This document shows positions 1 through 64,000 of a DNA stretch of 64,000 nt, piece by piece. Location: positions 1 to 64,000 of the forward strand of contig CAMAUZ010000010.1 in the NCBI GenBank assembly GCA_945861535.1, written 5' to 3'. Origin of the DNA: Akkermansia muciniphila. GTDB lineage: Bacteria; Verrucomicrobiota; Verrucomicrobiia; Limisphaerales; BJHT01. Position 1 is the stretch's first letter. Every line of letters begins with the position of its first letter. The notes beneath the pieces are model-generated. The model was not told the DNA's origin, did no database searches, and saw only the letters and a program-made list of their open reading frames with translations. The translations under genes were made by a program, and so were the position numbers.

Positions 1-2
1 GC

Positions 3-131
3 CTGTCCCAAATGCTACAGATTGTGAGCGTCAACGCGTTTGAGCAAGTGCCTATGGCTGAGCTGTTTGCCAATATCGGCTCTCAAGATGAGGCTACCGC
101 CTCTCGTAACCAGTTGATGCTGTGGGACTAA
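3..131 (+). pseudogene. IS4-family transposase, C-terminal end (cut by window edge)
   Basis: An open frame enters from the left edge and stops at a TAA at 129-131. The 42 visible residues include SQMLQIVSVNAFEQ and SRNQLMLWD, which resemble the extreme C-terminus of IS4-group DDE transposases. Only the last part of the gene is in the window, so it is unknown whether the element is intact. The stop lies 12 bp from the convergent stop of the giant secreted protein, so the right end of the insertion sequence must lie at about 131-152. Family assignment is from recall of the conserved tail, not from a search. Confidence 0.6.
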
Positions 132-142
132 TATCCGGATGG

Positions 143-3100
143 TTATGGCATCATATAGAGATCGCTCAGATAACCGGCGGCGAGCAAGAGTGCGTCGTTG
201 GCAGGGCCGTAGTTGATGCCGGAATCGATGCTTAGAGATCGGCCGCGGCGCAGCACCGTCTCGTAAATCTCGATGAGGCCGTAGTTATTGATCGTTTCCA
301 GGTTGAGCGCCACATCGCCTTCCCAGCGTCTGCCCGCCTGCGACAGGATGCTGGCATCGGTGTTGACGGAGTTGTTGAAGAGGTCCCCGACCCGCTGGTT
401 AAACGGATTGATGCCGGCAAGCACACGTTTTATCCACCCTTCCGCGAGCGCCGGTTTGGTCCAGGCAGACCAGTTGGTTGCCGTCGCCGCGGGTGTCGCG
501 CTGTAGAGTGGATGGAGCGGGTTCATGGGGCGGTAGCGCAGGGTGACATAATTATCCACCAGCACCTGGATGCCCGCGCCGCCGAGAGTGAAACGGGGCA
601 GCCCCAGTCCATTGGTCAGGCTGGTCCAACCGGTCATGGTGGGATTCTCCGCATTGACCTTCAGGGGCAGGCCGTTCACCGGCGGGGCAATACGCCATTG
701 ATATTCGTATTGGGTGGTCCGGGCGGCGAGGTCGCCGGTATGCTGGAAGGTCAGCAATTCGTTCAATGGGTTGAGCGAAGAAAGTGGATTAACTTCCCCC
801 ACATACAGCGGACCGCTCACGCGCAACACATGGACAAAGACCGGATCGCCGGCCTGGGTAAAGGCCGTGCCATTGCCGGCGAGGAGCGTGACGAAGCCGC
901 TGCCGGGACCAACCGCACTCAAGGCATAGGAGTCCACTGCCGTGTTATCGTCAGTCACTTCGACGAGATTGGTAATGCCCACGGTTCGTCTGAGGCTGGG
1001 GTTGGGAATCGGAGTACCGGGTCGAGTCGGATCGTCGGAGTAAGTCTCGACCGTCACCGCCAAGCCATGGATGGCTCCGTCCCATTTGGACTTGTCTCCA
1101 TCCGCGGCCGGACAAAGCGCCTTCACGGTGGCCAGATCAGCCGTGTCGAGCACGTTGAGCAGGACATATTTCTCGCCCAGCGCCTGATCCTGAAACTCGC
1201 CCTTGAACACGAGGTGCCCCTTGGTTCCACGATTGGCGTCGAAGAAGAGCCGTTTGGCCAGGTGGGGCGGGAGATTGGGGAAGAAAACCTTGCCTTGGTA
1301 ACTCTCGGTTCGCACTCCGGCGGGCAGTTTTTCCAACCCCTGTCCCGCAATGTCGTAGGCTTTCTCCACGGTGGGGTCGTGCAGAATCACACTTGGTGTC
1401 TTGGTCGAAAAATTGGTGCCGATGGATTGTTGGTAGAGAATCTGCAAGCTTGTCTGCCCACGCACAGCCGGGAGGCCCAAGGTCGGAACGGTGAGAGTCT
1501 GTCCCGGAGCAAGCGCGGGGGAACTGGCCGGCCAGGTGGGGCGATACACAATGTCCAGGGCCGGGGTGGTTTTCGTCGCGGGGTTGCCAGCGTAGGTTCC
1601 GTTGGTGAGCGGCCGCAGGTAGGGAACAATCGAGCCAGGTTCCGGCGGGCTGGCGATGCCGGGCCAGGCGAAGCTTTCCTCGGTCGGATAGTAGAACCGC
1701 ATGGTGAAACTGTTCGTGTTGGTCGGAGACTGGGCGAGATAGGGCGGACGGTTGGTGTAGGTCACGTTCGTGCCGGCATAGCGGTTGGGGCTGGTAATGG
1801 TCAGTGGCCCCTGACTCACGACGGGGCCACTGTTTCCCACGCTGAGAGTGAAGGTGTTCGTCACCGTGCTGCCATCCCCCGAGTCGGTGATCCGCAAGGA
1901 AACGGTGTTGGTAACAGCAACCGTGGGAATGCCGCGGACAGTCAGCCGTTCAGCCACCAATCCTGCCGGCAGCGGACTGAGATTGGTCATCGTCAGGGTA
2001 TCGCTCCGGCGCGAGACCTGAACGTGATGGGTGAACGGTTGGTTCACCACGGCGGTAGCGTTGGAAAGCGCCAGAAAAACACCGGCCGCCGGACTGTAAC
2101 TGCCCGCCTCGAATTTCGGGAGGCCGGAGTGCAAGCCACGATAGACCCGGAACTTATTCTTCCGGTCGCGATAGGTGAACCTTTGATAATGCCCGTTGGG
2201 ACCGCCGCCATCGGTGGCCGGGGTCCAGTTCGGCGGCAGATTGAAGGAGTTGGTGGGCGGTTCGGTGTTGTAGTTGATGGCGCTCTCGCCTTCGCCCTCC
2301 ACCGGGGGCGCCAGCAGCGGCAGGGGCATCGGGCCGGTCAGTTCCTGGTTGCCAGCCTCCACGATGTAGTCGAAGAGGATGCCGGCCCCGGGCTTCTCGC
2401 GCAGCACTTTGAAGACAGTCATCGCCGGCCGGCCATCAGCACCGGTGTAGTCCAGCAACACGAACGGGGCGGAGGAATAAGTCGCTCGCTCGCCGACGAG
2501 TACTGCCGGGACCGTTGTCTGGGTCAGGTTCAGGTCATCCCGCAGCGCATAGGCTTGCCCGGCGTTCATCAGAGCATGTTCTTCATTGGGATTATAGCCG
2601 GGCGCGCTGGGGTCATTCTGAAAATAGATGGCGCCGCCGGCCTCCAAGCTGCCCAAACCCCCGCTCCCCTGGTTGCTGGCGAGGATGATTTCCCGCGGGT
2701 TGACCGGCCACTGGAGGGTGTACCGACCGATGACCGACGGCCAGTAAACGGTTTTGAATCCCTTGGTCAAATCCGCCGCATTCTTGCGGAACCACCAAAC
2801 TTCCAGCGAATTGGCACCCGGAATGGCATTGACCGGGATGAGCGCTCCCTGGTTGGCCACCTCGAATCCTTCCGCCAACGGGTCTTTATAGGCCGTGGGA
2901 TGATAGGAAGTTCCCGCGCTGGTGCGCAGATGCCCGGCGAGATACGAATCGCCTGCTGCCGCACCGAGTTCGCGGTCCGGTGCGGGGATGCGGGTTCCTA
3001 CATTGACCGTCTGACTGACGACCCGGGGCGAGACCAGGTCATTGGGCCAGAGGATCGAGCCCGCAGTCGGTGCCGACACCACGGACGGCGCAGTGGTGAC

Positions 3101-5431
3101 CAACGGATCGGCTGGCCGGGGCAGCGTGGGCACCGCCGGGAGCAGGAGCGCAGCCAGATTGGTGCCGATGTTCCCGGCGGCCCCAGGCGGCAGGAGATGG
3201 TTGGTGAAACCGACGTCTCTGTAGGTTGGAAGGTAGGTGCCGGAGGGGATTGTGCCGGCGTAAGGAACCACGGCGGCGGCCGCGTCATCAAAAGTCAGAT
3301 TCAGGTTTTGGTCAGCTTGTTCCCCGGAGTCCGTCATCAGAGCACATACCTGCCCGCGCGGGCCGACCAGGAAGATATTCACGCCGTAGATCCTACCCGA
3401 GTTCAGCCCGGTCACGTTAACCCGCACGGTACTCACGGCGTTCGTGACACCCGACACCGTGATGCTGGAGGGAAACGGGATCGCCGTACCAACCCCATCT
3501 GGGAAATTAATAACTCCCGGGCCGCTGATCGTGTTGGTCGTGGACGAGCCGGTTGCCGCATTGGTCTGCACCACCACCAGCTGCCAGGAGGTGATGTTAC
3601 CCCCGTAACCCTCCCTGTCGCTCACATACAGTTTCCATACCCCGTTCACGCCGCGAGTGCGGGCCGCCAGGTAGTTAGTGTAGTTGACGTAGTTGGTGAA
3701 GGCGGCGTAGCTGGTCAGATAGCGGTTGTAGTTGCTGAGGGCGGCCGGGTAATTGAGATAGTCGGCGACGGAAGTCAGGTTCGTCGCGACAGTACCGGCG
3801 AAGTTGGTGGCCTTCAGGTTTACATCCAGCCAGGAGAATACCCGCTCGAAGGCGACCGCTTCTCCGGCCGTGAACCGCACCAACGCCCGGTGCGCCGGCA
3901 CCGCGGCGTCCAGGAACGAGTAGAACGCAAATTGTTCCGTGAGCTTGGCCCGCGGGCGATCAAATGGATCCTGAAATTCGATCACCGGCGCATTGTCATT
4001 CGGGAGCGGCACGGCGGTCAGCCGGGCTTCCTCCTCCGTGTGGACCACGGGGCGCACGTAATGGCTGTAGCTGGCGGGATTTGCCGGCCAGAGCTGCTGG
4101 TAGCGCACCAGGCGCAGGGGCCAACGGAGACCTTGGACGCCTTCCTGCAACCAATGCACAAGGACATCGTTCTGATTCAGGGTTTCCCGCGTGGCATGAT
4201 ACTTTCGCTGTTCCGTGCCGGGGATGGTCTGTTGATAGGTGAAGGACTGCACGTCCGGACGGAGGATCGGCTCGGGAATCAGCCGGCTGTCGTCCTGCCC
4301 GTCCGCGAAGGCCCGCAGGCGATCCCCCAGCTCGACGGCGACATCCGCCGGATTGGGCTGCTTGATGACATCGACGATCTCAAAGCCGAGGTGTTGTTTG
4401 GTCTGGCCGTCCGGCTGGGTGTCCCCGAGCAACTCGACGAATGCACGCCCTTCGGCGTTGTAGGCGCGGACCTGTTTTTGAAGGTCATCGACCCACAGCG
4501 TCCGCAATTCCTGCAGCAGGTTGGTCTGCGCCGTGATGAACGATTGTCCCTCCGCCACATACTGATTGGCGACCGTGCGGGGGAAGTTGTTGTTGTAAAT
4601 GATGTTCACCGCCGACACCCGGGCCGCGGGCAAGGCCACCGGTTTGCCGGTGTCGCGGAACACGCCCTCGGTCCAGTACATCTGCTGCGGCTGCTTCACC
4701 GCGCTGCCTGAGACGATGTGCCGAACTAGTTTGAGCGGGTAGAAATTCGGCCCGTCCCGGTAGTGCGTTTGGTTGGTGACAAAGCCTGCCGGGGTGCCGG
4801 TGGCAAGCACCACGGGGACCGCCTTTCTCCAGACCACATTCACCGGGCCGGACTGAATGGCGAAAACCACCCCCGCGTGTTTGCTCCAGTAATAACCGGC
4901 CCCGGCGTGGTTGTTGGTGGTGTGCGGCTCGGGCAGCCAGTACTGGCTCGGAAGCTCGGCGACCAGGGGATTTCCCGCCACGTCCTCCGACGGCGGGAGG
5001 AGACGAGAGCCAAACTGGGCAGAGGCGGAACGGCTGAAGAAAGTCGAACCAAGCTGGGCCGTTTTCAGAATGGCGACCACCACCTCGCCGCTCCGGGCGA
5101 CCGGCAGGCCAATATCGCGCGCGTTGGCCACGTAACTGAGGGTGTTGTTCAGCCGGGCCGTGTTGGTGGGGCCGACCAAGCCGGTGAACGAATACACGCC
5201 CTGAAACTGGTTGGAAGTTGCCGGGTTTACCGTCTGTCCACCGCCGCCCGTGGGGATGCGACCGTCGGAACCGGGCGGCACGTTGCGAGTGCTGGAAAGC
5301 GGCACGCCATTGGTTGTGCGCCAGTTGTAGCGGGTCGAGTCCTGCCGGATTTCCGGGCGAATCTGGGCGGCAGCGTCCGTCACCACGAGCTGGCAGACCA
5401 ACAGGAGGGCGGCAATTCGGGAAATTCGCAT
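143..5431 (-). CDS. Giant secreted multidomain protein, probably C-terminally truncated
   Basis: About 1762 residues from the chosen ATG at 5431, where a signal peptide starts (MRISRIAALLLVCQLVV, cleavage near DAAAQ). A longer frame to 5509 adds residues that do not look like a leader. The body is rich in Thr, Asn and Tyr, with runs of TNY near residues 560-600. It carries stretches resembling proprotein-convertase P-like or Ig-like beta-sandwich domains (VSDREGYGGNITSW; TGLNSGRIYGVNIFLVGPRG) and cadherin-like text (LRITDSGDGSTVTNTFTLSV). It is probably exported or surface-attached; no enzymatic motif is recognised. The protein ends abruptly at NDALLLAAGYLSDLYMMP, directly against an IS4-type transposase. 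Related verrucomicrobial proteins, as I recall them, continue well past this point, so the 3' end is probably lost. Confidence 0.85.
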   Translation of the reverse strand: MRISRIAALLLVCQLVVTDAAAQIRPEIRQDSTRYNWRTTNGVPLSSTRNVPPGSDGRIPTGGGGQTVNPATSNQFQGVYSFTGLVGPTNTARLNNTLSYVANARDIGLPVARSGEVVVAILKTAQLGSTFFSRSASAQFGSRLLPPSEDVAGNPLVAELPSQYWLPEPHTTNNHAGAGYYWSKHAGVVFAIQSGPVNVVWRKAVPVVLATGTPAGFVTNQTHYRDGPNFYPLKLVRHIVSGSAVKQPQQMYWTEGVFRDTGKPVALPAARVSAVNIIYNNNFPRTVANQYVAEGQSFITAQTNLLQELRTLWVDDLQKQVRAYNAEGRAFVELLGDTQPDGQTKQHLGFEIVDVIKQPNPADVAVELGDRLRAFADGQDDSRLIPEPILRPDVQSFTYQQTIPGTEQRKYHATRETLNQNDVLVHWLQEGVQGLRWPLRLVRYQQLWPANPASYSHYVRPVVHTEEEARLTAVPLPNDNAPVIEFQDPFDRPRAKLTEQFAFYSFLDAAVPAHRALVRFTAGEAVAFERVFSWLDVNLKATNFAGTVATNLTSVADYLNYPAALSNYNRYLTSYAAFTNYVNYTNYLAARTRGVNGVWKLYVSDREGYGGNITSWQLVVVQTNAATGSSTTNTISGPGVINFPDGVGTAIPFPSSITVSGVTNAVSTVRVNVTGLNSGRIYGVNIFLVGPRGQVCALMTDSGEQADQNLNLTFDDAAAAVVPYAGTIPSGTYLPTYRDVGFTNHLLPPGAAGNIGTNLAALLLPAVPTLPRPADPLVTTAPSVVSAPTAGSILWPNDLVSPRVVSQTVNVGTRIPAPDRELGAAAGDSYLAGHLRTSAGTSYHPTAYKDPLAEGFEVANQGALIPVNAIPGANSLEVWWFRKNAADLTKGFKTVYWPSVIGRYTLQWPVNPREIILASNQGSGGLGSLEAGGAIYFQNDPSAPGYNPNEEHALMNAGQAYALRDDLNLTQTTVPAVLVGERATYSSAPFVLLDYTGADGRPAMTVFKVLREKPGAGILFDYIVEAGNQELTGPMPLPLLAPPVEGEGESAINYNTEPPTNSFNLPPNWTPATDGGGPNGHYQRFTYRDRKNKFRVYRGLHSGLPKFEAGSYSPAAGVFLALSNATAVVNQPFTHHVQVSRRSDTLTMTNLSPLPAGLVAERLTVRGIPTVAVTNTVSLRITDSGDGSTVTNTFTLSVGNSGPVVSQGPLTITSPNRYAGTNVTYTNRPPYLAQSPTNTNSFTMRFYYPTEESFAWPGIASPPEPGSIVPYLRPLTNGTYAGNPATKTTPALDIVYRPTWPASSPALAPGQTLTVPTLGLPAVRGQTSLQILYQQSIGTNFSTKTPSVILHDPTVEKAYDIAGQGLEKLPAGVRTESYQGKVFFPNLPPHLAKRLFFDANRGTKGHLVFKGEFQDQALGEKYVLLNVLDTADLATVKALCPAADGDKSKWDGAIHGLAVTVETYSDDPTRPGTPIPNPSLRRTVGITNLVEVTDDNTAVDSYALSAVGPGSGFVTLLAGNGTAFTQAGDPVFVHVLRVSGPLYVGEVNPLSSLNPLNELLTFQHTGDLAARTTQYEYQWRIAPPVNGLPLKVNAENPTMTGWTSLTNGLGLPRFTLGGAGIQVLVDNYVTLRYRPMNPLHPLYSATPAATATNWSAWTKPALAEGWIKRVLAGINPFNQRVGDLFNNSVNTDASILSQAGRRWEGDVALNLETINNYGLIEIYETVLRRGRSLSIDSGINYGPANDALLLAAGYLSDLYMMP

Positions 5432-5521
5432 AAGCCGGATGCAGTTGGCGGTCAGTGATCGGTAATTGGTAGGCCGGGACTGTAGGTCGGCCCAGCGGGC
5501 ATCACCCATAGTCCTGGACAG

Positions 5522-7438
5522 TTATTGCTTCGGCGCGGCAGTGCTGGTGGTGGGTAATGCTTCGGCGGCCGGACGTTCGTCCAGACGGGGGCCGGCGAGG
5601 CGGGTCACCAGCTTCTTTAGTTCCGCCAGGTCACGTTCGAGGGTTTCCACTTTAGTGGCCTTCAACTCGAGGGCCTCCACCCGGGCCGCCCGCCGCTCCA
5701 GTGCTTCCATCCGGGAAACCTTGTGCTCGAGTTCGGCCACGCGTGCCTCGCTTTTGCGCAGAGCTTGGACCTGCCGGGCCAGTTCCTGCGTGGCGGAGAC
5801 ATTGAGCATGGAGATAGCCTCGTAGTCCACGCCCCGGAAATCGTTCACCTCGCGGCCATACACAAAGACTTTGTCGCCTCCGGGTCGGAAGGCGGTGCGG
5901 AATCCGTCGGCTTTCACTTCCAACACCTCGTGAACGCCCTCTTGGCCCTCGCTGATGAGACGCACGCGCTCGCCTTGTTTCAAATTTGTAGCGAGCTTCA
6001 CCCAACCGTTCGTGATCGTGGCCATCTGATAGATGTCCGGCACGACCTGGGTGGATTTGAAGACGGCTCGGGGATAGACCTGTTCCAACTGCTGAGCGAT
6101 GACCTTCTTCATGACGCCCTGGCCCTTCGCCCTCCAGTCCCTGTAGCGATAGTCGGTTACCGCAATTTGCCGCAGCACGCTGAGATCGGCAGCCGGGTCC
6201 GACACTCCAACCACATCCTTGATTCGGGCATCGGAACCCGCAAGGAAAATGTCAGCCGCGATGCCATGTGTTGCAAGAATACTTAGATTCGGATTGAGGA
6301 ATTTATCACCAATATTGTCCCAGGTGTCGCGGCCATACCCAAAGGTGAAAAAGGCATGAGTAACAGAACCATCCACCACCAGCTTCGCCTGGGTAGGAGT
6401 CAAGGTGCCGATACCGAGATTGCCGCTGATCACCGCATCGCCATTGACGTCAAGCGGTGCTCGGGGACTCTGGCCATCCCAACCGTTGACCATAACGTAA
6501 TTGAAGAATGTTTTGTTGCCCTTAATCGAAGGGTTTATCTGGTTGGAAACTAGATCTACAAAGTTCTGAGTTCCTGAGCCAGTGCCGCCTCGGGCAATGG
6601 GAAGGATGCCAGCGGCGATCTTGCCCGCATCCAATGCGGGTATCTGGGTGGCCGATAACGTCCCGCTCGTGATCTTACCCGCGTCCAATGAGGGGATCTG
6701 GGCGGGGGTGAAAGTTCCGCTGCCGATCTTGCTCGCATCCAATGCGGGTATCTGACCGACAGTCAGGCCGGTCAACCCCGCGCCATTTCCGGCCAGGCTC
6801 GTGGCCGTCAACGCCCCGGCGTTGAGCGAACCGTTAACTGTGAGCGCGCCATTGGCCGCACTGGCGACGCTGGAGCCGTTCGGGCTGACCAAGGCGGTCG
6901 CGTTCCGGGCCAGAAAAGCGTAGGCGGAGGTCAGCAACCGCAGGCGTGGGGCGATGGTCAGCGGGGCATTGTTAATGGTCACCGTGAGTTCCATGTACCG
7001 ATCTGATGCCGTGGCGCCGGCAAACACCGTGGACAAGGAAGGCCTCAGCTCACTGCCATTCGCCGCACCTTCACCCAGGAGCACCGCAAACTGCCCCTTA
7101 TCCACCGTCACCGTCTGCTTCTCCGCCCAAACCGGCGTGCCGCCGGTCTGCGCGTCGTAGATACGAAACACGATGTCGTAATTAATCGGTGTGGTGGGGG
7201 CGAAGGGTGTGCCATCGGGATTTGCCAGGAAGCCTTGATAGGTCAGGCGCTCCGGCGGATTGGAGTCCGCGGCGCGCGCGAGGCGACCACCCGCGCCGAC
7301 GGCCAGCGCCCAAAGAAAGGCCATGGTGATTGCCCGGCGCAAAATTGCGCCGGCCGGAGGGACGACAGGACGGGTGCTCATAGTGGGTTTGGGGTGGTTT
7401 TCGGTGGTGGATTGCAGGCCTGAAAGCAGGGTTTTCAT
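5522..7438 (-). CDS. Secreted protein with S74-like chaperone domain and C-terminal coiled coil
   Basis: 638 residues from the ATG at 7438, whose first bases overlap the stop of the upstream gene (ATGA); an ATG at 7381 directly before the hydrophobic leader is the alternative. After the leader comes a beta-rich domain (LTYQGFLANPDGTPF), then three near repeats of IPxLDAxKIxSGT around residues 230-280. A segment DARIKDVVGVSDPAADLSVL with MKKVIAQQLEQVYP resembles the intramolecular chaperone domain of tail-spike and endosialidase proteins (peptidase S74). The last 90 residues are a charged coiled coil (VAELEHKVSRMEALERRAAR). Such proteins are usually trimeric fibres; the role here is unknown. 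Its gene is translationally coupled to the secreted protein upstream. Confidence 0.8.
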   Translation of the reverse strand: MKTLLSGLQSTTENHPKPTMSTRPVVPPAGAILRRAITMAFLWALAVGAGGRLARAADSNPPERLTYQGFLANPDGTPFAPTTPINYDIVFRIYDAQTGGTPVWAEKQTVTVDKGQFAVLLGEGAANGSELRPSLSTVFAGATASDRYMELTVTINNAPLTIAPRLRLLTSAYAFLARNATALVSPNGSSVASAANGALTVNGSLNAGALTATSLAGNGAGLTGLTVGQIPALDASKIGSGTFTPAQIPSLDAGKITSGTLSATQIPALDAGKIAAGILPIARGGTGSGTQNFVDLVSNQINPSIKGNKTFFNYVMVNGWDGQSPRAPLDVNGDAVISGNLGIGTLTPTQAKLVVDGSVTHAFFTFGYGRDTWDNIGDKFLNPNLSILATHGIAADIFLAGSDARIKDVVGVSDPAADLSVLRQIAVTDYRYRDWRAKGQGVMKKVIAQQLEQVYPRAVFKSTQVVPDIYQMATITNGWVKLATNLKQGERVRLISEGQEGVHEVLEVKADGFRTAFRPGGDKVFVYGREVNDFRGVDYEAISMLNVSATQELARQVQALRKSEARVAELEHKVSRMEALERRAARVEALELKATKVETLERDLAELKKLVTRLAGPRLDERPAAEALPTTSTAAPKQ

Positions 7439-9225
7439 TGTGTGGTCAGCGTGCGAATGCGGTTGAGATGGTCGAGCGTAAAGGTTCCCCGCGTATCGAA
7501 CCGGCGGGATTCAGTCCCTTTGCCACCAAACGTCACGCTTTCGTCATAGATCCCAGTAAAGCTTTGTCCGCCGCCAGTAAGGCTGGCGAAGTCATTACCG
7601 GGCGGGGTGATCGTGAGCTGGATGACGCGGGTGACGGTGTAGGACTCGAAACCCGGGGGAAGGAATTGCGCGAATTTTGCATCCAGATTGTCATGGTCCG
7701 GATGATAGGTGTGGAGGAAGGGATTGGAGGCGTGATCGCCGTGCGAGAGAGTGATGCTCGCGGTAAGATTGGTGCCAGCTTGCAACGCGCCGGTGAGCCT
7801 CCAGAAGGTGTTGGTCGGCGTGGCGGGCAGATGGATCGCGCTGATGCGCCGGGCGGAGGCAAGCTGCTTTGGGTCGAGGAAACTCTCGCGGGTCGCGTTG
7901 ACAAAATTCGTGGCGGGATTGAGGCCGTGGTACAGGCGCTGGAAAAGGTAGGTGTTGGTGTTGTCCGTGTGCAGGATGAGTCGGAGCGGATAGGGACGGG
8001 CCACCGCCCCGAGGTTGGTATTGACGCCCGTGAGGACATAGGCGCCGTTGGCACCCACCGTGTTCACGCCCGCAGAATCCTTCTGATAGCTTTTCAAATA
8101 GGAGCGCACTTGCGACACGGACGCCGCACCCACCCAGAGGCCGGCGTTGGAGCCGACCTCGGCGGAGACGGGCAGGTCGTGTTGGGCGAGGTTCAACGAG
8201 TCGGTCAGGCGCAGGATGCCCGCATAGGCGCTTGCGGGAGCCCCGGTCATGAGGGAGCGGTTCAAACCGAGGACTATCTCGACCTCGGAGCCAGCCTCGC
8301 CGGCGGGTTTGAGCAGATAGGTGTTGGCCGGAGCGCCGACCACGAGATTCGAGGAAGCATAGGTGAGATTGGTCAGGTTTTGCGCCCCCCGCAGCAGCAG
8401 TGGCGGGACGCCGACGAGGGTGGTCTGGCTGACCGGGGGTGCCTCAGAGGCGAGCAGGCGGAGCGAGACCGTAAGATTGCCGCTGGTCAGATTGCGCAGG
8501 CGGAGGCGCGACTGGCCGAGATCGTCGCGGAACTGTACGCCCGCCGCGCCGGGGAGCACAACCTCGAACGGACCGAAGTAGCGGTTGTAGGTGTCGCCCG
8601 CCCGCATCCAGTACGCTTCGCCGCGGCGGACACTGTAAGTGCGCGGGGTGTTGAGCGGCGCGGGATTGGTCGCCCCGAGGTTCCCGCCCGGATAGTAGAA
8701 AATCTGCGCCGCCTGCTGGAAGGCCGGTGCCGGGGCAAGGAAACTCTCGAAGGTGGGTGGCTGGGTGGTCGGCGTTGGAAAGCCGAGCAGATTCAGGCCG
8801 GTGCTGGTCCAACGGAAGCGGAATGGAACGGGCTTCCCTTTCAGATTCCAGGTGTACGTCGGAGCATTGGTGCTGATACGTACCAGATACGCCGCATTGC
8901 CGACCGCGCGCTGCAACTGGGAGGCCGGTCCCGTCGCCCGCACCCAACTTACCCATTGGCTGCCATTTCCACTGGGAAGTTGCGGGGATTGGATGAACTG
9001 TGCGGTGGCCGGAGCGGGTTGCCAGAGCCAGATCTCCTGAATGGGATTGGCGGCATCCGCGGCGACCAGCGCGTCAAGCGTCGCGTAGCTCGGGTCCACA
9101 TTCAAATAGATCGCGTTCCAGCCGGCTTTGAGGGCAAAGGATTGAGTCAGCCACTGGGCATGGAGATGCAGCGGTGCCGCCCATAGGCAGGCTGTGGCGA
9201 GGAAGAGAAGCAGTTTGCGGCGCAT
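7435..9225 (-). CDS. Secreted protein of unknown function
   Basis: 596 residues. The ATG at 9225 places a clear signal peptide at the N-terminus (MRRKLLLFLATACLWAAP, cleavage near LHAQ); an upstream in-frame ATG at 9276 only adds non-leader residues. The mature start, WLTQSFALKAGWNAIYLNVD, and the motif VRRGEAYWMRAGDTYNRY suggest a beta-rich extracellular protein. No catalytic motif is visible. Its stop overlaps the start of the S74-like gene (ATGA), so the two are probably co-translated and may form one surface structure. No Shine-Dalgarno sequence precedes the start, as for most native genes in this window. Confidence 0.8.
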   Translation of the reverse strand: MRRKLLLFLATACLWAAPLHLHAQWLTQSFALKAGWNAIYLNVDPSYATLDALVAADAANPIQEIWLWQPAPATAQFIQSPQLPSGNGSQWVSWVRATGPASQLQRAVGNAAYLVRISTNAPTYTWNLKGKPVPFRFRWTSTGLNLLGFPTPTTQPPTFESFLAPAPAFQQAAQIFYYPGGNLGATNPAPLNTPRTYSVRRGEAYWMRAGDTYNRYFGPFEVVLPGAAGVQFRDDLGQSRLRLRNLTSGNLTVSLRLLASEAPPVSQTTLVGVPPLLLRGAQNLTNLTYASSNLVVGAPANTYLLKPAGEAGSEVEIVLGLNRSLMTGAPASAYAGILRLTDSLNLAQHDLPVSAEVGSNAGLWVGAASVSQVRSYLKSYQKDSAGVNTVGANGAYVLTGVNTNLGAVARPYPLRLILHTDNTNTYLFQRLYHGLNPATNFVNATRESFLDPKQLASARRISAIHLPATPTNTFWRLTGALQAGTNLTASITLSHGDHASNPFLHTYHPDHDNLDAKFAQFLPPGFESYTVTRVIQLTITPPGNDFASLTGGGQSFTGIYDESVTFGGKGTESRRFDTRGTFTLDHLNRIRTLTTQ

Positions 9226-9230
9226 AGGTT

Positions 9231-9578
9231 TCACTGGAAAATGAAGTCCTTGATGGTCTCCGGCGGTGCTGGCCAACGCGTGGCGGCCATGCCGGGGATA
9301 GAGGCAAACACCACTTCGGCCCGACCCTCCGCCACCAACCGCCGCGCGCGGGTCTGTACCGGAGCGAACTGCGATCCGCCGGTTGGGGACTCGGGCGATT
9401 CTAACGGAAAACTGGAGATTCCGTTGGCCGACGATTCACTGTGGTTTGGTGGTCCTCGAAAAGTGAAGCCCGTGCCCAAGGTAGAGGCCCCGATCCGCAG
9501 GGGGAAAATCAAAGGCAACCCATCGGGTCGCGGGAGCGACCGGCTAAACGCCGACTGGTACCAAGTCAAGGCAGGCAT
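9231..9578 (-). CDS. Possible small protein or remnant upstream of secreted operon
   Basis: A 115-codon frame ends five bases before the start of the 596-residue secreted protein. Its last 45 residues (ARRLVAEGRAEVVFASIPGM and WPAPPETIKDFIFQ) have ordinary protein composition, whereas the N-terminal part is less convincing. It could be a short gene at the head of the operon, or the 3' end of a decayed gene whose upstream part was lost. No family is recognised. The rest of 9579-9726 shows no gene. Confidence 0.25.
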   Translation of the reverse strand: MPALTWYQSAFSRSLPRPDGLPLIFPLRIGASTLGTGFTFRGPPNHSESSANGISSFPLESPESPTGGSQFAPVQTRARRLVAEGRAEVVFASIPGMAATRWPAPPETIKDFIFQ

Positions 9579-9726
9579 TGCACAGAACCCATTTTTCCGA
9601 GGGAACATCGCTCGGGGAGACAAGGCGAAACGCCCCGAGACCGGTGCGAGAAACTTAGGAGTTCGGTAAGGAAACCAAGCGTTGCTTTGCCCGTCAAATA
9701 ATTTTTTCGAGCAATTGCATTTTTGC

Positions 9727-9758
9727 AAAAAAACGCGCGGGCAGCCAAGGCCCGCGCG
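9727..9758 (-). terminator. Rho-independent terminator of the CHRD/PEP-CTERM gene
   Basis: A perfect 9-bp GC stem (9734-9742 with 9750-9758) with a 7-nt loop is followed on the minus strand by seven T residues (9727-9733). It lies 36 bp past the stop of the PEP-CTERM gene, which it should terminate, separating it from the next genes on the same strand. Confidence 0.8.
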
Positions 9759-9793
9759 GAATTGCTGTGATTGTGCCGCAAGTCTCCGGTAAA

Positions 9794-10339
9794 TCAGGCG
9801 CGGCGGCGACGTCGATAGAGGAGGCCCAGCGCACCCGCCCCGACCAACGCCCAAGTGGAAGGCTCAGGAACATTGGCCGGCAACGGAATCAATTGACCCC
9901 GCCATTCGCCTCCCCCAACCGACGTGGAATGAATGTTGATGTAGGTCTGACCAGCGAAGAGACCGGTAACTTGCGCGGACGATACGGGAAGCCAGGCGCC
10001 GCTGATTGTGCCGGACGAGGCCGCGGTGTAAGAGAGTCCCTGAAGCGTCCCCCCATTGACCCCCACGGGCGCCAGACCGTGGATGTGGGCGTTATTCGCG
10101 CCGCCCTGCAAGCCGGCGAAATCGACCACCACGCTGAACGAGCCAAACGTGCCGACGCTATCGTCAAATCGGAGCGTGTTAATCGTGTAACTGCCGCTTG
10201 AAGCATTCACCGGAATTTCATTGGCTCCGGACAAACCATTCAAGAAGGTGAAATCCGTCACCGCGGCGCGCGAAGGGGACAGGGAACCGATCAGGAGAAC
10301 CGCAAGGACTGCTGCATGGAGTGAGGACAGGAGTTTCAT
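9794..10339 (-). CDS. CHRD-domain protein with PEP-CTERM sorting signal
   Basis: 181 residues from the ATG at 10339, which starts a signal peptide (MKLLSSLHAAVLAVLLIGS, cleavage after SRA). The middle is a CHRD (chordin-like) domain: LSGANEIP near the start, then NNAHIHGLAPVGVNGG and YINIHSTSVGGGEWRGQL. The C-terminus is a textbook PEP-CTERM signal, VPEPSTWALVGAGALGLLY followed by an Arg cluster. Such proteins are exported, recognised by an exosortase and linked to the cell surface or exopolysaccharide. It is monocistronic, with its own terminator. No exosortase gene lies in the window. An upstream in-frame ATG at 10423 is rejected because it only adds a basic non-leader segment. Confidence 0.9.
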   Translation of the reverse strand: MKLLSSLHAAVLAVLLIGSLSPSRAAVTDFTFLNGLSGANEIPVNASSGSYTINTLRFDDSVGTFGSFSVVVDFAGLQGGANNAHIHGLAPVGVNGGTLQGLSYTAASSGTISGAWLPVSSAQVTGLFAGQTYINIHSTSVGGGEWRGQLIPLPANVPEPSTWALVGAGALGLLYRRRRRA

Positions 10340-10437
10340 AGTGTTATCTGAGTTTGATTGTTTGATTGTTTGTCTGTTAGGGGACCGAGATGGAATAAAA
10401 GCACCTCTTTTGAAAACCGCCAAGGGATTCTGAATCG

Positions 10438-10603
10438 CCTAAATCCCCACGTAAGGAACTGCGAAACTCAGTTCTGATCAATAAATACGGGGCTGCGGCA
10501 CGCTTTGATGTTGCAGACAACCGGTATTGAACATCAAAGCTCATAAAACCCTTGTAAACAAAGGACAAGCTCGCCTTTTCAATTCCTTACGTGGGGATTT
10601 AGG
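10438..10603. repeat. MITE-like element with 21-bp terminal inverted repeats
   Basis: Perfect 21-bp inverted repeats at 10438-10458 and 10583-10603 (CCTAAATCCCCACGTAAGGA plus one base) bound a 166-bp A+T-richer segment. Inside is a second perfect 11-bp inverted repeat (10502-10512 with 10530-10540, loop 17 nt). There is no coding capacity. The structure suits a miniature inverted-repeat transposable element, or a structured RNA gene. It sits between the PEP-CTERM gene and a decayed SDR fragment. Confidence 0.6.
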
Positions 10604-10612
10604 AATCGGTGC

Positions 10613-10849
10613 GTGAACCCGGTTACGGAATTAATACGAAGGCGGATTTGGGTAGCGCCGCCGCACGGCGTGTTGCCCGGGTGCCTGACGGGGATCGGGT
10701 ACCCGGTGACGCAGCCTCTGGACCGGACCGGCGCGTTCACGGCGCAGAAGCCCGCGCTGCTGGTGTCTTTCATCTGGTTCAGCTTTTTCGGCTGCGCGAT
10801 CACCATGGGTGTCGGCCTGCTCACCTCCGGACGATCGGTGCCGCGGTGA
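10613..10849 (+). pseudogene. Possible remnant of a membrane protein
   Basis: A 78-codon frame contains one convincing hydrophobic segment (KPALLVSFIWFSFFGCAITM) followed by GVGLLTSGR. The residues before and after it look unlike a complete protein. It may be the 3' end of a decayed transporter, for example a sodium:solute symporter, but the family is uncertain. It runs into the SDR fragment on the opposite strand, so this interval looks like stitched gene debris. Confidence 0.25.
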
Positions 10850-10936
10850 GGGCGACGTCGATGACGATGAGGTCGCCGGTGAGGTGGCGGGCGGCGGGGG
10901 AGCAGAGGAAGACGACGGCGCCGGCGCAGTCGGCGG
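10814..10936. repeat. Direct repeat, left copy, flanking the accessory cassette
   Basis: Gap-free 123-bp match, about 89% identical, to 14978-15100 in the same orientation. It includes 7 bp beyond the SDR stop codon, so the duplicated unit extends past the coding end. The two copies bracket the RhuM/DinD/AlbA cassette. Confidence 0.85.
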
Positions 10937-11084
10937 TGTCCCGCGGAATCTCACTTCTCTGATCGGACTCGCGCTGCGCCATGGGCAACCGGAAGTAGCC
11001 CGCCATCACGCGGGCGCTGATGAGATTTTTGAGGAAGGTGGCGGCTCCGCGGCTGGTTCCGGCACCGGCTTTGGCAAACGGCAT
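10821..11084 (-). pseudogene. SDR 3'-end fragment, partial duplicate of the gene at 14985-15755
   Basis: The last 35 codons (TADCAGAVVFLCSPAARHLT then GDLIVIDVALTAAPIVRR) match the C-terminus of the intact SDR (TPADCAGAVVFLCSPAARYL, GEIIVIDGGLTIAQIGRM). At DNA level 10814-10936 aligns without gaps to 14978-15100 with 13 mismatches in 123. The frame upstream of this match does not resemble an SDR and no catalytic YxxxK is present. It is a non-functional remnant of a duplicated or diverged SDR gene. Confidence 0.75.
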
Positions 11085-11106
11085 GCGGTGAGCATGGGGT
11101 GCTCGT

Positions 11107-12143
11107 TCATGGCTTCTTTTTCCTCTGTCCCGCTGCGGTGAGGTTCTTCAAATCCTTCACCGCTGCGTCGAAGTCCTGTTCGACCTGCGATGGGAGGTCA
11201 AGCTGGGCACGGCGATGCTTTTCAAACTCCAGTTCCGCTTTCGCCACCGCTTGCTCATGGGAAATCTTCCCGGCGTTCGTGAGGATGTCCCGGCCACCGA
11301 GGCGCAGGAAGTCGTCCATCCTTCCCAGCCAGTCGCGCATATACATGGGCTGACGGTTGAGCGCCTGCACCTCGGCCAATTCCAGATAGGCCACGACGAT
11401 GCGATTCAACGCATTGAGTTCCTCGGGCGACAGATAGTTCTTGGCGATGATCGCCTCTGCTTTGCTCGGTTTCGCGCCGATCCAATTGGTCATCCCCACT
11501 TGTGGCTTGGCGGCGTCCACCCGCGCATGGATGACCTCCGCCGCCGTATGGCCGTGCGCCGCCCAGTGCATCTTGTTCTGCACCGTCGCGAAGAACTGGC
11601 GGGATGCCTCCATGCTCGGGTCGTAATCAATGCTCGTCGCTAAATCTCCAGCACCTTGCGCCAGAATTCCTTCTCCGATGAACGGATGTCGCGGATGCGG
11701 GCCAGCAACTCCTCGAAGTAATTGCCGCCCCCGCGCTGTTTGAGTCGCTCGTCGTCCATCGTGAAGCCCTTCACGATGTATTCCCGCAGCCGTTGCGTGG
11801 CCCAGATGCGAAACTGGGTGCCGCGCTGGGATTTCACCCGGTAACCGACGGAGATGATGACATCGAGGTTGTAGTAAACGGTCTGGTAGGTTTTCCCGTC
11901 GGCGGCAGTTCGTGCAAAATTTGCACATACTGCCTGCTCCACCAGTTCACCCTCCTCGAAAATGTTGCGGATGTGCTTGGTGACGACGGATCGCTCCCGC
12001 TGGAATAACTCCGAGAGTTGCGCCTGCGTGAGCCAGACGGATTCGTCTTCCAAGCGGACTTGTAGCCGGATGCGGCCATCGTCCGACTGGTAAAAGAGGA
12101 ACTCGCCGCTGCCGGGCATGGGAGTTGGGATCAGGTCGCTCAT
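11107..12143 (-). pseudogene. rhuM: RhuM-family protein, frameshifted
   Basis: Two overlapping frames together make one RhuM protein. The N-terminal part (GEFLFYQSDDGRIRLQVRLE, LTQAQLSELFQRERSVVTKH, YNLDVIISVGYRVKSQRGTQ) ends at FWRKVLEI with TAG at about 11640. The C-terminal part continues in another frame as ATSIDYDPSMEASRQFFATV and runs to AAGQRKKKP at 11107. Restoring one base in ATTTA-GCG would rejoin them as IYATSIDYDP, so a single-base deletion (mutation or read error) splits the gene. RhuM proteins are widespread, poorly understood proteins of islands and type I restriction or virulence loci. The ATG at 12143 is preferred; an ATG at 12176 is possible. Confidence 0.8.
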
Positions 12144-12182
12144 GGATTCAAGTTTTCGGCGTTCGGAATTCGACATTCGGCA

Positions 12183-12380
12183 TTACACGCGGCCCTCCGG
12201 TTTGATGATGGCGAGGAGGCCGGGGCTGACGGCGGTGAGGCGGAGGAGGTGCTGGCGGATGGGGTGGCCCGGGGCGTTGAGCGTGGGGTGGAGGTGGGTG
12301 AGGTAGGCGCGCTGCCGGGCGGCGCTGACCTCGGGGGCGTAGGGGGCGAGGTGCGGGGGCACGGCGTCGGGCAGATTCAT
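12183..12380 (-). CDS. Small unknown protein coupled to dinD
   Basis: 65 residues. Its ATG overlaps the stop of the DinD gene (ATGA), which suggests coupled translation. Composition is Pro-, His- and Leu-rich (ARQRAYLTHLHPTLNAPGHP) and the end reads LLAIIKPEGRV. A second small ORF on the other side of dinD ends in the similar FTIIKQEGKV, and the underlying DNA is similar too (12192-12211 against about 12948-12967). The two ends may therefore be halves or copies of one ancestral gene. No family is recognised. Confidence 0.45.
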   Translation of the reverse strand: MNLPDAVPPHLAPYAPEVSAARQRAYLTHLHPTLNAPGHPIRQHLLRLTAVSPGLLAIIKPEGRV

Positions 12381-12913
12381 TTACTCTCTCCTTTCTGGGG
12401 CAGGCGCCCCGCCTGTTTTTCGAGCTTCTTTTTGTCAGTTTTCACCCGGCATTCCAGTTTCTTGATGTCTTCCTCCGGCGGCAGGGTTTCCCGTTTGATG
12501 CCGCGTTCGCCGAGCATTTGGCGGACGCTGGTGTTGTTCTGCACATGCTCACGGGTGATGGATGGCTCGCCCTGAAGATCAGCCTGCTGCACGTTATGGT
12601 TCGTCATCTCGGTGGCGAGGTTCTTGGCGGCGATGGTCAGGGTGAGCATGAAGTCCTCGATCTCACGCTGCCCGCCCTTGCCGTGGGTGATCAATTTCGT
12701 GACGCCACGAAAATGATGCCCCGGCTCGTAACCTGTGGTTTTGCAAGAGTCGATCGCCCGCTGGATGGCGGTGAGAAAGTTCTCCCAGCGGGCGTAGCCG
12801 AGAGGCTCCTGCAAATCCCGGGCAAACCAGAATTCCAAGCCGGACTCTTCGGGGTGAAGTTGCGCCAGTTGATCAAACTGGCCTTGCATGCCGATGATGA
12901 GGTCTTTGTTCAT
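12377..12913 (-). CDS. dinD: DinD-family DNA-damage-inducible protein with internal deletion
   Basis: 178 residues, against roughly 275-290 for the family. The N-terminus (FWFARDLQEPLGYARWENFL, AIQRAIDSCKTTGYEPGHHF) and C-terminus (LTIAAKNLATEMTNHNVQQA, REHVQNNTSVRQMLGERGIK, LPPEEDIKKLECRV) are typical. The central part, which in relatives begins LSRYACYL and ends near the TLTIAAKN motif, is missing. The join reads EIEDFMLTLTIAAKN, consistent with a recombination between similar DFxxT segments. E. coli DinD is an SOS-induced protein that inhibits RecA filament activity; the truncated form may be non-functional or a compact derivative. It lies in the accessory cassette, 15 bp after the preceding small ORF. 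Confidence 0.75.
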   Translation of the reverse strand: MNKDLIIGMQGQFDQLAQLHPEESGLEFWFARDLQEPLGYARWENFLTAIQRAIDSCKTTGYEPGHHFRGVTKLITHGKGGQREIEDFMLTLTIAAKNLATEMTNHNVQQADLQGEPSITREHVQNNTSVRQMLGERGIKRETLPPEEDIKKLECRVKTDKKKLEKQAGRLPQKGESK

Positions 12914-12928
12914 GGCGGATGCGTGTTT

Positions 12929-13096
12929 CTAAACCTTTCCCTCCTGTTTGATGATGGTGAAGCGGTCGAGGAAGGACTGCGGCGAGGAGCCGGCACCAGC
13001 GATGCACTTGTCGCTCTGGTAGCCGAGCTTGGCGAGAAGCGGGCGGGCGGCTTCCTGGAGCGGGAGGGTCTGGAAATGGGCGAGGGCGGAGATCAT
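12929..13096 (-). CDS. Small ORF resembling the N-terminus of a larger protein
   Basis: 55 residues, starting MISALAHFQTLPLQEAARPL. The ATG overlaps the stop of the AlbA-domain gene (ATGA), supporting translation. The sequence looks like the first residues of a larger protein, perhaps a restriction-modification enzyme of the Eco57I type (weak impression only), which ends prematurely in FTIIKQEGKV. It may be a truncated gene left by the event that placed dinD downstream. Confidence 0.45.
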   Translation of the reverse strand: MISALAHFQTLPLQEAARPLLAKLGYQSDKCIAGAGSSPQSFLDRFTIIKQEGKV

Positions 13097-14541
13097 GGTT
13101 GGGAGGGATGCTGGGCGAGCCAGGCACGGCCCTTGGGGGTGAGGCGGTATTTTTGGAGGCGGCTGTTGGGCTTGTCGGGGAGGGTGCGCTCGATGAGGCC
13201 AGCGGCGAGGGCGGGGTGGAGATAGAGAAGGCGAAAACTCTCCCTATGCAGCAATTGAAGGTGGCGCTGAATTTCTTCTCTCGAAATCTCGCCCGTGATG
13301 GCGCGGAGCAGCGTCTCGACTTGCGCGGTGACTTGCGCGGTGACTTGCGCGGTGACTTGCGCGGTGACTTGGGGGGTGACTTCACCTGTGACTGGTCCAG
13401 TGGTGGGTGTCACCGCAGCGACCATGGCTTTCAGATACTCTGGTGAGTAGCGGAACTCGAGGGTGAGGCCGGTTCCGTCGAAGGCGAGGAGGGGTCTGGG
13501 GGAGCCGGCGGCTTTGCAGGCGGCGAAGATGCGCTGGATGCCACGGCCCCAGGTTTCGATTTCACCGGAGCGAAAGAAGACATTGGCGATGGCGGGGTTG
13601 AATGGTGTGGATGCGTGCGGAGCGAGGAGGTTCTTCACTGTCCAGCCGTCCGGGAGCACGCAGGGGTTCCAGATGCTCAAGCGGTTCTCATAGACGCGGA
13701 TCTGCACCGGTGCGCCGGTGGCGTAATCGCGATGGACGAGAGCATTGAGGACGGCTTCGCGCAGCGCGGGATCGGGCACGGGGTAGCGTTCGATGCGCTG
13801 AATGCCCTGATAGGTGATGGCGGCTTTAAGGTATTTGGTGCGGATGAGGTCGATGGTCTTGGCTACCTGGGTAAAGAGGTCGCCCTGGATCATGTCGTGG
13901 TAGGCGAGATCGGATTCGGACCGGAAGTAGCCGACTTTGACAAAGGCTCCGGTAACGAATTTCTCGGAGTCTTCATGGAAGAGGAGCACGGCGGCGCGCT
14001 TGAGATAGGCGCCCTCGGTGAGCTGGAGTTTTTCAATGAGGGCGGCCTTGGAGGAGCGGAGGTCCGCCGGGTCCAGGCGGCCGCTGTGGCGGGCGAGATC
14101 GCGAAACTGGCGGAGGGCGGCGGAGGAGAGGTGGCTGACTTTGACACCGGGCATGGGCACGCCATCCCAGGTGCGGCCCTGCCGGCGGAGGAGGAAGCGG
14201 TCCAGCGCGGCTCCTTTCAGTTCCTGCAAGGTGCTGCCGCTGCGCTGGAAGTAATGGCCCCGGTAGCTGATGGGGTTGGGATAAGCATCCACGACAATCT
14301 CCAGCCACGGCCGGCCGTTCTCTTGATGGGCATGGACTGCGACAAGGATGCCGAGGACATCGCGGACTTTGTTCGGGAGGTCCTCCAGCAACTTGGCGGC
14401 ATCCGGCAAACCGACGACCACGCCCTGATCATTGCGCCCGAGGTGAAGGATGCCGCCCCCGGCATTCGCGAAACCGCAAATCCCGCGCAGGAACTCATCG
14501 CGCCACGTTTCCTTCCATTCGAGCTGCTGGCTTTCTTTCAT
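13093..14541 (-). CDS. AlbA_2-domain ATP-binding regulator (RecG-like transcriptional regulator)
   Basis: 482 residues from the ATG at 14541. An N-terminal AlbA_2/Schlafen-type domain (QLEWKETWRDEFLRGICGFA, NAGGGILHLGRNDQG) is followed by an ATP-binding C-terminal domain of the HATPase_c_4 family (PALREAVLNALVHRDYATG, RVYENRLSIWNP, FFRSGEIETWGRGIQRIF). A flexible linker contains four exact copies of TAQV, encoded by a perfect 12-bp tandem repeat, and the end is a winged-helix-like region (EEIQRHLQLLHRESFRLLYL). Such proteins are commonly misnamed ATP-dependent DNA helicase RecG, but no helicase motifs are present. They often sit in islands beside restriction or toxin genes. Its start overlaps the stop of the preceding small gene (ATGA). 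Confidence 0.85.
   Translation of the reverse strand: MKESQQLEWKETWRDEFLRGICGFANAGGGILHLGRNDQGVVVGLPDAAKLLEDLPNKVRDVLGILVAVHAHQENGRPWLEIVVDAYPNPISYRGHYFQRSGSTLQELKGAALDRFLLRRQGRTWDGVPMPGVKVSHLSSAALRQFRDLARHSGRLDPADLRSSKAALIEKLQLTEGAYLKRAAVLLFHEDSEKFVTGAFVKVGYFRSESDLAYHDMIQGDLFTQVAKTIDLIRTKYLKAAITYQGIQRIERYPVPDPALREAVLNALVHRDYATGAPVQIRVYENRLSIWNPCVLPDGWTVKNLLAPHASTPFNPAIANVFFRSGEIETWGRGIQRIFAACKAAGSPRPLLAFDGTGLTLEFRYSPEYLKAMVAAVTPTTGPVTGEVTPQVTAQVTAQVTAQVTAQVETLLRAITGEISREEIQRHLQLLHRESFRLLYLHPALAAGLIERTLPDKPNSRLQKYRLTPKGRAWLAQHPSQP
13320..13367. repeat. 12-bp coding tandem repeat, four perfect units
   Basis: The unit CTTGCGCGGTGA is repeated four times without change, followed by two decayed units to about 13392. 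It encodes TAQV repeats in the linker of the AlbA-domain protein. Because the unit is a multiple of three, slippage would change linker length without breaking the frame. Confidence 0.9.
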
Positions 14542-14879
14542 GCCTGGTCCTCCGTGATGACGAGCCAGGTGACGAGTTCGAGTTCGGTCTTTTCGGGAAC
14601 CTGCTCCTGGGCATTGGGCGGAACGAACCCACGCCCGGACTGGCGGCCGGAGGCGGCGCGTTTGCGGTAGGTGGCGGCGAGGGAGTCCACGGCTTTTTCC
14701 AATAGTGTGTCGCAGGCCTGCGTATCTCTGCCATGATTGGTCTGCTGGTCGAAGAGATTGCAGAACCGGGTGTGGGCTTCCGTTTTGCCGGAGCAAAGGA
14801 TGCGGTAGATGTCGGGAATCTGCTTCGGGTGCGCGAAAGTGAAGCGGACGGTTTTGGCTTTGCCGAGGATTTCTCTCAT
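14538..14879 (-). CDS. Small conserved-looking protein, first gene of the accessory cassette
   Basis: 113 residues, MREILGKAKTVRFTFAHPKQ to LVTWLVITEDQA. The text looks like a well-ordered cytoplasmic protein (IYRILCSGKTEAHTRFCNLF, DTLLEKAVDSLAATYRKRAA). No family is recognised. It has one of the few strong Shine-Dalgarno sites in the window. Its stop overlaps the ATG of the AlbA-domain gene, making it the leader gene of a coupled cassette. The strong ribosome site, unlike the native genes, fits acquisition by transfer. Confidence 0.65.
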   Translation of the reverse strand: MREILGKAKTVRFTFAHPKQIPDIYRILCSGKTEAHTRFCNLFDQQTNHGRDTQACDTLLEKAVDSLAATYRKRAASGRQSGRGFVPPNAQEQVPEKTELELVTWLVITEDQA

Positions 14880-14886
14880 GACTGGT

Positions 14887-14892
14887 CTCCTT
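14887..14892 (-). promoter_or_regulatory. Shine-Dalgarno site of the cassette's first gene
   Basis: On the minus strand AAGGAG lies 7 nt before the ATG at 14879. It fixes this start and contrasts with most native genes here, which lack such a site. Confidence 0.75.
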
Positions 14893-14977
14893 TAGTGATT
14901 TCGTGGTCGACTTCGGTTTTTGGGCCTGCCCGGTTATGGCTGCCGATGGGGGGCGAGGGCAAGACGGCAGAAGGGGC

Positions 14978-15100
14978 GGCCTGCTCACATCCGGCCGATC
15001 TGCGCGATGGTGAGGCCGCCGTCGATGACGATGATTTCGCCGGTGAGGTAGCGGGCGGCGGGGGAGCAGAGGAAGACGACGGCGCCTGCGCAGTCGGCGG
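14978..15100. repeat. Direct repeat, right copy, within the intact SDR 3' end
   Basis: Partner of 10814-10936; it covers 7 bp after the SDR stop and the last 38 codons of the gene. The two copies lie 4.16 kb apart and have the same orientation. Confidence 0.85.
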
Positions 15101-15755
15101 GCGTGCCGACGGTGCCGAGGAGGATTTTTTTCTCGTAGTGTTTCACGAGGTCGTCGGCGCGGGTTTCGAGCCAGGTGTGGGTGAGCGGGGTGCGGATGAG
15201 GCCGGGGGCGATGCCGTTGACGCGGATGCCGAGCGGAGCAAGGGAGACGGCGAGGGAGCGGGTGAGCATGACGAGCGCGCCTTTGCTGGCGTCGTAGGCG
15301 GAGGAGTCGGCTTCGGCTTGGAATCCGTTGGTGCTGGAGGTGATGACGATGCAGCCGGGGCGCGCGGCGGCGGCGAGGCGGCGGACGAATCCCTGCACGA
15401 GGAAGAAGGTGGCGGTGACGTTGAGGTCGAGGGTTTTCTGCCAGCGTTCGCGCGTCATTTCGAGGAGGGGCAGGTCGAAGAAGCTGCCGGCGTTGCAGAC
15501 GAGGGTGTCGAGCGCGGGTTCGGCGGCGAAGGCGGCGGCGAGCAATGTTTCGGGGCCGGTGGCGGGGAGGAGGTCGCACGCGAGGTAGGGGGCGTCGGCG
15601 GGGAGGGCGGCGCCGAGTTCCGCGGATTTTTCCGACAGGCCGTGGAAGACAACGCGCGCGCCGGCGTCGCGGAGGCCGAGGGCGATGGCGTGGCCGATGC
15701 CTTGGGAGGAGCCGGTGACGAGGGCGGCGTGGGCGTCAAGCGAGAAGGCGTTCAT
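14985..15755 (-). CDS. SDR-family NAD(P)-dependent oxidoreductase
   Basis: 256 residues, the usual length for a classical short-chain dehydrogenase/reductase. The nucleotide-binding TGSSQGIG is at residues 14-21, NAG at 88-90, catalytic Ser near 140, and Tyr154/Lys158 in YDASK. The C-terminus has the usual PADCAGAVVFLCSPAARYLT followed by GGL. It should interconvert an alcohol and a ketone or aldehyde in the cytoplasm; the substrate is unknown. The start at 15755 lies 20 bp inside the preceding amidohydrolase gene, so the two are coupled. Context with an amidohydrolase and an aminotransferase fusion suggests a dedicated catabolic or biosynthetic pathway. Its 3' end is duplicated at 10814-10936. 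Confidence 0.9.
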   Translation of the reverse strand: MNAFSLDAHAALVTGSSQGIGHAIALGLRDAGARVVFHGLSEKSAELGAALPADAPYLACDLLPATGPETLLAAAFAAEPALDTLVCNAGSFFDLPLLEMTRERWQKTLDLNVTATFFLVQGFVRRLAAAARPGCIVITSSTNGFQAEADSSAYDASKGALVMLTRSLAVSLAPLGIRVNGIAPGLIRTPLTHTWLETRADDLVKHYEKKILLGTVGTPADCAGAVVFLCSPAARYLTGEIIVIDGGLTIAQIGRM

Positions 15756-16707
15756 CGGGGAGTTTGAGGAAGGCGCGGGTGTTGGTGTTGGCGATGCGTT
15801 GGACGACGTCGGACGGGCTGGCTTGGAGCGCGGTGACTTCGCGTTCGTAGGTGCTGATGAGGCGGACGACCTGGCCATTGATCTCGGCGGCGTAGCTGTA
15901 GAAGGGCGAGTCGCTGCCCCACATAAATTTGTTCGGGTACGCGGCGGCGAGGTCGGCGATGACGCGGGCCGGGTTGGTGTAATCGGAGTCGAAGCGGCGC
16001 GAGCGAGGCGCGATGTAGGGGAGGTCATCGACGGCGCCGACGCAGTGGATGCAGTGGGCCGAGTTGTCGAACCACGCGTTGGGCAGGGCGTTCACGCGGT
16101 CGAGACATTCCTTGTCGTAGCGGCACGAGTGGGCGGCGCAGAAGCGGAGGTCGGGGTTGGCTTCGGCGAGGTCGAGGATGTCGTGGGCCTGCGCCCAGAG
16201 GTCGCTCGCGGCGACGCTGCTGTGGATGAGGAAGGGGATGTCCCATTGGCGCGCGAGGTCGAGGAAGACGCGGCCTTCGTGGGCGAGGCGTTTGATGTCG
16301 GCCTGGATGATGGTGCTCTGAATCTTGATGCCGTGGAAACGGTACTCGGCGCGGAGCTTCACGAGTTCGGCGGCCTGGGCGTCGGTGTCGCGCAGGGGAT
16401 CGACGATGACGAAGGGGAGCGTGCGGCGGCCTTCGTCGGGGAAGAGGCGCTGGCATTCGTCGAGCAGGCGGCGGTTCTCGAAGGCGTAGGGGATTTTTTC
16501 GAGGCCGTTGCCGAACGCGACGCCGCCGCTACGGAAGCGCGTGACGTCCATGGCGACGTAGGAGACGAAGGGGAAGACGATCCAGTGCGTGACGCCGAGC
16601 GCGCCGCCTTCGGTCTGCATCTGGACGAGTTGCTGGGCGTAGGGGAAATCGCCGTGCAGGTAGAAGAGGAGGTCGGCGCCGAGGTGGTTGTGGCAGTCGA
16701 TGAGCAT
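15736..16707 (-). CDS. Amidohydrolase-family (TIM-barrel) metal-dependent hydrolase
   Basis: 323 residues from the ATG at 16707. The metal-binding start MLIDCHNHLG is at the very N-terminus, as in amidohydrolase_2 proteins; an upstream ATG at 16761 precedes non-conserved sequence. Further likely active-site segments are FHGIKIQSTI, FLIHSSVA, FCAAHSCRYDKE and KFMWGSDSPFYSYA, whose Asp fits the conserved barrel-end ligand. It probably hydrolyses or decarboxylates a small carboxylated substrate. It overlaps the SDR downstream by 20 bp. A second, related barrel forms the N-terminal half of the fusion protein at 17857-20196, so the locus has two amidohydrolase domains. Confidence 0.85.
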   Translation of the reverse strand: MLIDCHNHLGADLLFYLHGDFPYAQQLVQMQTEGGALGVTHWIVFPFVSYVAMDVTRFRSGGVAFGNGLEKIPYAFENRRLLDECQRLFPDEGRRTLPFVIVDPLRDTDAQAAELVKLRAEYRFHGIKIQSTIIQADIKRLAHEGRVFLDLARQWDIPFLIHSSVAASDLWAQAHDILDLAEANPDLRFCAAHSCRYDKECLDRVNALPNAWFDNSAHCIHCVGAVDDLPYIAPRSRRFDSDYTNPARVIADLAAAYPNKFMWGSDSPFYSYAAEINGQVVRLISTYEREVTALQASPSDVVQRIANTNTRAFLKLPDERLLA

Positions 16708-16746
16708 GCTGTTCAAGGGTTGGGTTGGAGAGAGGGTGTCGGGGGG

Positions 16747-16788
16747 AAGCTCAAAGCTCAAAGTTCAATGCTCAAGGGAAGGAACAAG
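16747..16788 (+). repeat. CTCAAAG heptamer element, copy 1
   Basis: Tandem 7-bp units AAGCTCA/AAGTTCA/ATGCTCA followed by AAGGGAAGGAACAAG. Faces copy 2 in inverted orientation about 140 bp away. Confidence 0.8.
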
Positions 16789-16926
16789 GGACAAGCGACA
16801 AAGGGGCGGGAGCATTTCGGTTTGGGGTCGGTACAGGGGAAACCGTGCGGCGTCGCGGTGCGGAGGGGGTGGGTTGGATGATGGGAGATCGAGAGGCGCG
16901 CGGCGAGAGGACGTTGTGCCTGGTAG

Positions 16927-16974
16927 TTGGAGCTTGGTCCTTCCCTTGAGCTTTGAGCTTTGAACTTTGAGCTT
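16927..16974 (-). repeat. CTCAAAG heptamer element, copy 2
   Basis: On the minus strand: heptamer run, then AAGGGAAGGACCAAGCTCCA. With copy 1 it forms an inverted pair around a 138-bp spacer without a gene. Confidence 0.8.
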
Positions 16975-17036
16975 CTTCCCCACTTCGTCGGTCGCCGCTC
17001 GGGCCGAAATGATGCGAGTTCGTGCGCGTCCGCCCT

Positions 17037-17144
17037 TTCCCTCTCTGCGTTCCTTCCGATCTCTGCGGTGTTCCACTCCGCGTCGCCCCGATCGGAGCGT
17101 TTCCTGAATACACCGCAGAGATCGGAAGGAACGCAGAGAGGGAA
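17037..17144. repeat. Perfect 35-bp inverted repeat (long hairpin)
   Basis: 17037-17071 and 17110-17144 are exact reverse complements separated by 38 nt (arms begin TTCCCTCTCTGCGTTCCTTC). Text of this type (crude CTCTGCGTTC/GAACGCAGAG runs) recurs near 20222-20246 as GCAAAGAACGCAAAG. It lies in a 1.15-kb gap between two genes of the same cluster and could act as a transcription barrier or be a mobile palindrome. Confidence 0.85.
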
Positions 17145-17285
17145 GGAGCCGATGGGGAGGCCCCACGCTCGCACGGAAGACCCCCAGCGTGTCGGGCAGG
17201 ACGCAGCGGGTCGTGAGGGCGGCTGAATTGGGCAGGGGAATTTGGGGCAAGGGAATTGGGAAAGGGACAAATCGGCGGCGGTTCT

Positions 17286-17563
17286 CGTCCCGGAGGGACG
17301 CCGGAGGAGATTAGCCGGGGGCAAATCCGCACCAGCGGATGCCGCCCCCGGTGAGCGTGCCGCGTGGCTCCGTGCCCCAGCGGGGCATCGAAGAAAATGG
17401 CCCGTGGCGACGAGTGGCGGCGGAAATGCTGCGGTGAAGATGCCGTCAAAAACTTCTTCGATGCCCCGCTGGGGCATGGCCCGTTTGGCGGCCCAACCGG
17501 GGGGCGCGCCCGCTGCGCGGGCTTGCCCCCGGCTAATTTCCTGCGGGGTCCCTCCGGGACGAG
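17286..17563. repeat. Repeat family A, copy 1 (about 278 bp, palindromic)
   Basis: Begins CGTCCCGGAGGGACGCCGGA and ends in the inverted counterpart CCCTCCGGGACG. Internal inverted arms centre on GTGCCCCAGCGGGGCATCGA and its complement. It is collinear with 52186-52462 over its whole length with scattered substitutions. Confidence 0.85.
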
Positions 17564-17648
17564 GAGCAAAGCGCTGGCGACAATTCTTTGTTCGTCGGCC
17601 GGGGGCAGGACAGCGGCAGAATAGTCGCGGCGAGCGAGGATTTTCCCC

Positions 17649-17825
17649 GGAGCGCGGCTGTGTGCACGGAGCACCAGCCGCAGCAGGTTGGCCGCACGGA
17701 ACGCCTCCGATTCCAACGGGTGCGTCCGAGGTTTCGGGGCCGCTGCGGCTGGTCCTCGGCGGACACAGCCGCGCTCCGCTTGGGTGGCGGCTCCGCCGCG
17801 CGGTGTTCATCGTGTCTCGGTGGTT
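17649..17825. repeat. Repeat family B, copy 1
   Basis: The core 17649-17777 (129 bp) has terminal inverted repeats GGAGCGCGGCTGTGT / ACACAGCCGCGCTCC. An extra flank to 17825 (CCACCGAGACACGATGAACA on the minus strand) is shared with copy 3. It lies 86 bp after family A copy 1, the same order as at 52 kb. Confidence 0.85.
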
Positions 17826-17856
17826 AAGAGATCCGGCTCGACTCATAAGTTGCGGC

Positions 17857-20196
17857 TCAAGCGAGGCGGGTGAAGCCGGCGGGGGCGACGGTGGGGCCGG
17901 CGGTTTCGCGCAGCAAGCTGCGGGCGTGGAGGGTGTCGAGGTGGGTGAGGACGTCGTCGAGGGCGGCGAGGAGTTCGGCGATCATGGCGTCGGTGTGCGG
18001 CCACATGAGGTAGAGCTGGGAGGAGAAGAGGAAGCCCGCGTGCAGCAGGCCGCGGATGGTGAGGGCTTTGGCGGCGGCGCTGTTTTCGCCGAGGGCGAAG
18101 GTGAGCGAGGGCGAGCAGGGCTGTCCGCCTACCTTTAGATTTAGGGCAGGATGGCGCGCGGCGAGGGCGCGCAGGTTGGCTTGGAATTGTTCGCCGAGGG
18201 ACCACACGCGGGGTTGCACGCCGAGGCGTTCCATTTTTTCCAGACAGGCGAGGGCGGCGGCGGGGCCGAGGCCGTCGGTCCAGGAGCTGCTCGAGATGAA
18301 GCTTTCGTTGGCGGCATCCATGACGGCGGCGCGGCCGACGAGGGCGGCGCAGGGGATGCCGTTGCTCAGGGCTTTGGCGTACACGACGAGGTCGGGTTCG
18401 AGGCCGAGTCGGGGCGACGCGCCGGGGAAGCCGTAGCGCCAGCCACTGGTGACTTCGTCGATGACGAGCACGGCGCCGCGTTGCTGGCAGGTGGCGCGGA
18501 TGTTTTGGAGAAAACCATCGCGCGGGCTTTCCGAGCGCATTGGTTCCATGACGACGGCGGCGAAGTTGTCGCCGAGCTGCGCGATGGCGTGGCGGAAGGA
18601 GTCGGGGTCGTTGTAGCGGAAGGGGACGGCGGTGCCGGCGAGTTCGCGCGGGACGCCGAGCGGGGTGAGGCCGGGGAGGAGGTGGCCGTCGAGGGAGTGG
18701 TCGTCGGCGAGATTGGCGGCGAGATACCAATCGCTCCAGCCGTGGTAGCCGCAGAAGGCGATGCCGCTGCGGCCGCTGGCGGCGCGGGCGATGCGCACGG
18801 CGAGGCTGAGGGCTTCGCCGCCGCCGCGGGCGAAGCGGACGCGCGCGGCCCACGGGTGCAGCGCGAGGAGGCGCTCGGCGAGGGCGGGTTCGTCGGGCGA
18901 GACGAGCGTGCAGTAGCTGCCGAGGGAGAGGCGGCGTTTGACGGCGTTGTTCACCGCTTCGTCCGCGTGGCCGAGGAGGATCGCGCCGACGCCGCCGGTG
19001 AAATCGGTGAGGCGGCGGCCATGCAAATCCCAGACATCCGCGCCGTGGCAGCGCGAGTAGTAGGAGGGCCAGGTGACGGGATCGAAGAGCTGGGCGCGCT
19101 TGGAGAGAAGGCCGGTGCCGCAGGAGATTTTTTGTTTCGCAGCGGACCAGAGTTCGGGGCCGGAGGTTGCGGGAGGGAGCGCGGAGGCGGGGAGATGCGG
19201 GGCGAGGAGGCGCAGCGCGTTGTGGCGGAAAACGTCGTGTTTATCGGCGTCGTTGAGGCCGCAGGAGTCGAAGGCTTCGCGGAGACAGAGGAGGCCCTCG
19301 ATGCCGACGAGGGTGAAATTTTCAAAATGGGTGACGGCGGGCGCGGGCAGGTCGTCGGCGTACACCCAGCAGAAGCCGTCGCCCATGGTGAAGGCTTTGC
19401 CGCGCAGTTCGCTGACCATGTAGTCGGAACCCCAGAGGACGCGGCGCGGGCCGAGGACGTCGAGGGCGGCGCGCATTGCGTCGGCCTCGGTGATGGCAGA
19501 GGTGTCGAGGACGACGTTGTCGAGGCGCGCGAGGTGGCGGAGGCCGCGGAGGGCGGTGCGGTAATTGAAGGAGCGGGCGACATGCGCGAGCACGAGGCGG
19601 CAGCGCGGGAAGCGGCGGCAGAGGCGGTCGAGGTCGACGAGATTGCGCGCGTCGGCGATGCCGTCACTGCGCATGAGGTGGAGCATGAGGACGCCGTCGG
19701 TTTCGTCGCAGAGGCGCCACATCCATTCGGGGGCGAAGTCCTCGATGGCGACCTGCGTGGTGTCCGCGAAGGGCGCGTAGAGACGGTAGGGTTTGAGGCC
19801 GACGAAGTGCGGCGTGGCGAGGAGGGCGCGGACGTAGCCGGGGTCGTCCGCGGGCGCGGCGAGCACGAGGGCGCGCGTGGGTGAGTCGGCGGGGAGCGTG
19901 GACATTTCGGCGGCGAGGAAGGCGTTTTCGCCACGGCGGTCATTGCCCGCGCTGGGGTAGCCGAAGAAGAGGCCGTCCACGCGGCGATGGGGCAGCCAGC
20001 GTTGGAGGGCGGCGTGGTAGGTGTTCAGACCGAAGGCGGTGTCGGCCGGGAGAAAGGCGGGGCGTTTGCCCTCGGCGAAGTGGCGCGTGTGATAGAGATG
20101 CGCGTGGGCATCGAAGACTTGCGCGGGAAGGAAATCGTCGAGCGAGGCGGCGAGGGCGCGGTCGGAAGGGGTGAGTTCGGTGACGAGGGAGGGCAT
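17857..20196 (-). CDS. Fusion protein: amidohydrolase + class III (PLP) aminotransferase
   Basis: 779 residues. Residues about 25-340 form an amidohydrolase-type barrel (VFDAHAHLYH, HFVGLKPYRLYAPF, RLVLAHVARS, RVLWGSDYMVSEL). Residues about 360-760 form a complete class III aminotransferase resembling glutamate-1-semialdehyde aminomutase: TGGVGAILLGHADE, FCGYHGWSDWYLAANL, VVMEPMRSESPRDG, VLVIDEVTSGWRYGFPG, and the PLP lysine in VVYAKALSNGIPCAALVG at about residue 606. Key residues of both halves are present, so it appears bifunctional: hydrolysis (or decarboxylation) coupled to transamination or 1,2-amino shift. It lies 128 bp downstream of an SDR and upstream of a second amidohydrolase and SDR. 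I know no characterised protein with this architecture; the pathway is unknown. Confidence 0.85.
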   Translation of the reverse strand: MPSLVTELTPSDRALAASLDDFLPAQVFDAHAHLYHTRHFAEGKRPAFLPADTAFGLNTYHAALQRWLPHRRVDGLFFGYPSAGNDRRGENAFLAAEMSTLPADSPTRALVLAAPADDPGYVRALLATPHFVGLKPYRLYAPFADTTQVAIEDFAPEWMWRLCDETDGVLMLHLMRSDGIADARNLVDLDRLCRRFPRCRLVLAHVARSFNYRTALRGLRHLARLDNVVLDTSAITEADAMRAALDVLGPRRVLWGSDYMVSELRGKAFTMGDGFCWVYADDLPAPAVTHFENFTLVGIEGLLCLREAFDSCGLNDADKHDVFRHNALRLLAPHLPASALPPATSGPELWSAAKQKISCGTGLLSKRAQLFDPVTWPSYYSRCHGADVWDLHGRRLTDFTGGVGAILLGHADEAVNNAVKRRLSLGSYCTLVSPDEPALAERLLALHPWAARVRFARGGGEALSLAVRIARAASGRSGIAFCGYHGWSDWYLAANLADDHSLDGHLLPGLTPLGVPRELAGTAVPFRYNDPDSFRHAIAQLGDNFAAVVMEPMRSESPRDGFLQNIRATCQQRGAVLVIDEVTSGWRYGFPGASPRLGLEPDLVVYAKALSNGIPCAALVGRAAVMDAANESFISSSSWTDGLGPAAALACLEKMERLGVQPRVWSLGEQFQANLRALAARHPALNLKVGGQPCSPSLTFALGENSAAAKALTIRGLLHAGFLFSSQLYLMWPHTDAMIAELLAALDDVLTHLDTLHARSLLRETAGPTVAPAGFTRLA

Positions 20197-20324
20197 TTAG
20201 TTGCGGGGATTGGGATGGCCGCAAAGAACGCAAAGAAACGCAAAGAGGGGAAAAGGGATGTGATGACGGTCAGACAAGTTGGGTTTGCGTTTGGTTTTCA
20301 CAGCGTGACGTCGTTTGCCAGCGC

Positions 20325-21116
20325 TCACCACGAGGTCCAGCCGCCATCGACGGCGAGGTTCTGGCCGTTGATGTAGCTGGCGGCATCGCTGAGGAGGAAG
20401 GCGACCACGCCGGCGATTTCGGACGACTGGCCGATGCGACCGAGCGGGACTTTTTTGGCGAGACGCTGGATGAACTCGGGGTGCGCCTGCTGGGTCGCGA
20501 CGGTGGGGAAGGGGCCGGGCGAGATGGCGTTGCAGCGCACGGCGCGGGGTCCGAAGTGGACGGCGAAGTAGCGGGTCATCTGCTGGATGCCGGCTTTGCC
20601 GACGCCGTATTCGATGGGGTTGGGATTCATCGGCGCTTCGTAGGCGCCGGGGTCGGGCGAGACGGTGCCATACATGCTGGAGAAGAGGACGACGCTGCCG
20701 CTGCCACGCGCGGCCATGCGCTGCGACACGGCGCGGGCGAGCACGAACGTGCCGGTGAGATTGCCGTGATTCGCGCGGTCGAAATCCTCGGGGGTGAGGT
20801 CGTCGAGGCGTTTGCCGGTGGAGGAGTAGGTCATCACCGCGAGGCCGTGCGGGACGCCGCGCGCGGCGCAGTGCTCGGTGACGAACCGCTCGACGGCGGC
20901 GGTGTCATTAGCATCCAGCGTGGCGGGCGTGACGTTGGGCGGGAGGCCGGCATCGGCGACCATGCGATGCGCGCGGTCATCGAGGTCCGCGCAGAGCACG
21001 CGGGCTTGCATGGAGGCGAGCAGCGTGACGACCGCACGGCCGAGATAGCCCGCGCCGCCGATAATCCAAAGGTCGCGGTGGGAGAGATCGAAGGGCGGTG
21101 GCGTGGGCGGGAGCAT
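20325..21116 (-). CDS. SDR-family oxidoreductase
   Basis: 263 residues from the ATG at 21116 (longer frame to 21428 runs into repeat DNA). The nucleotide-binding motif is GGAGYLG at residues 20-26, Ser146/147 precede the active site, and Tyr170/Lys174 form YGVGK. The usual NAG is replaced by MTYSS. The segment MNPNPIEYGVGKAGIQQMTR is reminiscent of SDRs that act on nucleotide-linked or nonulosonic sugars (for example PtmA-type), but this is only a similarity of style. The C-terminus has the common SDR ending NLAVDGGW. It is the first gene of the fusion-protein transcription unit. Confidence 0.88.
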   Translation of the reverse strand: MLPPTPPPFDLSHRDLWIIGGAGYLGRAVVTLLASMQARVLCADLDDRAHRMVADAGLPPNVTPATLDANDTAAVERFVTEHCAARGVPHGLAVMTYSSTGKRLDDLTPEDFDRANHGNLTGTFVLARAVSQRMAARGSGSVVLFSSMYGTVSPDPGAYEAPMNPNPIEYGVGKAGIQQMTRYFAVHFGPRAVRCNAISPGPFPTVATQQAHPEFIQRLAKKVPLGRIGQSSEIAGVVAFLLSDAASYINGQNLAVDGGWTSW

Positions 21117-21374
21117 GGTGATAGGGGCGACGATCAATGTTGGCAGTGCGGCCAAAAGTGCTGGGCGACGTTCATGAGCGAATCGGGGCGTGCGAAGAAT
21201 TGCAGTCGTGGCGGCGGAGGGCAAGGCCGCTGCCATGGCGGAAGCATTTCCCGGGCGCATCCCGCAGTCGCGGGAGCGGGCCGTTCGCGGTCCACGGGGG
21301 GCGCGTGGCAAGGCGTGATGGGAAGGTGCGCGACGCCGCCGGCCGCCATCAACTCCCGGCCCCAGCCCAGCGGG

Positions 21375-21542
21375 CGACCGATAATAGCCCAGCACTTCAG
21401 TGCTGGGTCCGCGTCGGTAACGAACCAAGTCCCGTCAGGGACGAAAGAAAGCGTACGTGGTCCAGCCTCGGTCGTCCCTGTAGGGACTTGCCGGTTCCCC
21501 GGCCACCAACCCAGCACTGAAGTGCTGGGCTATTATCGGTCG
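21375..21542. repeat. Mobile-looking element with perfect 34-bp terminal inverted repeats
   Basis: 21375-21408 and 21509-21542 are exact reverse complements (CGACCGATAATAGCCCAGCA at the outer end). Each arm is itself a hairpin (CCAGCACTTCAGTGCTGG). No coding potential. It lies in a 1.05-kb gap packed with palindromes. Confidence 0.85.
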
Positions 21543-22055
21543 TCCCTGCGGGACTACACCCAGGCGTCAACCCTCGCCGCAGTGGGTAGGGCGCGTCTGT
21601 CCCCAGCGCGCCGTGAACGTGCGGACGCGCAACCGGCGCGCATTCCACCGACAAACCCCGGAGGGGTTGTCCCATGAATAGCCGGGGGTGGCGCGAGGGA
21701 CGAGCGACACCCCCGGATACTCGCCGCACCGCTCCCGAACCCCGCAGGGGTTCCCCCAAACACCAGGGCATCCACGGCCCGCGGAATGGGGCCACCCCGC
21801 CGGGGTGGCGGGCATGTTGGCCGTCTGTTCCGGGGGTGCGCTCGTGCCTCGCGCACCCCCGGCTATTCACGGACAACCTCTCCGGGGTTGGTAGGGACGC
21901 GCTGCGGCGCGTCCGTGGCCTCTCCCCGGGTGCGCGTGGATGAGAGGGGCGGTTTCGGATTTGCCGCGCGTTCGGAAGGGGAAGGGTTTGGGCCGGGCGG
22001 CAGCCCGGCCCTACCGGGTTGGTAGGGACGCGCTGCGCGCTTCCGATCCGGCTTC
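21543..22055. repeat. Palindrome-rich intergenic DNA
   Basis: Contains several short inverted motifs such as AACCCCGCAGGGGTT, CCCCGGAGGGGTTGTCC with AATAGCCGGGGG, and GGTAGGGACGCGCTGCGGCG (twice, 21890 and 22020). These are typical decayed intergenic repeats. No gene is seen. Confidence 0.6.
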
Positions 22056-22160
22056 GTACCGCAGGCGTCTCGCCTGCGAGTTCGGGCGGCGTCTCGCCGC
22101 CAGTAGCAACTCGGGGCGAGACGCCCCGCGAACTCGCAGGCGAGGACGCCTGCTGTACGG
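22056..22160. repeat. Repeat family G, full copy
   Basis: Inverted arms GTACCGCAGGCGTCTCGCCT and its imperfect complement at the other end, with inner palindromes GGCGGCGTCTCGCCGCC and GGGGCGAGACGCCCC. Partial copies are at 31395-31456 and inside the PSD1 gene at 37909-37957. Confidence 0.8.
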
Positions 22161-22168
22161 GGGGCGGG

Positions 22169-22894
22169 TCAGGCGAAGCGGGCTTGGAGCCAGGGGACGA
22201 CGGTCTCGATCATGGGGCGGGTGAAGTCGCCGGAGAAGACGTGGCCGGAGCCTTTTAGCTCGACGAGTTGGGAGGGGATGTTGGCTTTGGCAAAGATGTC
22301 GCGGGAGTCTTGGATGGGGACGACGTCGTCTTCGGTGCCGTGGATGAGGAGCCAGGGGATTTTGATGGCGGGGGCGTGGTGGACGACGGTGTCGATGGTG
22401 GCGAGGTCGGTCATGTAGGCCTGGGAGAGCGGGCATTTCTCATCGTCCCACATGTTGCCTTGGCCGGGGGTGACGGTGCCAAATTCGCGTTGGGCAAAGG
22501 CGTTGGTGTGGACCATGCCGGCGAGGGAGACGAGGGCGTTGATGCGCGGGTCGTGTGCGGCGCGGAGGACGCCGACTGCGCCGCCCATGCTGTGGCCGAT
22601 GTAGGCGACGCGCCAGCCGGCGAGGGCGTCGAGGACGGAGCCGAGGTCGGCGGTTTCCTTGGTGATGGTGGAGTCCACGAAGCGGCCGCCGGAAGCGCCG
22701 TTGCCGGAGTAGGAGAAGCGCAGGGCGGGGACGCCGGCGCGGGCGAGGGCTTCGGCGAGGGCGACGACGAAGGGGCGGTCTTTGTTGCCGGTGACGCCGT
22801 GGCCGAGGACGGCAACGTGTTTCGCGCCGGGCGCGCCGGGGTGGAAGGTGTGGTCGAGGCGTTCGCCGTGTGCGTTCTTGATTTCGCCAAACAT
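22169..22894 (-). CDS. Alpha/beta hydrolase (dienelactone hydrolase/esterase-like)
   Basis: 241 residues with the alpha/beta-hydrolase fold order. The oxyanion region is LGHGVTGNKDRP. The nucleophile elbow is GHSMGG with Ser102. The acidic residue is in HGTEDDVVP (189-190), and His218 is in GSGHVFSG. There is no signal peptide, so it is cytoplasmic. The text is close to serine aminopeptidase S33 or prolyl-oligopeptidase-like esterases; the substrate is probably an ester or acylated metabolite. It is transcribed in the same direction as the SDR/aminotransferase cluster, but 1.05 kb of repeats separate them, so functional linkage is only suggested. Confidence 0.85.
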   Translation of the reverse strand: MFGEIKNAHGERLDHTFHPGAPGAKHVAVLGHGVTGNKDRPFVVALAEALARAGVPALRFSYSGNGASGGRFVDSTITKETADLGSVLDALAGWRVAYIGHSMGGAVGVLRAAHDPRINALVSLAGMVHTNAFAQREFGTVTPGQGNMWDDEKCPLSQAYMTDLATIDTVVHHAPAIKIPWLLIHGTEDDVVPIQDSRDIFAKANIPSQLVELKGSGHVFSGDFTRPMIETVVPWLQARFA

Positions 22895-22985
22895 GGGAGT
22901 GTGGGTGGGTGCGTGGTTTGAGTTGGGCCGCGTGGCGGTGGGCCGTGCGTGCCGGAATGCGCGGAGTGTTTAGCGGGAGGGAGGG

Positions 22986-23031
22986 AAAAGCTCAAAGAAT
23001 AAAGCTCAAAGCTCAAGGGAAGGGCCAAGGA
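22986..23031 (+). repeat. CTCAAAG heptamer element, copy 3
   Basis: AAAAGCTCAAAG ... AAGCTCAAGGGAAGGGCCAA. Forms an inverted pair with copy 4, 238 bp away. The spacer has no gene. Confidence 0.8.
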
Positions 23032-23269
23032 TCAATTTGCGACCACTGGCAGGCGGGACAGCGGGAGGCGCAGAGGGTGCCGGGGCATAGCAGGAGTTGC
23101 GAAAGTTCGTGCCGGAATGTCCGAGACGGGGAGCGCGTCCGTCTCCCTCTCCCCGTGAGGCACGAACGGAGGAGAGGGAGCCAGAGACCGCGGTGTGGAC
23201 TACGCGATCTTTCGCAAAGACTGATAGCCGGGGGGATTGGCATGAGCAGCGGCGCTCCCATTGATGCTT

Positions 23270-23315
23270 GGAGTTTGGTGCTTCCCTTGAGCTTTGGGCT
23301 TTGGGCTTTGAGCTT
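23270..23315 (-). repeat. CTCAAAG heptamer element, copy 4
   Basis: Minus-strand AAGCTCAAAGCCCAAAGCCC with the AAGGGAAGCACCAAACTCC tail. Partner of copy 3 in inverted orientation, just upstream of the MFS gene. Confidence 0.8.
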
Positions 23316-23377
23316 CCGCCGCCAGCCTTGCTCGGACGGGGGACGCTGGGAAAGGAGTTGGTCCCGCATCCGCGGCG

Positions 23378-24646
23378 GTGCGATGGGCAAGGCTTGTATT
23401 TCCCCGCCGCGCGTGTGTCCTGTCGCGCGTGCAACGGGAAACGAAACAAAGGGAGTGGGCGGAGTTGGCCGCCTTGTTTTTCCTCCAGGCGATGGCCATG
23501 GGGGCGTGGTTCGTGCCGTTGGGGACGGTGCTGGATGCGCACGGGTATCAGGGAATCAAGCCGCTCGCGTTCGCGACGTCGGCGGTGGCGGCGTTTGTGT
23601 CGCCGCTGATTTTCGGCGCGATGGCGGACCGGCATGTGGCGCCGGTGCGGGTGTTGCGCGGGCTGGCGTTGGCGACGGCGGGGGCGATGGCGCTGGCGGC
23701 GCTGGCGATTGGGCAGGGGGCGAGTGCGTGGGTGGTGCTGGCGCTGATTCAATTGCACGCGCTCTGCGCCGCGCCGACGTGGGGGCTGGCGACGTCGATC
23801 GTGCTGGGGCGGCTGAGTGATTCGCAGCGGCAGTTCGGGCCAATTCGCGCGGTGGGGACGTTCGGGTGGATGGTGGGTTGCTGGGTGGTGAGTCTGCTGC
23901 GCGCGGATGCCTCAGCGGTGGCGGGCGGGGTGGCGGCGGGCATGTGGGTGGGCGTGGCGGTGTTCACGCTGCGGCTGCCGTGCGAGGCACCGCCGGCGTC
24001 GGCGGAGACGATCACGCTGCGGCAGCGGCTGGGCTTGGATGCGCTGACGTTGTTGAAGGATCGGAATCACCGGGTTGTGTTCCTCACGGCGGCGCTGTTC
24101 TCGATTCCGCTGGCGGCGTTTTATCCGTTCACGCCGACGCATCTGCGGGAGCTGGGAATGGAGCGGACGACGGCGTGGATGACGCTGGGGCAGGTGACGG
24201 AGATCATCGCGATGGTGGGGCTGGCAAGCGTGCTGGGGCGGTGGCGCTTCAAGTGGACGTTGGCGGCGGGGCTGGGGTTTGGGGTGGTGCGGTACAGCCT
24301 GTGCATGATGAACGGCAAGGCGTGGGTGCTGGCGGGGCTGACGTTGCATGGGTTCGCGTTCACGCTGTTTTTCATCACGGCGCAGATTTATCTGGATCAG
24401 CGGATTGATGTGGCCTGGCGGGCGCGGGCGCAGGCGTTGTTCAGCCTGATGCTGGGGGGCGTGGGAAATCTGATCGGATATCTGGGGACGGGGTGGTGGT
24501 TTCGCGCGGCGCAGCACGCGGGGGCGGTGGATTGGCCGTTGTTCTGGGGCGGCCTGACGGCGGTGGTGGCGGTGGTGCTGGTTTATTTTCTGGCGGTGTA
24601 TCGGGGGCGGGAGGGAAAGGCGGGGAGTGACGGAGTGACGGAGTGA
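23378..24646 (+). CDS. MFS transporter, nucleoside:H+ symporter-like
   Basis: 422 residues from the ATG at 23378, or 405 from a GTG at 23429, which better suits the cytoplasmic N-terminus (VQRETKQREWAELAALFFLQ). About 12 hydrophobic segments follow, with WFVPLGTVLDAHGY, IFGAMADRHVAPVRVLRG (the MFS loop 2-3 signature) and FGPIRAVGTFGWMVGCWVV, as in MFS_1-like/NupG-type permeases. It is the only plus-strand gene of this region and diverges from the hydrolase gene, so it could feed substrate to the SDR/amidohydrolase cluster. The last codons and the stop (SDGVTE-TGA) lie inside an 8-bp tandem repeat, so the C-terminal tail is repeat-derived. Confidence 0.85.
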   Translation: MRWARLVFPRRACVLSRVQRETKQREWAELAALFFLQAMAMGAWFVPLGTVLDAHGYQGIKPLAFATSAVAAFVSPLIFGAMADRHVAPVRVLRGLALATAGAMALAALAIGQGASAWVVLALIQLHALCAAPTWGLATSIVLGRLSDSQRQFGPIRAVGTFGWMVGCWVVSLLRADASAVAGGVAAGMWVGVAVFTLRLPCEAPPASAETITLRQRLGLDALTLLKDRNHRVVFLTAALFSIPLAAFYPFTPTHLRELGMERTTAWMTLGQVTEIIAMVGLASVLGRWRFKWTLAAGLGFGVVRYSLCMMNGKAWVLAGLTLHGFAFTLFFITAQIYLDQRIDVAWRARAQALFSLMLGGVGNLIGYLGTGWWFRAAQHAGAVDWPLFWGGLTAVVAVVLVYFLAVYRGREGKAGSDGVTE

Positions 24647-24937
24647 CGGAGTGACGGAGTGACGGAGTGACGGGGTGAAAGGGTGAAAGGGTGAAAGGGT
24701 TGAAGGGTTGAAGGGTTGAAAGGGTTGAAGGGTTGAAAGGGTTGAAGGGTTGAAAGGGTTGAAGGGTTGAAAGGGTTGAAGGGTTGAAGGGTTGAAAGGT
24801 TGAAAGGTTGAAGGGTTGAAGGGTTGAAGGGTTGAAAGGTTGAAAGGTTGAAGGGTTGAAGGGTTGAAGGGTTGAAGAGGACGAGCCGTTGCTTTGCTTG
24901 CCCCTTCAACTTTTCAACGGTTCAACGGTTCAACCCG
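24625..24937. repeat. 7-9-bp tandem repeat array with inverted tail
   Basis: Six units of GAGTGACG (24625-24672), three of GGGTGAAA, then about 180 bp of mixed GGGTTGAA/AGGTTGAA units to about 24877. After a 27-bp break the same motif continues in inverted form (TTCAACGGTTCAACGG) at 24905-24937. It lies between convergent genes (MFS and DUF1501) and supplies the MFS stop codon. It is a hypervariable-looking array, not a CRISPR. Confidence 0.9.
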
Positions 24938-24948
24938 TTATCCGTTTC

Positions 24949-26457
24949 TTACGCCAACAGTTTCTTCACGACGCTCGCGCCTTCGACGCCGGTGAGTTTG
25001 AAGTCGAGGCCTTGGAAGCGGTAGGAGAGGCGGTCGTGGTCGAAGCCGAAGCGGTTGAGAATGGTGGCGTGGAAGTCGGGGACGGAGACGGGTTCATCGA
25101 CGACGCTCCAGCCGATGTCGTCGGTCTTGCCGATGACTTGTCCGCCTTTGATGCCGCCGCCGGCCATCCAGGTGGTAAAGGCAAACGGGTGATGGTCGCG
25201 GCCGGTGACGCTGGTCGAGCCGCCGCGGTTTTCGCCGAGCGGGGTGCGGCCGAATTCGGAGGCCCAGATGACCATGGTGTCGTCGAGGAGGCCGCGTTGT
25301 TTGAGGTCTTTGAGGAGCGCGGCGATGGGTTGGTCGGCCAGGCCGGCGTTGAAGGCGAGTTCGTTGTCGAGGTTGCTGTGGTGATCCCAGGAGGCGTGCA
25401 GCACGGTGACGAAGCGGGTGCCGCGTTCGACGAGGCGGCGGGCTAGGAGACAGTTCTTGGCGAAGAGATGGTATTGGCCCGAGCCGCCGCCGCGCGATGC
25501 TTTCACAGCGAGGTCTTGGCGGCCGACGCCGTACATGTCGAGCGTGGACTGGGTTTCTTTGGAGAGGTCCATCAACTCCGGCGTGGCGGTCTGCATGCGG
25601 CCGGCGAGTTCGTAAGCGCCGATGCGCGAGGCGATCTCGGGGTCGGCGACGTGCTGGTGGCGGAGGCGGTTGAGGTCGCCGATGGCGTCGAGGCCGAGGT
25701 GCTGCATCTCGGGCGTGATGCCTGGCGGGTTGGAGAGGTTGAGGACGGGGTCGCCTTGATTGCGGAAGAGCACGCCGGCGTAGCTGCTGGGCAGGAAGCC
25801 GCTCGTCCACGCGCTCGCGCCGGCGCTGGAGCCGCGTCCGGCGTGGAGGACGACGTAGGCGGGGAGGTTCTGGGATTCGTTGCCGAGGCCGTAGGCGAGC
25901 CATGCGCCGAGGGTCGGGCGGCCGAAGAGGGGCGAACCGCAGTTCATCAGCAACTGGCCGGGATGATGGTTGAACTGCGTGGTGTGCATCGAGCGGATGA
26001 AAGCGATGTCATCCGCGCACGAACCGATGTGCGGGAGCAGGTCACTGAGGTCCATGCCGGACTGGCCGTATTTTTTCCACGTCCGCTTCTTTGCGCCCAT
26101 GAGTCGCACGGTCTCCTTTTTGATGAAGGCAAAGCGTACCTTCTCAAGCATCGAGTCGGGTAGTTTCTGGCCATCCATCTCGATGAGCTTGGGTTTCGGG
26201 TCGAAGAGGTCCAACTGGCTGGGCGCGCCCTCGAAGTAGATGAGGATGCAGTTCTTCGCGCGGGGCGTGAGGTGGGGCGACTTGGGCGCGAGCGGGTCGG
26301 CGGTGGCGCTCGGCGCGCCCGTGGCGGCGTGGGCGAGGGAGCCATCCTTGGCGAGCAACGACGCGAGCGCGAGCGTGCCCATGCCGGTGCTGGCGAGGAA
26401 GTCGCGGCGGGTAAGGTTAACGATTTCCTGGGGGGAGAGGGCGGGGCGGGAGTTCAT
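24949..26457 (-). CDS. DUF1501 domain protein with Tat signal
   Basis: 502 residues from the ATG at 26457. A twin-arginine leader (LTRRDFLASTGMGTLALASL) targets it for export. The rest is a typical DUF1501 (sulfatase-like alkaline phosphatase fold) protein: NCILIYFEGAPSQLDLFDPK, FIRSMHTTQFNHHPGQLLMN, WDHHSNLDNE, VIWASEFGRTP, GRDHHPFAFTTWMAGGG. In Planctomycetes and Verrucomicrobia these genes pair with PSD1 cytochrome genes, and the PSD1 gene here lies upstream on the same strand. The function of the pair is not established; roles in polysaccharide or sulfated-substrate breakdown are proposed. Its ATG overlaps the stop of a PIN-domain toxin gene (ATGA). Confidence 0.92.
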   Translation of the reverse strand: MNSRPALSPQEIVNLTRRDFLASTGMGTLALASLLAKDGSLAHAATGAPSATADPLAPKSPHLTPRAKNCILIYFEGAPSQLDLFDPKPKLIEMDGQKLPDSMLEKVRFAFIKKETVRLMGAKKRTWKKYGQSGMDLSDLLPHIGSCADDIAFIRSMHTTQFNHHPGQLLMNCGSPLFGRPTLGAWLAYGLGNESQNLPAYVVLHAGRGSSAGASAWTSGFLPSSYAGVLFRNQGDPVLNLSNPPGITPEMQHLGLDAIGDLNRLRHQHVADPEIASRIGAYELAGRMQTATPELMDLSKETQSTLDMYGVGRQDLAVKASRGGGSGQYHLFAKNCLLARRLVERGTRFVTVLHASWDHHSNLDNELAFNAGLADQPIAALLKDLKQRGLLDDTMVIWASEFGRTPLGENRGGSTSVTGRDHHPFAFTTWMAGGGIKGGQVIGKTDDIGWSVVDEPVSVPDFHATILNRFGFDHDRLSYRFQGLDFKLTGVEGASVVKKLLA

Positions 26458-26864
26458 GGGGAGAGGAGGTTTAGGGTTGGAAGTATGCTTCGGAAATCTG
26501 AGGTGTTGCGCGTCAGCAAGCCATCGAAACGCAAAGCGAACGCGCCGATCAGTGAGTCGGCGACGGGACGGCGTCGCAATTGCTGCAATCGTTTTCGGCG
26601 GACAAAATCCGCCCACGTTTGGCACGCGGCGACGGTGTCAGCCTGCCTCCAGAATTGGCGCGATTCGATTCCGAGGGTCGCCAGAAATTGTTCCGCCAAT
26701 TCAATCCGGCCGAGGAAAACGGGGCCGAGTTCCACCATGGTAACCGGGGATACACACAGTCCTGCCGCTCGTTTTGCCTTTAGTAATGCCAGCGAGGCGG
26801 CTCCGAAAACCGGGTCGTTCTCGTTGACGTCAATCAGCAGGCAGGTGTCCACGACCCACGCCAT
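26454..26864 (-). CDS. PIN-domain ribonuclease toxin (VapC-like)
   Basis: 136 residues with the four acidic PIN positions: Asp6 in VVDTCLLID, Glu45 in MVELGP, Asp103 in PVADSLIGAFA and Asp123 in RNTSDF. The family cleaves RNA, often initiator tRNA or rRNA. The start overlaps the stop of the small upstream gene by one base (TAATG), the standard antitoxin-toxin arrangement. Its own stop overlaps the DUF1501 start, so the module is embedded in the PSD1-DUF1501 transcription unit. Confidence 0.88.
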   Translation of the reverse strand: MAWVVDTCLLIDVNENDPVFGAASLALLKAKRAAGLCVSPVTMVELGPVFLGRIELAEQFLATLGIESRQFWRQADTVAACQTWADFVRRKRLQQLRRRPVADSLIGAFALRFDGLLTRNTSDFRSILPTLNLLSP

Positions 26865-27091
26865 TAGTCAGCTTCTCCTTCGCGCAATTCCTTCATCCAT
26901 TCCGCGGTGGTTCGGGTTTCGCTCCGATAGGTTCGGGCAAAGCCGAGCGCCTCGTCCATTTTGCGCAGTTCCGCTTCGCCGACTCGCTTCGGTTCCGGTG
27001 GTCGTTGTTGCTCGATCCAATCAAGGGCGGCAGTGGCATCGGCTTCGGTCAGGCGCGTAAAGCGCTCCAGCAATTGTTCGGTGGCACTCAT
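26864..27091 (-). CDS. Antitoxin partner of the PIN toxin
   Basis: 75 residues, MSATEQLLERFTRLTEADAT to WMKELREGEAD. No classical DNA-binding motif can be named. Size, acidity, position and one-base overlap with the PIN gene identify it as the probable antitoxin. Its start and end strongly resemble the neighbouring gene at 27133-27399 (MSA-EQL-ER---LTE; TTAEWMKELREGE against TTAEYMKAIREGE). Confidence 0.75.
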   Translation of the reverse strand: MSATEQLLERFTRLTEADATAALDWIEQQRPPEPKRVGEAELRKMDEALGFARTYRSETRTTAEWMKELREGEAD

Positions 27092-27132
27092 GTTCTGTTA
27101 TTGGTTTTCAACGTCGGTTTCATGTTTGGGCT

Positions 27133-27399
27133 TCAGGGTATCTGCTCCGCTCCGGCACCAGTGGGGCCGGCCCAGCTGGAGAAACCCTCCTCGCCCTCCC
27201 GGATGGCCTTCATGTATTCGGCAGTGGTCTTGTAGGGCAGGTTGTATTTCTTGCTCCACCTCCGGGCGACGCGAACTTCGGCCGGGGTTTCCTCGACCTC
27301 TGCGGGTCCAAACTCCTGCTCTATCCATTCCAACAGGATCTTAGCTTGCTCTTCAGTCAGGGTCTTTACCCGTTCGATCAACTGTTCTTTGGCACTCAT
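27133..27399 (-). CDS. Paralogous orphan antitoxin-like protein
   Basis: 88 residues, a tandem paralogue of the antitoxin downstream (MSAKEQLIERVKTLTEEQAK, LLEWIEQEFGP, TTAEYMKAIREGEEG). It has no toxin gene of its own: the next gene is the second antitoxin. The last 15 residues (SSWAGPTGAGAEQIP) are not shared and look appended, perhaps from a lost toxin junction. It may be a decayed second module or a spare antitoxin. Confidence 0.65.
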   Translation of the reverse strand: MSAKEQLIERVKTLTEEQAKILLEWIEQEFGPAEVEETPAEVRVARRWSKKYNLPYKTTAEYMKAIREGEEGFSSWAGPTGAGAEQIP

Positions 27400-27438
27400 G
27401 TTCGGAGGTTAATTCGCCGACGTTGCCCGGGCAATCGC

Positions 27439-30400
27439 TCAGTCTCGGGTCACAAACTCATCGAGGTTCAGCAGCACCCGGCTCAGGGCGACGAGGGTGG
27501 CTTTTTCGGCGACGCGGGGATCGTCAGGTTTGCCGTCGAAGATTTTCGCGGCGTTCTCGGGACTGGCCTGGGCGAGTTTTAGTTGGGTGTCATAAACTTG
27601 GCGCAGGACTTTCAGTTCATCGCCTGTGGGCGGGCGCGCGAGGCACAGCTCGAAACCCTGCCGGAGACGGTCGGCTGCAGTGGCGGCGGGGGTTTCCGCC
27701 ATGCGCTTGCCGAGGGCCTGGGCGCACTCGAAGAACACCGGGTCATTGAGCAACGTGAGCGCCTGGAGCGGGGTGTTGCTGCGCTCGCGGCGCGTGCAGG
27801 TGGCGTTGGAATCGGGCGCGTCGAAGGTCATCAGCATCGGATAGGGCACGGTGCGCTGGAAGAAAATGTAGAGGCCGCGGCGGTTTTTCTCGGTGCCGGT
27901 GGACTCGGTCCATTTCACCGAGTTTGCGTAGCCGAGGGCGGCGATGTCCGCGGGCAAGGGCGGGCGGATGCTGGGTCCGCCGAGCTTGGGGTTCAGGAGT
28001 CCGCTGGCGGCGAGATAGGCGTCGCGGACGGACTCGGCCTCGAGGCGGATGCGGTTCTGGCGCGCGAGCAGGACGTTGTTCGGATCGCGCGTGACGAGGT
28101 CGGGGCGGAGGTGGGATTGCTGGCGGTAGGTGGCGGAGCTGACGATGACTTTGAGCATCGCCTTGCGGCTCCAGCCGAGGCGCGGGAGTTCGATGGCCAG
28201 CCAGTCGAGCAATTCGGGATGCGAAGGTTGCTCGCCCTTCACGCCGAAATCGGCGACCGAGGTGACGAGGCCGCGGCCGAAGAGATTTTTCCACCACTGA
28301 TTCACCGTGACGCGCGCCGTGAGCGGATTGGCCGGGTCGAAGAGCCACTGCGCGAGGTCGAGGCGGTCGGGGCGGGTGCCGCGCGCCTTGAACGTGTGGA
28401 GCACGGCGGGCGTGCCGGGGCGGACCTCGGCACCGCGGTCGAGGAAGTTGCCGCGGATGTGGACTTTGGTGACGCGCCCGGCGGCTTCTTCGACGAGCGT
28501 GGCGGCGATGGTATCGGGGGCTTTCGGAGGTTTGGCGGCGTGGTCGTCAATGGCCTTCTGGAGCTTGCGGCCCTCGGGATCAATCTGCGTGGCAAAATAT
28601 TTTTTCAACGACTCGGTGGCCTTGGCGTCGCGCGTTTCGGCGGGCTGGCTCAGGGCGAGCGCGACGGCGTCGGGGAGGGAATCGAGCTTGAGCGGCGCGC
28701 TCGCGGACGTGGCGGAAAGGCGGAAGCGCGCGAGCGTGTAGTTGTCCGGATACTGGTGATCGAGGGTGAACTCCAGACGCGCGCCGGCGGGCACGGTGAG
28801 CGGCTCTTTCAGTTCGAAGACCGCGGTATGCGGCTGGTCCGCCTGTTTGGCGACGGCCCAGCCGGAGGCGGCTTCGCCCTTGAGCGCGGCGCTGACGTTG
28901 AAGCGCGGCTGCGAGAAGTCCGCCTGCGCGTTGTGCAATGCGAGCGGCACCGGGGGCCGGCCCGCGGCGAGCAGGCGCACGGCGAATTTCGTGAGCACGA
29001 AATTGCCGTCCTTCGCGCGGCCCACGGTGCTTTTCTTCACCGCCGGATCGGGCAGGACTTCGAGGCGGAAACCGGTGAGAAGCGAGGCGCCCGCCGGGGT
29101 TTCCACGGTGTAGGTCTCTTTCGCTGGCGACGCGCCGCTGGCGACGATCGTGCCGTCTTTTTCGGCCTTCAAGGTTGTGCCCGCCGCGGCGCTCGTCCTG
29201 CCCGGCGTCAGGGCGAACCACGGCGTGGATTTTGCCGCGGCGTTCGTGGCCCACGAGGCGAACTTCGCGCCCGCCGGGCCGCTGGCGTAACTGTCGCGCA
29301 CCTGAATCAGCCGCGCGTTCTCGTCGCTCCACGCTTTCTTCGCGGCCGCAAGCGCGCGGACTTCCTCCGGCTGCGGCGCGAGGATGTTTTTCTCCGACGC
29401 GTTGTTGAAGAAGGCGAACAACTGATAAAACTCGCGCTGCGTGAACGGGTCGTACTTGTGCGTGTGACATTCCGCGCAGCCGAGCGTCACGCCGAGCCAC
29501 ACCGCCGCCGTGGTGCTCACGCGGTCCACGGTGGCCTTGCAACGAAACTCCTCCTGATCGGTGCCGCCCTCGGTGTTGGTCAGCGTTTGCCGATGAAATC
29601 CCGTGGCCGTCTGCTCGGCGACGCCCGCGTCGGGCAGGAGATCGCCGGCGAGCTGGAGCACGCTGAAGCGGTCGAAGGGCATGTCATCGTTGATCGCCGC
29701 GATCACCCAGTCGCGATACACGTAGGCAAAGGGCCGCGTGCGATCCTTCTCGTAGCCGTCGCTGTCCGCGTAGCGCGCGAGGTCCAGCCAGTGCCGGCCC
29801 CAACGCTCGCCGAAATGCGGAGACTGCAACAGCCGGTCCACCAGCCGCTCGTAGGCATCGGGGCGTGTGTCGGCCACGAACGCGCGGACCTCCTCGGCCT
29901 TGGGCGGCAGTCCGAGCAAATCCAGGCTCAACCGCCGGATCAACGTGTAGCGGTCCGCCTCGGGGGACGGCGTGACTTTCTCCCGCGCCAGCCGCGCGAG
30001 CACAAACGCATCAATCGGATTTTGAGCATTGAGCTTTGAGCTTTGAGCTTTGTTTCCCTCCGCAGTCTCCGGCACCGCCGGCCGCCGCGGCGCGTTGTAC
30101 GCCCAGTGGTCGGACTTGGTCGTCACCACGCCCGCGGTCTCCGGCCAGTTCGCACCCGCGTCGATCCATGCGCGCAATTTGCCGATCTGGTCGCGCGTGA
30201 GCGGTTGGCGGTTCTCGCCCGGCGGCGGCATCTGCAACTCGCCATCGAGCTTCGCGACGAGATGGAGCAACCGGCTCTCGGCGCTCTTGCCGGGAATGAT
30301 CACCGCGCCCACGTCGCCGCCCTCGAGCGCGCCCTGCCGCAGGTCCAGGCGCAGGCCGCCCTTTTGTTTGGCGGCCCCGTGGCATTGCTGGCAGTGCTGC

Positions 30401-30558
30401 GCGAAGAGCGGCTGGATGTCCTTCACGAAATCCACCGGCCCGCTCGCGGCAGGCGGCAGCTTGGTGAGGTCGAGCGGCTTTTTCGCGTCGGCGGCCGACA
30501 ATGAAAACGCCGCGACCAGCACGACTTTCCCGACGAGATGGAGAAAAATTTTCAGCAT
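27439..30558 (-). CDS. PSD1-type secreted cytochrome c protein (PSCyt1-DUF1549-DUF1553)
   Basis: 1039 residues with an N-terminal signal peptide (MLKIFLHLVGKVVLVAAFSL). The PSCyt1 haem site is CQQCH near residue 58 in a typical FVKDIQPLFAQHCQQCHG setting. DUF1549 follows (RRLSLDLLGLPPKAEEVRAF, YERLVDRLLQSPHFGERWGR, HWLDLARYADSDGYEKD). The C-terminal DUF1553 contains LTARVTVNQWWKNLFGRGLV, HPELLDWLAIELPRLGWSRK and RRERSNTPLQALTLLNDP. A probable discoidin/CBM-like section sits between them. It is exported and membrane- or cell-wall-associated; the redox partner is unknown. Residues about 167-180 (KAQSSKLNAQ) are encoded by a dispersed heptamer repeat, which interrupts the normal spacer before NPIDAFVLARL. 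Confidence 0.9.
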   Translation of the reverse strand: MLKIFLHLVGKVVLVAAFSLSAADAKKPLDLTKLPPAASGPVDFVKDIQPLFAQHCQQCHGAAKQKGGLRLDLRQGALEGGDVGAVIIPGKSAESRLLHLVAKLDGELQMPPPGENRQPLTRDQIGKLRAWIDAGANWPETAGVVTTKSDHWAYNAPRRPAVPETAEGNKAQSSKLNAQNPIDAFVLARLAREKVTPSPEADRYTLIRRLSLDLLGLPPKAEEVRAFVADTRPDAYERLVDRLLQSPHFGERWGRHWLDLARYADSDGYEKDRTRPFAYVYRDWVIAAINDDMPFDRFSVLQLAGDLLPDAGVAEQTATGFHRQTLTNTEGGTDQEEFRCKATVDRVSTTAAVWLGVTLGCAECHTHKYDPFTQREFYQLFAFFNNASEKNILAPQPEEVRALAAAKKAWSDENARLIQVRDSYASGPAGAKFASWATNAAAKSTPWFALTPGRTSAAAGTTLKAEKDGTIVASGASPAKETYTVETPAGASLLTGFRLEVLPDPAVKKSTVGRAKDGNFVLTKFAVRLLAAGRPPVPLALHNAQADFSQPRFNVSAALKGEAASGWAVAKQADQPHTAVFELKEPLTVPAGARLEFTLDHQYPDNYTLARFRLSATSASAPLKLDSLPDAVALALSQPAETRDAKATESLKKYFATQIDPEGRKLQKAIDDHAAKPPKAPDTIAATLVEEAAGRVTKVHIRGNFLDRGAEVRPGTPAVLHTFKARGTRPDRLDLAQWLFDPANPLTARVTVNQWWKNLFGRGLVTSVADFGVKGEQPSHPELLDWLAIELPRLGWSRKAMLKVIVSSATYRQQSHLRPDLVTRDPNNVLLARQNRIRLEAESVRDAYLAASGLLNPKLGGPSIRPPLPADIAALGYANSVKWTESTGTEKNRRGLYIFFQRTVPYPMLMTFDAPDSNATCTRRERSNTPLQALTLLNDPVFFECAQALGKRMAETPAATAADRLRQGFELCLARPPTGDELKVLRQVYDTQLKLAQASPENAAKIFDGKPDDPRVAEKATLVALSRVLLNLDEFVTRD
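30021..30053 (-). repeat. CTCAAAG heptamer element, copy 5, inside a reading frame
   Basis: On the minus strand CAAAGCTCAAAGCTCAAAGC followed by TCAATGCTCAAAA, lying within the PSD1 gene and translated as KAQSSKLNAQ without breaking the frame. Confidence 0.85.
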
Positions 30559-30661
30559 GGTAAAAAACGTGGGCCATAGACGCCGTTTATCCCAGTGACT
30601 TCATACCGAACGCCCCGGCCGGCCCGAGCAACCCCGCAGCCGCAGCAGGCCGGGGTGGTCG

Positions 30662-31315
30662 TCAGTCGTCAGCAGCGTTCCGACCGTCGGCGGGGGCGCG
30701 GCGCGCCGTGACCGGCGGGCTGATTCTTTGCAATGACGCGTCGTGCGCGCGGCGGAGGAAGAGCAGCGAGCAAGTCGCACCGAACACGGCGAGGAACATG
30801 TCCCATTGCGTGTCCCACGGGTCGCCTTGCGTGCCGAGGAAATCGGAGGCGGCCTCGCCCGTGAGCACGGCGGTCCACCACTCGAAGAGTTCGTAGCTGG
30901 CGCTGAAGGCGAGACAGACGCTGAGGACGAGGAAGTTCAGCCAGCCACCGCGTGGCAACGGAGTCCGGCGCAGCAACAATTCCCGCACCAGGATCGCCGG
31001 GATGAAGCCCTGGGCAAAATGCCCGAGGCGGTCGTAGTGATTGCGCGCGAGTCCGAAGGCATCGCGGACCCAGTCACCGAGCGGGACCTTGGCGTAGGTG
31101 TAGTGGCCGCCCAGCGCGAGGATGAGCGCGTGGACGGCCAGCAGATGCAGACACAGCGCCGACAACGGAAAGCGGCGGTGGGTGAAACTCAAGACGACCA
31201 GGCCGACCCACACCGGCGCATTTTCCAGCGCCCACGTCAGGCGGTCGGCCTGAGGCGAGAAACCCAGCACGATCTGGACGGCCAGCACCAACGCCACGAG
31301 CCAAGAGAGAGGCAT
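30662..31315 (-). CDS. DUF2238 (YjdF-type) inner-membrane protein
   Basis: 217 residues with about six hydrophobic helices. Family landmarks are HLLAVHALILALGGHYTYAK, HYDRLGHFAQGFIPAILVRE, SASYELFEWWTAVLTGEAAS and FLGTQGDPWDTQWDMFLAVF, matching the DUF2238/YjdF family. The biochemical role is unknown. It is followed by repeat DNA and is transcribed as a lone gene on the same strand as the PSD1 gene. Confidence 0.9.
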   Translation of the reverse strand: MPLSWLVALVLAVQIVLGFSPQADRLTWALENAPVWVGLVVLSFTHRRFPLSALCLHLLAVHALILALGGHYTYAKVPLGDWVRDAFGLARNHYDRLGHFAQGFIPAILVRELLLRRTPLPRGGWLNFLVLSVCLAFSASYELFEWWTAVLTGEAASDFLGTQGDPWDTQWDMFLAVFGATCSLLFLRRAHDASLQRISPPVTARRAPADGRNAADD

Positions 31316-31394
31316 GGCTCAACACTAGGCGCGTGTGCGTGCGGAATACCAGTGCGGACGAAGCGGTGCGCGCCTGCGGGTGCATTCGGACACT

Positions 31395-31456
31395 GCCGCC
31401 GGTCCCAACTCGGGGCGAGACGCCCCGAGAACTCGCCGGCGCGACGCCTGCGGTAC
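31395..31456. repeat. Repeat family G, partial copy
   Basis: Contains AACTCGGGGCGAGACGCCCC, then GAACTCGCCGGCGCGACGCC, the right half of the element seen at 22056-22160. The remaining 31316-31569 shows no gene. Confidence 0.7.
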
Positions 31457-31569
31457 CAAGGCGGGGGCCGGGCGCCGCCGAGCGAGCGCGCACGCCGGGC
31501 TTCTTCAACTCGATGACCACCAGCCCCGAGAGCCGTCGGGGTTGACGCAGCCGACCAAATCCGGCCGGC

Positions 31570-33957
31570 TCAAGCTGTCTCGGCGTAGAGATACTTCTGA
31601 AAGCCGGCGAAGACTTTGGTGATTTCCTCCGGCTTGCCGCCAAGGTCGGCGACGGCGTCGGTGATCGAGTCGTGATATTTCAACCGGAGCAACGGGTTCA
31701 GTTTGCGCTGCTCCAGTTCGGTCACGCCTTCGGTGACATAGTGCTGGAGGACGAAATCAAGGAACGCCTGCTGCTTGGCGTTGAAATGGGAATTGATATA
31801 CACGCGCGCATGGTCGGCGCGCTCGGCCCGTGTGACCGTCGGCGTGGTGTAGGCAACGTAGGCGAGCACGTCGAAGAGGTCGCTCTTCTCGGCGTCGATG
31901 AGTTGCTGCATGGCCACCAGCTTCTCGTGGCCGAAATCTTTGTCGGCCAGTCCCTGCAACAGTTTGGCCCGTGTGTCTGGGGCGCTCCAGAGGGAGCGGA
32001 GGGCGGCTTCGCTCTGGAAGAAATCGGGCAGCTTGCCGAAGAGCAGTTCCATGAATTGCTGCGCGCTCATCGGCGTGCCGTCGGGATGCCAGAAGGTCGT
32101 CATCATCATGTGCTGGATGGTGCGCTCCTTGCCGTCGGCGAGCTTCACTTTCACCTTTTTCTTTTTCTCACACACGCATCTGACCTGGCCGCAGACCGGG
32201 CACGGCTCTTTCGGGCATTCGCATGGGGACTTGCCGCATTTGGCGCAGGGCTTGGGCGGGGGCACATCGCAGGCGCAAGGCCGCTGGCCGCACTTGGGAC
32301 ATGGTTCTTCTTCGAGCGGTTCACCGTCCCACTCCGGGTCGCTGAAGTGCAGGTGCGCCTTCACGAAGTCGTAAATCGTGAAGTAATCCTTCCCGTCGTA
32401 GAGCCGCGTGCCGCGCCCGATGATCTGCTTGAACTCGATCATCGAATTGATCGGCCGCATCAGGACGATGTTGCGGATGTTCCGGGCGTCCACTCCGGTC
32501 GAAAGCTTTTGCGACGTGGTCAGGATGGTCGGGATGGTTTTCTCGTTGTCCTGAAAAGCTCGCAAGTGTTGCTCACCCAACTCGCCGTCGTTCGCCGTGA
32601 CGCGCTGGCAATAGTTCGGGTCTTTGCTCGTCTTGAGTTGGTTGATGAGGTCGCGCACCAGCAGCGCGTGGGCTTGGTTGGCGCAGAAGACCAGCGTCTT
32701 CTCGCTCTGGTTGATCTGGGACAGGAAGATTTCCACACGCTTCTTTTCGCGTTCGCGGATCTCGATGCTGCGGTTGAAGTCCGCCTCCTCGTAAAGTTTC
32801 CCCGCCTCGATCTCGCCCTCCACCACCGCGTCGTCGGACGTGTAAACGTAGTAATCAATCGTGGTCTGAATCTGCTTCACCTTGAACGGCGTGAGGAAGC
32901 CGTCGTTGATGCCTTCCTTGAGTGAGTAGATGAACACCGGCTCCCCGAAGTAGGCGTAGGTATCCACGTTATCCTTGCGCTTGGGCGTTGCGGTAAGGCC
33001 GAGCTGCACGGCGGGCGCGAAGTAATCGAGGATTCCGCGCCAGTTGCTTTCGTCGTTCGCGCCGCCGCGGTGGCACTCGTCGATGACGATGAAATCGAAG
33101 AAGTCCGGCGGATACTCGCCGAAGTAGGGCGACGGTTTGCCGTCCTTGGGCGGGCCGCTCATGAACATCTGGAAGATGGTGAAGAACAGGCTGCCGTTCT
33201 TCGGCACTTTGCCTTTCTTGCGGATGTCCGCCGGCTCGATCCGCACCAGCGCGTCCTCGGGGAAGGCGGAGAAGGCATTGTAAGCCTGATTCGCCAGAAT
33301 GTTCCTATCCGCGAGGAAGAGGATGCGCGGACGGCGCGTGGGTTCGCCGCTCAAGCTCCAGCGGGCGTGAAAGAGTTTCCACGCAATCTGAAACGCAATG
33401 AAGGTCTTGCCCGTGCCGGTGGCCAGCGTGAGCAGGATGCGCATGAGTCCGCTGGCGATGGCCTGCATGACTCGCTCGACGGCGATGTCCTGATAATAAC
33501 GGCTGGGGTGTGAGCCACCTTTGTCCTCGAACGGCACGGCGGCGAAAGCATCGCGCCACGCATCCGCCTTGGCGAAGGTCATGGCCCAGAGTTCATCCGG
33601 CGTTGGGTAAGCGGCGATCTCGCCTTCCTGGCCCGTCTCCATGTCGATGGCGTAGATGCGGCACCCATTGGTGGCGTAGGTGTGGCGAATGGCGAGCTTG
33701 CCCGCGTAGTTCTTGGCCTGCGCCACGCCCTCGGTCAGCTCCTCGTCCTCCGCCTTGGACTCGATCACGCCGAGCTTGGTGTTGCGATACTCCAGCACGT
33801 AATCGGCCGTGAGCGCCTTGCCGCGTCGGCCGTGGCCCTCGATGCGACCGGGCGAGATCGGATACTCGCGGCGGATACGGCTGCCCTCCACGACGCCCCA
33901 GCCCGCCGCTTTCAACGCGGGGTCGATGTGCTCGGCGCGGGTCTCGGCTTCGTTCAT
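31570..33957 (-). CDS. hsdR: Type I restriction enzyme R subunit with Cys-rich repeat insert
   Basis: 795 residues. An N-terminal PD-(D/E)xK nuclease (DYVLEYRNTKLGVIESKA, residues about 50-67) is followed by an SF2 motor: Walker A TLATGTGKT near 182, DECHRGG, LGLTATPKR, and motif VI EFKQIIGRGTRLYDG. The C-terminal domain resembles EcoEI_R_C. Unusual is an insert at about 549-595 made of three PCxxCGxxxCxC units (EPCPKCGQRPCAC; KPCAKCGKSPCEC; EPCPVCGQVRCVC), which could bind two or three zinc ions. HsdR cleaves and translocates DNA only together with HsdM and HsdS; no HsdM gene is in the window and the HsdS gene is truncated, so the locus is probably disabled or depends on subunits elsewhere. 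Confidence 0.9.
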   Translation of the reverse strand: MNEAETRAEHIDPALKAAGWGVVEGSRIRREYPISPGRIEGHGRRGKALTADYVLEYRNTKLGVIESKAEDEELTEGVAQAKNYAGKLAIRHTYATNGCRIYAIDMETGQEGEIAAYPTPDELWAMTFAKADAWRDAFAAVPFEDKGGSHPSRYYQDIAVERVMQAIASGLMRILLTLATGTGKTFIAFQIAWKLFHARWSLSGEPTRRPRILFLADRNILANQAYNAFSAFPEDALVRIEPADIRKKGKVPKNGSLFFTIFQMFMSGPPKDGKPSPYFGEYPPDFFDFIVIDECHRGGANDESNWRGILDYFAPAVQLGLTATPKRKDNVDTYAYFGEPVFIYSLKEGINDGFLTPFKVKQIQTTIDYYVYTSDDAVVEGEIEAGKLYEEADFNRSIEIREREKKRVEIFLSQINQSEKTLVFCANQAHALLVRDLINQLKTSKDPNYCQRVTANDGELGEQHLRAFQDNEKTIPTILTTSQKLSTGVDARNIRNIVLMRPINSMIEFKQIIGRGTRLYDGKDYFTIYDFVKAHLHFSDPEWDGEPLEEEPCPKCGQRPCACDVPPPKPCAKCGKSPCECPKEPCPVCGQVRCVCEKKKKVKVKLADGKERTIQHMMMTTFWHPDGTPMSAQQFMELLFGKLPDFFQSEAALRSLWSAPDTRAKLLQGLADKDFGHEKLVAMQQLIDAEKSDLFDVLAYVAYTTPTVTRAERADHARVYINSHFNAKQQAFLDFVLQHYVTEGVTELEQRKLNPLLRLKYHDSITDAVADLGGKPEEITKVFAGFQKYLYAETA

Positions 33958-34053
33958 GGGGTTTTTCCGAAGGTTGACGCCAGTGACCGGGTTGACCTCG
34001 TTGAGCCAGTCAACGACGTCACCGCCGTCAATCGGGTCACCAATCCCCCGCTT

Positions 34054-34809
34054 TCATACCGGGCGGGTTCCTTTGCATTCGGGGAAGCCGGCACAACCCC
34101 AGAACTCCCCTTTCGCCGACTTCCGGCGGCGCATGGGTTTGCCGCATTTCGGGCATTCTGGCGCCGGTTCGGCCGCGCGCTGTTCCTCGCGCGCTTCGAG
34201 CCGCCGCGTGGTTAGCCGCTCGCTGAAGCCGCCGGTCTTTTCAAACGCCTCCCCTTGCGCCGCGATCTGGCTTTTCAGCATGTTCAGCGCGCGGCCGATG
34301 ATGATCAGCATCGCGTTGGCCACCACCACCGGGTCTTCCGCATCCAGCCAGCGGGCATACTTCCGGCGTTGGGCCAGCGCGTGCTTCGCGGACTCATGCA
34401 CCATGTCGTCGGTGAAAGGCGGGTCATCGAGCGAGATGGCGTTCACTGCCCGCGCTTCCGGTGCATGGCAGGACCACGGCAGTTCGCCCCGGTCCAGGAT
34501 GAAAATCTCGTAGTCGCCGCGCAGTTCGCTCAGGCTCGCCCGCCCCACGTCCGTGAGTTTCATCTCCGTGTCCTTCGAGGTGGAGGAACGCTCCGAGCCT
34601 TCGATGATGTTCTGCCGCCCGCTCCGCGCGGCCTGGGTCATCTGGTCGTATTGTCGGCCCTTGGGGTCGTAAAACTTCGCGCCGGCTTCCCGGTGGTCGT
34701 GCGTCAGGAACCGGCGGCAGAAGCGCAGCGTCTCGAGCTGCACGATGGTCGCCAGCGTGAACGAATGGAGCCGGCGGAACCCGCCGTGTTTGTCGAACAG
34801 TTCAGCCAT
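34054..34809 (-). CDS. Four-helix-bundle suffix protein with topoisomerase-type zinc finger
   Basis: 251 residues from the ATG at 34809, preferred over 34875 because MAELFDKHGGFRRLHSFTLA begins the conserved region. The N-terminal part is a four-helix bundle related to the S23/IVP family (QLETLRFCRRFLTHDHREAG, QAARSGRQNIIEGSERSSTS). The C-terminus carries a C4 topoisomerase-type zinc finger (CPKCGKPMRRRKSAKGEFWG, then CAGFPECKGTRPV). Proteins of this type are frequent near type I restriction genes, and it lies between hsdR and the hsdS remnant. A nucleic-acid-binding role is likely; no activity is known. Confidence 0.82.
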   Translation of the reverse strand: MAELFDKHGGFRRLHSFTLATIVQLETLRFCRRFLTHDHREAGAKFYDPKGRQYDQMTQAARSGRQNIIEGSERSSTSKDTEMKLTDVGRASLSELRGDYEIFILDRGELPWSCHAPEARAVNAISLDDPPFTDDMVHESAKHALAQRRKYARWLDAEDPVVVANAMLIIIGRALNMLKSQIAAQGEAFEKTGGFSERLTTRRLEAREEQRAAEPAPECPKCGKPMRRRKSAKGEFWGCAGFPECKGTRPV

Positions 34810-34900
34810 GATGTGTCGCCTCCATGCTGTGGGACTGGGTTGACCGGATTGACGGGATTGGCCCGACGTGATCACCCGCTGGCATGAATGCCTTCATTCG

Positions 34901-34950
34901 TGTCACTGGTGTCACTGGTGTCACTGGTGTCACTGGTGTCACTGGTGTCA
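34901..34950. repeat. 9-bp tandem repeat (TGTCACTGG), five perfect units
   Basis: Five exact units at 34901-34945 followed by one decayed unit (TGTCAAGGC). It lies between the zinc-finger gene and the hsdS remnant. Related GTTGAC/GTCAC-rich text occurs at 33970-34045. Confidence 0.9.
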
Positions 34951-34985
34951 AGGCTGTCATCGCGGCACCCGCCTGCAAGTTTGTT

Positions 34986-35515
34986 TCACAACTCCCCGGT
35001 AAAGGCTTGGTGCAGCAGCGACTTCTTCAACGCCTCCAGCGCGGCGTGCTTCCGCTCGTAGAGGCGGGCGAGGCATCGGGTTTCTTCGCGGAGGTCGTCG
35101 ACCATCGCGACAATGGTGCGCTGTTCTGCAATCGGTGGAACGTGGAGCATCACTTCCTTCGCCACAGTGATGTTGAAGTGCTTCTGCGCCGCTCCGACAA
35201 TCTTACCGAGGACAAGTTGCTTTCCGAAAGCGGAGTTGAAAAACGCGGCGAGGAAATGCGGATTCACTTCCTTACTCGGACGGACGATCACTAAGTCGCT
35301 GCAATTTGAATCCGGCAACTCGGGCGGAATCACAGCCGCAGTTCCCGGATAGCCAGTCCTCACAATGGCGAGGTCGCCTGGGCGCAGTTGAGACTTCTTG
35401 AGAGCACGATGGAACGCCTCATCAATGAACATCGCGTTCTCCATCGACACCTCGAACGGACGGATATTCTGCGAGCGAAGGCAAGGGATGCCGCCTTCGG
35501 TTCCCCTGCGGTGAT
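34986..35515 (-). pseudogene. hsdS: Type I restriction specificity subunit, C-terminal remnant
   Basis: About 175 recognisable residues: GIPCLRSQNIRPFEVSMENA, LRPGDLAIVRTGYPGTAAVI, FLAAFFNSAFGKQLVLGKIV, AAQKHFNITVAKEVMLHVPP, ending in the coiled-coil ALKKSLLHQAFTGEL. This is the second target-recognition domain and terminal helix of HsdS. Upstream of about 35515 the frame stays open to 35693 but no longer looks like HsdS, so the first recognition domain and the start are lost. The breakpoint lies between this gene and the divergent PSD1 gene at 35646. The interval 35516-35645 contains no gene. Confidence 0.8.
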
Positions 35516-35645
35516 TTTTGCTCGCGCCCGGGCAAATCCACCGCGGCCCCAGGCGGACGACGTGAGCGGCGGGACGCCCGCGCTCCGGGCGCAACCTAGC
35601 CCCGCCGTCGTGAAGCCCCGCGCGCACCCTCACGTCTGGCATCCG

Positions 35646-38600
35646 ATGCTCGTCCGAAACCTCCCGTCGCCCAGCCCGCCCGCGGCCCGCCACGCGGTCT
35701 CACGCTGGCCGAGCTTCCTCCGCCGCCGCTTACGTTCTCCCGGTCACACCACCCTGTTGCTCTTCGTAGCCTTAGCCAGCGTCCTCTGCCTGCGCGCCCC
35801 CGCCGCCGACCTGCCGCCCGCTGCCGCCCCCGAAGCCCGCGAATTTTTCGAAAAGAAAATCCGCCCGGTGCTGGTCGAGCATTGCTACGAATGCCACAGC
35901 GCCACCACGACCAAGAAGCTCGGCGCCGGTCTGCGCCTCGACTCCCGCGCGGCCCTGCTCAAGGGCGGCGAATCCGGCCCCGCGCTGGTCCCTGGCAAAC
36001 CCGAGGAGAGTCTCCTGATCCGCGCCGTGCGTTATGCGGACAAGGAATTCCAGATGCCGCCCAAATATCAGCTTCGGGCCGCGCAGATCGCCGACCTCAC
36101 GGCCTGGGTGAAAATGGGCGCGCCCGATCCCCGCACGGCCACCCTCGCCGACGCTGCGCCGCCCCAGCCCAAGGCCATCGATCTCGCCGCGGGCCGCCAG
36201 TTCTGGGCCTTCCAGCCGATTCAAAATCCGCCGCCACCCAAGGTCCGCGACGCGCACTGGCCGAGGACCGCCCTCGACCAGTTCATTCTCGCCGATCTCG
36301 AAGCGAAGGGCCTCGCGCCCGCGCCGCCCGCCGACAAGCGCACGCTCCTCCGTCGCGCCACGTTCGATCTCACCGGCCTGCCGCCGACGCCCGCCGAGGT
36401 GCAGTCCTTTCTCGCCGACACCGCGCCGCAGGCCTTCACGCGCGTGGTCGAGCGGTTGCTCGCGTCGCCGCATTATGGCGAGCGCTGGGGCCGCCACTGG
36501 CTCGACGTCGCGCGCTACACGGACTCGAACGGCCTCGATGAAAACCTCGCCTACGCCAATGCCTACCGGTACCGCGACTACGTCATCCGCGCCTTCAACG
36601 CGGACAAACCCTACGACCGTTTCCTCCACGAACAGCTCGCCGGCGATCTACTCCCCGAGAACCCCGCCGCCACCGGGACCGAAAAATTCGATCCCCTGAT
36701 CGCCACCGGCTTCCTCGCGCTCGGCGGCAAAATGCTCGCCGAAGACGATCCGCTGAAGATGGAAATGGACATCATCGACGAGCAGGTGGACACGACCAGC
36801 CGCGCGCTGCTCGGCCTCACGATGGGCTGCGCCCGCTGTCACGATCACAAGTTCGATCCCATTCCGACCGAGGATTACTACTCGCTGACGGGCATCTTCA
36901 AGAGCACCAAAACGATGGAGAACTTCCGCGTCGTCGCGGTCTGGCACGAGCACAAGCTCGCCACCCCCGAGGCCCTCGCCCTCAACAAAGCCCACGACGA
37001 ACTGCTCGCGCGCAAGGCCGCCGAAGTGCAGCAGCGCACCACCGCCGCGCAGCAGGAATTCCTCGACCGCGAACGACCCAAGGCCGCGCAGTATCTGCTC
37101 GCCGCCGCGCAATCCGTGAGCCACGCCGAGGCCCCGCGCCGCGTCCCGCCGCCCGCGCCGCTCAAGCCGACCATGGCCCTCAACGCGAAAGCCACGCCGC
37201 CCGGCGCGTTGCTGATCGAAGCCGAGAACTTCACCCGCGGCACCTTCCTCAAGCGCGGCCCGGTCATCCTGAACAAGGGCGGCGAGGACTATTTCAACGA
37301 GGCCGAATACGAGTTCGAAATCACCACCACGGGCAACCACCAGCTCGATCTTCTCTACACCTCGACCGGCGGACGCTTCTTCCGGCTCTTCCTCGATGGC
37401 GAATTGCTCAACGCCAAAGCCGTCACCGGCGACACCGGCGGCTTCGCGGACAATCTCGTACGCTGGTTCGCCGAAGACATCGTCGCGTTGAAGAAAGGCA
37501 GACACACGCTGCGCATCGAACAGACCGGCCCCACGCCGCACCTTGACCAGATTGCCTTCGTGCCCACGGCCGCGCCCGCGACCATCGCGCTGCCCGAGCC
37601 GAAGCCGGGCTTCAAAAGCCCGCAACAACTCGCGCGCGAACACAAACTCAGCGAACCCATCCTCCAACGCTGGATCGCCTGGCTGCGCGAACAAAAGCCC
37701 GCCGCCGACAGCGTCTGGTTCCCCGCATTGCAACTACACGCCACCGCGCCCGCCACTGTGGGGCAGGCTTCCAGCCTGCCAGTTCGGGCGGCATCCGTGC
37801 CGCCCGTTCCGACGGCGGACGTGGGGCCCGGCGGAAACAGGAACTCGGGGCTGGGAAGCCCCGAGAACCGGCAGGCAAGGATGCCTGCCCCACATGCACC
37901 GCCCTCGGTGCCGCAGGCGTCCGCGCCTGCGAGTTCCGGCGGCGTCTCGCCGCCAAGCCCAATCCCCACCGCCACCCGCGCCCGCTTCACCCCCGCCGAT
38001 CTCGCTAACGCCGCGACGCTGACCACCCGCTACACCGCCCTCTTCGCCGAGGCCGCCACCGCGCAACCCGCGACGAACGGCGCGCACCGGCTCGACATTG
38101 GAATGTCGAGCTACTTTGCCGCGCTCGCGCCCCTGCGCGCCGCCCTCCGCGATCCCCAAGGCCCGTTCCAAGTCCCGCCCAAGCCCGAGCGCTTCTACAC
38201 CGACACCGCCAAGGCCGACCTCAAGCGCCTCGAGAAAGAGCAGAAGGACCTCGAAACCAAACGCCCCGCCTTGCCCGCCGCGATGGGTGTGCGCGAAGGC
38301 AACATCATGAATCTGAAAGTCCATCTCCGCGGCAACTACCTCACCCAAGGTGCGGAAACTCCGCGCCGCTTCCCGCGCGTCCTCGCCGGCGACCACCCGC
38401 CGGTCATCGACTCCACGCGCAGCGGGCGCCTCGAATTCGCGCGCTGGCTCACGCAGCCCGAGCATCCGCTCACCGCGCGCGTGATGGTGAATCGCATCTG
38501 GCACTGGCACTTTGGCGCGGGAATCGTGCGATCGACCGACAACTTTGGACGCCTCGGCGACCGCCCGACGCACCCGGCGCTGCTCGATCACCTCGCGCGC

Positions 38601-39308
38601 GAATTCATGCGCCAGGGCTGGAGCCTCAAAGCCATGCACCGCCTCCTCATGCTCTCCAGCACCTACCAGATGAGCACCACCACCAGCCCCGCGACGCTGG
38701 CCGCCGATCCCGAAAACAAACTCTTCAGCCGCTTCAACCGCCGCCGTCTCGAAGCCGAGGAAGTGCGCGACGCCATCCTCGTCATGGGCGGCACGTTGGC
38801 GCCGCAGTTCGGCGGGCAACTGATGACCTTCAAAAACCGCCAATACGTCACCGGCGTCGCGGGCGTCGGCGCGCAGGCCGCGAACTACGACACGCCCCGC
38901 CGCAGCGTGTATCTCCCCGTGTTGCGCAGCGCGGTCTATGAGGTGATGCAGGCCTTCGACTTCGGCGACCCCAGCGTCATCAACGGCGAACGTTCGAGCA
39001 CCACTGTCGCCCCGCAGGCCCTCTTCATGATGAACCACAAGCTCGTCGCCACCAGCGCCACCCGCCTCGCCGATTCGCTCCTCGCCGCCGCGGAACTCGA
39101 TGACACCGAGCGCATCCACCGTGCCTACGAACAAACCGTCAGCCGCCCGCCCACCGCCGCCGAAACCACGCGCCTCCTCGCCTTCCTGCGCCAAGCCGAA
39201 GCCCAGCTCGGCCCCGAACCCACCGCCCCCGAAGCCCGCCGCCGCCTCCTCTGGCGCAGCCTCTGCCGCGTGCTCATGGCCGCCAACGAGTTTGTCTATC
39301 TGGAATAA
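35646..39308 (+). CDS. Second PSD1-type secreted cytochrome c protein, with repeat-derived insert
   Basis: 1220 residues from the ATG at 35646, which precedes a leader (HTTLLLFVALASVLCLRAPA). Further upstream the frame is antisense to hsdS and is rejected. PSCyt1 has CYECH in VLVEHCYECHSATTTKKLG. DUF1549 is RRATFDLTGLPPTPAEVQSF, PHYGERWGRHWLDVARYTDS and MGCARCHDHKFDPIPTEDYY. A CBM6-like domain (LLIEAENFTRGTFLKRGPVI; LFLDGELLNAKAV) sits near residues 520-640. DUF1553 closes the protein (RVMVNRIWHWHFGAGIVRST, PRRSVYLPVLRSAVYEVM, PQALFMMNHKLVATSA). Residues about 705-770 are encoded by two palindromic repeats and are low-complexity. No DUF1501 gene is adjacent. Confidence 0.9.
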   Translation: MLVRNLPSPSPPAARHAVSRWPSFLRRRLRSPGHTTLLLFVALASVLCLRAPAADLPPAAAPEAREFFEKKIRPVLVEHCYECHSATTTKKLGAGLRLDSRAALLKGGESGPALVPGKPEESLLIRAVRYADKEFQMPPKYQLRAAQIADLTAWVKMGAPDPRTATLADAAPPQPKAIDLAAGRQFWAFQPIQNPPPPKVRDAHWPRTALDQFILADLEAKGLAPAPPADKRTLLRRATFDLTGLPPTPAEVQSFLADTAPQAFTRVVERLLASPHYGERWGRHWLDVARYTDSNGLDENLAYANAYRYRDYVIRAFNADKPYDRFLHEQLAGDLLPENPAATGTEKFDPLIATGFLALGGKMLAEDDPLKMEMDIIDEQVDTTSRALLGLTMGCARCHDHKFDPIPTEDYYSLTGIFKSTKTMENFRVVAVWHEHKLATPEALALNKAHDELLARKAAEVQQRTTAAQQEFLDRERPKAAQYLLAAAQSVSHAEAPRRVPPPAPLKPTMALNAKATPPGALLIEAENFTRGTFLKRGPVILNKGGEDYFNEAEYEFEITTTGNHQLDLLYTSTGGRFFRLFLDGELLNAKAVTGDTGGFADNLVRWFAEDIVALKKGRHTLRIEQTGPTPHLDQIAFVPTAAPATIALPEPKPGFKSPQQLAREHKLSEPILQRWIAWLREQKPAADSVWFPALQLHATAPATVGQASSLPVRAASVPPVPTADVGPGGNRNSGLGSPENRQARMPAPHAPPSVPQASAPASSGGVSPPSPIPTATRARFTPADLANAATLTTRYTALFAEAATAQPATNGAHRLDIGMSSYFAALAPLRAALRDPQGPFQVPPKPERFYTDTAKADLKRLEKEQKDLETKRPALPAAMGVREGNIMNLKVHLRGNYLTQGAETPRRFPRVLAGDHPPVIDSTRSGRLEFARWLTQPEHPLTARVMVNRIWHWHFGAGIVRSTDNFGRLGDRPTHPALLDHLAREFMRQGWSLKAMHRLLMLSSTYQMSTTTSPATLAADPENKLFSRFNRRRLEAEEVRDAILVMGGTLAPQFGGQLMTFKNRQYVTGVAGVGAQAANYDTPRRSVYLPVLRSAVYEVMQAFDFGDPSVINGERSSTTVAPQALFMMNHKLVATSATRLADSLLAAAELDDTERIHRAYEQTVSRPPTAAETTRLLAFLRQAEAQLGPEPTAPEARRRLLWRSLCRVLMAANEFVYLE
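37758..37893. repeat. Palindromic repeat inside the second PSD1 gene
   Basis: 136 bp bounded by inverted arms GTGGGGCAGGCTTCCAGCCT and AGGATGCCTGCCCCAC, with inner palindromes GGGCGGCATCCGTGCCGCCC and GGGGCTGGGAAGCCCC. It is translated in frame as low-complexity peptide (GQASSLPVRAASVPPVP). Confidence 0.85.
37909..37957. repeat. Repeat family G, half copy inside the second PSD1 gene
   Basis: TGCCGCAGGCGTCCGCGCCT followed by GCGAGTTCCGGCGGCGTCTC and GCCGCC, matching the left half of 22056-22160. Translated as QASAPASSGGVSPPS. Confidence 0.8.
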
Positions 39309-39545
39309 AACGCGGCCCGCCGTATCCGCACGCTCCGCCCAATTGTAGGAGTCGAGGCACCGAGACTCTAACCTCCTTCCCGCCGGCAGCGCCCGTCCCC
39401 GCCGTTGACCCGCGAACGCCAACCCTGGGCATCTGACCAAGCGAAACGGCCACTCTCATTTCGTGACGGCTCCCAACCTCACTCAACGAGCCGCCACCTC
39501 GGTGCTGACGGCACCCGGCGTCGCCGGAACTCGGTGGCGGCGGCA

Positions 39546-39601
39546 TTGGAGTTTGGTCCTTGGAAACTTTCTTTGAGCTTTAGCCTTTGAGCTTTGAGCT
39601 T
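39546..39601 (-). repeat. CTCAAAG heptamer element, copy 6
   Basis: Minus strand: AAGCTCAAAGCTCAAAGGCT, then AAGTTTCCAAGGACCAAACTCC. It lies in the 567-bp gap 39309-39875 between the second PSD1 gene and the PhoX-like gene. Nothing else but the terminator is seen there. Confidence 0.8.
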
Positions 39602-39824
39602 CACCCCCCACTGCACTCACAACGACAGCCGACTAAAAAAAACTGGTGGGCCCCGGCCCGGCGCACAGGTTTCAGGCCGGAACCCACCCCTCCCACCACA
39701 CGATGGGAGAAAATCTAAAACTGCGGAAAACTGCGGCGGGCAGCGGTGCGAGCGGCCCGCGAATCAAAATGACGACGCGCGGCGGATCAGAGCGAGTTTA
39801 TCGGCGGCCGCAGGGCGGAAAGGA

Positions 39825-39861
39825 AAAAGGGGGCCGCCCGCGATCGACTCGCGGGCGGCCC
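39825..39861 (-). terminator. Rho-independent terminator of the PhoX-like gene
   Basis: A perfect 12-bp stem GGGCCGCCCGCG (39831-39842 with 39850-39861) and 7-nt loop is followed on the minus strand by CCTTTTTCC. It is 15 bp past the stop at 39876. Confidence 0.75.
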
Positions 39862-39875
39862 TTGTCGGACCGGGC

Positions 39876-42800
39876 TTACGGCTGCGGGGTCGCGCGGTAG
39901 AAGCGGCGGGCCGCGCCGGACGACGTGGTGTCCACGTAGATGTAAGGGCTGGTGGGCAGCGTGACGGTGGTCAACGGAGTCCAGACCGTGGGGGTGCCGA
40001 GGACGGTCGCGAACTCGACCTGATAGCGGGCGCCGATCGGCCCGTTGATGATGACGCCGCCGAAGTAAGCGCCATCCACCAGCGCGACGGGCACGTCCAT
40101 GCTGACGGCCTGGCCGGCCGCGTTACGAACTTCCAGGCTGTAAGCGCCGAGATCGGCGGGCTGGAACGAGGGCAGGGTCAACGTGAGGCTGTTGGCCCCG
40201 AGGATGTTGGTCCCGTTGATCCGCCATTGATACGTCAACGGCCCGGTGCCGAAGATCGCATTGGTGGGCGCGGCGAGCGTTAGAGCACCGCCGCTGCTGA
40301 CGGTCGCACCTGGCAGGCCGTTGCGGAACAGCGTGTCGCCGATGACGGGCGGCGCGGTGATGGTGACATTGGCGACCGAGCTGGTCACCGAGCCATTGGC
40401 ATTACCCGCGACGAGCGTGTAAGCGCCGTTGGCGACCTCGACCATGAGCTGGAGCTGGCCGTTCTCGACCAATTCCGTGATGGACGCGCCAGCCGGGACA
40501 CCGGCGGCACCGAAGGAACCAGCGCCGCCGTGCATCTGGTCGGCGATGAGGTAGGAGCGGTAGCCAAGGATGGCGGTCATATCAATGATGCCGGACGCCT
40601 CTTCGTCCTGCGTGAGGAAGCCGGGCTGGCCGGTGGTCACGAGGTTCGGGCGGTGCTGGCTCACGAGGACGAGCGAATCCGTGGCGAGGACATACTTCCA
40701 CGTTTTGCCGTTGTGGCTCTGATTGCCCACGTCTTCCTGGATGAGCAGGTTGCCGTCGTTGTCGAGGCCGAGGTTGTCACCCATTTTGACGCCTTCGGTG
40801 CCGTCGAGGAGCATGTCAATCACGCCGCCCATCTCGGGGTTGGCGATGTCGTTGAAGCGCAGACGCCAGAGACGGCTGGGGAGGGCGAAGCTCGCGGTGG
40901 TGAGGAAATAGAAGTCCCGTGGATTGGTCAGGCTCCACAGGCCGTCTTCGACGCGCGAGAAGGCGGTGACGCCGTTCGTGTTGCCGAAGATTTCCAGGCC
41001 ATCGAAGGTCTGGTTGCTCGCATCACCGAGGTTGAACAGGGTGAAGTTGCGCTGAACGGAGGTGGTGCCCGCCACTTCCTGCGCGAGGCCAGCGACCGCC
41101 ACGCCGTAGAGCGAGCCGTTCATCAGACCGGCCTTCTCCACTTCGTTCGTGCCAGTGGCCTGCTTGGTGCCGATGTAGAAATACACCTGCGAGTCCGTCG
41201 TGCCGTCGTCGTCGAGGCCGGCGACGATGGTCTTGTCCTGCGCGAACGGGCTCGCGACGATGTTTTCCCAAGAAGCGCGGCCGAAGCGCGGGAGCTGCCA
41301 GGAGTTGCCGGCTTCGGGACCAGTGGCGATGTGCGCCCAAGCACGGGACTCAGAGGAGAACTCTTCACCGTTCATGAAAAGCTTCTGCTGCGAACCCTTG
41401 CCGGTGGCGGCGTTGAAGAACGCCGTCGGAACGGGCAGGTCAGCGGCGCAGAAGCGGCCCATGAGGACGTTCGTGCCGAGCGCGTAAACGGAGGTGTTCG
41501 TATTGAACACATACACGTTGGTGATGAGGTCGCTGCCGTCGAGCACCGCGAGGTTGCTCTTGGCGATGATGAACTTGGTCACGAAGGCACCCTTCGCGCC
41601 GTGGCGGCGGGCGATGCCGCTGGCCTCGTTGATTTCGTGGTTGGCCAGCACCGTGAAGGTGCCGTTGCCGTTGTCGTAGGCACCGAGTCCGTCCATGACG
41701 CCGGCCGCGCGGCGGGGCGTGCCGTTCGGGTTCGTGCCGGCGAAATCACCCACCGAGATGAGCGAGATGAACGCGTAGCCGGAATCCACGGCCTCTTGGA
41801 AGGGCGGGCGGCTGCTGCTGGGACCAGTGTGGTCGAGGCCCGCGCTGCCGCGCACGTTGTTGAGCGTGAGCGAGGGACCGTTCGCGCCGGGGATGGCGAC
41901 GCCGTTCTTGAACCATTGGAACGAGGTCGCACCAGCGACGTTGGCCATGAGGTTCACCGTACCGCCCGCATTGACCACCGTGTTCACCGGCGGCTGCGTG
42001 TTGAAGACCGGGGAGACGGGCTGGGGCGGGGCGCCCGGAGTGGCGGCGCCGGCGGTGCTGAGCACGCCGTAGGCCGAGAGCGCGGTCCAGTCGGCCGCCC
42101 AGTTTTGGGAACCGAAAGCGCCGACGAAGTTCACCGGCGTGAGGAAGCCGTCCACCGGCAAGGTCTTGGCCAGGCCGGCGAGCGCCGGGCTGGCGGACTG
42201 CGGACGCGGATCGAGCATCCCGGTGGCGCTGCGGCTGATGCCCATGAGCATCGGATCGGCGATGAGGTTGCTGCGCGTGGTGTCGGTGAAGAGCACGTCG
42301 CTGTTCAAGACATTGAGGTTGGCGACCGTGTTGCCGGCGGTGAAGCCGAACCAGAGGTTGTTCTCGAACTTGAGGATGCCGTTGGTCAGGTGCAGACCGG
42401 ACTTGGCATCAATGGAGACGCCGCGCTGCGCGTAGTCGGTGAAGATCGAGTTGAAGAAGCGGGGGGCGGCGTATTCGCGGATGGTGAACACGTTGTTGTT
42501 CGCGCCGCCGGAGCCGACGCCCGCACCGATGGCGGTGGCGTTATAGACCGCGAAGTTCGCGATCGGCGCCGCGCTGGTCGCCAGACCGGTCGGCTCGCCG
42601 TTGAGTTCGAAGCCTTTGTCGCGCGCGTCGGGCGACTGGATGCTGAACCAGAACTGGTTGCGGCCGCTGTAGCCTTGGTCGGCATCAAACGCGTCGTCGT
42701 CGTTGAACGCGCTGACGAGGTAGCGGGTGTTGACCGTGCCACCGAAGAACTCGAAGCCGTCGTCCGCCGTGGCATAGGCCTCGATGAACTCCAGCGTCGT

Positions 42801-44771
42801 GCCGCGGCCCACGCCGCAGACCGAGAGGCCGTTCAGTTCCTTGTTGGATTCGAGAATCTTGCCGCCGTGCCGGATCGACACGTAGCGCAGCACGCCGGAG
42901 TTGTCGTTGTCATCGCTGCCACCGAAACGGTGGACGTTCTGCCCGCCGAGGACCACGTCAGGCAGGCCTTCGAAGATGTCATACTTGGGACTGGCCGCCG
43001 CGCCGCCCGCGTCGCTCGGGGTGTTGAGCCCGGCCTTGCCCAGCAGGACGATGCCGCCCCAGAGACCGCGCTGGGTAAGCCCGAGGTTCGGCCACGCACC
43101 GGCGGTGCCGAGGTTGTCGGCTTCGGCGGTGAACACGATGGGGTTGTTGGCCGTGCCGTTCGCAAAGAGTTTGCCACCGGCGGTGATGAAGAGCGCGCCG
43201 AAGACGCCGGGCGCGCCGTCCTTGCCCTTGACGATGGTGCCGGCCTCGATGGTGAGCGTCTGGCCCTGCTTCACGTAGCAGTAGCCGTTGAGCACATAAA
43301 CATTGGTGCGCGACCAGCGGACGGTGGGGCCGGCCGCGGTGAGCGAGGCGTCGGTAACTTGCACGATGTTCGCCGGGGCGCGCTGCGGCGTGACGCCGAG
43401 CTGCGAGAGGGCCGTCCAGCCCGCGAGCCAGAGGTTGTTCTGATCAAACGCGCCCTTGAAGGCGGCGGATTGGAGGAAGCCATTGTTGGGCGCCATGAGG
43501 CTGCTGACCAAGGCGGGGCTGCCGGCCTGCGGACGCGGGTCCAGCCCGCCGTTGGCCGTGCGGCTGATGCCCATGAGCATCGGATCGGCGATGACGTTGC
43601 TGCGCGCGGTGTCGGTGAAGAGGACGTCGCTGTTCAAGACATTGAGGTTCGCGACCGTGTTGCCGGCGGTGAAGCCGAACCAGAGGTTTTCGCGGAAGTC
43701 GAGCAGCCCGCTGTTCAGGTGCGTGAGGGACTTCGCATCAATCGAAATGCCGCGCTGGGCGAAGTCGGTGAAGATGGAGTTGTAGAACCGGGGGGCGGCG
43801 AATTCGCGGATGGTGAACACGTTGTTGTTCGCACCACCGCTGCCCACGCCCGCGCCGATCAGCGTGGCGTTATAGACCGTGAAATTGGCGACGGGCGCCG
43901 CGCCGGTGGCGAGGCCGGTCGGCTCCCCGTTCAATTCGAAGCCCTTGTCGCGGGAGTCCGCGGCCTGGATGCCGAACCAGAACTGATGTTGCCCGCTGTG
44001 GCCCTGGTCGGCGTCGAACGCGTCGTCGTCGTTGAACGCGCTGACGAGGTAGCGGGTGTTGACCGTGCCGCCGAAGAACTCGAAGCCGTCGTCCGCCGTG
44101 GCGTAGGCCTCGATGAACTCGAGCGTCGTGCCGCGGCCCACGCCGCAGATCGAGAGGCCGTTCAGTTCCTTGTTGGACTCGAGGATTTTGCCGCCGTGCC
44201 GGATCGACACGTACCGCATCACGCCGGAGCTGTCGTTGTCATCGCCGCCGCCGAAACGATTGACGTTTTGCCCGCCGGTGACGACGTCGGGGAGGCCCTC
44301 GAAGATGTCATACTTGGGGCTGGCCGCCGCGCCGCCCGCGTCGCTCGGCGTGTTGAGCACGGCCTTGCCGAGCAGGACGATGCCGCCCCAGAGCCCGCGT
44401 TGCAGGAGGGTCAGATTCGGATAGGCGCCCGCCGTGCCGAGATTGTCCGCCTCGGCCGTGAAGACGATCGGGCCGCTGGGGGTGCCGTTGGCGAAAATCT
44501 TCGCGCCGGCGGTGATGAACAGCGCGCCGAAGACGCCGGGTGCGCCGTCCTTGCCCTTGATGATCGTGCCGGCCTCGATGGTGAGCGTCTGGCCCTGTTT
44601 CACATAACAGTAACCATTGAGCACGTAGGTGTTCGTGCGGGACCAGTGGATGCTGGGGCCGGCCGCGGTGAGCGTGGCATCGGTGACTTGCACCACATCG
44701 GCGAGAGATTTCTGACCCCACAGCGTTGCCGCCGCCAGCAAGGCCATGCTTCCAAGTTTTTTCAGTTTCAT
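39876..44771 (-). CDS. Large secreted PhoX/DUF839-like protein with duplicated N-terminal module
   Basis: 1631 residues with a signal peptide (MKLKKLGSMALLAAATLWGQ). Two nearly identical modules of about 440 residues follow (each begins VQVTDA-LTAAGP and contains VLNGYCYVKQGQTLTIEAGT, GGKILESNKELNGLS, FIEAYATADDGFEFFGG, FNDDDAFDADQG). They look like right-handed beta-helix modules. Next come an Ig-like domain (MANVAGATSFQWFKNGVAIP) and a PhoX/DUF839-type phosphatase-like region (FISLISVGDFAGTNPNGTPR, GTFTVLANHEINEASGIARR, LFMNGEEFSSESRAWAHI, GNLLIQEDVGNQSHNG, SGIIDMTAILGYRSYLIADQ). A second Ig-like domain and the shared C-terminal module ending RRFYRATPQP finish it. It probably acts outside the cell on phosphate esters; the assignment rests on motif style and is not proven. 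Confidence 0.85.
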   Translation of the reverse strand: MKLKKLGSMALLAAATLWGQKSLADVVQVTDATLTAAGPSIHWSRTNTYVLNGYCYVKQGQTLTIEAGTIIKGKDGAPGVFGALFITAGAKIFANGTPSGPIVFTAEADNLGTAGAYPNLTLLQRGLWGGIVLLGKAVLNTPSDAGGAAASPKYDIFEGLPDVVTGGQNVNRFGGGDDNDSSGVMRYVSIRHGGKILESNKELNGLSICGVGRGTTLEFIEAYATADDGFEFFGGTVNTRYLVSAFNDDDAFDADQGHSGQHQFWFGIQAADSRDKGFELNGEPTGLATGAAPVANFTVYNATLIGAGVGSGGANNNVFTIREFAAPRFYNSIFTDFAQRGISIDAKSLTHLNSGLLDFRENLWFGFTAGNTVANLNVLNSDVLFTDTARSNVIADPMLMGISRTANGGLDPRPQAGSPALVSSLMAPNNGFLQSAAFKGAFDQNNLWLAGWTALSQLGVTPQRAPANIVQVTDASLTAAGPTVRWSRTNVYVLNGYCYVKQGQTLTIEAGTIVKGKDGAPGVFGALFITAGGKLFANGTANNPIVFTAEADNLGTAGAWPNLGLTQRGLWGGIVLLGKAGLNTPSDAGGAAASPKYDIFEGLPDVVLGGQNVHRFGGSDDNDNSGVLRYVSIRHGGKILESNKELNGLSVCGVGRGTTLEFIEAYATADDGFEFFGGTVNTRYLVSAFNDDDAFDADQGYSGRNQFWFSIQSPDARDKGFELNGEPTGLATSAAPIANFAVYNATAIGAGVGSGGANNNVFTIREYAAPRFFNSIFTDYAQRGVSIDAKSGLHLTNGILKFENNLWFGFTAGNTVANLNVLNSDVLFTDTTRSNLIADPMLMGISRSATGMLDPRPQSASPALAGLAKTLPVDGFLTPVNFVGAFGSQNWAADWTALSAYGVLSTAGAATPGAPPQPVSPVFNTQPPVNTVVNAGGTVNLMANVAGATSFQWFKNGVAIPGANGPSLTLNNVRGSAGLDHTGPSSSRPPFQEAVDSGYAFISLISVGDFAGTNPNGTPRRAAGVMDGLGAYDNGNGTFTVLANHEINEASGIARRHGAKGAFVTKFIIAKSNLAVLDGSDLITNVYVFNTNTSVYALGTNVLMGRFCAADLPVPTAFFNAATGKGSQQKLFMNGEEFSSESRAWAHIATGPEAGNSWQLPRFGRASWENIVASPFAQDKTIVAGLDDDGTTDSQVYFYIGTKQATGTNEVEKAGLMNGSLYGVAVAGLAQEVAGTTSVQRNFTLFNLGDASNQTFDGLEIFGNTNGVTAFSRVEDGLWSLTNPRDFYFLTTASFALPSRLWRLRFNDIANPEMGGVIDMLLDGTEGVKMGDNLGLDNDGNLLIQEDVGNQSHNGKTWKYVLATDSLVLVSQHRPNLVTTGQPGFLTQDEEASGIIDMTAILGYRSYLIADQMHGGAGSFGAAGVPAGASITELVENGQLQLMVEVANGAYTLVAGNANGSVTSSVANVTITAPPVIGDTLFRNGLPGATVSSGGALTLAAPTNAIFGTGPLTYQWRINGTNILGANSLTLTLPSFQPADLGAYSLEVRNAAGQAVSMDVPVALVDGAYFGGVIINGPIGARYQVEFATVLGTPTVWTPLTTVTLPTSPYIYVDTTSSGAARRFYRATPQP
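42040..44696. repeat. Intragenic tandem duplication of about 1.32 kb
   Basis: Copy 1 spans about 43372-44696 and copy 2 about 42040-43371 on the minus strand. Protein identity is high throughout and long DNA stretches are identical, for example around 42242-42361 and 43568-43687. The unit is a multiple of three, so the frame is kept. Confidence 0.85.
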
Positions 44772-44957
44772 ACGTTAGTTTTTCCGGTGTTTAGGTTGGT
44801 TGACCGAGTGCTGCTTTCAGCACGCGACGATTGAACGCAACGCACGTTACGACCGCACTGCGGTTGAGTGACGATCCGGTGAAACCGGCGGCGAGGTCAT
44901 GGCTCTCCGATGGTGCCGCGCTCCTCGGGTGGCGCCGGGCGGCGGGCCGCGGCGGTT

Positions 44958-46970
44958 TCAGGCGTGGGCGGCCCGGAGCAGCGCGGTCGCGGGCAGGCGC
45001 GGCGCGACGTTTTCCGTGGCCGCTGTTTCCCGGGCGCGCCGCGCGGTGAACGGGAGTACGCCGCCCTCGCGATAGAGCGTGATGGAGACGTGCTCGTTGC
45101 GGCGGATGCAGTCTTTGATGGCGTCGGGGTGCCGCTCGCAGTGGAGCAGCGTTTTCCACGAGTAGATGTCCCGGGGTTTGTGGAAGTCGCTGTTGGCGAT
45201 GAAGGGCATGCGCTTGAGGCCCACGGGCGCGAAGATGTCGTTGCGGTTGGCGATCTCCCACGCGTCGAGCAGCGGCGCAAATTCGTCCTGATTCTCCCAC
45301 AGGAAGAGCGTGTTTTTCCCCCAGTCGCTTTTGAAAACGTGCGGATGCGAGGCGACGGCCAGCGCGCCTTGGGCGTGGAGTTGCGCGATGGTCTCGGGCA
45401 GGTCCAGCGCGGACGCGATGGGCATCTGCATGTCGATGCCGAGCAAATGGGCGGAGCTTTTCTTCGTCAGGCCGTCCTTGTTGAACTCGATGCCGGAGAG
45501 CACCAACATCCCATACTTGTTCCAAGCCCGGCGGCGTTCGCGCTCCAACACGTCGAAATATTCCGCGACCCGGCCCTCGGCCAGCACCAGCCGGCTCAGT
45601 TTGCTCAGTTTGCCAATCAGCCGCCGCGGATCAGTGAGATGGTCGGTGATGCAGATGCAGTGGAAACCCCGCACGCCGTAGAAGTCCACCAACTCCCGCA
45701 CGCTGAGCTTGCCGTCGGAGTAATCGCTGTGCATGTGGAAATCGCAGAGCAACGCCGGGCGGGCGGCGGAGTCTTCCAAGATCGCGGGCGCCAGGGAAAC
45801 ACCGGTGTCGGGCAGAACGTTCACGGCGCCGATCCCAAATTTCGACCAATCGCCCGCGTCGTCACAGTGAGTGAGGACCAGTTCCGCGATGCGCAGCGCG
45901 GCGGCGGGGCGGGAGACCCGGAGCAGGTTGGCCCGCCATTCGTGCCAGAGCAGGGAGCGCCGGGCAAAAACGCGATCGAGGATCTCCGGCACCTCGCGGT
46001 TGCGTTCGGCGACGGCGCCAAGGCCCAGTTGCTCGATGAGTTGCGCGTTGCCGGCCTCCTGGCCGGGGATGATCTGGTTGATGATCATCGGGCAGCGCGC
46101 CGCAATGGCTTCTTGCACCATCGCCCCGCCGGCCTTGCCGACAAGAACATGGTGCGAAAGCAGCAGCGCGGGCATCTGGTCGGTCCAGCCGAGCACCCGC
46201 ACGCGTCCGCTGCGGTCGCGGAAGCGTTCTTGCAACTCCGCCTTCAGCTCCGCATCCCGCCCGGTCGTGATGGTGAGATGCACCCGCTCATTGTCCAGCA
46301 GGCGGTCCAGCACCTTGCCGTACTTCTTCTTACCGTGATTGATCACATAGAGGAGCTTGATCGGGCCGGCCTCGGTGAGCGGAAGCGGCACGCTCTCCGG
46401 CGCGGCGAACTGGGGGCTGACCGGAAAACCGAGCGGATGGATGCGCGCCGGGTCCACGCCCGCCGCGCGCAACACGACGGCGGTAGGCTCGTTCGCGACC
46501 ACATAGACATCGCTGGGCGCGCGATGCCACGCGGCATTCACGGAGATGGAGTCGGTGACGATGGTGATGAACCGGAATGGCTTCTCGAAATGGTCGCGGA
46601 ACAGTTCCTTCATGATCGCCGCGTAGGCCGGGTAGGTCGAAACCACGCAGTCGGGCTGGGTTACGCGCAGCACATCCCCGAGCGCCACGCGCAGCCGCGT
46701 GAGTCCGCCGATGCCGCTGTCGGCGAACGACGCGTTATCGAGCAGCGAGTAGATGCCCTGCCAGAGCGTGGGGGCATAGCGCACCATGCCGAGATGCGCC
46801 TTTTTCACGAGGGTGTTCAACCGTCCGTAAGTGCTCTCGAAGAGATCCAGCACTTCGACCTGCACCGCAGGCGACACGAGTTCCAACGCCTCGCGGAGAT
46901 TGCGCGCGGCCGAGTTATGACCTTCACCAAATCCGGCGGTGAGAATGAGCACCTTCTTAACCTTCTTCAT
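44958..46970 (-). CDS. Fusion protein: MGDG synthase-type glycosyltransferase + PHP phosphoesterase
   Basis: 670 residues. Residues 1-390 are a GT28-type glycosyltransferase of the MGDG synthase/UgtP kind: VLILTAGFGEGHNSAARNLR at the N-terminus, DCVVSTYPAYAAIMKELF, ITIVTDSISVNAAWHR, LLYVINHGKKKYGKVLDRLL, HHVLVGKAGGAMVQEAIAAR and CPMIINQIIPGQEAGN for the sugar-nucleotide half. From about 405 a PHP domain carries the metal-binding motifs DFHMHSDYSDGKLS, CITDHLTD, SGIEFN, VASHPHVFKSDWG and ANSDFHKPRDIYSW. There is no signal peptide. The GT half predicts glycosylation of diacylglycerol or a similar lipid at the cytoplasmic membrane, and the PHP half predicts phosphate-ester hydrolysis. Position between the PhoX-like and phytase-like genes suggests a link to phosphate stress. 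Confidence 0.88.
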   Translation of the reverse strand: MKKVKKVLILTAGFGEGHNSAARNLREALELVSPAVQVEVLDLFESTYGRLNTLVKKAHLGMVRYAPTLWQGIYSLLDNASFADSGIGGLTRLRVALGDVLRVTQPDCVVSTYPAYAAIMKELFRDHFEKPFRFITIVTDSISVNAAWHRAPSDVYVVANEPTAVVLRAAGVDPARIHPLGFPVSPQFAAPESVPLPLTEAGPIKLLYVINHGKKKYGKVLDRLLDNERVHLTITTGRDAELKAELQERFRDRSGRVRVLGWTDQMPALLLSHHVLVGKAGGAMVQEAIAARCPMIINQIIPGQEAGNAQLIEQLGLGAVAERNREVPEILDRVFARRSLLWHEWRANLLRVSRPAAALRIAELVLTHCDDAGDWSKFGIGAVNVLPDTGVSLAPAILEDSAARPALLCDFHMHSDYSDGKLSVRELVDFYGVRGFHCICITDHLTDPRRLIGKLSKLSRLVLAEGRVAEYFDVLERERRRAWNKYGMLVLSGIEFNKDGLTKKSSAHLLGIDMQMPIASALDLPETIAQLHAQGALAVASHPHVFKSDWGKNTLFLWENQDEFAPLLDAWEIANRNDIFAPVGLKRMPFIANSDFHKPRDIYSWKTLLHCERHPDAIKDCIRRNEHVSITLYREGGVLPFTARRARETAATENVAPRLPATALLRAAHA

Positions 46971-47057
46971 GGCGGTTTCTTTTTAGCGTGGCGCGGGCAG
47001 GTCACATTCCGGCGGCGGCGGCGCAACGATTGGGTGAAACCGCGCTGCCACCGGCGA

Positions 47058-47140
47058 GGTAGGGCGCGGCTGTCCGCAGCGCGCCGCTTGGGGCGGTGAC
47101 ACCCACCACGGCGGCGTGCTGCGGACAGCCGCGCCCTACC
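47058..47140. repeat. Inverted repeat element, 23-bp perfect arms
   Basis: GGTAGGGCGCGGCTGTCCGC plus three bases at 47058-47080 is the exact complement of 47118-47140, around a 37-bp loop. It lies in the divergent gap 46971-47349 between the GT-PHP fusion and the phytase-like gene, which otherwise shows no gene. Confidence 0.85.
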
Positions 47141-47349
47141 ACCATCGGATTCGGGAGCCGCGGCGCGCGGCCGCGGACAGTTTGCCAGAACGTCACGACG
47201 CCTCCCTTTGTTCGTAACGTATCACCCCCACCGTGCGCCCCGAATGGCGGGCGGAGTACGCGGCAGGGTGCCGGGATGGGTGTGCTCCCATGATGTTGGC
47301 TGCGGCTGCCGTGGCTCCGTCCGCCAGTTCTCAAACTGACGCCACCACT

Positions 47350-50300
47350 ATGAAACTACCCTCCTGCCATCTGCTCCTCCTCCTCGCCCTGCTCGCGCCG
47401 TCATTCGTCGCGCGGGCGGCCCTGACTCCGCTCGCCACCATCACGTCCCACCCGGGCGGGGGCGAGATCCAGTCCTACGACAAGTTCAACAAAATCCTCA
47501 TCGGCACGATCAACGGCGGCGTGGAGTTCTACAGCCTCGCCAATCCCGCCGCGCCCGTGCTGCTCGGGACCAACGACCTCACCGGAGTGTTCTCGTTGCC
47601 CAACACGCTCGGCAACGTGAGCAGCGTGGCCGTGGACCCGATGGGCCGCGGCGTGGGTGTCGCGCTTTGCATCCCGACGGTGAACGACGCGGTGCCCGGT
47701 AAACTGGTGTTCTTCAATCTCGTCACCCGCGCGACGCTCCGCGTGGTGGATGTGGGCTACCACCCCGACATGGTCACGTTCACGCCCGACGGCGCGAAGG
47801 TGCTCGTGGCCAACGAAGGCGAGCTGGTCAGCAACGGCACGGTGGACCGCCCCGGTTCCCTGAGCGTCGTGACCGTCCCCTATCCGGCCGGGCCGCTGTT
47901 GCGCCTCACGGAAGTCATGTCCAGTTCACTGGCCGTGACCGCAGACTGGTTCGAGCTGGTCAATCTCGGCGACACGCCCGTGGACCTGACGGGTTTCCGC
48001 ATGGATGACGGCAGCTTCCTCTTTGGCTCCGGCGTCGCGCTGACCTTTGGGGGTTTCGGCGGAACCACGCAGTTGCAACCGGGTGAAACCGCCGTGTTCA
48101 CAGAGTCCACAGATCTCGCCGCCTTCCGCGCGACGTGGAAACTGCCCGCCGCGGTCAAAATCGGCTCCTACGGCGGCAGTGGTGTCGGACTGAGTTCGGG
48201 CGGCGACGGCGTGGTTTTGTTCAATGCGGCGGGCGTAGAGCAGCACCGGGTGAGCTTCAGCACCGCGACGTCGGGCCGGAGCTTTTACTGGGAGTATGAT
48301 GCCGCCGGCAATCTGCTTACGGCGCCGGGCGGCACCTTCAGCATCGCCGACGTCAATGGCGCATTCCGCAGCACGGGTGCGACACCAGACTTCGGTTCGC
48401 CGGGCGTGGTGAACCGGACTGACGTGCCGATGCCGGCGGTGGTCACGGTGGATTTCCAAGGCGTCAACCTCAGCGCCGCGCGCATCAACCCGCTCTACAC
48501 CACGACGAACGCGGCGAATGCCTACCTCGACATCGAGCCCGAGTATATCACCGTCAGCGGCGGCAAGGCCTACGTCACGCTTCAGGAAAACAACGCGGTG
48601 GGCGTGTTCAACCTGGCCACCAACGGCTGGGAAGCAGTGCTCCCGCTGGGCAGCATCAACCAGCTCATCGACGCCTCCGAGAAGGACGGCATCCGCATTG
48701 ATGACACCGTGACGGGCCTGCCGATGCCCGACGCCATCGCGAGCTTCACCGTCGGCGGCCAGACCTACTTCGTCACCGCGAACGAGGGCGATGCCCGCGA
48801 CGACAACGCGCTGCTGGGCCGCCGCACGGAGGAAGCGCGTGTGAGCGCCGTGACCGCGCAAATCGAGCCCGCCTACCTCGCGCAGCTCAACGCCTTCTAT
48901 CAGGGCATCATCACTCAGAACGTCACCCATGTGAACGCGCTGGGTGACTTGCGCGTGTCCAAGTTCGACGGTCTCAACGGCGGCGGGCTCATCACCAACC
49001 TCGTGATGTATGGCACGCGCAGCTTCTCCATCTACACCGCGTCAGGCGTGCGGGTCTTCGACTCTGGCTCCCAGTTCGAGCACATCATCGCGGCCCGCAA
49101 CCCCGCGCTCTTCAACACGGACAGCGGCCTGCCCAGCAACGTGGACAAGCGCTCCGACAGCAAAGGCCCCGAGCCGGAAGGCGTCGCGGTGGGCGAAATC
49201 AACGGACGCCTCTACGCCTTCATCGCGCAGGAGCGCGCGGGTGGCCTGTTCCAGTTCGACGTGACCAATCCGACGAATGCCTTCTTCGTGGACTACCGCA
49301 ACACCACGGCCAGCCCGCGCCATGTCTCGCCGGAAAGCGTGCTGTTTATCGCCGCGAGCGACAGCCCGACGGGCAACCCGCTCGTGCTCGTGGGTTATGA
49401 GTTGAGCAGCGACATCCAAATCTTCGACGTGACCACCACGCCGCCCGTCATCGTGCAGGCTCCGCGCAATACTTCCGGCAGCCCTGGCGGCACGGCAACG
49501 TTCAGCGTCGGAGCCATCGGCAGCGGCCTCAACTATCAATGGCTGCGCAACGGCACGCCCCTCGCGGGGGCGACGAACGCCGCCTACACTGTGGCGAATG
49601 TGACGACGGCCGGGCATTACTCGGTGGTCGTGAGCACGCCAAACAACGGCTCGGTCGCCAGCCCGGCGGCGACGCTCACGGTGGTGCCCGCGCAGTTCGC
49701 CGGTGCCGCCAACCACGGCCTGGTCGGCGTGGGCCGCATCCCGGCTGACTCCTTCGACAAGCTCGGTGCGAACGTGGACACCCTCGGCGGCATCTTCTCC
49801 GCCGGCTACTTCGACCAGCACTCGTGGTTCCGCACCGGCGCACCCGGCAGCCACACCTACGGCGGCAACCTCTATGCGCTGCCGGACCGCGGCTTCGGCG
49901 ACGGGGCGGAAGACTACCACCCGCGGGTGCAAACGCTCGCGCTTACCGTCACCCCTGCGCCGACCACCGGCAGCGGCCTCCCGCAGAACCAGATCGTGAT
50001 GAGCAACAGCGCGACGCTGGTGTTCACCTACACGAACGCTTCCTCCGTCGTGACCAACTTCACCGGCTTCAACGCGGATGACGCGAGCAACGGCGTCTTC
50101 CCGCAGAGCACGCCCGGCGGCAAGGGTCAGGGCCGCCGCAGCCTCGACGGCGAGGGCATCGTCCGCACGCGCGACGGGGGCTACTGGATCAGTGACGAAT
50201 ACGGCCCGCTGATTCTGCGCTTCGACAGCAACGGCGTGCTGCAAAGCTCCCTGCCCATCCCGGCCTCGCTCCAACCGCAGCGCGGCGGCACCAACCTCTT

Positions 50301-51534
50301 CCAGGCCGCCAGCACGGTGAACACCTCCGGTCGCCGCCCGAACCGCGGCCTCGAGGGCCTCTCGATCACGCCCGACGGCCGGCGGCTCTTTGCCATGCTC
50401 CAAAGCCCGACCATCCAGGACGGCGGCGCGAACAACCTCAGCCAGAACACCCGCCTCCTGGTGTATGACCTCGAGGCCGGCAGCCCGACACAGAATCAAG
50501 TCATCGGTCACTACGTTTACCAGCTCACGCTGCTGGGCAGCACGACGACCAACCGCCACACGCCCGTCAGCGCCATCTTCGCCTTGAACGACCGCCAACT
50601 GCTCGTGCTCGAACGCGACGGCATCGGCCTCGGCGGCACGGCGGGCGCGCCCATCTACAAGCAGGTGGTCCTCGCCGACCTCACCAGTGCGACCAGCCTC
50701 ATCGGCACCGGCTACGACCTGCCGCTCGGCACCGTGGGACAATCCAACCTCCCGCTGGGCCTGACCCTGTCCGGCGTGGTGCCGGTCGCCCGCCACGATT
50801 TCGTGAGCCTCATTGACACGAACCAACTCGCGCGCTTCGGCCTCAATGCTGACGCCACCCGCGACACCAATTCCATCACCGAGAAGTGGGAAGCCGTCAC
50901 CCTCGTCCCGCTCAACGATCCAGCTACGCCCGACGACTACCTCATGCTCGTGGGCAACGACAACGACTTCAAAGCCTCGGTGGTCCATCACAACGGCGTG
51001 CCCGTGGGCACCAACACCGTGGTCCTCGACACAATGCTGCTGGCCTGGCGCGTGACGCTGCCGGGCTACGACGGCCCGCTGGTGCCGAAGTTCCGCACGC
51101 CGCCTGCCTCCTTCGCCGGCGCGGCCGGTGGCGCGGTGAACCTGACTGCGGGCGCCGTGGCGGATGGTGCGCTGGCCTTCCAGTGGTTCCGCGACGGCAT
51201 CGCCATCACCGACGCGACCAACGCGACCTACAGCATCACGTCGGTGCAACCCGCACACGTCGGCAATTACACCGTGGCCGTGCAGAGCGCGTTCGGCTCC
51301 GTGACGAGCGGCAACGCCAGCGTGGCGACCGTCGAGACGGCGTTCTTTGGCGGCATCAGCGTGGAGAGTCCGGCCGGGGCGCGCTTCACATTCCAATCCC
51401 TTGACACCCTGGGTGCCACCAACACCTGGCAGAGCCTGGATAATGTCATCCATCCCGGTGGCCGGCAGCTCTACATCGACACCACGTCCCCTGCGGTCCA
51501 GCGCCGCTTCTTCCGCGCCCTGCCAACCCCGTAA
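47350..51534 (+). CDS. Secreted phytase-like protein with nested lamin-tail domain
   Basis: 1394 residues from the ATG at 47350, which starts the leader MKLPSCHLLLLLALLAPSFV. Domain order: choice-of-anchor I beta-propeller (YHPDMVTFTPDGAKVLVANE, then LDIEPEYITVSGGKAYVTLQ and ENNAVGVFNLATNG), interrupted by a lamin-tail domain at about 180-360 (LTEVMSSSLAVTADWFELVN, DLTGFRMDDGSFLF); Ig-like domain (GGTATFSVGAIGSGLNYQWL); esterase-like phytase domain (RSLDGEGIVRTRDGGYWISD, EYGPLILRFDSNG, NRGLEGLSITPDGRRLFAML); second Ig-like domain; and the C-terminal module shared with the PhoX-like protein (AFFGGISVESPAGARF to RRFFRALPTP). It probably releases phosphate from phytate or other esters outside the cell. 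Confidence 0.87.
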   Translation: MKLPSCHLLLLLALLAPSFVARAALTPLATITSHPGGGEIQSYDKFNKILIGTINGGVEFYSLANPAAPVLLGTNDLTGVFSLPNTLGNVSSVAVDPMGRGVGVALCIPTVNDAVPGKLVFFNLVTRATLRVVDVGYHPDMVTFTPDGAKVLVANEGELVSNGTVDRPGSLSVVTVPYPAGPLLRLTEVMSSSLAVTADWFELVNLGDTPVDLTGFRMDDGSFLFGSGVALTFGGFGGTTQLQPGETAVFTESTDLAAFRATWKLPAAVKIGSYGGSGVGLSSGGDGVVLFNAAGVEQHRVSFSTATSGRSFYWEYDAAGNLLTAPGGTFSIADVNGAFRSTGATPDFGSPGVVNRTDVPMPAVVTVDFQGVNLSAARINPLYTTTNAANAYLDIEPEYITVSGGKAYVTLQENNAVGVFNLATNGWEAVLPLGSINQLIDASEKDGIRIDDTVTGLPMPDAIASFTVGGQTYFVTANEGDARDDNALLGRRTEEARVSAVTAQIEPAYLAQLNAFYQGIITQNVTHVNALGDLRVSKFDGLNGGGLITNLVMYGTRSFSIYTASGVRVFDSGSQFEHIIAARNPALFNTDSGLPSNVDKRSDSKGPEPEGVAVGEINGRLYAFIAQERAGGLFQFDVTNPTNAFFVDYRNTTASPRHVSPESVLFIAASDSPTGNPLVLVGYELSSDIQIFDVTTTPPVIVQAPRNTSGSPGGTATFSVGAIGSGLNYQWLRNGTPLAGATNAAYTVANVTTAGHYSVVVSTPNNGSVASPAATLTVVPAQFAGAANHGLVGVGRIPADSFDKLGANVDTLGGIFSAGYFDQHSWFRTGAPGSHTYGGNLYALPDRGFGDGAEDYHPRVQTLALTVTPAPTTGSGLPQNQIVMSNSATLVFTYTNASSVVTNFTGFNADDASNGVFPQSTPGGKGQGRRSLDGEGIVRTRDGGYWISDEYGPLILRFDSNGVLQSSLPIPASLQPQRGGTNLFQAASTVNTSGRRPNRGLEGLSITPDGRRLFAMLQSPTIQDGGANNLSQNTRLLVYDLEAGSPTQNQVIGHYVYQLTLLGSTTTNRHTPVSAIFALNDRQLLVLERDGIGLGGTAGAPIYKQVVLADLTSATSLIGTGYDLPLGTVGQSNLPLGLTLSGVVPVARHDFVSLIDTNQLARFGLNADATRDTNSITEKWEAVTLVPLNDPATPDDYLMLVGNDNDFKASVVHHNGVPVGTNTVVLDTMLLAWRVTLPGYDGPLVPKFRTPPASFAGAAGGAVNLTAGAVADGALAFQWFRDGIAITDATNATYSITSVQPAHVGNYTVAVQSAFGSVTSGNASVATVETAFFGGISVESPAGARFTFQSLDTLGATNTWQSLDNVIHPGGRQLYIDTTSPAVQRRFFRALPTP

Positions 51535-51821
51535 GGCGGCCGCTCCACGGGCCGCCTGGCGCACTGGCCGGGCGGCCCGCTTATCGTTCCACCTCGTTCT
51601 TGGCCATGGCAACGGGGTGTCGGGTCGCAGGTTCAAAGCAAGAGCGCCGCAGCGAAGGCGCTGCCGAACCGGAACGCTTCCAGTTCGCTTTTCAATTTCC
51701 GCCCATCGTGTTGTTGGGCGGGGTGGGTTCCGGCCTGAAACCCGTGCGCCGGGTCGGGGCCCACCAGTTTCGCTTTTTGCTCGGCGGCGGTGCGGATGGA
51801 ACGGGGGGAACGGAAACCGCG

Positions 51822-51862
51822 AGCTCAGCGCTCAACGCTCAACGGAAGGGTCAAGCTCCAAG
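51822..51862 (+). repeat. CTCAAAG heptamer element, copy 7 (diverged)
   Basis: GAGCTCAGCGCTCAACGCTC then AACGGAAGGGTCAAGCTCCA, keeping the heptamer period and the GGAAGG-CAAGCTCCA tail. The surrounding 51535-52185 contains no recognisable gene. Confidence 0.65.
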
Positions 51863-52185
51863 TCGGATCGATGCAGTTGAAACTGCTGCGAGCACCACAG
51901 AGACCTGATGAACACGGAGGAAAACAAGCATCGTCGTCGCCTCCGGGCAGTCCCCAATCAGTGCGCCAATCCCGGCCAGCTAATTCCTGTCCTTCTCTGG
52001 GCTACAACCCCGAACAACCCCGCGCGCCGCGAGGATTCTAAAGATTTGTAGTACAGCGCGGCGGAGCCGTAGCCAAAGTGGAGCGTGATCGCCCCCGGTC
52101 GCAGGGCGTGAAATTGGAAGGGAGCAACGGCATATTTTGACGACCGCCGCACTCCTTACCCACTGCGGGCGGGACACCCGGTTCC

Positions 52186-52462
52186 CGTCCCGGAGGGACG
52201 CCGGAGGAGATTAGCCGGGGGCAAGTCCGCCCCAGCGGACGCCGCCCCCGGAAACCGTGCCGCCCGACTCCGTGCCCCAGCGGGGCATCGAAGAAAAAGG
52301 CCCGCGGCGACCCGTGCGGGCGGAAATGCTGTGGGGAGGACGCCGCCGAATTCTTCTTCGATGCCCCGCTGGGGCATGGCCCGTCCAGCGGCGCAACCGG
52401 GGGCCGCGCCCGCTGCGCGGGCTTGCCCCCGGCTAATTTCCTGCGGCGTCCCTCCGGGACGA
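52186..52462. repeat. Repeat family A, copy 2
   Basis: Collinear with 17286-17563 from CGTCCCGGAGGGACGCCGGA to CCCTCCGGGACG, including the GTGCCCCAGCGGGGCATCGA arms. It is followed 228 bp later by family B copy 2, the same order and orientation as at 17 kb. Confidence 0.85.
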
Positions 52463-52690
52463 AGAGCCAGTCGTTGGCAAGAATTCCGTGGTCCTCGGCC
52501 CGCGGCCCGGGGCAGCGGCAGAATGCTCGTGGCGCGCGAGGATTATTCGGTCGCGCAGGCGGCCACTTCAGCCCGCTCCCAATTCTTCCCTTCCCATTAC
52601 CTTGCCCCAGATTCCCCTGCCAAATTCAACCCTGCTTGCAGCGGTTCCGTCCCGCGCCGCCATCCCGATCTCCCCTGTCCCGCCACGCCC

Positions 52691-52817
52691 GGAGCGCGGC
52701 GGTGTGCGCGGCGCACCAGCCGCAGCAGGTTGGCCGCAGGGGACGCCTCTGATTAGCGGGTGCCGGCGAGGTTTCAGGGCCGCTGCGGCGGGTCCTCGGC
52801 GGACACAGCCGCGCTCC
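52691..52817. repeat. Repeat family B, copy 2
   Basis: 127 bp between GGAGCGCGGCGGTGT and ACACAGCCGCGCTCC, with the same interior (CAGCAGGTTGGCCGCA) as copy 1. It ends 18 bp from the stop of the TonB-receptor fusion. Confidence 0.85.
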
Positions 52818-52834
52818 GCCGGCGGAGTTACGCC

Positions 52835-55759
52835 TCAAAAATCCAGCGTCAGCGACAGGCCGAAGATGCGGCCCTTGCGGATGGACGAATACAGCGGGCC
52901 GGTCGCCTCCGCGCCGTAGGTGCGCTGGAAGACCGGGTCGGTGAGATTTCTGGCGGTGAACTTTACTTTCACATTCGGCCGCAGTTTTTGGGTGAGGACA
53001 AAATCCATGGTCAGCGGCGGCTGCTCGTAGATGTCCGGCCCCTTGCCGAGCGCGATGTAGATGCGCTCGCCGGTCAGGTTCATCGTGAGCGAGGCGCTGG
53101 TGCCGCTGCGCGGGTTGTTGTAGCCGAGATCGAAGTTCGCGATGTAGGGCGACTGGTCGTAGAGCGGGCGGGTGGGCGGCGTGGCGGGGTCGTTGGAGCG
53201 TTTGTTGAACAGCTCGATCGTCGTCAATGGCACCTCGGATTGGAGGTAGCTGAAGTTGCCGCCGAGGCTCCAGAAAACGAGGGACGGATCGAGGAAATCC
53301 AGGGCCTTGCGGGCCTCCAGTTCGATCCCTGACACCGTGGCTTTCTCGCGGTTGATCGCGCTGATTTTGCCGCCGTCCAGCGTGCGCAGGTATTTCTCGA
53401 TGGGCTGGTCGAGCTGCTTGTAAAACACGCCGAGGGAGAGGATTTCGCCCGCGCGGGGGAAGAACTCCCAGCGCGCGTCAAAGTTGTCGATCAACGAGCG
53501 TTTCAGGTCCGGGTTGCCGACGAAAATCTCGTCGCCGGACGGATCGTAGCTCTCGTAGTTGGCGATCTCGCGGAAGGTGGGGCGCGCGATGGTCCGGCCG
53601 TAGTTGAGCCGGAGGTTCATGCGGGACGAAAGGTGGAAGACGAGGCCGGCCGCGGGCAGGGTGTCGTCCGCCAGCAGCGGCTTGGAGGGCACGTCGTTGT
53701 TGGTGATGCGGATGTCGGTCTTCTCCTGGCGCACGCCGCCGATGAACCGCAGCCAGCTCGTCACCGGCAGGTCGAGCATCAGATACAGCGCCGCGGAATC
53801 GGACGTGCCGGTGTAGCGCTGGTTGCCGAAGGGGGACGAGAGCGTGCGGGCGGCGAGATTGTCGAGGTACCGGTTGGGGTCGCCCACGGCGTCCCAGCCC
53901 GCCGAGCCGGCATAGGTGAAGGTGCGCTCGGCGAAGGTGCGCTCGGAGCGGCTTTGAAACCACCCGGTCTTCAACTCCGCCTCGCGCCCCGCGAACCCCG
54001 GCAGCGGCAGCGTGAAGTCGAGCTTCGTGTTCACATTGTCCTCGTCGAGGTTGCGGAAATACCGCGTCGGCTGGTTCGGCGCGGGCAGCGAGTTGTCGAA
54101 GTAATAGGACTTTCCGCCGCTGCCGTCGTCGGCCGAGTAGTAGTTGAAGAAGCGCAGATCCGGCTCGGCCTGCGAGGTGTTCGAGAGCGCGGTGAGCCAG
54201 TCCAGCCGGGCGTCGCCCAGCCCCGTGAACCACGGCAGCGCGTGCCGGCCCTTGAACTGGAAGGTGTGCAACTGCCGCTCGGTGTATTGCAGTATGTTGG
54301 CGTGGGTGATCGTGTCGGGCGAGTTGCCGGTGGTGAAATCAAAGCCCTCCTGTTGCCGCACCATGTCCTCGGTGCTCTGGTTGTGCAGGAAATTGAAACC
54401 CAGCTCGTGCCCCGGCAGCGGCGCCCACGCGAAGTTCGCCACCGCACCCCAGCTCGTGTCGATGATCGAGCGCGAGTCGCGAAACTGCGTGCGCGGGCTC
54501 AGGCGGCTGTCGTAGCGGGCGTTGACGCCGTTTTCGTAGAACGAAAAGGCGCGGTTGTAGTTCGCGCCCACCATGAAACCAAACGGGCGGCCGAGGAAAT
54601 TCAGCGTGTCGCCGAGCGAGAAGGCGTGGCTCTGGTTCAGCGGCGACGTGCCCCGCGTCGGGCCAAACTGCGAGCTGTGGAACTCGCGGATGAGCCGGGC
54701 GCTGTTGCCGGCGACATTGGCCGGCGGCGTGTTCCGCACCGCGTCGGGCATCTGCCGCGCGCCGTCGTCCATCGCCGCCCAGTCCAGGCCGCCGCCGCGA
54801 TAGGTCAGGAAGCGGTCGTTCAGGCTGGCCTGCGTGTTGTAGCTCGTGCCGGCCGAGAGGGTCATGAACCGCCGCGCCGGAAAGGATTTGGTGATGATGT
54901 TCACCGACGCGCCCGTGAAATCCCCGCGCTGGTCCGGCGTGAAGGTCTTGGTCGTGACGATCTGCTCGATCTGGCTGGCGCTGAAGAGATCGACCTGCGC
55001 GGACTTGCGATACGGATCGGCGCTGGGCAGTTCCGCGCCGTTGAGGGTCGTGTTGTTGTAGCGGTCGCTCAGGCCGCGCACGACGACGAACTTGCCATCC
55101 ACCACGCTCGCCGCCGTGAGCTTCGACACGATGTCGCCCGCGTCTCCGCCGGCCGAGCGGGCGATCTGTTCCGAGCCGATGGCATCGGTGACCGCGGCGG
55201 CTTTTTTCCGTTCCTCGAATACGGCGGCGATGGTGCTGGGCTTGACCACGGCGAGCGGCGGCGGGGCCGGCGGCGATTTGACCGGCGGGGGCAGATTGAC
55301 GGAAGCCGCGGGCACCGGGGCCATGGCGGGCAGGAGAGACTTTGGCGCGCTCACCGTCGGGGCCAGCGACGCGGTGTTGGTCCCGGTGCCGCCGAACACG
55401 CCGCCCCCGGTAATGCCCTGGCCCGGTGGGCGTTTGGGCGCGGTGAAAAACGTGCCGCCCAGCGCGGGCGGCGCGCCGGGCACGGGCGCGGAGACGGTCG
55501 CCGCACGCGCGGGTCCGCCCGGCGGCGGGGGCTGGTTGGGCTGCTGGGGCTGGGGCTGGGTCGGCTCCGGCAGCTTCGGTTCTTCCTTCGGCTTTTCCTC
55601 CTCCTTCTTCGTGGCCACGAGGTCCATCCACTTGAGCACCGGGTCGAGCTTGCCGCTCTTGACCGCCCACAAGGCGATGAGGCCGAGCGCGGCCGCATGC
55701 ACCGCGAATGAAATCGCGGCGCTGGTCTTGTCCGCCTTTTTCTTTCGTTCGGCACGCAT
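52835..55759 (-). CDS. TonB-like N-terminus fused to a TonB-dependent outer-membrane receptor
   Basis: 974 residues. The N-terminus is not a cleavable leader but a TonB-type anchor: basic MRAERKKKADKTSA, then one helix (ISFAVHAAALGLIALWAV) in which Ser17 and His21 reproduce the S-x3-H spacing that is essential in TonB. A Lys/Glu/Pro-rich stretch and a Pro-rich spacer reach residue 170. From about 175 a receptor plug follows (STIAAVFEERKKAAAVTDAI, VVRGLSDRYNNTTLNGAELP, SASQIEQIVTTKTFTPDQRG, GASVNIITKSFP). The rest is a beta-barrel with a C-terminal aromatic (FGLSLTLDF). No separate TonB C-terminal domain is present. It is the third gene after exbB and exbD, where tonB normally lies. It may import an iron chelate or, given the context, an organophosphate. 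Confidence 0.85.
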   Translation of the reverse strand: MRAERKKKADKTSAAISFAVHAAALGLIALWAVKSGKLDPVLKWMDLVATKKEEEKPKEEPKLPEPTQPQPQQPNQPPPPGGPARAATVSAPVPGAPPALGGTFFTAPKRPPGQGITGGGVFGGTGTNTASLAPTVSAPKSLLPAMAPVPAASVNLPPPVKSPPAPPPLAVVKPSTIAAVFEERKKAAAVTDAIGSEQIARSAGGDAGDIVSKLTAASVVDGKFVVVRGLSDRYNNTTLNGAELPSADPYRKSAQVDLFSASQIEQIVTTKTFTPDQRGDFTGASVNIITKSFPARRFMTLSAGTSYNTQASLNDRFLTYRGGGLDWAAMDDGARQMPDAVRNTPPANVAGNSARLIREFHSSQFGPTRGTSPLNQSHAFSLGDTLNFLGRPFGFMVGANYNRAFSFYENGVNARYDSRLSPRTQFRDSRSIIDTSWGAVANFAWAPLPGHELGFNFLHNQSTEDMVRQQEGFDFTTGNSPDTITHANILQYTERQLHTFQFKGRHALPWFTGLGDARLDWLTALSNTSQAEPDLRFFNYYSADDGSGGKSYYFDNSLPAPNQPTRYFRNLDEDNVNTKLDFTLPLPGFAGREAELKTGWFQSRSERTFAERTFTYAGSAGWDAVGDPNRYLDNLAARTLSSPFGNQRYTGTSDSAALYLMLDLPVTSWLRFIGGVRQEKTDIRITNNDVPSKPLLADDTLPAAGLVFHLSSRMNLRLNYGRTIARPTFREIANYESYDPSGDEIFVGNPDLKRSLIDNFDARWEFFPRAGEILSLGVFYKQLDQPIEKYLRTLDGGKISAINREKATVSGIELEARKALDFLDPSLVFWSLGGNFSYLQSEVPLTTIELFNKRSNDPATPPTRPLYDQSPYIANFDLGYNNPRSGTSASLTMNLTGERIYIALGKGPDIYEQPPLTMDFVLTQKLRPNVKVKFTARNLTDPVFQRTYGAEATGPLYSSIRKGRIFGLSLTLDF

Positions 55760-55938
55760 GGGTCAGGGGGAAACCGGAGATGGGGGACGGAGCATCGAGC
55801 AGGGGATGGCGGCGGACATCATCGGCAATCGCGCGGTTTTCCAACGACCACGCCGGGACCGCCGGTCGGCGTCGCGCAAGGCGAGCAGGCACTGCAACCC
55901 GCCCCGGCGCCCCTGGTCAGTCGCCCGCCGCCATGGCT

Positions 55939-56364
55939 TCACGGTCCGGCGGCCTCCGTGGCCAGGCCGACTTTGTTCACGTTGGCCTGCGTGAGGATGT
56001 CGAGGACGGTGATGACCTTCTGGTATTGCACGGTGAGGTCTCCGCGCACGACCACGCTCAGGTCGGGATCGGACTTGCGCAGTTCGATGAGCACGCCGCG
56101 CAGTTCGCGCACCGGCATCGGGCGGCTGTTCAGGAACAGGTCGCCGTTCTGGTCCACCGTGAGGTTGTTGATCTTGGGCGGCGGGTCCTTGGGATTGTTC
56201 GCCGCCGAAGGGAGGTTGATGGAGATGTCATTCACCGCCGGCGCGGTGGTGATGATGAAGATGACCAGCAGCACGAACGCGAGATCGAGCAGCGGGGTGA
56301 TGTTCAGTTCGCTCATCGTGTGATGCTGCGACTGGGACAACTTTTTTCGGCGGCGAAAAGCCAT
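55939..56364 (-). CDS. exbD: ExbD/TolR-family biopolymer transport protein
   Basis: 141 residues with one N-terminal transmembrane helix (LNITPLLDLAFVLLVIFIIT) containing the proton-path aspartate at position 27. The periplasmic domain follows (INNLTVDQNGDLFLNSRPMP, LSVVVRGDLTVQYQKVITVL). It starts 6 bp after the ExbB stop and forms the ExbBD motor that uses proton-motive force. The next gene, 179 bp on, is the TonB-receptor fusion. Confidence 0.92.
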   Translation of the reverse strand: MAFRRRKKLSQSQHHTMSELNITPLLDLAFVLLVIFIITTAPAVNDISINLPSAANNPKDPPPKINNLTVDQNGDLFLNSRPMPVRELRGVLIELRKSDPDLSVVVRGDLTVQYQKVITVLDILTQANVNKVGLATEAAGP

Positions 56365-56370
56365 GGGAGA

Positions 56371-57153
56371 TTAATTCACCGCGAGTTCCGGCCGGCCGAC
56401 GCCGAGCGAGCGGATGGCGTCGGCGACCTCGTCGGCCAGCGCGCGGTTGTCCACGTACTTGTGTTCCATGGCGGTGGAGAGCTCGGTGTTGAAGTTGTCC
56501 AGCTCGTGCGTGGTGTGCCGGATGGTCGTGATCATGAAGTTGAAGGCGAACATCGCGGGGATGGCCACGAACAGCCCGACGACCGTGGCGATGAGTGCGC
56601 CCGCCACGCCGGGCGCCATCGCCGTCAGGCTGGCCGCCTTGGAAATCGCGATGCCCGAGAAGGTTTCCATCACGCCCCACACCGTCCCCAGCAGGCCGAT
56701 GAACGGCCCGCCCGCCACGGCGGTGGACAACACAATCATCCCTTTCTCCAAGGCCAGCGCCTCCGCCCCGGCCGTGCGATCCATCGTCACGAGCACCGAT
56801 TCGAACGAGGCGCTGCTGATCTTCGTGTCACCCTTCACTTTCACCGGATTGTTCTCCCAGTGAAACGCCAGTTCCTCGGCTCCGGCCAGATACACTTCAT
56901 AGGCTGGCGCGCCTTCGAACTCCCGTTTGGCGCGGAACAGTTCCAACGGATCGCGGGTCTCGCGGAACGCGGCGAAGAAGGCCTTGCTCTGCCGCCCCGC
57001 CTTCGCCAACTGCCGCCATTTGTTGATGATGACCGTCCAGCTCACGAGCGAACAGATGGCCAGCAGACCGATGGTGATCTTGCCCTCCATGGTGGATTTC
57101 TCGAAGGCGAACGAGAGCGCGTTGGCCAGGATGGGCGTAAAGGATGGGTCCAT
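56371..57153 (-). CDS. exbB: ExbB/TolQ/MotA-family proton channel protein
   Basis: 260 residues from the ATG at 57153. A first helix (ITIGLLAICSLVSWTVIINK) is followed by a cytoplasmic loop and the two C-terminal helices with family signature text (GMIVLSTAVAGGPFIGLLGT, VWGVMETFSGIA, AMAPGVAGALIATVVGLFVA, IPAMFAFNFM). It energises outer-membrane transport with ExbD and, by context, with the TonB-like helix of the fused receptor. A longer frame to 57366 is rejected because the extra residues lack any membrane character and overlap the regulatory repeats upstream. Confidence 0.92.
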   Translation of the reverse strand: MDPSFTPILANALSFAFEKSTMEGKITIGLLAICSLVSWTVIINKWRQLAKAGRQSKAFFAAFRETRDPLELFRAKREFEGAPAYEVYLAGAEELAFHWENNPVKVKGDTKISSASFESVLVTMDRTAGAEALALEKGMIVLSTAVAGGPFIGLLGTVWGVMETFSGIAISKAASLTAMAPGVAGALIATVVGLFVAIPAMFAFNFMITTIRHTTHELDNFNTELSTAMEHKYVDNRALADEVADAIRSLGVGRPELAVN

Positions 57154-57229
57154 GGTTAGGAGCACCGCACGTGGCGGGAGGGAGCGACAACAGAGTTCAG
57201 TAACATCCGGCGAATTCTTGGGTAGCCAT

Positions 57230-57269
57230 GCGACAAACAAACGACGGAGCGGTGACAAGCAGGTGACAA
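57230..57269 (-). promoter_or_regulatory. PHO-box-like direct repeats upstream of exbB
   Basis: On the minus strand TTGTCAC-CTGC-TTGTCAC (57252-57269) has the 7-bp unit, 4-bp gap and 11-bp period of a PHO box (CTGTCAT-N4-CTGTCAY). Two further units in phase are weaker (CCGTCGT, then TTGTCGC at 57230-57236). The site lies 77-116 bp before the ATG. AAGAAT about 10 bp after the last unit could be the -10 element. No regulator binding is shown. Confidence 0.5.
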
Positions 57270-57418
57270 ACGGGGCGTCGTGGCCGGGCACCGGCGGCAA
57301 CGCGCCGCCGGCGCAGTGGTTTTGCGCGTTCGCAAAATACTCCCGCGGACCAATCCCTATTCTCATCCGTGTCCCTCCGGGGTGGTCAGATTCGGGAGCA
57401 GCTCAGTTTCCTGCTCGT

Positions 57419-57819
57419 CTCATTAGCACCCGGCTTCAGCCGGGTGTTGCCGGGAAAGAGAATCGGGCAGCCGTTTTAACGGCTTTGGCGGCGGTTCCAG
57501 GTACCGCAACAAGACTGGAAAACCGCTAAAGCGGTTGTGCCGATTTACCTTCCCAGACACCCGGCTAAAGCCGGGTATGTGTTCAGCGCCACAGGCGCGG
57601 CTCATACCAGCCTGGGGCAACGCCCCAGGTCAGATGCCAGCCAATGAATTCAGGGCTGAAAGCCCGTTCCATCTTCCTGCTGAAGGATGATCCGTCCCCG
57701 CGATGGCCCGCGCTTTCAGCGCTTCACTGGTAAATGGCTCGTTTCCTGGGGCGTTGCCCCAGGCTGGTATAAGTCCGCGCCGTTGGCGCTAAACAGATAC
57801 AAAGCCGGGTGCTAATGAG
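57419..57819. repeat. Hairpin-cluster element with 18-bp terminal inverted repeats
   Basis: 57419-57436 and 57802-57819 are exact complements (CTCATTAGCACCCGGCTT). Inside are at least five hairpins: CACCCGGCTTCAGCCGGGTG, AACCGCTAAAGCGGTT, ACCCGGCTAAAGCCGGGT, GGGCTGAAAGCCC, and a CCTGGGGCAACGCCCCAGG inverted pair near 57611 and 57747. No coding capacity. It fills the divergent gap between the exbB and lipoprotein promoters. Confidence 0.85.
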
Positions 57820-58091
57820 AGGGGGGGGCGGCTTAAAGAGACTGAAATGCGACAAGTCCCCGCACTCCCCATGGCCACGCCGCAGGTTCGCGCGTGTGAA
57901 AACTACCTCCCCCCGGACCAATCCCCATTTCTTATCCGTGTCTATCCGTGTCCCTCCGTGGTTGTCACATTTCCATTTGGAAGTCCGGTTTTGCGTCAAT
58001 CCGGCAACTGTCATGTTACGGCCGGGTGACATCTGGAGTTTCGAGCAACTCACCTTTGACAAGCACGCGGCGGCTGGGGACAAGGACGGGG

Positions 58092-58646
58092 ATGAAGACC
58101 GCATTACTTATCGCCGCCACCGCCGCCACGACTCTGCTAGCAGCGTGTCAAAACACCACGCAGCGCGTGGACCGCTTTGACAACGTCCGCATCCAGCAGA
58201 TGGAGGCCAACCATGTCACCCGCGGCGTGTTTGAGAAAGTCGTCGTCTGTCTCAACGCCCGCCGCGAAATCCGCCCCGGCGGCGCTGCCGATCACTTCCT
58301 GCTCCTCGAACACACGCCGATTCCCGACTTCACCCTCGCGCCCGGCGAGTCTTTCACCCTGCTGATTGACGGTGCCCGTCACACTCTGGCCCCGACGAAC
58401 TCCCCCGCCGCCGTCGTGAGCCGTCCGGGCTTCACCACCCTCACCTTCCGCACCACGGCCCCGGTCTTTGTGGACCTCGCCAACGCCCGCAAAGTCGAAC
58501 TGCGGCTCCGGGGCACCACCAGCGTGCTCGAGCGCCGCCTCGCCCGCGCCAGCATCGCCGAGTTCAAATCCTATCTCCTCAAATACTACCAAAGCCCGCC
58601 GGCTCCGCCCGACGCCCCGGTCGCCCAAAACCTCCGCAAGTCTTGA
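58092..58646 (+). CDS. Predicted lipoprotein of unknown function
   Basis: 184 residues. The leader MKTALLIAATAATTLLAACQ has a lipobox (LLAAC), so the mature protein is a lipoprotein. The rest is a small soluble domain (GVFEKVVVCLNARREIRPGG, FTLLIDGARHTLAPTNSPAA) with no recognised family. The ATG at 58092 is supported by AAGGA at 58082-58086. It is followed 23 bp later by a membrane-anchored coiled-coil protein and probably shares its transcript. Confidence 0.75.
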   Translation: MKTALLIAATAATTLLAACQNTTQRVDRFDNVRIQQMEANHVTRGVFEKVVVCLNARREIRPGGAADHFLLLEHTPIPDFTLAPGESFTLLIDGARHTLAPTNSPAAVVSRPGFTTLTFRTTAPVFVDLANARKVELRLRGTTSVLERRLARASIAEFKSYLLKYYQSPPAPPDAPVAQNLRKS

Positions 58647-58669
58647 GCGCCTCCACCTTCTCACCTGCC

Positions 58670-59527
58670 ATGGACAATAAAATTGCCAGTTACGGTCTCG
58701 TCGGCGTCAGCGTGCTGCTGGCCATCGGTCTCTTCCTCCGCCACAGCTCCGCCACCGACGCGCAGAAAACCGCCGCCGATCGCGAGGAGAAACTGCTCGG
58801 CGCGCTCAAGGTGCTCGAAGCCCAGGGCACGTCCCTCCGCGGCGAGGCCGACTTGGTCACGGAACGACTCAAGGCGAAAGCCGCGGAAGCCGGCACCTTT
58901 TCCAACAAGGTGGAGACGCTCACCGCCGAACTAACGCAAACCCGGCAGGGTCTCGTTCAAGCCACGGCGGCCATCGAGACCGTGAAAGCCACCGTGGTTG
59001 CCGCCCAGAATGAAACCCGCGCCATGGAATCCCGGGCCGTGGCCGAGCGCGCCCAACTGGAAAAGGCCCTCGCGGAATTCCAGCGCGCCGTGAAAGACCG
59101 CGACGCCGCGCTGGCCACTGCCGGCCAGGCCAACGAGCAACTCGCGCGACAAGCCGAGCAACTCACCGCCGAACTCACCCGGAAGCAGACGGCCTGGGAG
59201 GACTTGCGCACCCAGACGGCGGCGAAAGAACAGCAACTCCTCAGCCTCCGCGCCGAGCGCGATGCCCGGAACGCCAGCGACAATCTGCTTGCGGCAAAAA
59301 ACCAGGAATTGGAGCGCCAGTTGCACGACCGCCAGTTTCTCCAGGAGCAAATCGCCCATCTCAAATCCTTGCCCGCACCCACCGTCCGCCCGGCCGCCGC
59401 CCGGCCGTCGGCTCCGGATTCAGCAACCAAAACCGTCACCCCGAAACCCTCGGGCGCGACGGTCATGGAACTGCGACGCGACGGCACCGTCGCGCTCGTC
59501 CCCGTAACTCCCCCGGCCCGCCGTTGA
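58670..59527 (+). CDS. Membrane-anchored coiled-coil protein
   Basis: 285 residues from the ATG at 58670; a TTG at 58643 that overlaps the preceding stop is the alternative. One N-terminal helix (IASYGLVGVSVLLAIGLFL) anchors about 210 residues of almost continuous coiled coil (KLLGALKVLEAQGTSLRGEA, AQLEKALAEFQRAVKDRDAA, ELERQLHDRQFLQEQIAHLK). A Pro/Ala/Thr linker and a short beta-like tail (MELRRDGTVALVPV) follow. It is probably a periplasmic structural or spacer protein; the function is unknown. Confidence 0.75.
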   Translation: MDNKIASYGLVGVSVLLAIGLFLRHSSATDAQKTAADREEKLLGALKVLEAQGTSLRGEADLVTERLKAKAAEAGTFSNKVETLTAELTQTRQGLVQATAAIETVKATVVAAQNETRAMESRAVAERAQLEKALAEFQRAVKDRDAALATAGQANEQLARQAEQLTAELTRKQTAWEDLRTQTAAKEQQLLSLRAERDARNASDNLLAAKNQELERQLHDRQFLQEQIAHLKSLPAPTVRPAAARPSAPDSATKTVTPKPSGATVMELRRDGTVALVPVTPPARR

Positions 59528-60190
59528 CCGGACGATCGAAGTCGCCCGCGCGCCCGTCCGGTGCCTCGCCGAGAACCTCGCGGCGGCGCAGGCGCGCGGG
59601 GTGAAACCGCAGTTCGTCTTCGGCCACGAGCTGGCGTTCAGCCATCACTACAGCGACAAGACCAAGCCGTAACCTTGCAGTCGGAGCGCGGGCGGCTCAC
59701 CCGCTCAGCGCCTGCTCACGGCGAGCGCGGGCGCTTTGCCCACGGCGCGAACCGGTCTCTGAATGGGGAACCAAACGCCGCGGGATCACCCACCGTTTCC
59801 GTCCTGCGCACGCCGTGAGCGAGCAGGACGCCCGCGCACCGGTCGTTGAATGGTTACGACCACGGTGCCCGCTGTTTTTCCCGAGCACTAGCAGGCCTTC
59901 TGGCGGCTGATGGAAGAATTCGCGGCCACCCACTTCTGCGGGCACGAACACATCTGTCACACGATGCAGCCCACCGCGGCGACCAGGGGACGCGCCTGGC
60001 AGGGGATCGCGGGCGCGGGTGGCTCGCCCTTCCAGGCCAAGCCAGGCGAGAGCGTGAACCCGAACGATCGGCAATCTTCGTGGGCCTTGGTGAAGGGGCA
60101 GCGCAGCGGGCGGGTGGTCATGGGGGTGTCCAGTTGCGACGAGCAGCTCGGGCCGATGCGCCGCTTGGAGCGCATCGAGTTGGGCGGACC
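59525..60190 (+). pseudogene. Metallophosphoesterase remnant, interrupted by a repeat
   Basis: Two in-order fragments of a calcineurin-like phosphoesterase. The first (59540-59671) reads NLAAAQARGVKPQFVFGHEL then AFSHHYSDKTKP and ends in TAA. The second (about 59892-60170) reads QAFWRLMEEFAATHFCGHEH, GAGGSPFQAKPGESVNPNDR, SSWALVKG, VVMGVSSCDEQLGP. FGHE and FCGHEH are the usual late metal-site motifs. Between them lies a family E repeat. The N-terminal half with the first metal motifs is absent, since the frame starts inside the preceding gene's end. The gene is dead. The stretch 60190-60448 holds no recognisable coding sequence. Confidence 0.65.
59666..59850 (+). repeat. Repeat family E, copy 1
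   Basis: Starts AAGCCGTAACCTTGCAGTCG and contains GGCTCACCCGCTCAGCGC, CTTTGCCCACGGCGCGAACC and CACCCACCGTTTCCGTCC. It matches 61014-61167 in inverted orientation and sits inside the metallophosphoesterase remnant. Confidence 0.75.
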
Positions 60191-60448
60191 AACGCAACCA
60201 ATCCCCGCCCGCTCGCCGCACTGCTCCCCCCAGGGTCGCTTCTTTCGGAAGGTGGCGCCTGGTCACCGTTTTAGCGCCGGCGTCTTGCCACCTTCGAACT
60301 TCCGCGCGTGCCCGCTCGCATCCATGCGCGGGCGCTGGCGCAGGCACCAAGCCGCGTGCGAGTTCGGCTCTCCGGAGGCGACGAGACTCCAACCACCTCC
60401 TGACCCGGAGCATCCCTCCCCACCGGCGATGACGAATCGCATCTGGGG

Positions 60449-60847
60449 TCAGCCCACGGGGATGCGGACAGATTCCGTGGAAAGTTGAATTATTTCCGCC
60501 ACGCGTGCGATGAAGCCGCGGGGACTGAAGGGCTTGGTCAAATAGGCCGTGGCCCCCAGCTTGAGCGCCAGGACGCGGCTCTGGTCCGCAGAATCCGCGG
60601 TCAGGATGATGATGGGGATCGCTCGGGTGGCCGGCTCCTGTCGCAGTCGCTCGCAGACGGTGAAGCCGTTCAGTCCGGGCATGTTCAGGTCCAGGATGAT
60701 GGCTGCTGGGGTCCACAATTTTGCCTCGGCGATGGCCGCCGCACCATCACTGGCGGTGATCAGGGTGTAGCCGGCTTGGAGGAAGTTGAACCCGAGCAAT
60801 TCCCGCAGGTCCATCTCGTCATCCACGATCAATATCCGCTGTCTCAT
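60449..60847 (-). CDS. Single-domain response regulator, PhoB-receiver-like
   Basis: 132 residues forming a complete receiver domain: Asp9/Asp10 acidic pair, phospho-acceptor Asp53 in ILDLNMPG, Thr83 and Lys105 (TKPFSPRGF). The text ILIVDDEMDLRELLGFNFLQ and ERLRQEPATRAIPIIILTAD is very like PhoB receivers, but the protein stops at the linker without a winged-helix output domain. No histidine kinase is adjacent. It may act by phospho-relay or be a truncated phoB. It lies between two inverted family E repeats. Confidence 0.88.
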   Translation of the reverse strand: MRQRILIVDDEMDLRELLGFNFLQAGYTLITASDGAAAIAEAKLWTPAAIILDLNMPGLNGFTVCERLRQEPATRAIPIIILTADSADQSRVLALKLGATAYLTKPFSPRGFIARVAEIIQLSTESVRIPVG

Positions 60848-61013
60848 TGCCCATGGAGCATCGGACCGGGCACCGCCGGATACAACGACGGCAGGGTTAA
60901 GAACCGGTGACGCTTAGGTGACAGCCACCGCCCGTTTCCGGCATCGGTTGGGGGAACGGAAGCCAGCTTGGCCGTACCCATCCAATCCTCGGACCGCAAG
61001 CGTCCCGCCCGCT

Positions 61014-61167
61014 CACGGCGCACCCCGGAGGGAAACGGTGGGCAAGTCCCCGGCGTTCGGCTCACCTTTCAGCGAGCAGTCTGCGTGGCGGGCCAAGCGC
61101 TCCCGGTCGTTGTGAACCCGCGCTGAGCGGGTGAGAAGCCCAGCCGCCGACTGAATGGTTACGGCTT
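61014..61167 (-). repeat. Repeat family E, copy 2
   Basis: On the minus strand starts AAGCCGTAACCATTCAGTCG and contains TTCTCACCCGCTCAGCGC, GCTTGGCCCGCCACGCAGAC and TTGCCCACCGTTTCCCTCC. As with copy 1 its first bases include a gene's stop codon, here that of the Lys/Ala-rich protein. Confidence 0.75.
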
Positions 61168-61575
61168 GGAGGACTTCGCGGAAGGACGGGAAGCGCCGGG
61201 GGACGCCGGTCTCGCCTCGGCCGGTGTGGGAACGGGGAGTTTTGCGTCCGACGGCGCGGCGGCCGAAGCGATCGCCGCTTTCGGTCGGGCTTTGGCCTTG
61301 GCCTTCGCCTTGGCCAGGACCTTGGCGGCGTGCTCGGCTTTCTTGCGGGCCCGACGGGCGCTCTTTTCTGCTATTGCCGCAGCGGCCGCGGTTTCCCGGG
61401 CCTCCTGCTTCGCCGCCTTGGCACCCTTGCGGGCCGCCTTCAATCGCACCTTGGCCTGGCGCAGTTCCTGCGCGGCCACCAGTGCTTTGGTTTTGGTTTC
61501 CGTGGCCAAAATGGCAGCATCCTCGGCAGCATGGACTGTGGCAGTCGCGCGTTCGGTCAGGCGGCGTAATTTCAT
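61159..61575 (-). CDS. Lys/Ala-rich histone H1-like protein
   Basis: 138 residues, highly basic and Ala-rich (KVRLKAARKGAKAAKQEARE, AEKSARRARKKAEHAAKVLA, KAKAKAKARPKAAIA), predicted helical then disordered at the C-terminus (Pro/Ala/Ser). It resembles bacterial histone H1-like DNA-compacting proteins in composition, but low complexity makes homology uncertain. It has no obvious link to neighbouring genes. Its stop coincides with the edge of a family E repeat. Confidence 0.6.
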   Translation of the reverse strand: MKLRRLTERATATVHAAEDAAILATETKTKALVAAQELRQAKVRLKAARKGAKAAKQEARETAAAAAIAEKSARRARKKAEHAAKVLAKAKAKAKARPKAAIASAAAPSDAKLPVPTPAEARPASPGASRPSAKSSKP

Positions 61576-61831
61576 GCGGGCATCTAGCTGTCATACCTCC
61601 CCATAGCCAAGAACTTTTGTGTTACGTTTTCATTAAGATTCCGCCGGCCACCTTCGGTCAGTTCGACACCCTCCCGCACCCGCCACCACCGAGCGCGCTC
61701 ACTCGCCACCGGAACGATGCAGTCCGAGCGCGGGGTCCCGCCTGCTCGCCCTGCCGCACACGGTGCTGGTGCGCTTGGTCGAGGGTTGGCGATGAACGCC
61801 AATCCTTGTCTATGCAGTGAAGACCGATGAA

Positions 61832-62008
61832 ACGACCACCGAGACGCGATGAACAAAGGGCGGCGGAGCCGCAACCCGAGGAGCGCGGCTGTGTCCGCCG
61901 AGGACCAGCCGCAGCAGCCCAGAAACGTCGTGGGCGCCCGTAGAAATCAGACGCTTCCCGTGCGGCCAACCGGCTGCGGCTGGTGCTCCGCGCACACAGC
62001 CGCGCTCC
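61832..62008. repeat. Repeat family B, copy 3 (inverted)
   Basis: Core 61880-62008 (129 bp) between GGAGCGCGGCTGTGT and ACACAGCCGCGCTCC, in the opposite orientation to copies 1 and 2. The outer flank from about 61832 (CCACCGAGACGCGATGAACA) is shared with copy 1. It ends about 35 bp before the surviving pstS sequence. Confidence 0.85.
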
Positions 62009-62044
62009 GGGAAAAATCCTCGGGGCGCGCGAGGATTTTGCAGC

Positions 62045-62314
62045 GTAGTCGTACAGGACGGCGCGGGCGCCAAACATCTCTCGATCAAGCAGGACGACAG
62101 TTCGGCGGCCGTCGAGCCGACGGAAGAGAATGTCATCAAGGGCACCTATCCCATCTGGCGCTATCTCTTCGTGTATCTGAACCCGGCACTGGACCAGGGC
62201 GACATCGCCAAATACCTGACGTGGATGCGCAGCGACGAAGGTCAAAAGGTCGTGAAGGACGTGGGTTACTTCCCGCTGCCGAAGAATCTGCGCAACTCAC
62301 CAAACCCGCTTTGA
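62045..62314 (+). pseudogene. pstS: Phosphate-binding protein PstS, C-terminal remnant
   Basis: An open frame of about 89 codons reads AGAKHLSIKQDDSSAAVEPT, then GTYPIWRYLFVYLNPALDQG, YLTWMRSDEGQKVVKDVGYF and PLPKNL before TGA at 62312-62314. This is the conserved end of a PstS-type phosphate-binding protein. No start codon or leader precedes it; the sequence upstream is repeat DNA (family B copy 3). The gene therefore has lost about 70% of its 5' end. pstC follows in the same direction, as in a normal pst operon. Confidence 0.75.
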
Positions 62315-62399
62315 TCGTGAGTTCCTCCTGCGATCATCCTTGGGGCGGGCGAGAGACTGTGCATGTCAGTCGCCCGCTCTTCTTCGTTTTCGAGAAATA

Positions 62400-62780
62400 C
62401 CGAAGTGGGTTCCCGATCAGCACCTGCGGCGCGCGCTTCCAAGCCTGCTGTCTCGCCGGTTTCCAAGCCTGCGGGCGGTCGGACCGTTCCGTGCCCCCCC
62501 CTGCCCCGACGCCCCGCCGACTCGGAAGTCGGTGCCACAGCAGGTTTGGAAACTTGCGCTACCGGCAGCCGACGATTGTCACCAAAACGTCACACACCAG
62601 TTTCGGACCACCCTGTAAGCTCGCCGGAGTGACAAGCTTGCCCATCATCGCCAGTTGCACCGCTGCGGAAGCGCGGGTTTCCAAACCCGCGGGCTGTGCG
62701 TCGGCCGACGCGCCCTGGCATTGCGACACGCCGCCGATTGGGAAATCGGGGATAACGGACACTTGGCAGCCTGCGCGACA
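62400..62780. repeat. Palindromic repeats between pstS remnant and pstC
   Basis: Includes the palindrome GCGGGTTTCCAAACCCGC near 62672 and diverged relatives (GGTTTCCAAGCCTGCGGGCG near 62457; CAGCAGGTTTGGAAACTTGC near 62538). Also GCCGATTGGGAAATCGG near 62731. The 470-bp gap holds no recognisable gene. Confidence 0.65.
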
Positions 62781-62825
62781 ACCGTGAACCATCCGCCTAA
62801 CAACACCAAACGCAGCATCGGCTGG

Positions 62826-63968
62826 ATGGGCATCCATCGCGGGCACAAGGCGCGGCCCGCCGAGTGGCTGGCGGAGCAGTTCATCTACCTCGTTTCGCTG
62901 ACGGCGATCCTGATGGTGATCCTCATCTTCGTGTTCGTCGCGCGGGAAGCGCTCCCCGTGGTCTTCGGCCGGATGAACAGTGCCGCCGCGCGTCCGACGA
63001 TTCCCGCCACGGAGATGGGGATACTGAAACCCGACGAATTGCGGGACTACTTGGGACTGACTCCGGCCGAGTTCAAGCGGATGGACAAGGAAGCCTTGCA
63101 GGCGCTCATGGAAGTGCGGGAGGAGGAGGCGAAGGAAGCGCCCAAGGACAAGGACGCCACGGTCAACACGACGGAATGGCGCTATCTCTTCGGCGCGCAT
63201 CAATGGTCCGACAGCCGCCCGGAGGATCGCTACGTCTGGCAACCCATCGGGCGCATCCACAAATACAATCTCATTCCGCTCATCATCGGCAGCCTCAAGA
63301 CCACGCTGGTCGCATTGCTTTTCAGCGTGCCGCTCGCGCTGGCCGCCGCGCTGTATGTTTCGCAGCTCGCCTCCCCGACGCTGAAGGAATGGCTGAAGCC
63401 GGCGATTGAACTGCTGTCCGGGGTGCCGTCAGTGGTGCTCGGCTTCTTCGGGCTGATCGTGATGGCGTCGTTTTTGCAGCATGTCTTCGGCTACCAATCG
63501 CGGCTGAACGCCTTTGTCGCCGGCATCGCGCTCGGGCTGTCGGTGATTCCCGTCGTGTTCTCGATCGCCGAGGACGCGCTGACCAGCGTGCCGGGGAGTT
63601 ACACCCAGGCGGCGCTGGCGCTGGGTGCTTCGCGCTGGCAGACCGCCTGGCAGATCGTGCTGCCCGCCGCCGCGCCGGGCGTATTTGCGGCCGTGGTGCT
63701 GGGCTTCGGGCGCGCGATTGGCGAGACGATGGTCGTGCTGATGGCCAGCGGCAACGCGAGCATCGTTTCATGGAGCTTGTTTGACTCGACGCGCTCGATC
63801 ACCGCGACCATCGCGGCGGAACTGGCTGAAGCGGTTTTCGGCGGACACCATTACCGCATGCTCTTCCTCATCGGCGCGATGCTCTTCATTGTGACCTTCC
63901 TCACGAATCTCGCGGGCGACCTCATCATGCACAAACTCAAGGGGCGGCTGGAGGGGAAGGCGCAATGA
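62826..63968 (+). CDS. pstC: Phosphate ABC transporter permease PstC
   Basis: 380 residues from the ATG at 62826 (a GTG at 62784 is possible). The first helix is FIYLVSLTAILMVILIFVFV. A roughly 110-residue extracytoplasmic loop follows, then the PstC/PstA core: PLIIGSLKTTLVALLFSVPL, LAAALYVSQLASPTLKEWLK, LSGVPSVVLGFFGLIVMASF, SVIPVVFSIAEDALTSVPGS, ALALGASRWQTAWQIVLPAA (the EAA-type loop), and GFGRAIGETMVVLMASGNAS. With PstA and PstB, presumably beyond the window, it takes up inorganic phosphate. The stop is directly followed by a heptamer repeat. Confidence 0.92.
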   Translation: MGIHRGHKARPAEWLAEQFIYLVSLTAILMVILIFVFVAREALPVVFGRMNSAAARPTIPATEMGILKPDELRDYLGLTPAEFKRMDKEALQALMEVREEEAKEAPKDKDATVNTTEWRYLFGAHQWSDSRPEDRYVWQPIGRIHKYNLIPLIIGSLKTTLVALLFSVPLALAAALYVSQLASPTLKEWLKPAIELLSGVPSVVLGFFGLIVMASFLQHVFGYQSRLNAFVAGIALGLSVIPVVFSIAEDALTSVPGSYTQAALALGASRWQTAWQIVLPAAAPGVFAAVVLGFGRAIGETMVVLMASGNASIVSWSLFDSTRSITATIAAELAEAVFGGHHYRMLFLIGAMLFIVTFLTNLAGDLIMHKLKGRLEGKAQ

Positions 63969-64000
63969 CAAAGCTCAAAGCTCAAAGTTCAAAGCTCAAG
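63969..64000 (+). repeat. CTCAAAG heptamer element, copy 8 (cut by window edge)
   Basis: CAAAGCTCAAAGCTCAAAGT continuing to the window end; starts immediately after the pstC stop codon. Confidence 0.85.

Follow-up and report, generated by a model that had tools for sequence, protein, structure and literature searches.

We report a gene in which a glycosyltransferase (GT) of the MGDG synthase type is joined within a single polypeptide to a PHP phosphohydrolase, and we consider it probable that the product is a bifunctional enzyme converting phospholipid to glycolipid, in which PlcP, elsewhere a separate hydrolase, is replaced by the PHP half. The gene lies in a window of 64,000 nucleotides, this being the whole stretch of DNA analysed. 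In the PlcP route as published, removal of the head group by PlcP leaves diacylglycerol, to which a glycosyltransferase then attaches the sugar of a UDP-sugar (PMC8528852, PMC9239053). In the open-licence literature we found neither an account of an MGDG-synthase-PHP fusion nor one of a lipid-acting PHP. To our knowledge, no PHP enzyme has been proven to act on lipids.

The minus-strand open reading frame extends from ATG to stop over exactly 44958-46970 and encodes 670 amino acids (Table 1). The opposite strand also carries a long frame (44910-47099, +); homologues and fold support the minus-strand frame. Pfam recognises MGDG_synth at residues 18-184 (1.3e-18) and Glyco_tran_28_C at 227-333 (3.5e-5), and with both domains and the conserved motifs present the first half belongs to the MGDG-synthase/UgtP-type GT28 enzymes, though it scores 127.6 bits on the UgtP equivalog NF010135 of NCBIfam, for which the cut-off is 500. 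In the second half, PF02811 begins at residue 410 (2.6e-6; 28.3 bits against a cut-off of 26.4), and fold and metal-binding residues place this half in the PHP superfamily; the CehA/McbA metallohydrolase model (NF038032) gave 44.4 bits against a cut-off of 80 and was rejected. A sequence search of the PDB returned 2anu (TM0559) for the PHP half at 2e-52, and 9wde (processive diacylglycerol beta-glucosyltransferase) and 4wyi (MGD1) for the GT half.

Table 1. Coordinates of the fusion gene, its parts and associated features (window positions unless a locus is named)
Feature	Coordinates	Strand	Basis
Fused glycosyltransferase-PHP gene	44958..46970	-	670 aa; ORF, Pfam, homologues
GT28/MGDG-synthase-type half, residues 1-373	45852..46970	-	Pfam; 4wyi fold; invariant motifs
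Linker, residues 374-404 (low confidence 379-403)	45759..45851	-	pLDDT <50
PHP phosphohydrolase half, residues 405-636	45063..45758	-	PF02811; 2anu fold; invariant metal residues
Pho-box-like array upstream of fusion, four 7-bp half-sites, 11-bp register	47001..47040	-	18.1 bits; 2.7% tail of 372
Pho-box-like array upstream of PhoX-like gene, outside training	44846..44885	-	20.4 bits
Large downstream gene, Ig domains and PhoX-like region (521 aa, 40272-41834)	39876..44771	-	Pfam; no catalytic claim
Divergent gene, choice-of-anchor I, lamin-tail and phytase-like (PF13449) domains	47350..51534	+	Profile matches
pstC-like permease, start of pstC-pstA-pstB-phoU run continuing to ~67214	62784..63968	+	L132
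GT4-PlcP-like metallophosphoesterase fusions, family f4	L171:2179-4137; L173:2514-4493	- / -	Pfam

An AlphaFold model computed from 40 fusion sequences has a mean pLDDT of 81.8 and a pTM of 0.58, with a disordered linker (379-403) and tail (636-670), and the placement of the two halves relative to each other is therefore uncertain. Taken separately, the PHP half (model residues 404-634) matches TM0559 with Z 34.4 and an rmsd of 1.5 across 220 residues at 40% identity, and the GT half (model residues 2-372) matches plant MGD1 with Z 33.9 and an rmsd of 2.4 across 314 residues at 25% identity. Ten residues of the PHP half (H412, H414, D419, H444, E495, H508, H542, H544, D595 and H597), which we take to be the metal ligands, are invariant in 40/40 aligned fusions, and so are the GT motif residues H18, D140, KAGG 279-282, GQE 303-305 and N308. 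The initial annotation had described an MGDG synthase-type enzyme fused to a PHP hydrolase with intact metal motifs, and both parts of that description are borne out, the first by the reading frame, the Pfam and PDB matches, a second copy and the homologous loci described below.

The second copy, 87% identical, is found on contig C70 of the same genome (7.94 Mb, 169 contigs). It occupies L032:7963-9996 (-) and has a Pho array of its own; the contig, of 41 kb, also carries primase-like and DNA-transfer-ATPase-like genes and is possibly a mobile region. Full-length fusions were present in nine of 387 evenly sampled genomes of the phylum, as ten copies in families f1, f5, f10 and f19. A search of the same genomes with the PHP half alone returned these ten copies, all fused, as its strong matches, with all others at or below 27 bits, so that apart from such weak matches no standalone form of this PHP type was found in the 387 genomes, nor was any in plasmids. 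Outside the phylum, TM0559 is the only standalone member that we know of. When named genomes were scanned with the whole fusion as query and the best 80 of 243 matches were taken, 37 were fusion loci (L052-L088, of which L085 is partial, a contig end interrupting the gene) and 43 were GT-only loci. Holders of the fusion include Methylacidiphilum sp. Yel, Methylacidimicrobium cyclopophantes, M. tartarophylax, a Limisphaerales MAG and a Pedosphaera MAG, and the nearest named relatives, at about 79%, suggest a Limisphaerales/Pedosphaera-like origin for the window. The named and sampled sets overlap (L070 and G054 are apparently one contig), and genes in the loci were called with a custom script rather than a standard gene finder. 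The MAG titles of L053, L054, L055, L056, L058, L078 and L085 (Proteobacteria, Klebsiella, Akkermansia, Betaproteobacteria) clash with their Verrucomicrobiota-type content, and several of them (Klebsiella, Akkermansia, Proteobacteria) look mislabelled. A chance join or a misassembly is excluded by the second copy, by eight further sampled genomes and by the 37 named loci among the best 80 of 243 matches.

The evidence that bears most directly on function comes from the relatives of the GT half that carry no PHP domain. In four of these (L043, L044, L049 and L051) a calcineurin-like phosphoesterase gene adjoins the GT gene, and one such gene (L044:4402-5244) served as the PlcP-like query, with a threshold of E<=1e-20 in the sampled genomes. 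At this threshold 117/387 genomes of the phylum have a match. Among same-class genomes with a strong unfused GT (E<=2e-50) a PlcP-like gene is present in 59/63, the exceptions being G024, G036, G057 and G280, against 0/9 sampled fusion genomes (Fisher 8e-9, the genomes not being independent). The named genomes, again the best 80 of 243 matches, give the same picture: PlcP-like matches at E<=0.001 are found in 0/37 fusion genomes and in 24/43 genomes with an unfused GT (Fisher 6.6e-9), with two more positive controls also found. The other 19/43 unfused-GT genomes, many of them small MAGs, lack a match; incompleteness of the MAGs touches such absence counts, but it hardly explains a contrast of 0/37 with 24/43 among comparable MAGs. 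In 26 genomes one contig carries both the unfused GT and the PlcP-like gene, separated by 10-1123 bases (within 1.2 kb); this adjacency is seen in other families, and in the named unfused loci L089-L131 the PlcP-like gene was not found adjacent to the GT. Among the genomes searched, then, the PlcP-like gene is often present where the PHP half is absent and never where it is present. This exclusion is in part a matter of shared ancestry, since the nine fusion genomes fall in four families. The named fusion loci include those of verrucomicrobial methanotrophs, organisms in which a published survey did not find PlcP (PMC9239053). Given the mutual exclusion, the simplest reading is that the PHP half does the job of PlcP for the GT to which it is attached.

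That reading has to be weighed against one in which the GT half makes a glycolipid and the PHP half acts elsewhere, clearing a by-product or a soluble phosphoester or regulating the GT, without supplying diacylglycerol. TM0559, the nearest PHP relative, is not known to have any function with lipids, and the curated models that match the PHP half are of varied soluble-substrate families, all scoring under their cut-offs. We nevertheless hold this to be unlikely in view of the mutual exclusion with the PlcP-like gene and of the pattern of conservation: mean pairwise identity among fusions is 0.69 for the PHP half against 0.50 for the GT half, and the PHP half is the better conserved in 778/780 pairs, which argues for a catalytic role and not for a loose accessory.

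The identification of the PlcP-like protein itself also deserves comment. A PDB search with it returned no match, and its identity as PlcP therefore rests on plcP-agt gene order and on 42-47.5% identity to Sinorhizobium and P. aeruginosa proteins; the LpxH models gave 40 bits against a cut-off of 134. Among the best plasmid matches, a plasmid-borne P. aeruginosa protein is 47.5% identical to the query, and its gene lies directly 5' of, and overlaps, a glycosyltransferase gene. The order plcP (PA3219) and then agt1 (PA3218) is given in a published account (PMC8528852), and from gene order we infer that the plasmid pair corresponds to PA3219-PA3218. The S. meliloti match (L180) has no listed glycosyltransferase adjoining it. 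In family f4 the PlcP-like domain is found inside open frames of about 650-760 amino acids, of which three were translated and two, checked with Pfam, contain a GT4 glycosyltransferase and a calcineurin-like phosphoesterase in a single chain; many more PlcP-like matches in this family sit in frames of like length. With GT28-PHP and GT4-metallophosphoesterase proteins both present, the phylum has glycosyltransferase-hydrolase fusions built from two unrelated pairs. That the PlcP-like domain of family f4 is fused to a GT4 and not to the GT28 type counts against the reading that we favour.

A tree of the GT domain was made from 78 rows, 43 fused and 35 unfused, the latter remaining from 44 (21 sampled-genome loci and 23 of the 43 named) once nine with a stop or shift inside the match span had been dropped; the partial L085 was omitted. 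Fused and unfused labels need at least four changes on this tree against 25.9 in shuffles, and 0/500 shuffles were as low. One clade holds all the fusions together with 23 unfused rows, and only unfused rows lie outside it. This fits a single gain of the fusion followed by several losses of the PHP half; there may instead have been two or more gains. Five unfused lineages are nested among the fusions, each including at least one PlcP-positive genome, and 12/23 unfused rows within the clade are PlcP-positive.

We then consider regulation by phosphate. Upstream regions were scored against an E. coli-type Pho consensus with 100 shuffles each, and no more than 5/100 shuffles were as good in 15/39 of them (6/100 for the window gene). 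This was suggestive only, and so a half-site matrix was trained. Half-sites of 7 bp resembling NYGTCAC recur at 11-bp spacing upstream of pst, phoB-like, olsB-like and receiver genes, and 19 of them, all from such non-fusion upstreams, make up the matrix, which was used to score four-site arrays across the fusion loci, taking the 150 bp ahead of each predicted gene and giving 372 background genes; upstreams of fewer than 140 bases or containing N were skipped, leaving 38 fusion genes. In the clade of the window gene, 16/17 fusion upstreams fall in the top 5% of the background, a figure to be read knowing that the matrix sites were chosen after the fusion upstreams had been viewed, that the training genes remain in the background and that orthologues are not independent. 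The median score there is 20.0 bits against -6.1 (Mann-Whitney 3e-11, uncorrected for kinship), and the sole member outside the top 5% is L079, even though it adjoins pst-phoU. Only 2/21 fusion upstreams in other lineages reach the top 5% (shift p 5e-4); no four-site array was seen for the fusion genes of Methylacidiphilum and Methylacidimicrobium.

The highest-scoring background genes encode receivers, an ExbB protein, the PhoX-like flanking gene, PhoD, and the pstS and a porin of L079, as expected of a Pho operator. The strongest arrays of the set lie upstream of the ExbB gene (56371-57153, -) and of a receiver-only response regulator (60449-60832, -); ExbB-type genes are also close to the fusion in L052 and L054. 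The divergent phytase-like gene has no array among the top 42 upstream regions. A triple GTCAC pattern lacked specificity across the whole genome (30 matches against 19 for the control), and the exact motif TTCACCCAAYCGTTNC, with zero mismatches, occurs only upstream of the two fusion copies, so this string marks the gene and not a regulon. Within the window clade we predict from these arrays that the fusion gene is a member of the PhoB regulon; the signals for such control are mostly absent in other lineages.

The neighbouring genes follow the same division. The flanks had been described initially as PhoX-like and phytase-like. For the former the Pfam match is marginal (PF05787, 22.5 bits, E 7e-5, under the 24-bit gathering cut-off), while the resemblance gains from a domain about 53% identical that lies inside a PhoD-type protein adjoining the fusion in L053 and L055; the phytase-like label stands, PF13449 scoring 153 bits, as membership of a broad family that does not imply phytase activity. 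The L053 and L055 genes (L053:3625-7521, -; L055:3630-7606, -, called as two pieces) unite PhoD-type phosphatase, Ig and PhoX-like domains in one polypeptide. The window genome has pstC-pstA-pstB-phoU at a distance of 16-20 kb from the fusion, followed by OlsA/OlsB-like and PhoB-like genes. The OlsA-like and OlsB-like genes (L132:5489-7089, -, equivalent to 67488-69088 of contig C10), assigned as best matches under curated cut-offs, sit between phoU and the PhoB-like regulator (69999-70685 of contig C10), and ornithine-lipid synthesis is predicted for this Pho region. Elsewhere, the fusion adjoins phoU, pstB, pstA, pstC, pstS and a PhoR-like kinase gene in L079, a PiT-type transporter is encoded in L052 and L053, and OlsB/OlsA-like genes with a receiver gene are found in L058 and L059. 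In equal amounts of DNA, phosphate or ornithine-lipid genes accompany 6/43 fusion loci and 0/43 unfused loci, all six belonging to the window clade; no phosphate genes were found near the fusion outside that clade, the loci of Methylacidiphilum and Methylacidimicrobium included. Further from the gene, the window encodes two large PSCyt1/PSCyt2/PSD1 (DUF1549/DUF1553) proteins (27439-30558, -; 35757-39308, +) which, with a DUF1501 protein (24949-26457), form a planctomycete-type gene set, and a predicted protein joining an amidohydrolase domain to a class-III aminotransferase domain (17857-20196, -).

It could be argued from these loci that the glycolipid is a normal membrane component, independent of phosphate supply, and that one clade acquired the Pho signals late. 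The Methylacidiphilum fusion copy is flanked by FabI-like and biotin-ligase-like genes, with no phosphate genes in loci of this type, and Pho arrays are few outside the window clade. Such an account is in our judgement improbable, given the arrays in 16/17 members of the window clade and the canonical Pho-box-like pairs that occur outside it in L069, L071, L078, L081 and L088. Least credible, and very improbable, is that the GT half uses a non-glycerolipid acceptor (a polyprenol, a hopanoid or a cell-wall precursor), for although MurG comes next after MGD1 in the fold search (Z 26.8), MGD1 is the best match by about 7 Z units, the Pfam domain is MGDG_synth and unfused relatives are paired with a PlcP-like gene.

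In the bifunctional enzyme that we favour, the PHP half would act on a membrane phospholipid (PG or PE) in the manner of PlcP, taking off its head group together with the phosphate, or alternatively would take the phosphate off phosphatidate, to give diacylglycerol, and the GT28 half would move a sugar from a UDP-sugar onto it at the cytoplasmic face of the membrane; the PHP half would thereby replace PlcP, which elsewhere in the phylum is a separate hydrolase found with the unfused GT. We lean towards the phospholipase C-type reaction over phosphatidate hydrolysis, between which sequence cannot separate. The lipid substrate, the sugar, the sequence of the two reactions and any passage of diacylglycerol from one half to the other are likewise inferred. 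The initial annotation's suggestion of a one-protein lipid-remodelling system gains from the PlcP-like exclusion, the Pho arrays of the window clade and the nearby genes for phosphate and phosphate-free lipids, but the methanotrophs show neither Pho signal; and while the architecture is conserved, the phosphate context on which that suggestion had been staked holds in 6/43 loci and fails in the methanotroph homologues, which tells partly against it. We put at about even the chances of the wider proposal, that a PHP with phospholipase C or phosphatidate phosphatase activity and its own GT form the lipid-remodelling enzyme of PlcP-less Verrucomicrobiota, acidophilic methanotrophs included, and that glycosyltransferase-hydrolase fusions for remodelling arose twice (GT28-PHP and GT4-metallophosphoesterase). 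Should it hold, lipids would join the substrates of PHP enzymes, and surveys in which PlcP marks lipid remodelling would overlook the organisms that bear the fusion; remodelling could then be tested both in the verrucomicrobial methanotrophs and in a phylum that abounds in soils and lakes. The fusion would also provide a natural example of one chain that holds two lipid reactions, one following the other.

Among known systems the closest is PlcP-Agt (PA3219/PA3218 of P. aeruginosa; M. trichosporium OB3b), which likewise combines a head-group-removing phosphohydrolase with a glycolipid glycosyltransferase and has a Pho-box promoter, a feature that the fusion shares in the window clade (16/17) and mostly not elsewhere (2/21). 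The fusion differs in the two features that define PlcP-Agt, its hydrolase being a PHP and not the calcineurin-like PlcP, which is absent from every fusion genome searched, and its glycosyltransferase being of the GT28 type and not a GT4 Agt, with both activities placed in one chain. The GT half has the fold (Z 33.9) and the GHN, KAGG and PGQE motifs of MGD1 and the UgtP-type diacylglycerol glucosyltransferases, from which it is set apart by its 25% identity to MGD1, its low UgtP equivalog score (127.6 against 500 bits) and the added C-terminal hydrolase. TM0559, a predicted PHP phosphoesterase, resembles the PHP half over a 220-residue fold (rmsd 1.5, 40% identity) and is, unlike the fusion, a single-domain, unfused protein. 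The GT4-metallophosphoesterase proteins of family f4 (L171, L173) also unite a glycosyltransferase and a phosphohydrolase in one chain of about 650 amino acids, but are built in both halves from families unrelated to those of GT28-PHP.

Follow-up and report, generated by a model that had tools for sequence, protein, structure and literature searches.

It has long been asked how the Ton motor conveys force to the plug of an outer-membrane receptor. One obstacle is that TonB engages its receptors only transiently and has many of them to serve. In the window analysed here, a stretch of 64,000 nucleotides from a genome labelled Akkermansia muciniphila and placed in the Verrucomicrobiota by its relatives, a TonB-type anchor and a receptor are joined in one gene. 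This raises the question of whether such a receptor is driven through its own anchor by the motor encoded next to it, or whether its N-terminal helix serves as an export signal or as a tether.

The fusion gene and its motor

The fusion gene is a single open frame of 974 amino acids plus stop, without an internal stop. Its start codon is the first one in frame behind the preceding stop, and if translation began at the next methionine (M45), the export signal would be lost. The gene, its parts and its neighbours are the following:

52835..55759, minus strand: fusion gene with TonB-type anchor, proline-rich linker, plug and barrel (ORF, Pfam, AlphaFold2)
55658..55723, minus strand: transmembrane anchor, about residues 13-34 (AlphaFold2, conservation)
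55711-55709, minus strand: S17 codon of the anchor (sequence)
55699-55697, minus strand: H21 codon of the anchor (sequence)
55232..55657, minus strand: proline-rich linker, residues 35-176, predicted to be disordered and without a TonB-box-like motif (AlphaFold2, motif scan)
54770..55231, minus strand: plug region, about residues 177-330, with PF07715 match (Pfam, AlphaFold2)
52838..54769, minus strand: beta-barrel, about residues 331-974, PF00593 (Pfam, AlphaFold2, Foldseek)
55939..56364, minus strand: exbD/tolR-like motor gene (PF02472), sister to TolR (Pfam, tree)
56371..57153, minus strand: exbB/tolQ-like motor gene (PF01618), conserved start 57153, stop 56371, with a Ser-x3-Trp motif (Pfam, tree, sequence)
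39876..44771, minus strand: partner gene, 1631 aa, with two beta-helix repeats; a homolog adjoins receptors of both kinds, fused and unfused, in several phyla
57948..58646, plus strand: divergent lipoprotein-like gene, Met start probably about 58065, kept beside several fusion loci
58643..59527, plus strand: coiled-coil gene after the lipoprotein gene; a similar pair lies beside other fusion loci

The protein begins MRAERKKKADKTSAAISFAVHAAALGLIALWAV, with residues 17-21 reading SFAVH, i.e. Ser-x3-His, and 33 of the 131 linker residues from 46 to 176 are prolines. Pfam matches the plug (PF07715) at residues 184-270 (E 3e-05) and the barrel (PF00593) at residues 470-938 (E 5.9e-31). The TonB C-terminal domain (PF03544/PF13103) gives no match in this protein even at E 1 and none in four other fusions at 0.01, and the TolA C-terminal domain is absent from the fusion proteins. 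The AlphaFold2 model, which was based on an alignment of 21 receptors (mean pLDDT 75, pTM 0.73), has a helix at residues 2-34 and disorder at 36-175, followed by the plug and a 22-strand-type barrel. According to Foldseek, the closest solved folds to the receptor are TonB-dependent transporters, including FecA, PfeA and PhuR, with E down to 5.8e-28. The first-pass annotation, which had described one polypeptide with a Ser17-x3-His21 helix and a proline-rich spacer that run into plug and barrel in place of a TonB C-terminal domain, is thus correct in all of these parts. Among the nine plug proteins of the host genome, this gene alone is fused.

The same annotation had placed the gene in the tonB slot after exbB-exbD. 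This holds for the adjacency, as exbB and exbD lie directly upstream on the same strand (the gap between ExbD and the fusion is 180 bp, greater than in some relatives), but not for their identity as an ordinary ExbBD pair. The top scores of the two motor proteins go to TolQ/TolR models. Furthermore, in both the ExbB and the ExbD tree, the motors of the fusion loci form one group with that of a second locus of the host genome (C70, described below); this group is sister to TolQ/TolR of the same genomes and separate from the ExbBD that belong to ordinary Ton systems or to unfused receptor operons. A grouping of the window's ExbBD with those of ordinary TonB systems was rejected, since the trees place the window genes beside TolQR. 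A Ser-x3-Trp motif is present in all 27 readable ExbB sequences. In E. coli structures, this pair (ExbB S34/W38, TolQ S28/W32) contacts the Ser-His of TonB/TolA (PMC12215075).

Some further features of the locus were observed. Linker residues of about 88-115 (window 55400-55500) carry a motif like TRRAVAxDAPxAxGxTFFxDxR that is kept in most fusions, whereas the surrounding linker is not conserved. The C-terminal region of the 1631-aa partner resembles a PhoX-type phosphatase by eye, with no Pfam match there, and a relative of its beta-helix accompanies the receptor family in Bacteroidota, Acidobacteriota, Gemmatimonadota and Idiomarina. The pair of lipoprotein-like and coiled-coil genes (window 57948-59527) is also found beside the fusion loci L130, L045 and L123, and the lipoprotein also near L044. 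A promoter and terminator scan gave no signal beyond shuffles.

Conservation of the fusion and origin of its anchor

The first-pass annotation suggested looking for other receptors with TonB-like N-termini beside exbBD, and such receptors exist. An initial survey of 58 relatives yielded four further fusions with 44-49% identity, each behind exbB-exbD. We then used residues 1-340 to search 146 genomes of the window's order and residues 1-183 to search all 320, and found the architecture in about 35 of the 320 genomes, covering 12 families (counted from the search rows). As the fusion recurs in genomes down to ~44% identity, including one that consists of a single contig (G097), chance and assembly error can be excluded. 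Outside the order, the anchor was not detected in the phylum and class samples, though receptor relatives are present there.

All 30 distinct fusion copies examined have exbB and exbD of the TolQR-like type directly upstream, compared to 0 of 69 unfused relatives, where L063, entered among the unfused, is the G108 fusion split by a TAG. The histidine of the helix is invariant (30/30), which agrees with the known weight of this residue in TonB/TolA (PMC12215075); the serine is kept in 24 fusions and replaced by alanine in 6. For the anchor, comparison with two relatives gives dN/dS values of 0.20 and 0.35; the linker has 0.16 and 0.25, the plug 0.32 and 0.33, and the barrel reaches 0.59 and 0.68. 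The low values for anchor and linker argue that the fused N-terminus is under constraint by purifying selection and is not drifting.

Genome G001, of the same genus and 95% complete, is without the fusion, so that the locus is patchy even inside the genus. In fusion L232 (G108:C40), a TAG lies between anchor and linker with intact exbB-exbD neighbours, which may be a sequencing error or a recent break.

The anchor itself is homologous to that of a family of stand-alone TonB proteins of the same order. The first 65 residues of the fusion align with the N-terminus of this family (hhalign 98.8%, E 4.6e-17, 64 columns), whereas the signal-peptide ends of unfused receptors, used as a control, match neither profile (0.3% and 0.4%). 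Together with the invariant histidine, this homology supports the earlier interpretation of the helix as a TonB anchor. When anchor and linker are used as a query, the matches are mainly ORFs of about 220-300 aa (ordinary TonB) and of about 960-1130 aa (fusions). At the level of sequence, this is one anchor with two kinds of cargo.

The stand-alone family occurs in up to 37 of the 146 order genomes, a count whose weakest matches include a fusion N-terminus. In the host genome, it is represented by the second locus (G000:C70), which has the order exbB-exbD-TonB(252 aa)-exbD. The 252-aa protein has an SAVFH helix, a linker of lysine, glutamate and proline, and a TonB_2 (PF13103) C-terminal domain. 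At this locus (L111, G000:C70:13500-20000, 2378-4807), the two exbD genes that flank the TonB differ from each other, and a large filamentous-haemagglutinin-like secreted protein adjoins.

We also compared the D-box, which is the ExbD-binding strand of E. coli TonB (PMC10907165). Its counterpart is clear in the stand-alone family (KIAVEMVK-like) and partial in the fusions. The hydrophobic-polar pattern lies at the same place in 13 of 30 fusions and in 17 of 23 unfused TonB proteins, compared to about 1 in shuffles, and in 17 of 30 fusions the D-box is degenerate or unrecognised.

Unfused sister receptors and energisation in cis

A natural control is provided by the unfused sister receptors, which have the same beta-helix partner. 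The nearest of them begin with a signal peptide, followed by CarboxypepD_reg and commonly by a TonB box. By motif inspection, an AxA-Q-like signal-peptide site is present in 67 of 70 unfused receptors and in 1 of 30 fusions; unfused relatives from Acidobacteriota and Bacteroidota also have ordinary signal peptides. CarboxypepD_reg is missing from the fusions. The TonB-box motif set matches 43 of 70 unfused receptors (e.g. EEYEVTA) and none of the 30 fusions, although the motif is short and a highly divergent box could escape it. This is in line with the earlier suggestion that no TonB-box exchange is needed, as far as the box itself is concerned. The gene neighbourhoods differ as well. Where the flank sufficed, the unfused receptors lie in an operon DUF3450-exbB-exbB-exbD-tonB-TPR-receptor, and the TPR gene adjoins most unfused receptors of the order. 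No fusion is adjoined by this TPR gene, and the dedicated operon tonB is missing from the fusion loci, whereas the downstream beta-helix partner is common to both kinds of receptors. As the fusions, with one exception for the AxA-Q-like site, are without a recognisable signal-peptide site, CarboxypepD, recognisable TonB box and tonB/TPR operon yet keep the same partner, the sequences indicate that the fusion replaces the whole trans module with an anchor in cis.

In a receptor tree built on complete receptors, the fusions form almost one group, with weak deep support. Since three unfused receptors (L012, L022 and L023) nest within the fused group with support of 99-100 (receptor tree, vs L235), barrels have probably moved between cis and trans energising, with the N-terminus and the gene set changing together. 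Such nesting suggests that the cis and trans systems have exchanged barrels or that reversions have occurred between them. L022 and L023 are labelled Akkermansia muciniphila, yet their receptors and operon are typical of the window's order and the species label looks doubtful.

We consider it likely that the fusion is a transporter energised in cis, which would function without TonB and without a TonB box. The N-terminal helix would remain in the inner membrane and bind the ExbB/TolQ-like pentamer via His21 (and Ser17), and the proline-rich linker would span the periplasm and enter the plug of the outer-membrane barrel where the TonB box would sit. The proton-driven motor would pull or twist the linker and thereby partly unfold the plug, and the substrate would pass after this remodelling, with neither a TonB-box recognition step nor a separate TonB. 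We infer that the helix stays uncleaved, that the chain reaches across both membranes and that force acts in cis. By arithmetic, an extended proline-rich linker of about 140 residues would measure roughly 40 nm, enough for a periplasm. In BtuB, the first 50 residues of the plug unfold on pulling via the TonB box (PMC5413942).

Alternatively, the helix could be only an export signal that is cleaved, and the receptor would be powered in trans by a separate TonB of the genome. Apart from a TolA-like protein, the host genome codes for three or more TonB_C proteins, and these separate TonB proteins could act on the fusion. In addition, receptors normally have cleaved signal peptides, the helix is the sole export signal of the fusion, and a hydrophobic stretch behind a positively charged N-terminus is compatible with both roles. 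However, the homology of the helix is with TonB anchors rather than with receptor signal peptides, its histidine never varies, the AxA-Q-like site is nearly confined to unfused receptors, and a TonB acting in trans would have no recognisable box to grip. Moreover, motor genes adjoin every copy, and a long proline-rich linker under purifying selection would be purposeless. We thus regard a cleaved signal as unlikely. Somewhat less probable still is that the anchor serves to position the receptor at its own motor or to link the two membranes, as in Tol-Pal, with the transport force coming from a separate TonB. This would fit the TolQR-like type of the motor, as tethering and constriction of the outer membrane are functions of Tol systems, and the complete D-box is not clearly retained in all fusions. 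Yet no TonB box is recognisable, the fusion loci lack the dedicated tonB that the unfused sisters have in their operon, and the fusion has a complete transporter plug and barrel beside the same beta-helix partner as transporter systems. Lastly, an error of assembly or annotation, or a decaying gene formed by the accidental joining of a tonB stump to a receptor, could be suspected in a draft MAG of 169 contigs with a relative (G108) that has a TAG in the linker. The comparative data refute this: about 35 genomes from 12 families, one of them the single-contig genome, have the same junction, the other fusions read have no stops, and anchor and linker are under purifying selection.

As to the cargo of a transporter energised in cis, we infer with more reserve that the substrate might possibly be phosphorus-related. 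Upstream of its motor genes, the fusion genome L044 has a PhoR/PhoB-like pair, and such a pair also lies near the Bryobacteraceae relative L028; the best score of the regulator is to PhoB, below the curated cut-off. Phosphate-selective porin genes (PF07396) adjoin two Pontibacter relatives, and the convergent neighbour in the window is a choice-of-anchor-I protein with a phytase-like domain.

If energisation in cis is true, the contact between motor and receptor would be permanent and repeated docking and release of TonB would not be essential. The force would have a fixed direction and would always enter at the plug N-terminus, and the result would be a one-motor-one-receptor system suited to structure work. 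The fusion would further pose the problem of how BAM can assemble a barrel while the other end of the chain sits in the inner membrane.

Comparison with known systems

The first-pass annotation knew of no characterised example of a TonB-receptor fusion, and our search of open-licence papers likewise found no description, with a missed report being possible. The available parts of reviews and of a paper on TonB/TolA evolution, which reports an anchor swap to vWA domains, do not mention such a fusion.

Like the transporters energised by TonB-ExbB-ExbD in E. coli (FecA, FepA, BtuB), the fusion has the plug and barrel fold and proton motor genes, and like TonB of these systems it has a Ser-x3-His transmembrane anchor and a proline-rich periplasmic linker. 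In contrast to them, anchor and receptor are one chain without TonB_C and without a recognisable TonB box, and the motor is nearer to TolQR. This TolQR-like motor connects the evolution of Tol and Ton. With TolQ-TolR-TolA, the fusion shares a motor that is sister to TolQR of the same genomes and an anchor with the SHLS-type Ser/His. It differs in that there is no TolA C-terminal domain and no TolB/Pal beside it, and the force would end at the receptor plug; the host genome's own TolR-TolA-TolB locus lies elsewhere, separate from the fusion locus.

TTP-type TonB2 systems (DUF3450/TtpC-ExbB2-ExbD2-TonB2-TPR), like those encoded around the unfused sisters, energise the same receptor family with the same beta-helix partner, but have a separate TonB, and their receptor has a signal peptide, a CarboxypepD domain and a TonB box. 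The order's unfused TonB family (exbB-exbD-TonB-exbD, e.g. L111) has a homologous anchor and juxtamembrane region and the same motor type, but ends in TonB_2 (PF13103) where the fusion ends in plug and barrel. In vWA force transducers (PMC12204202), too, a TonB/TolA-type anchor, here of the SHLS kind, is found on a new C-terminal domain beside TolQR-like genes; that domain, however, is a soluble vWA fold and not an outer-membrane barrel. Judged from its sequences, the fusion is a conserved gene family that joins an inner-membrane motor anchor to an outer-membrane gate. Compared to all of these systems, it presents known modules in a new, conserved and mechanistically telling arrangement.
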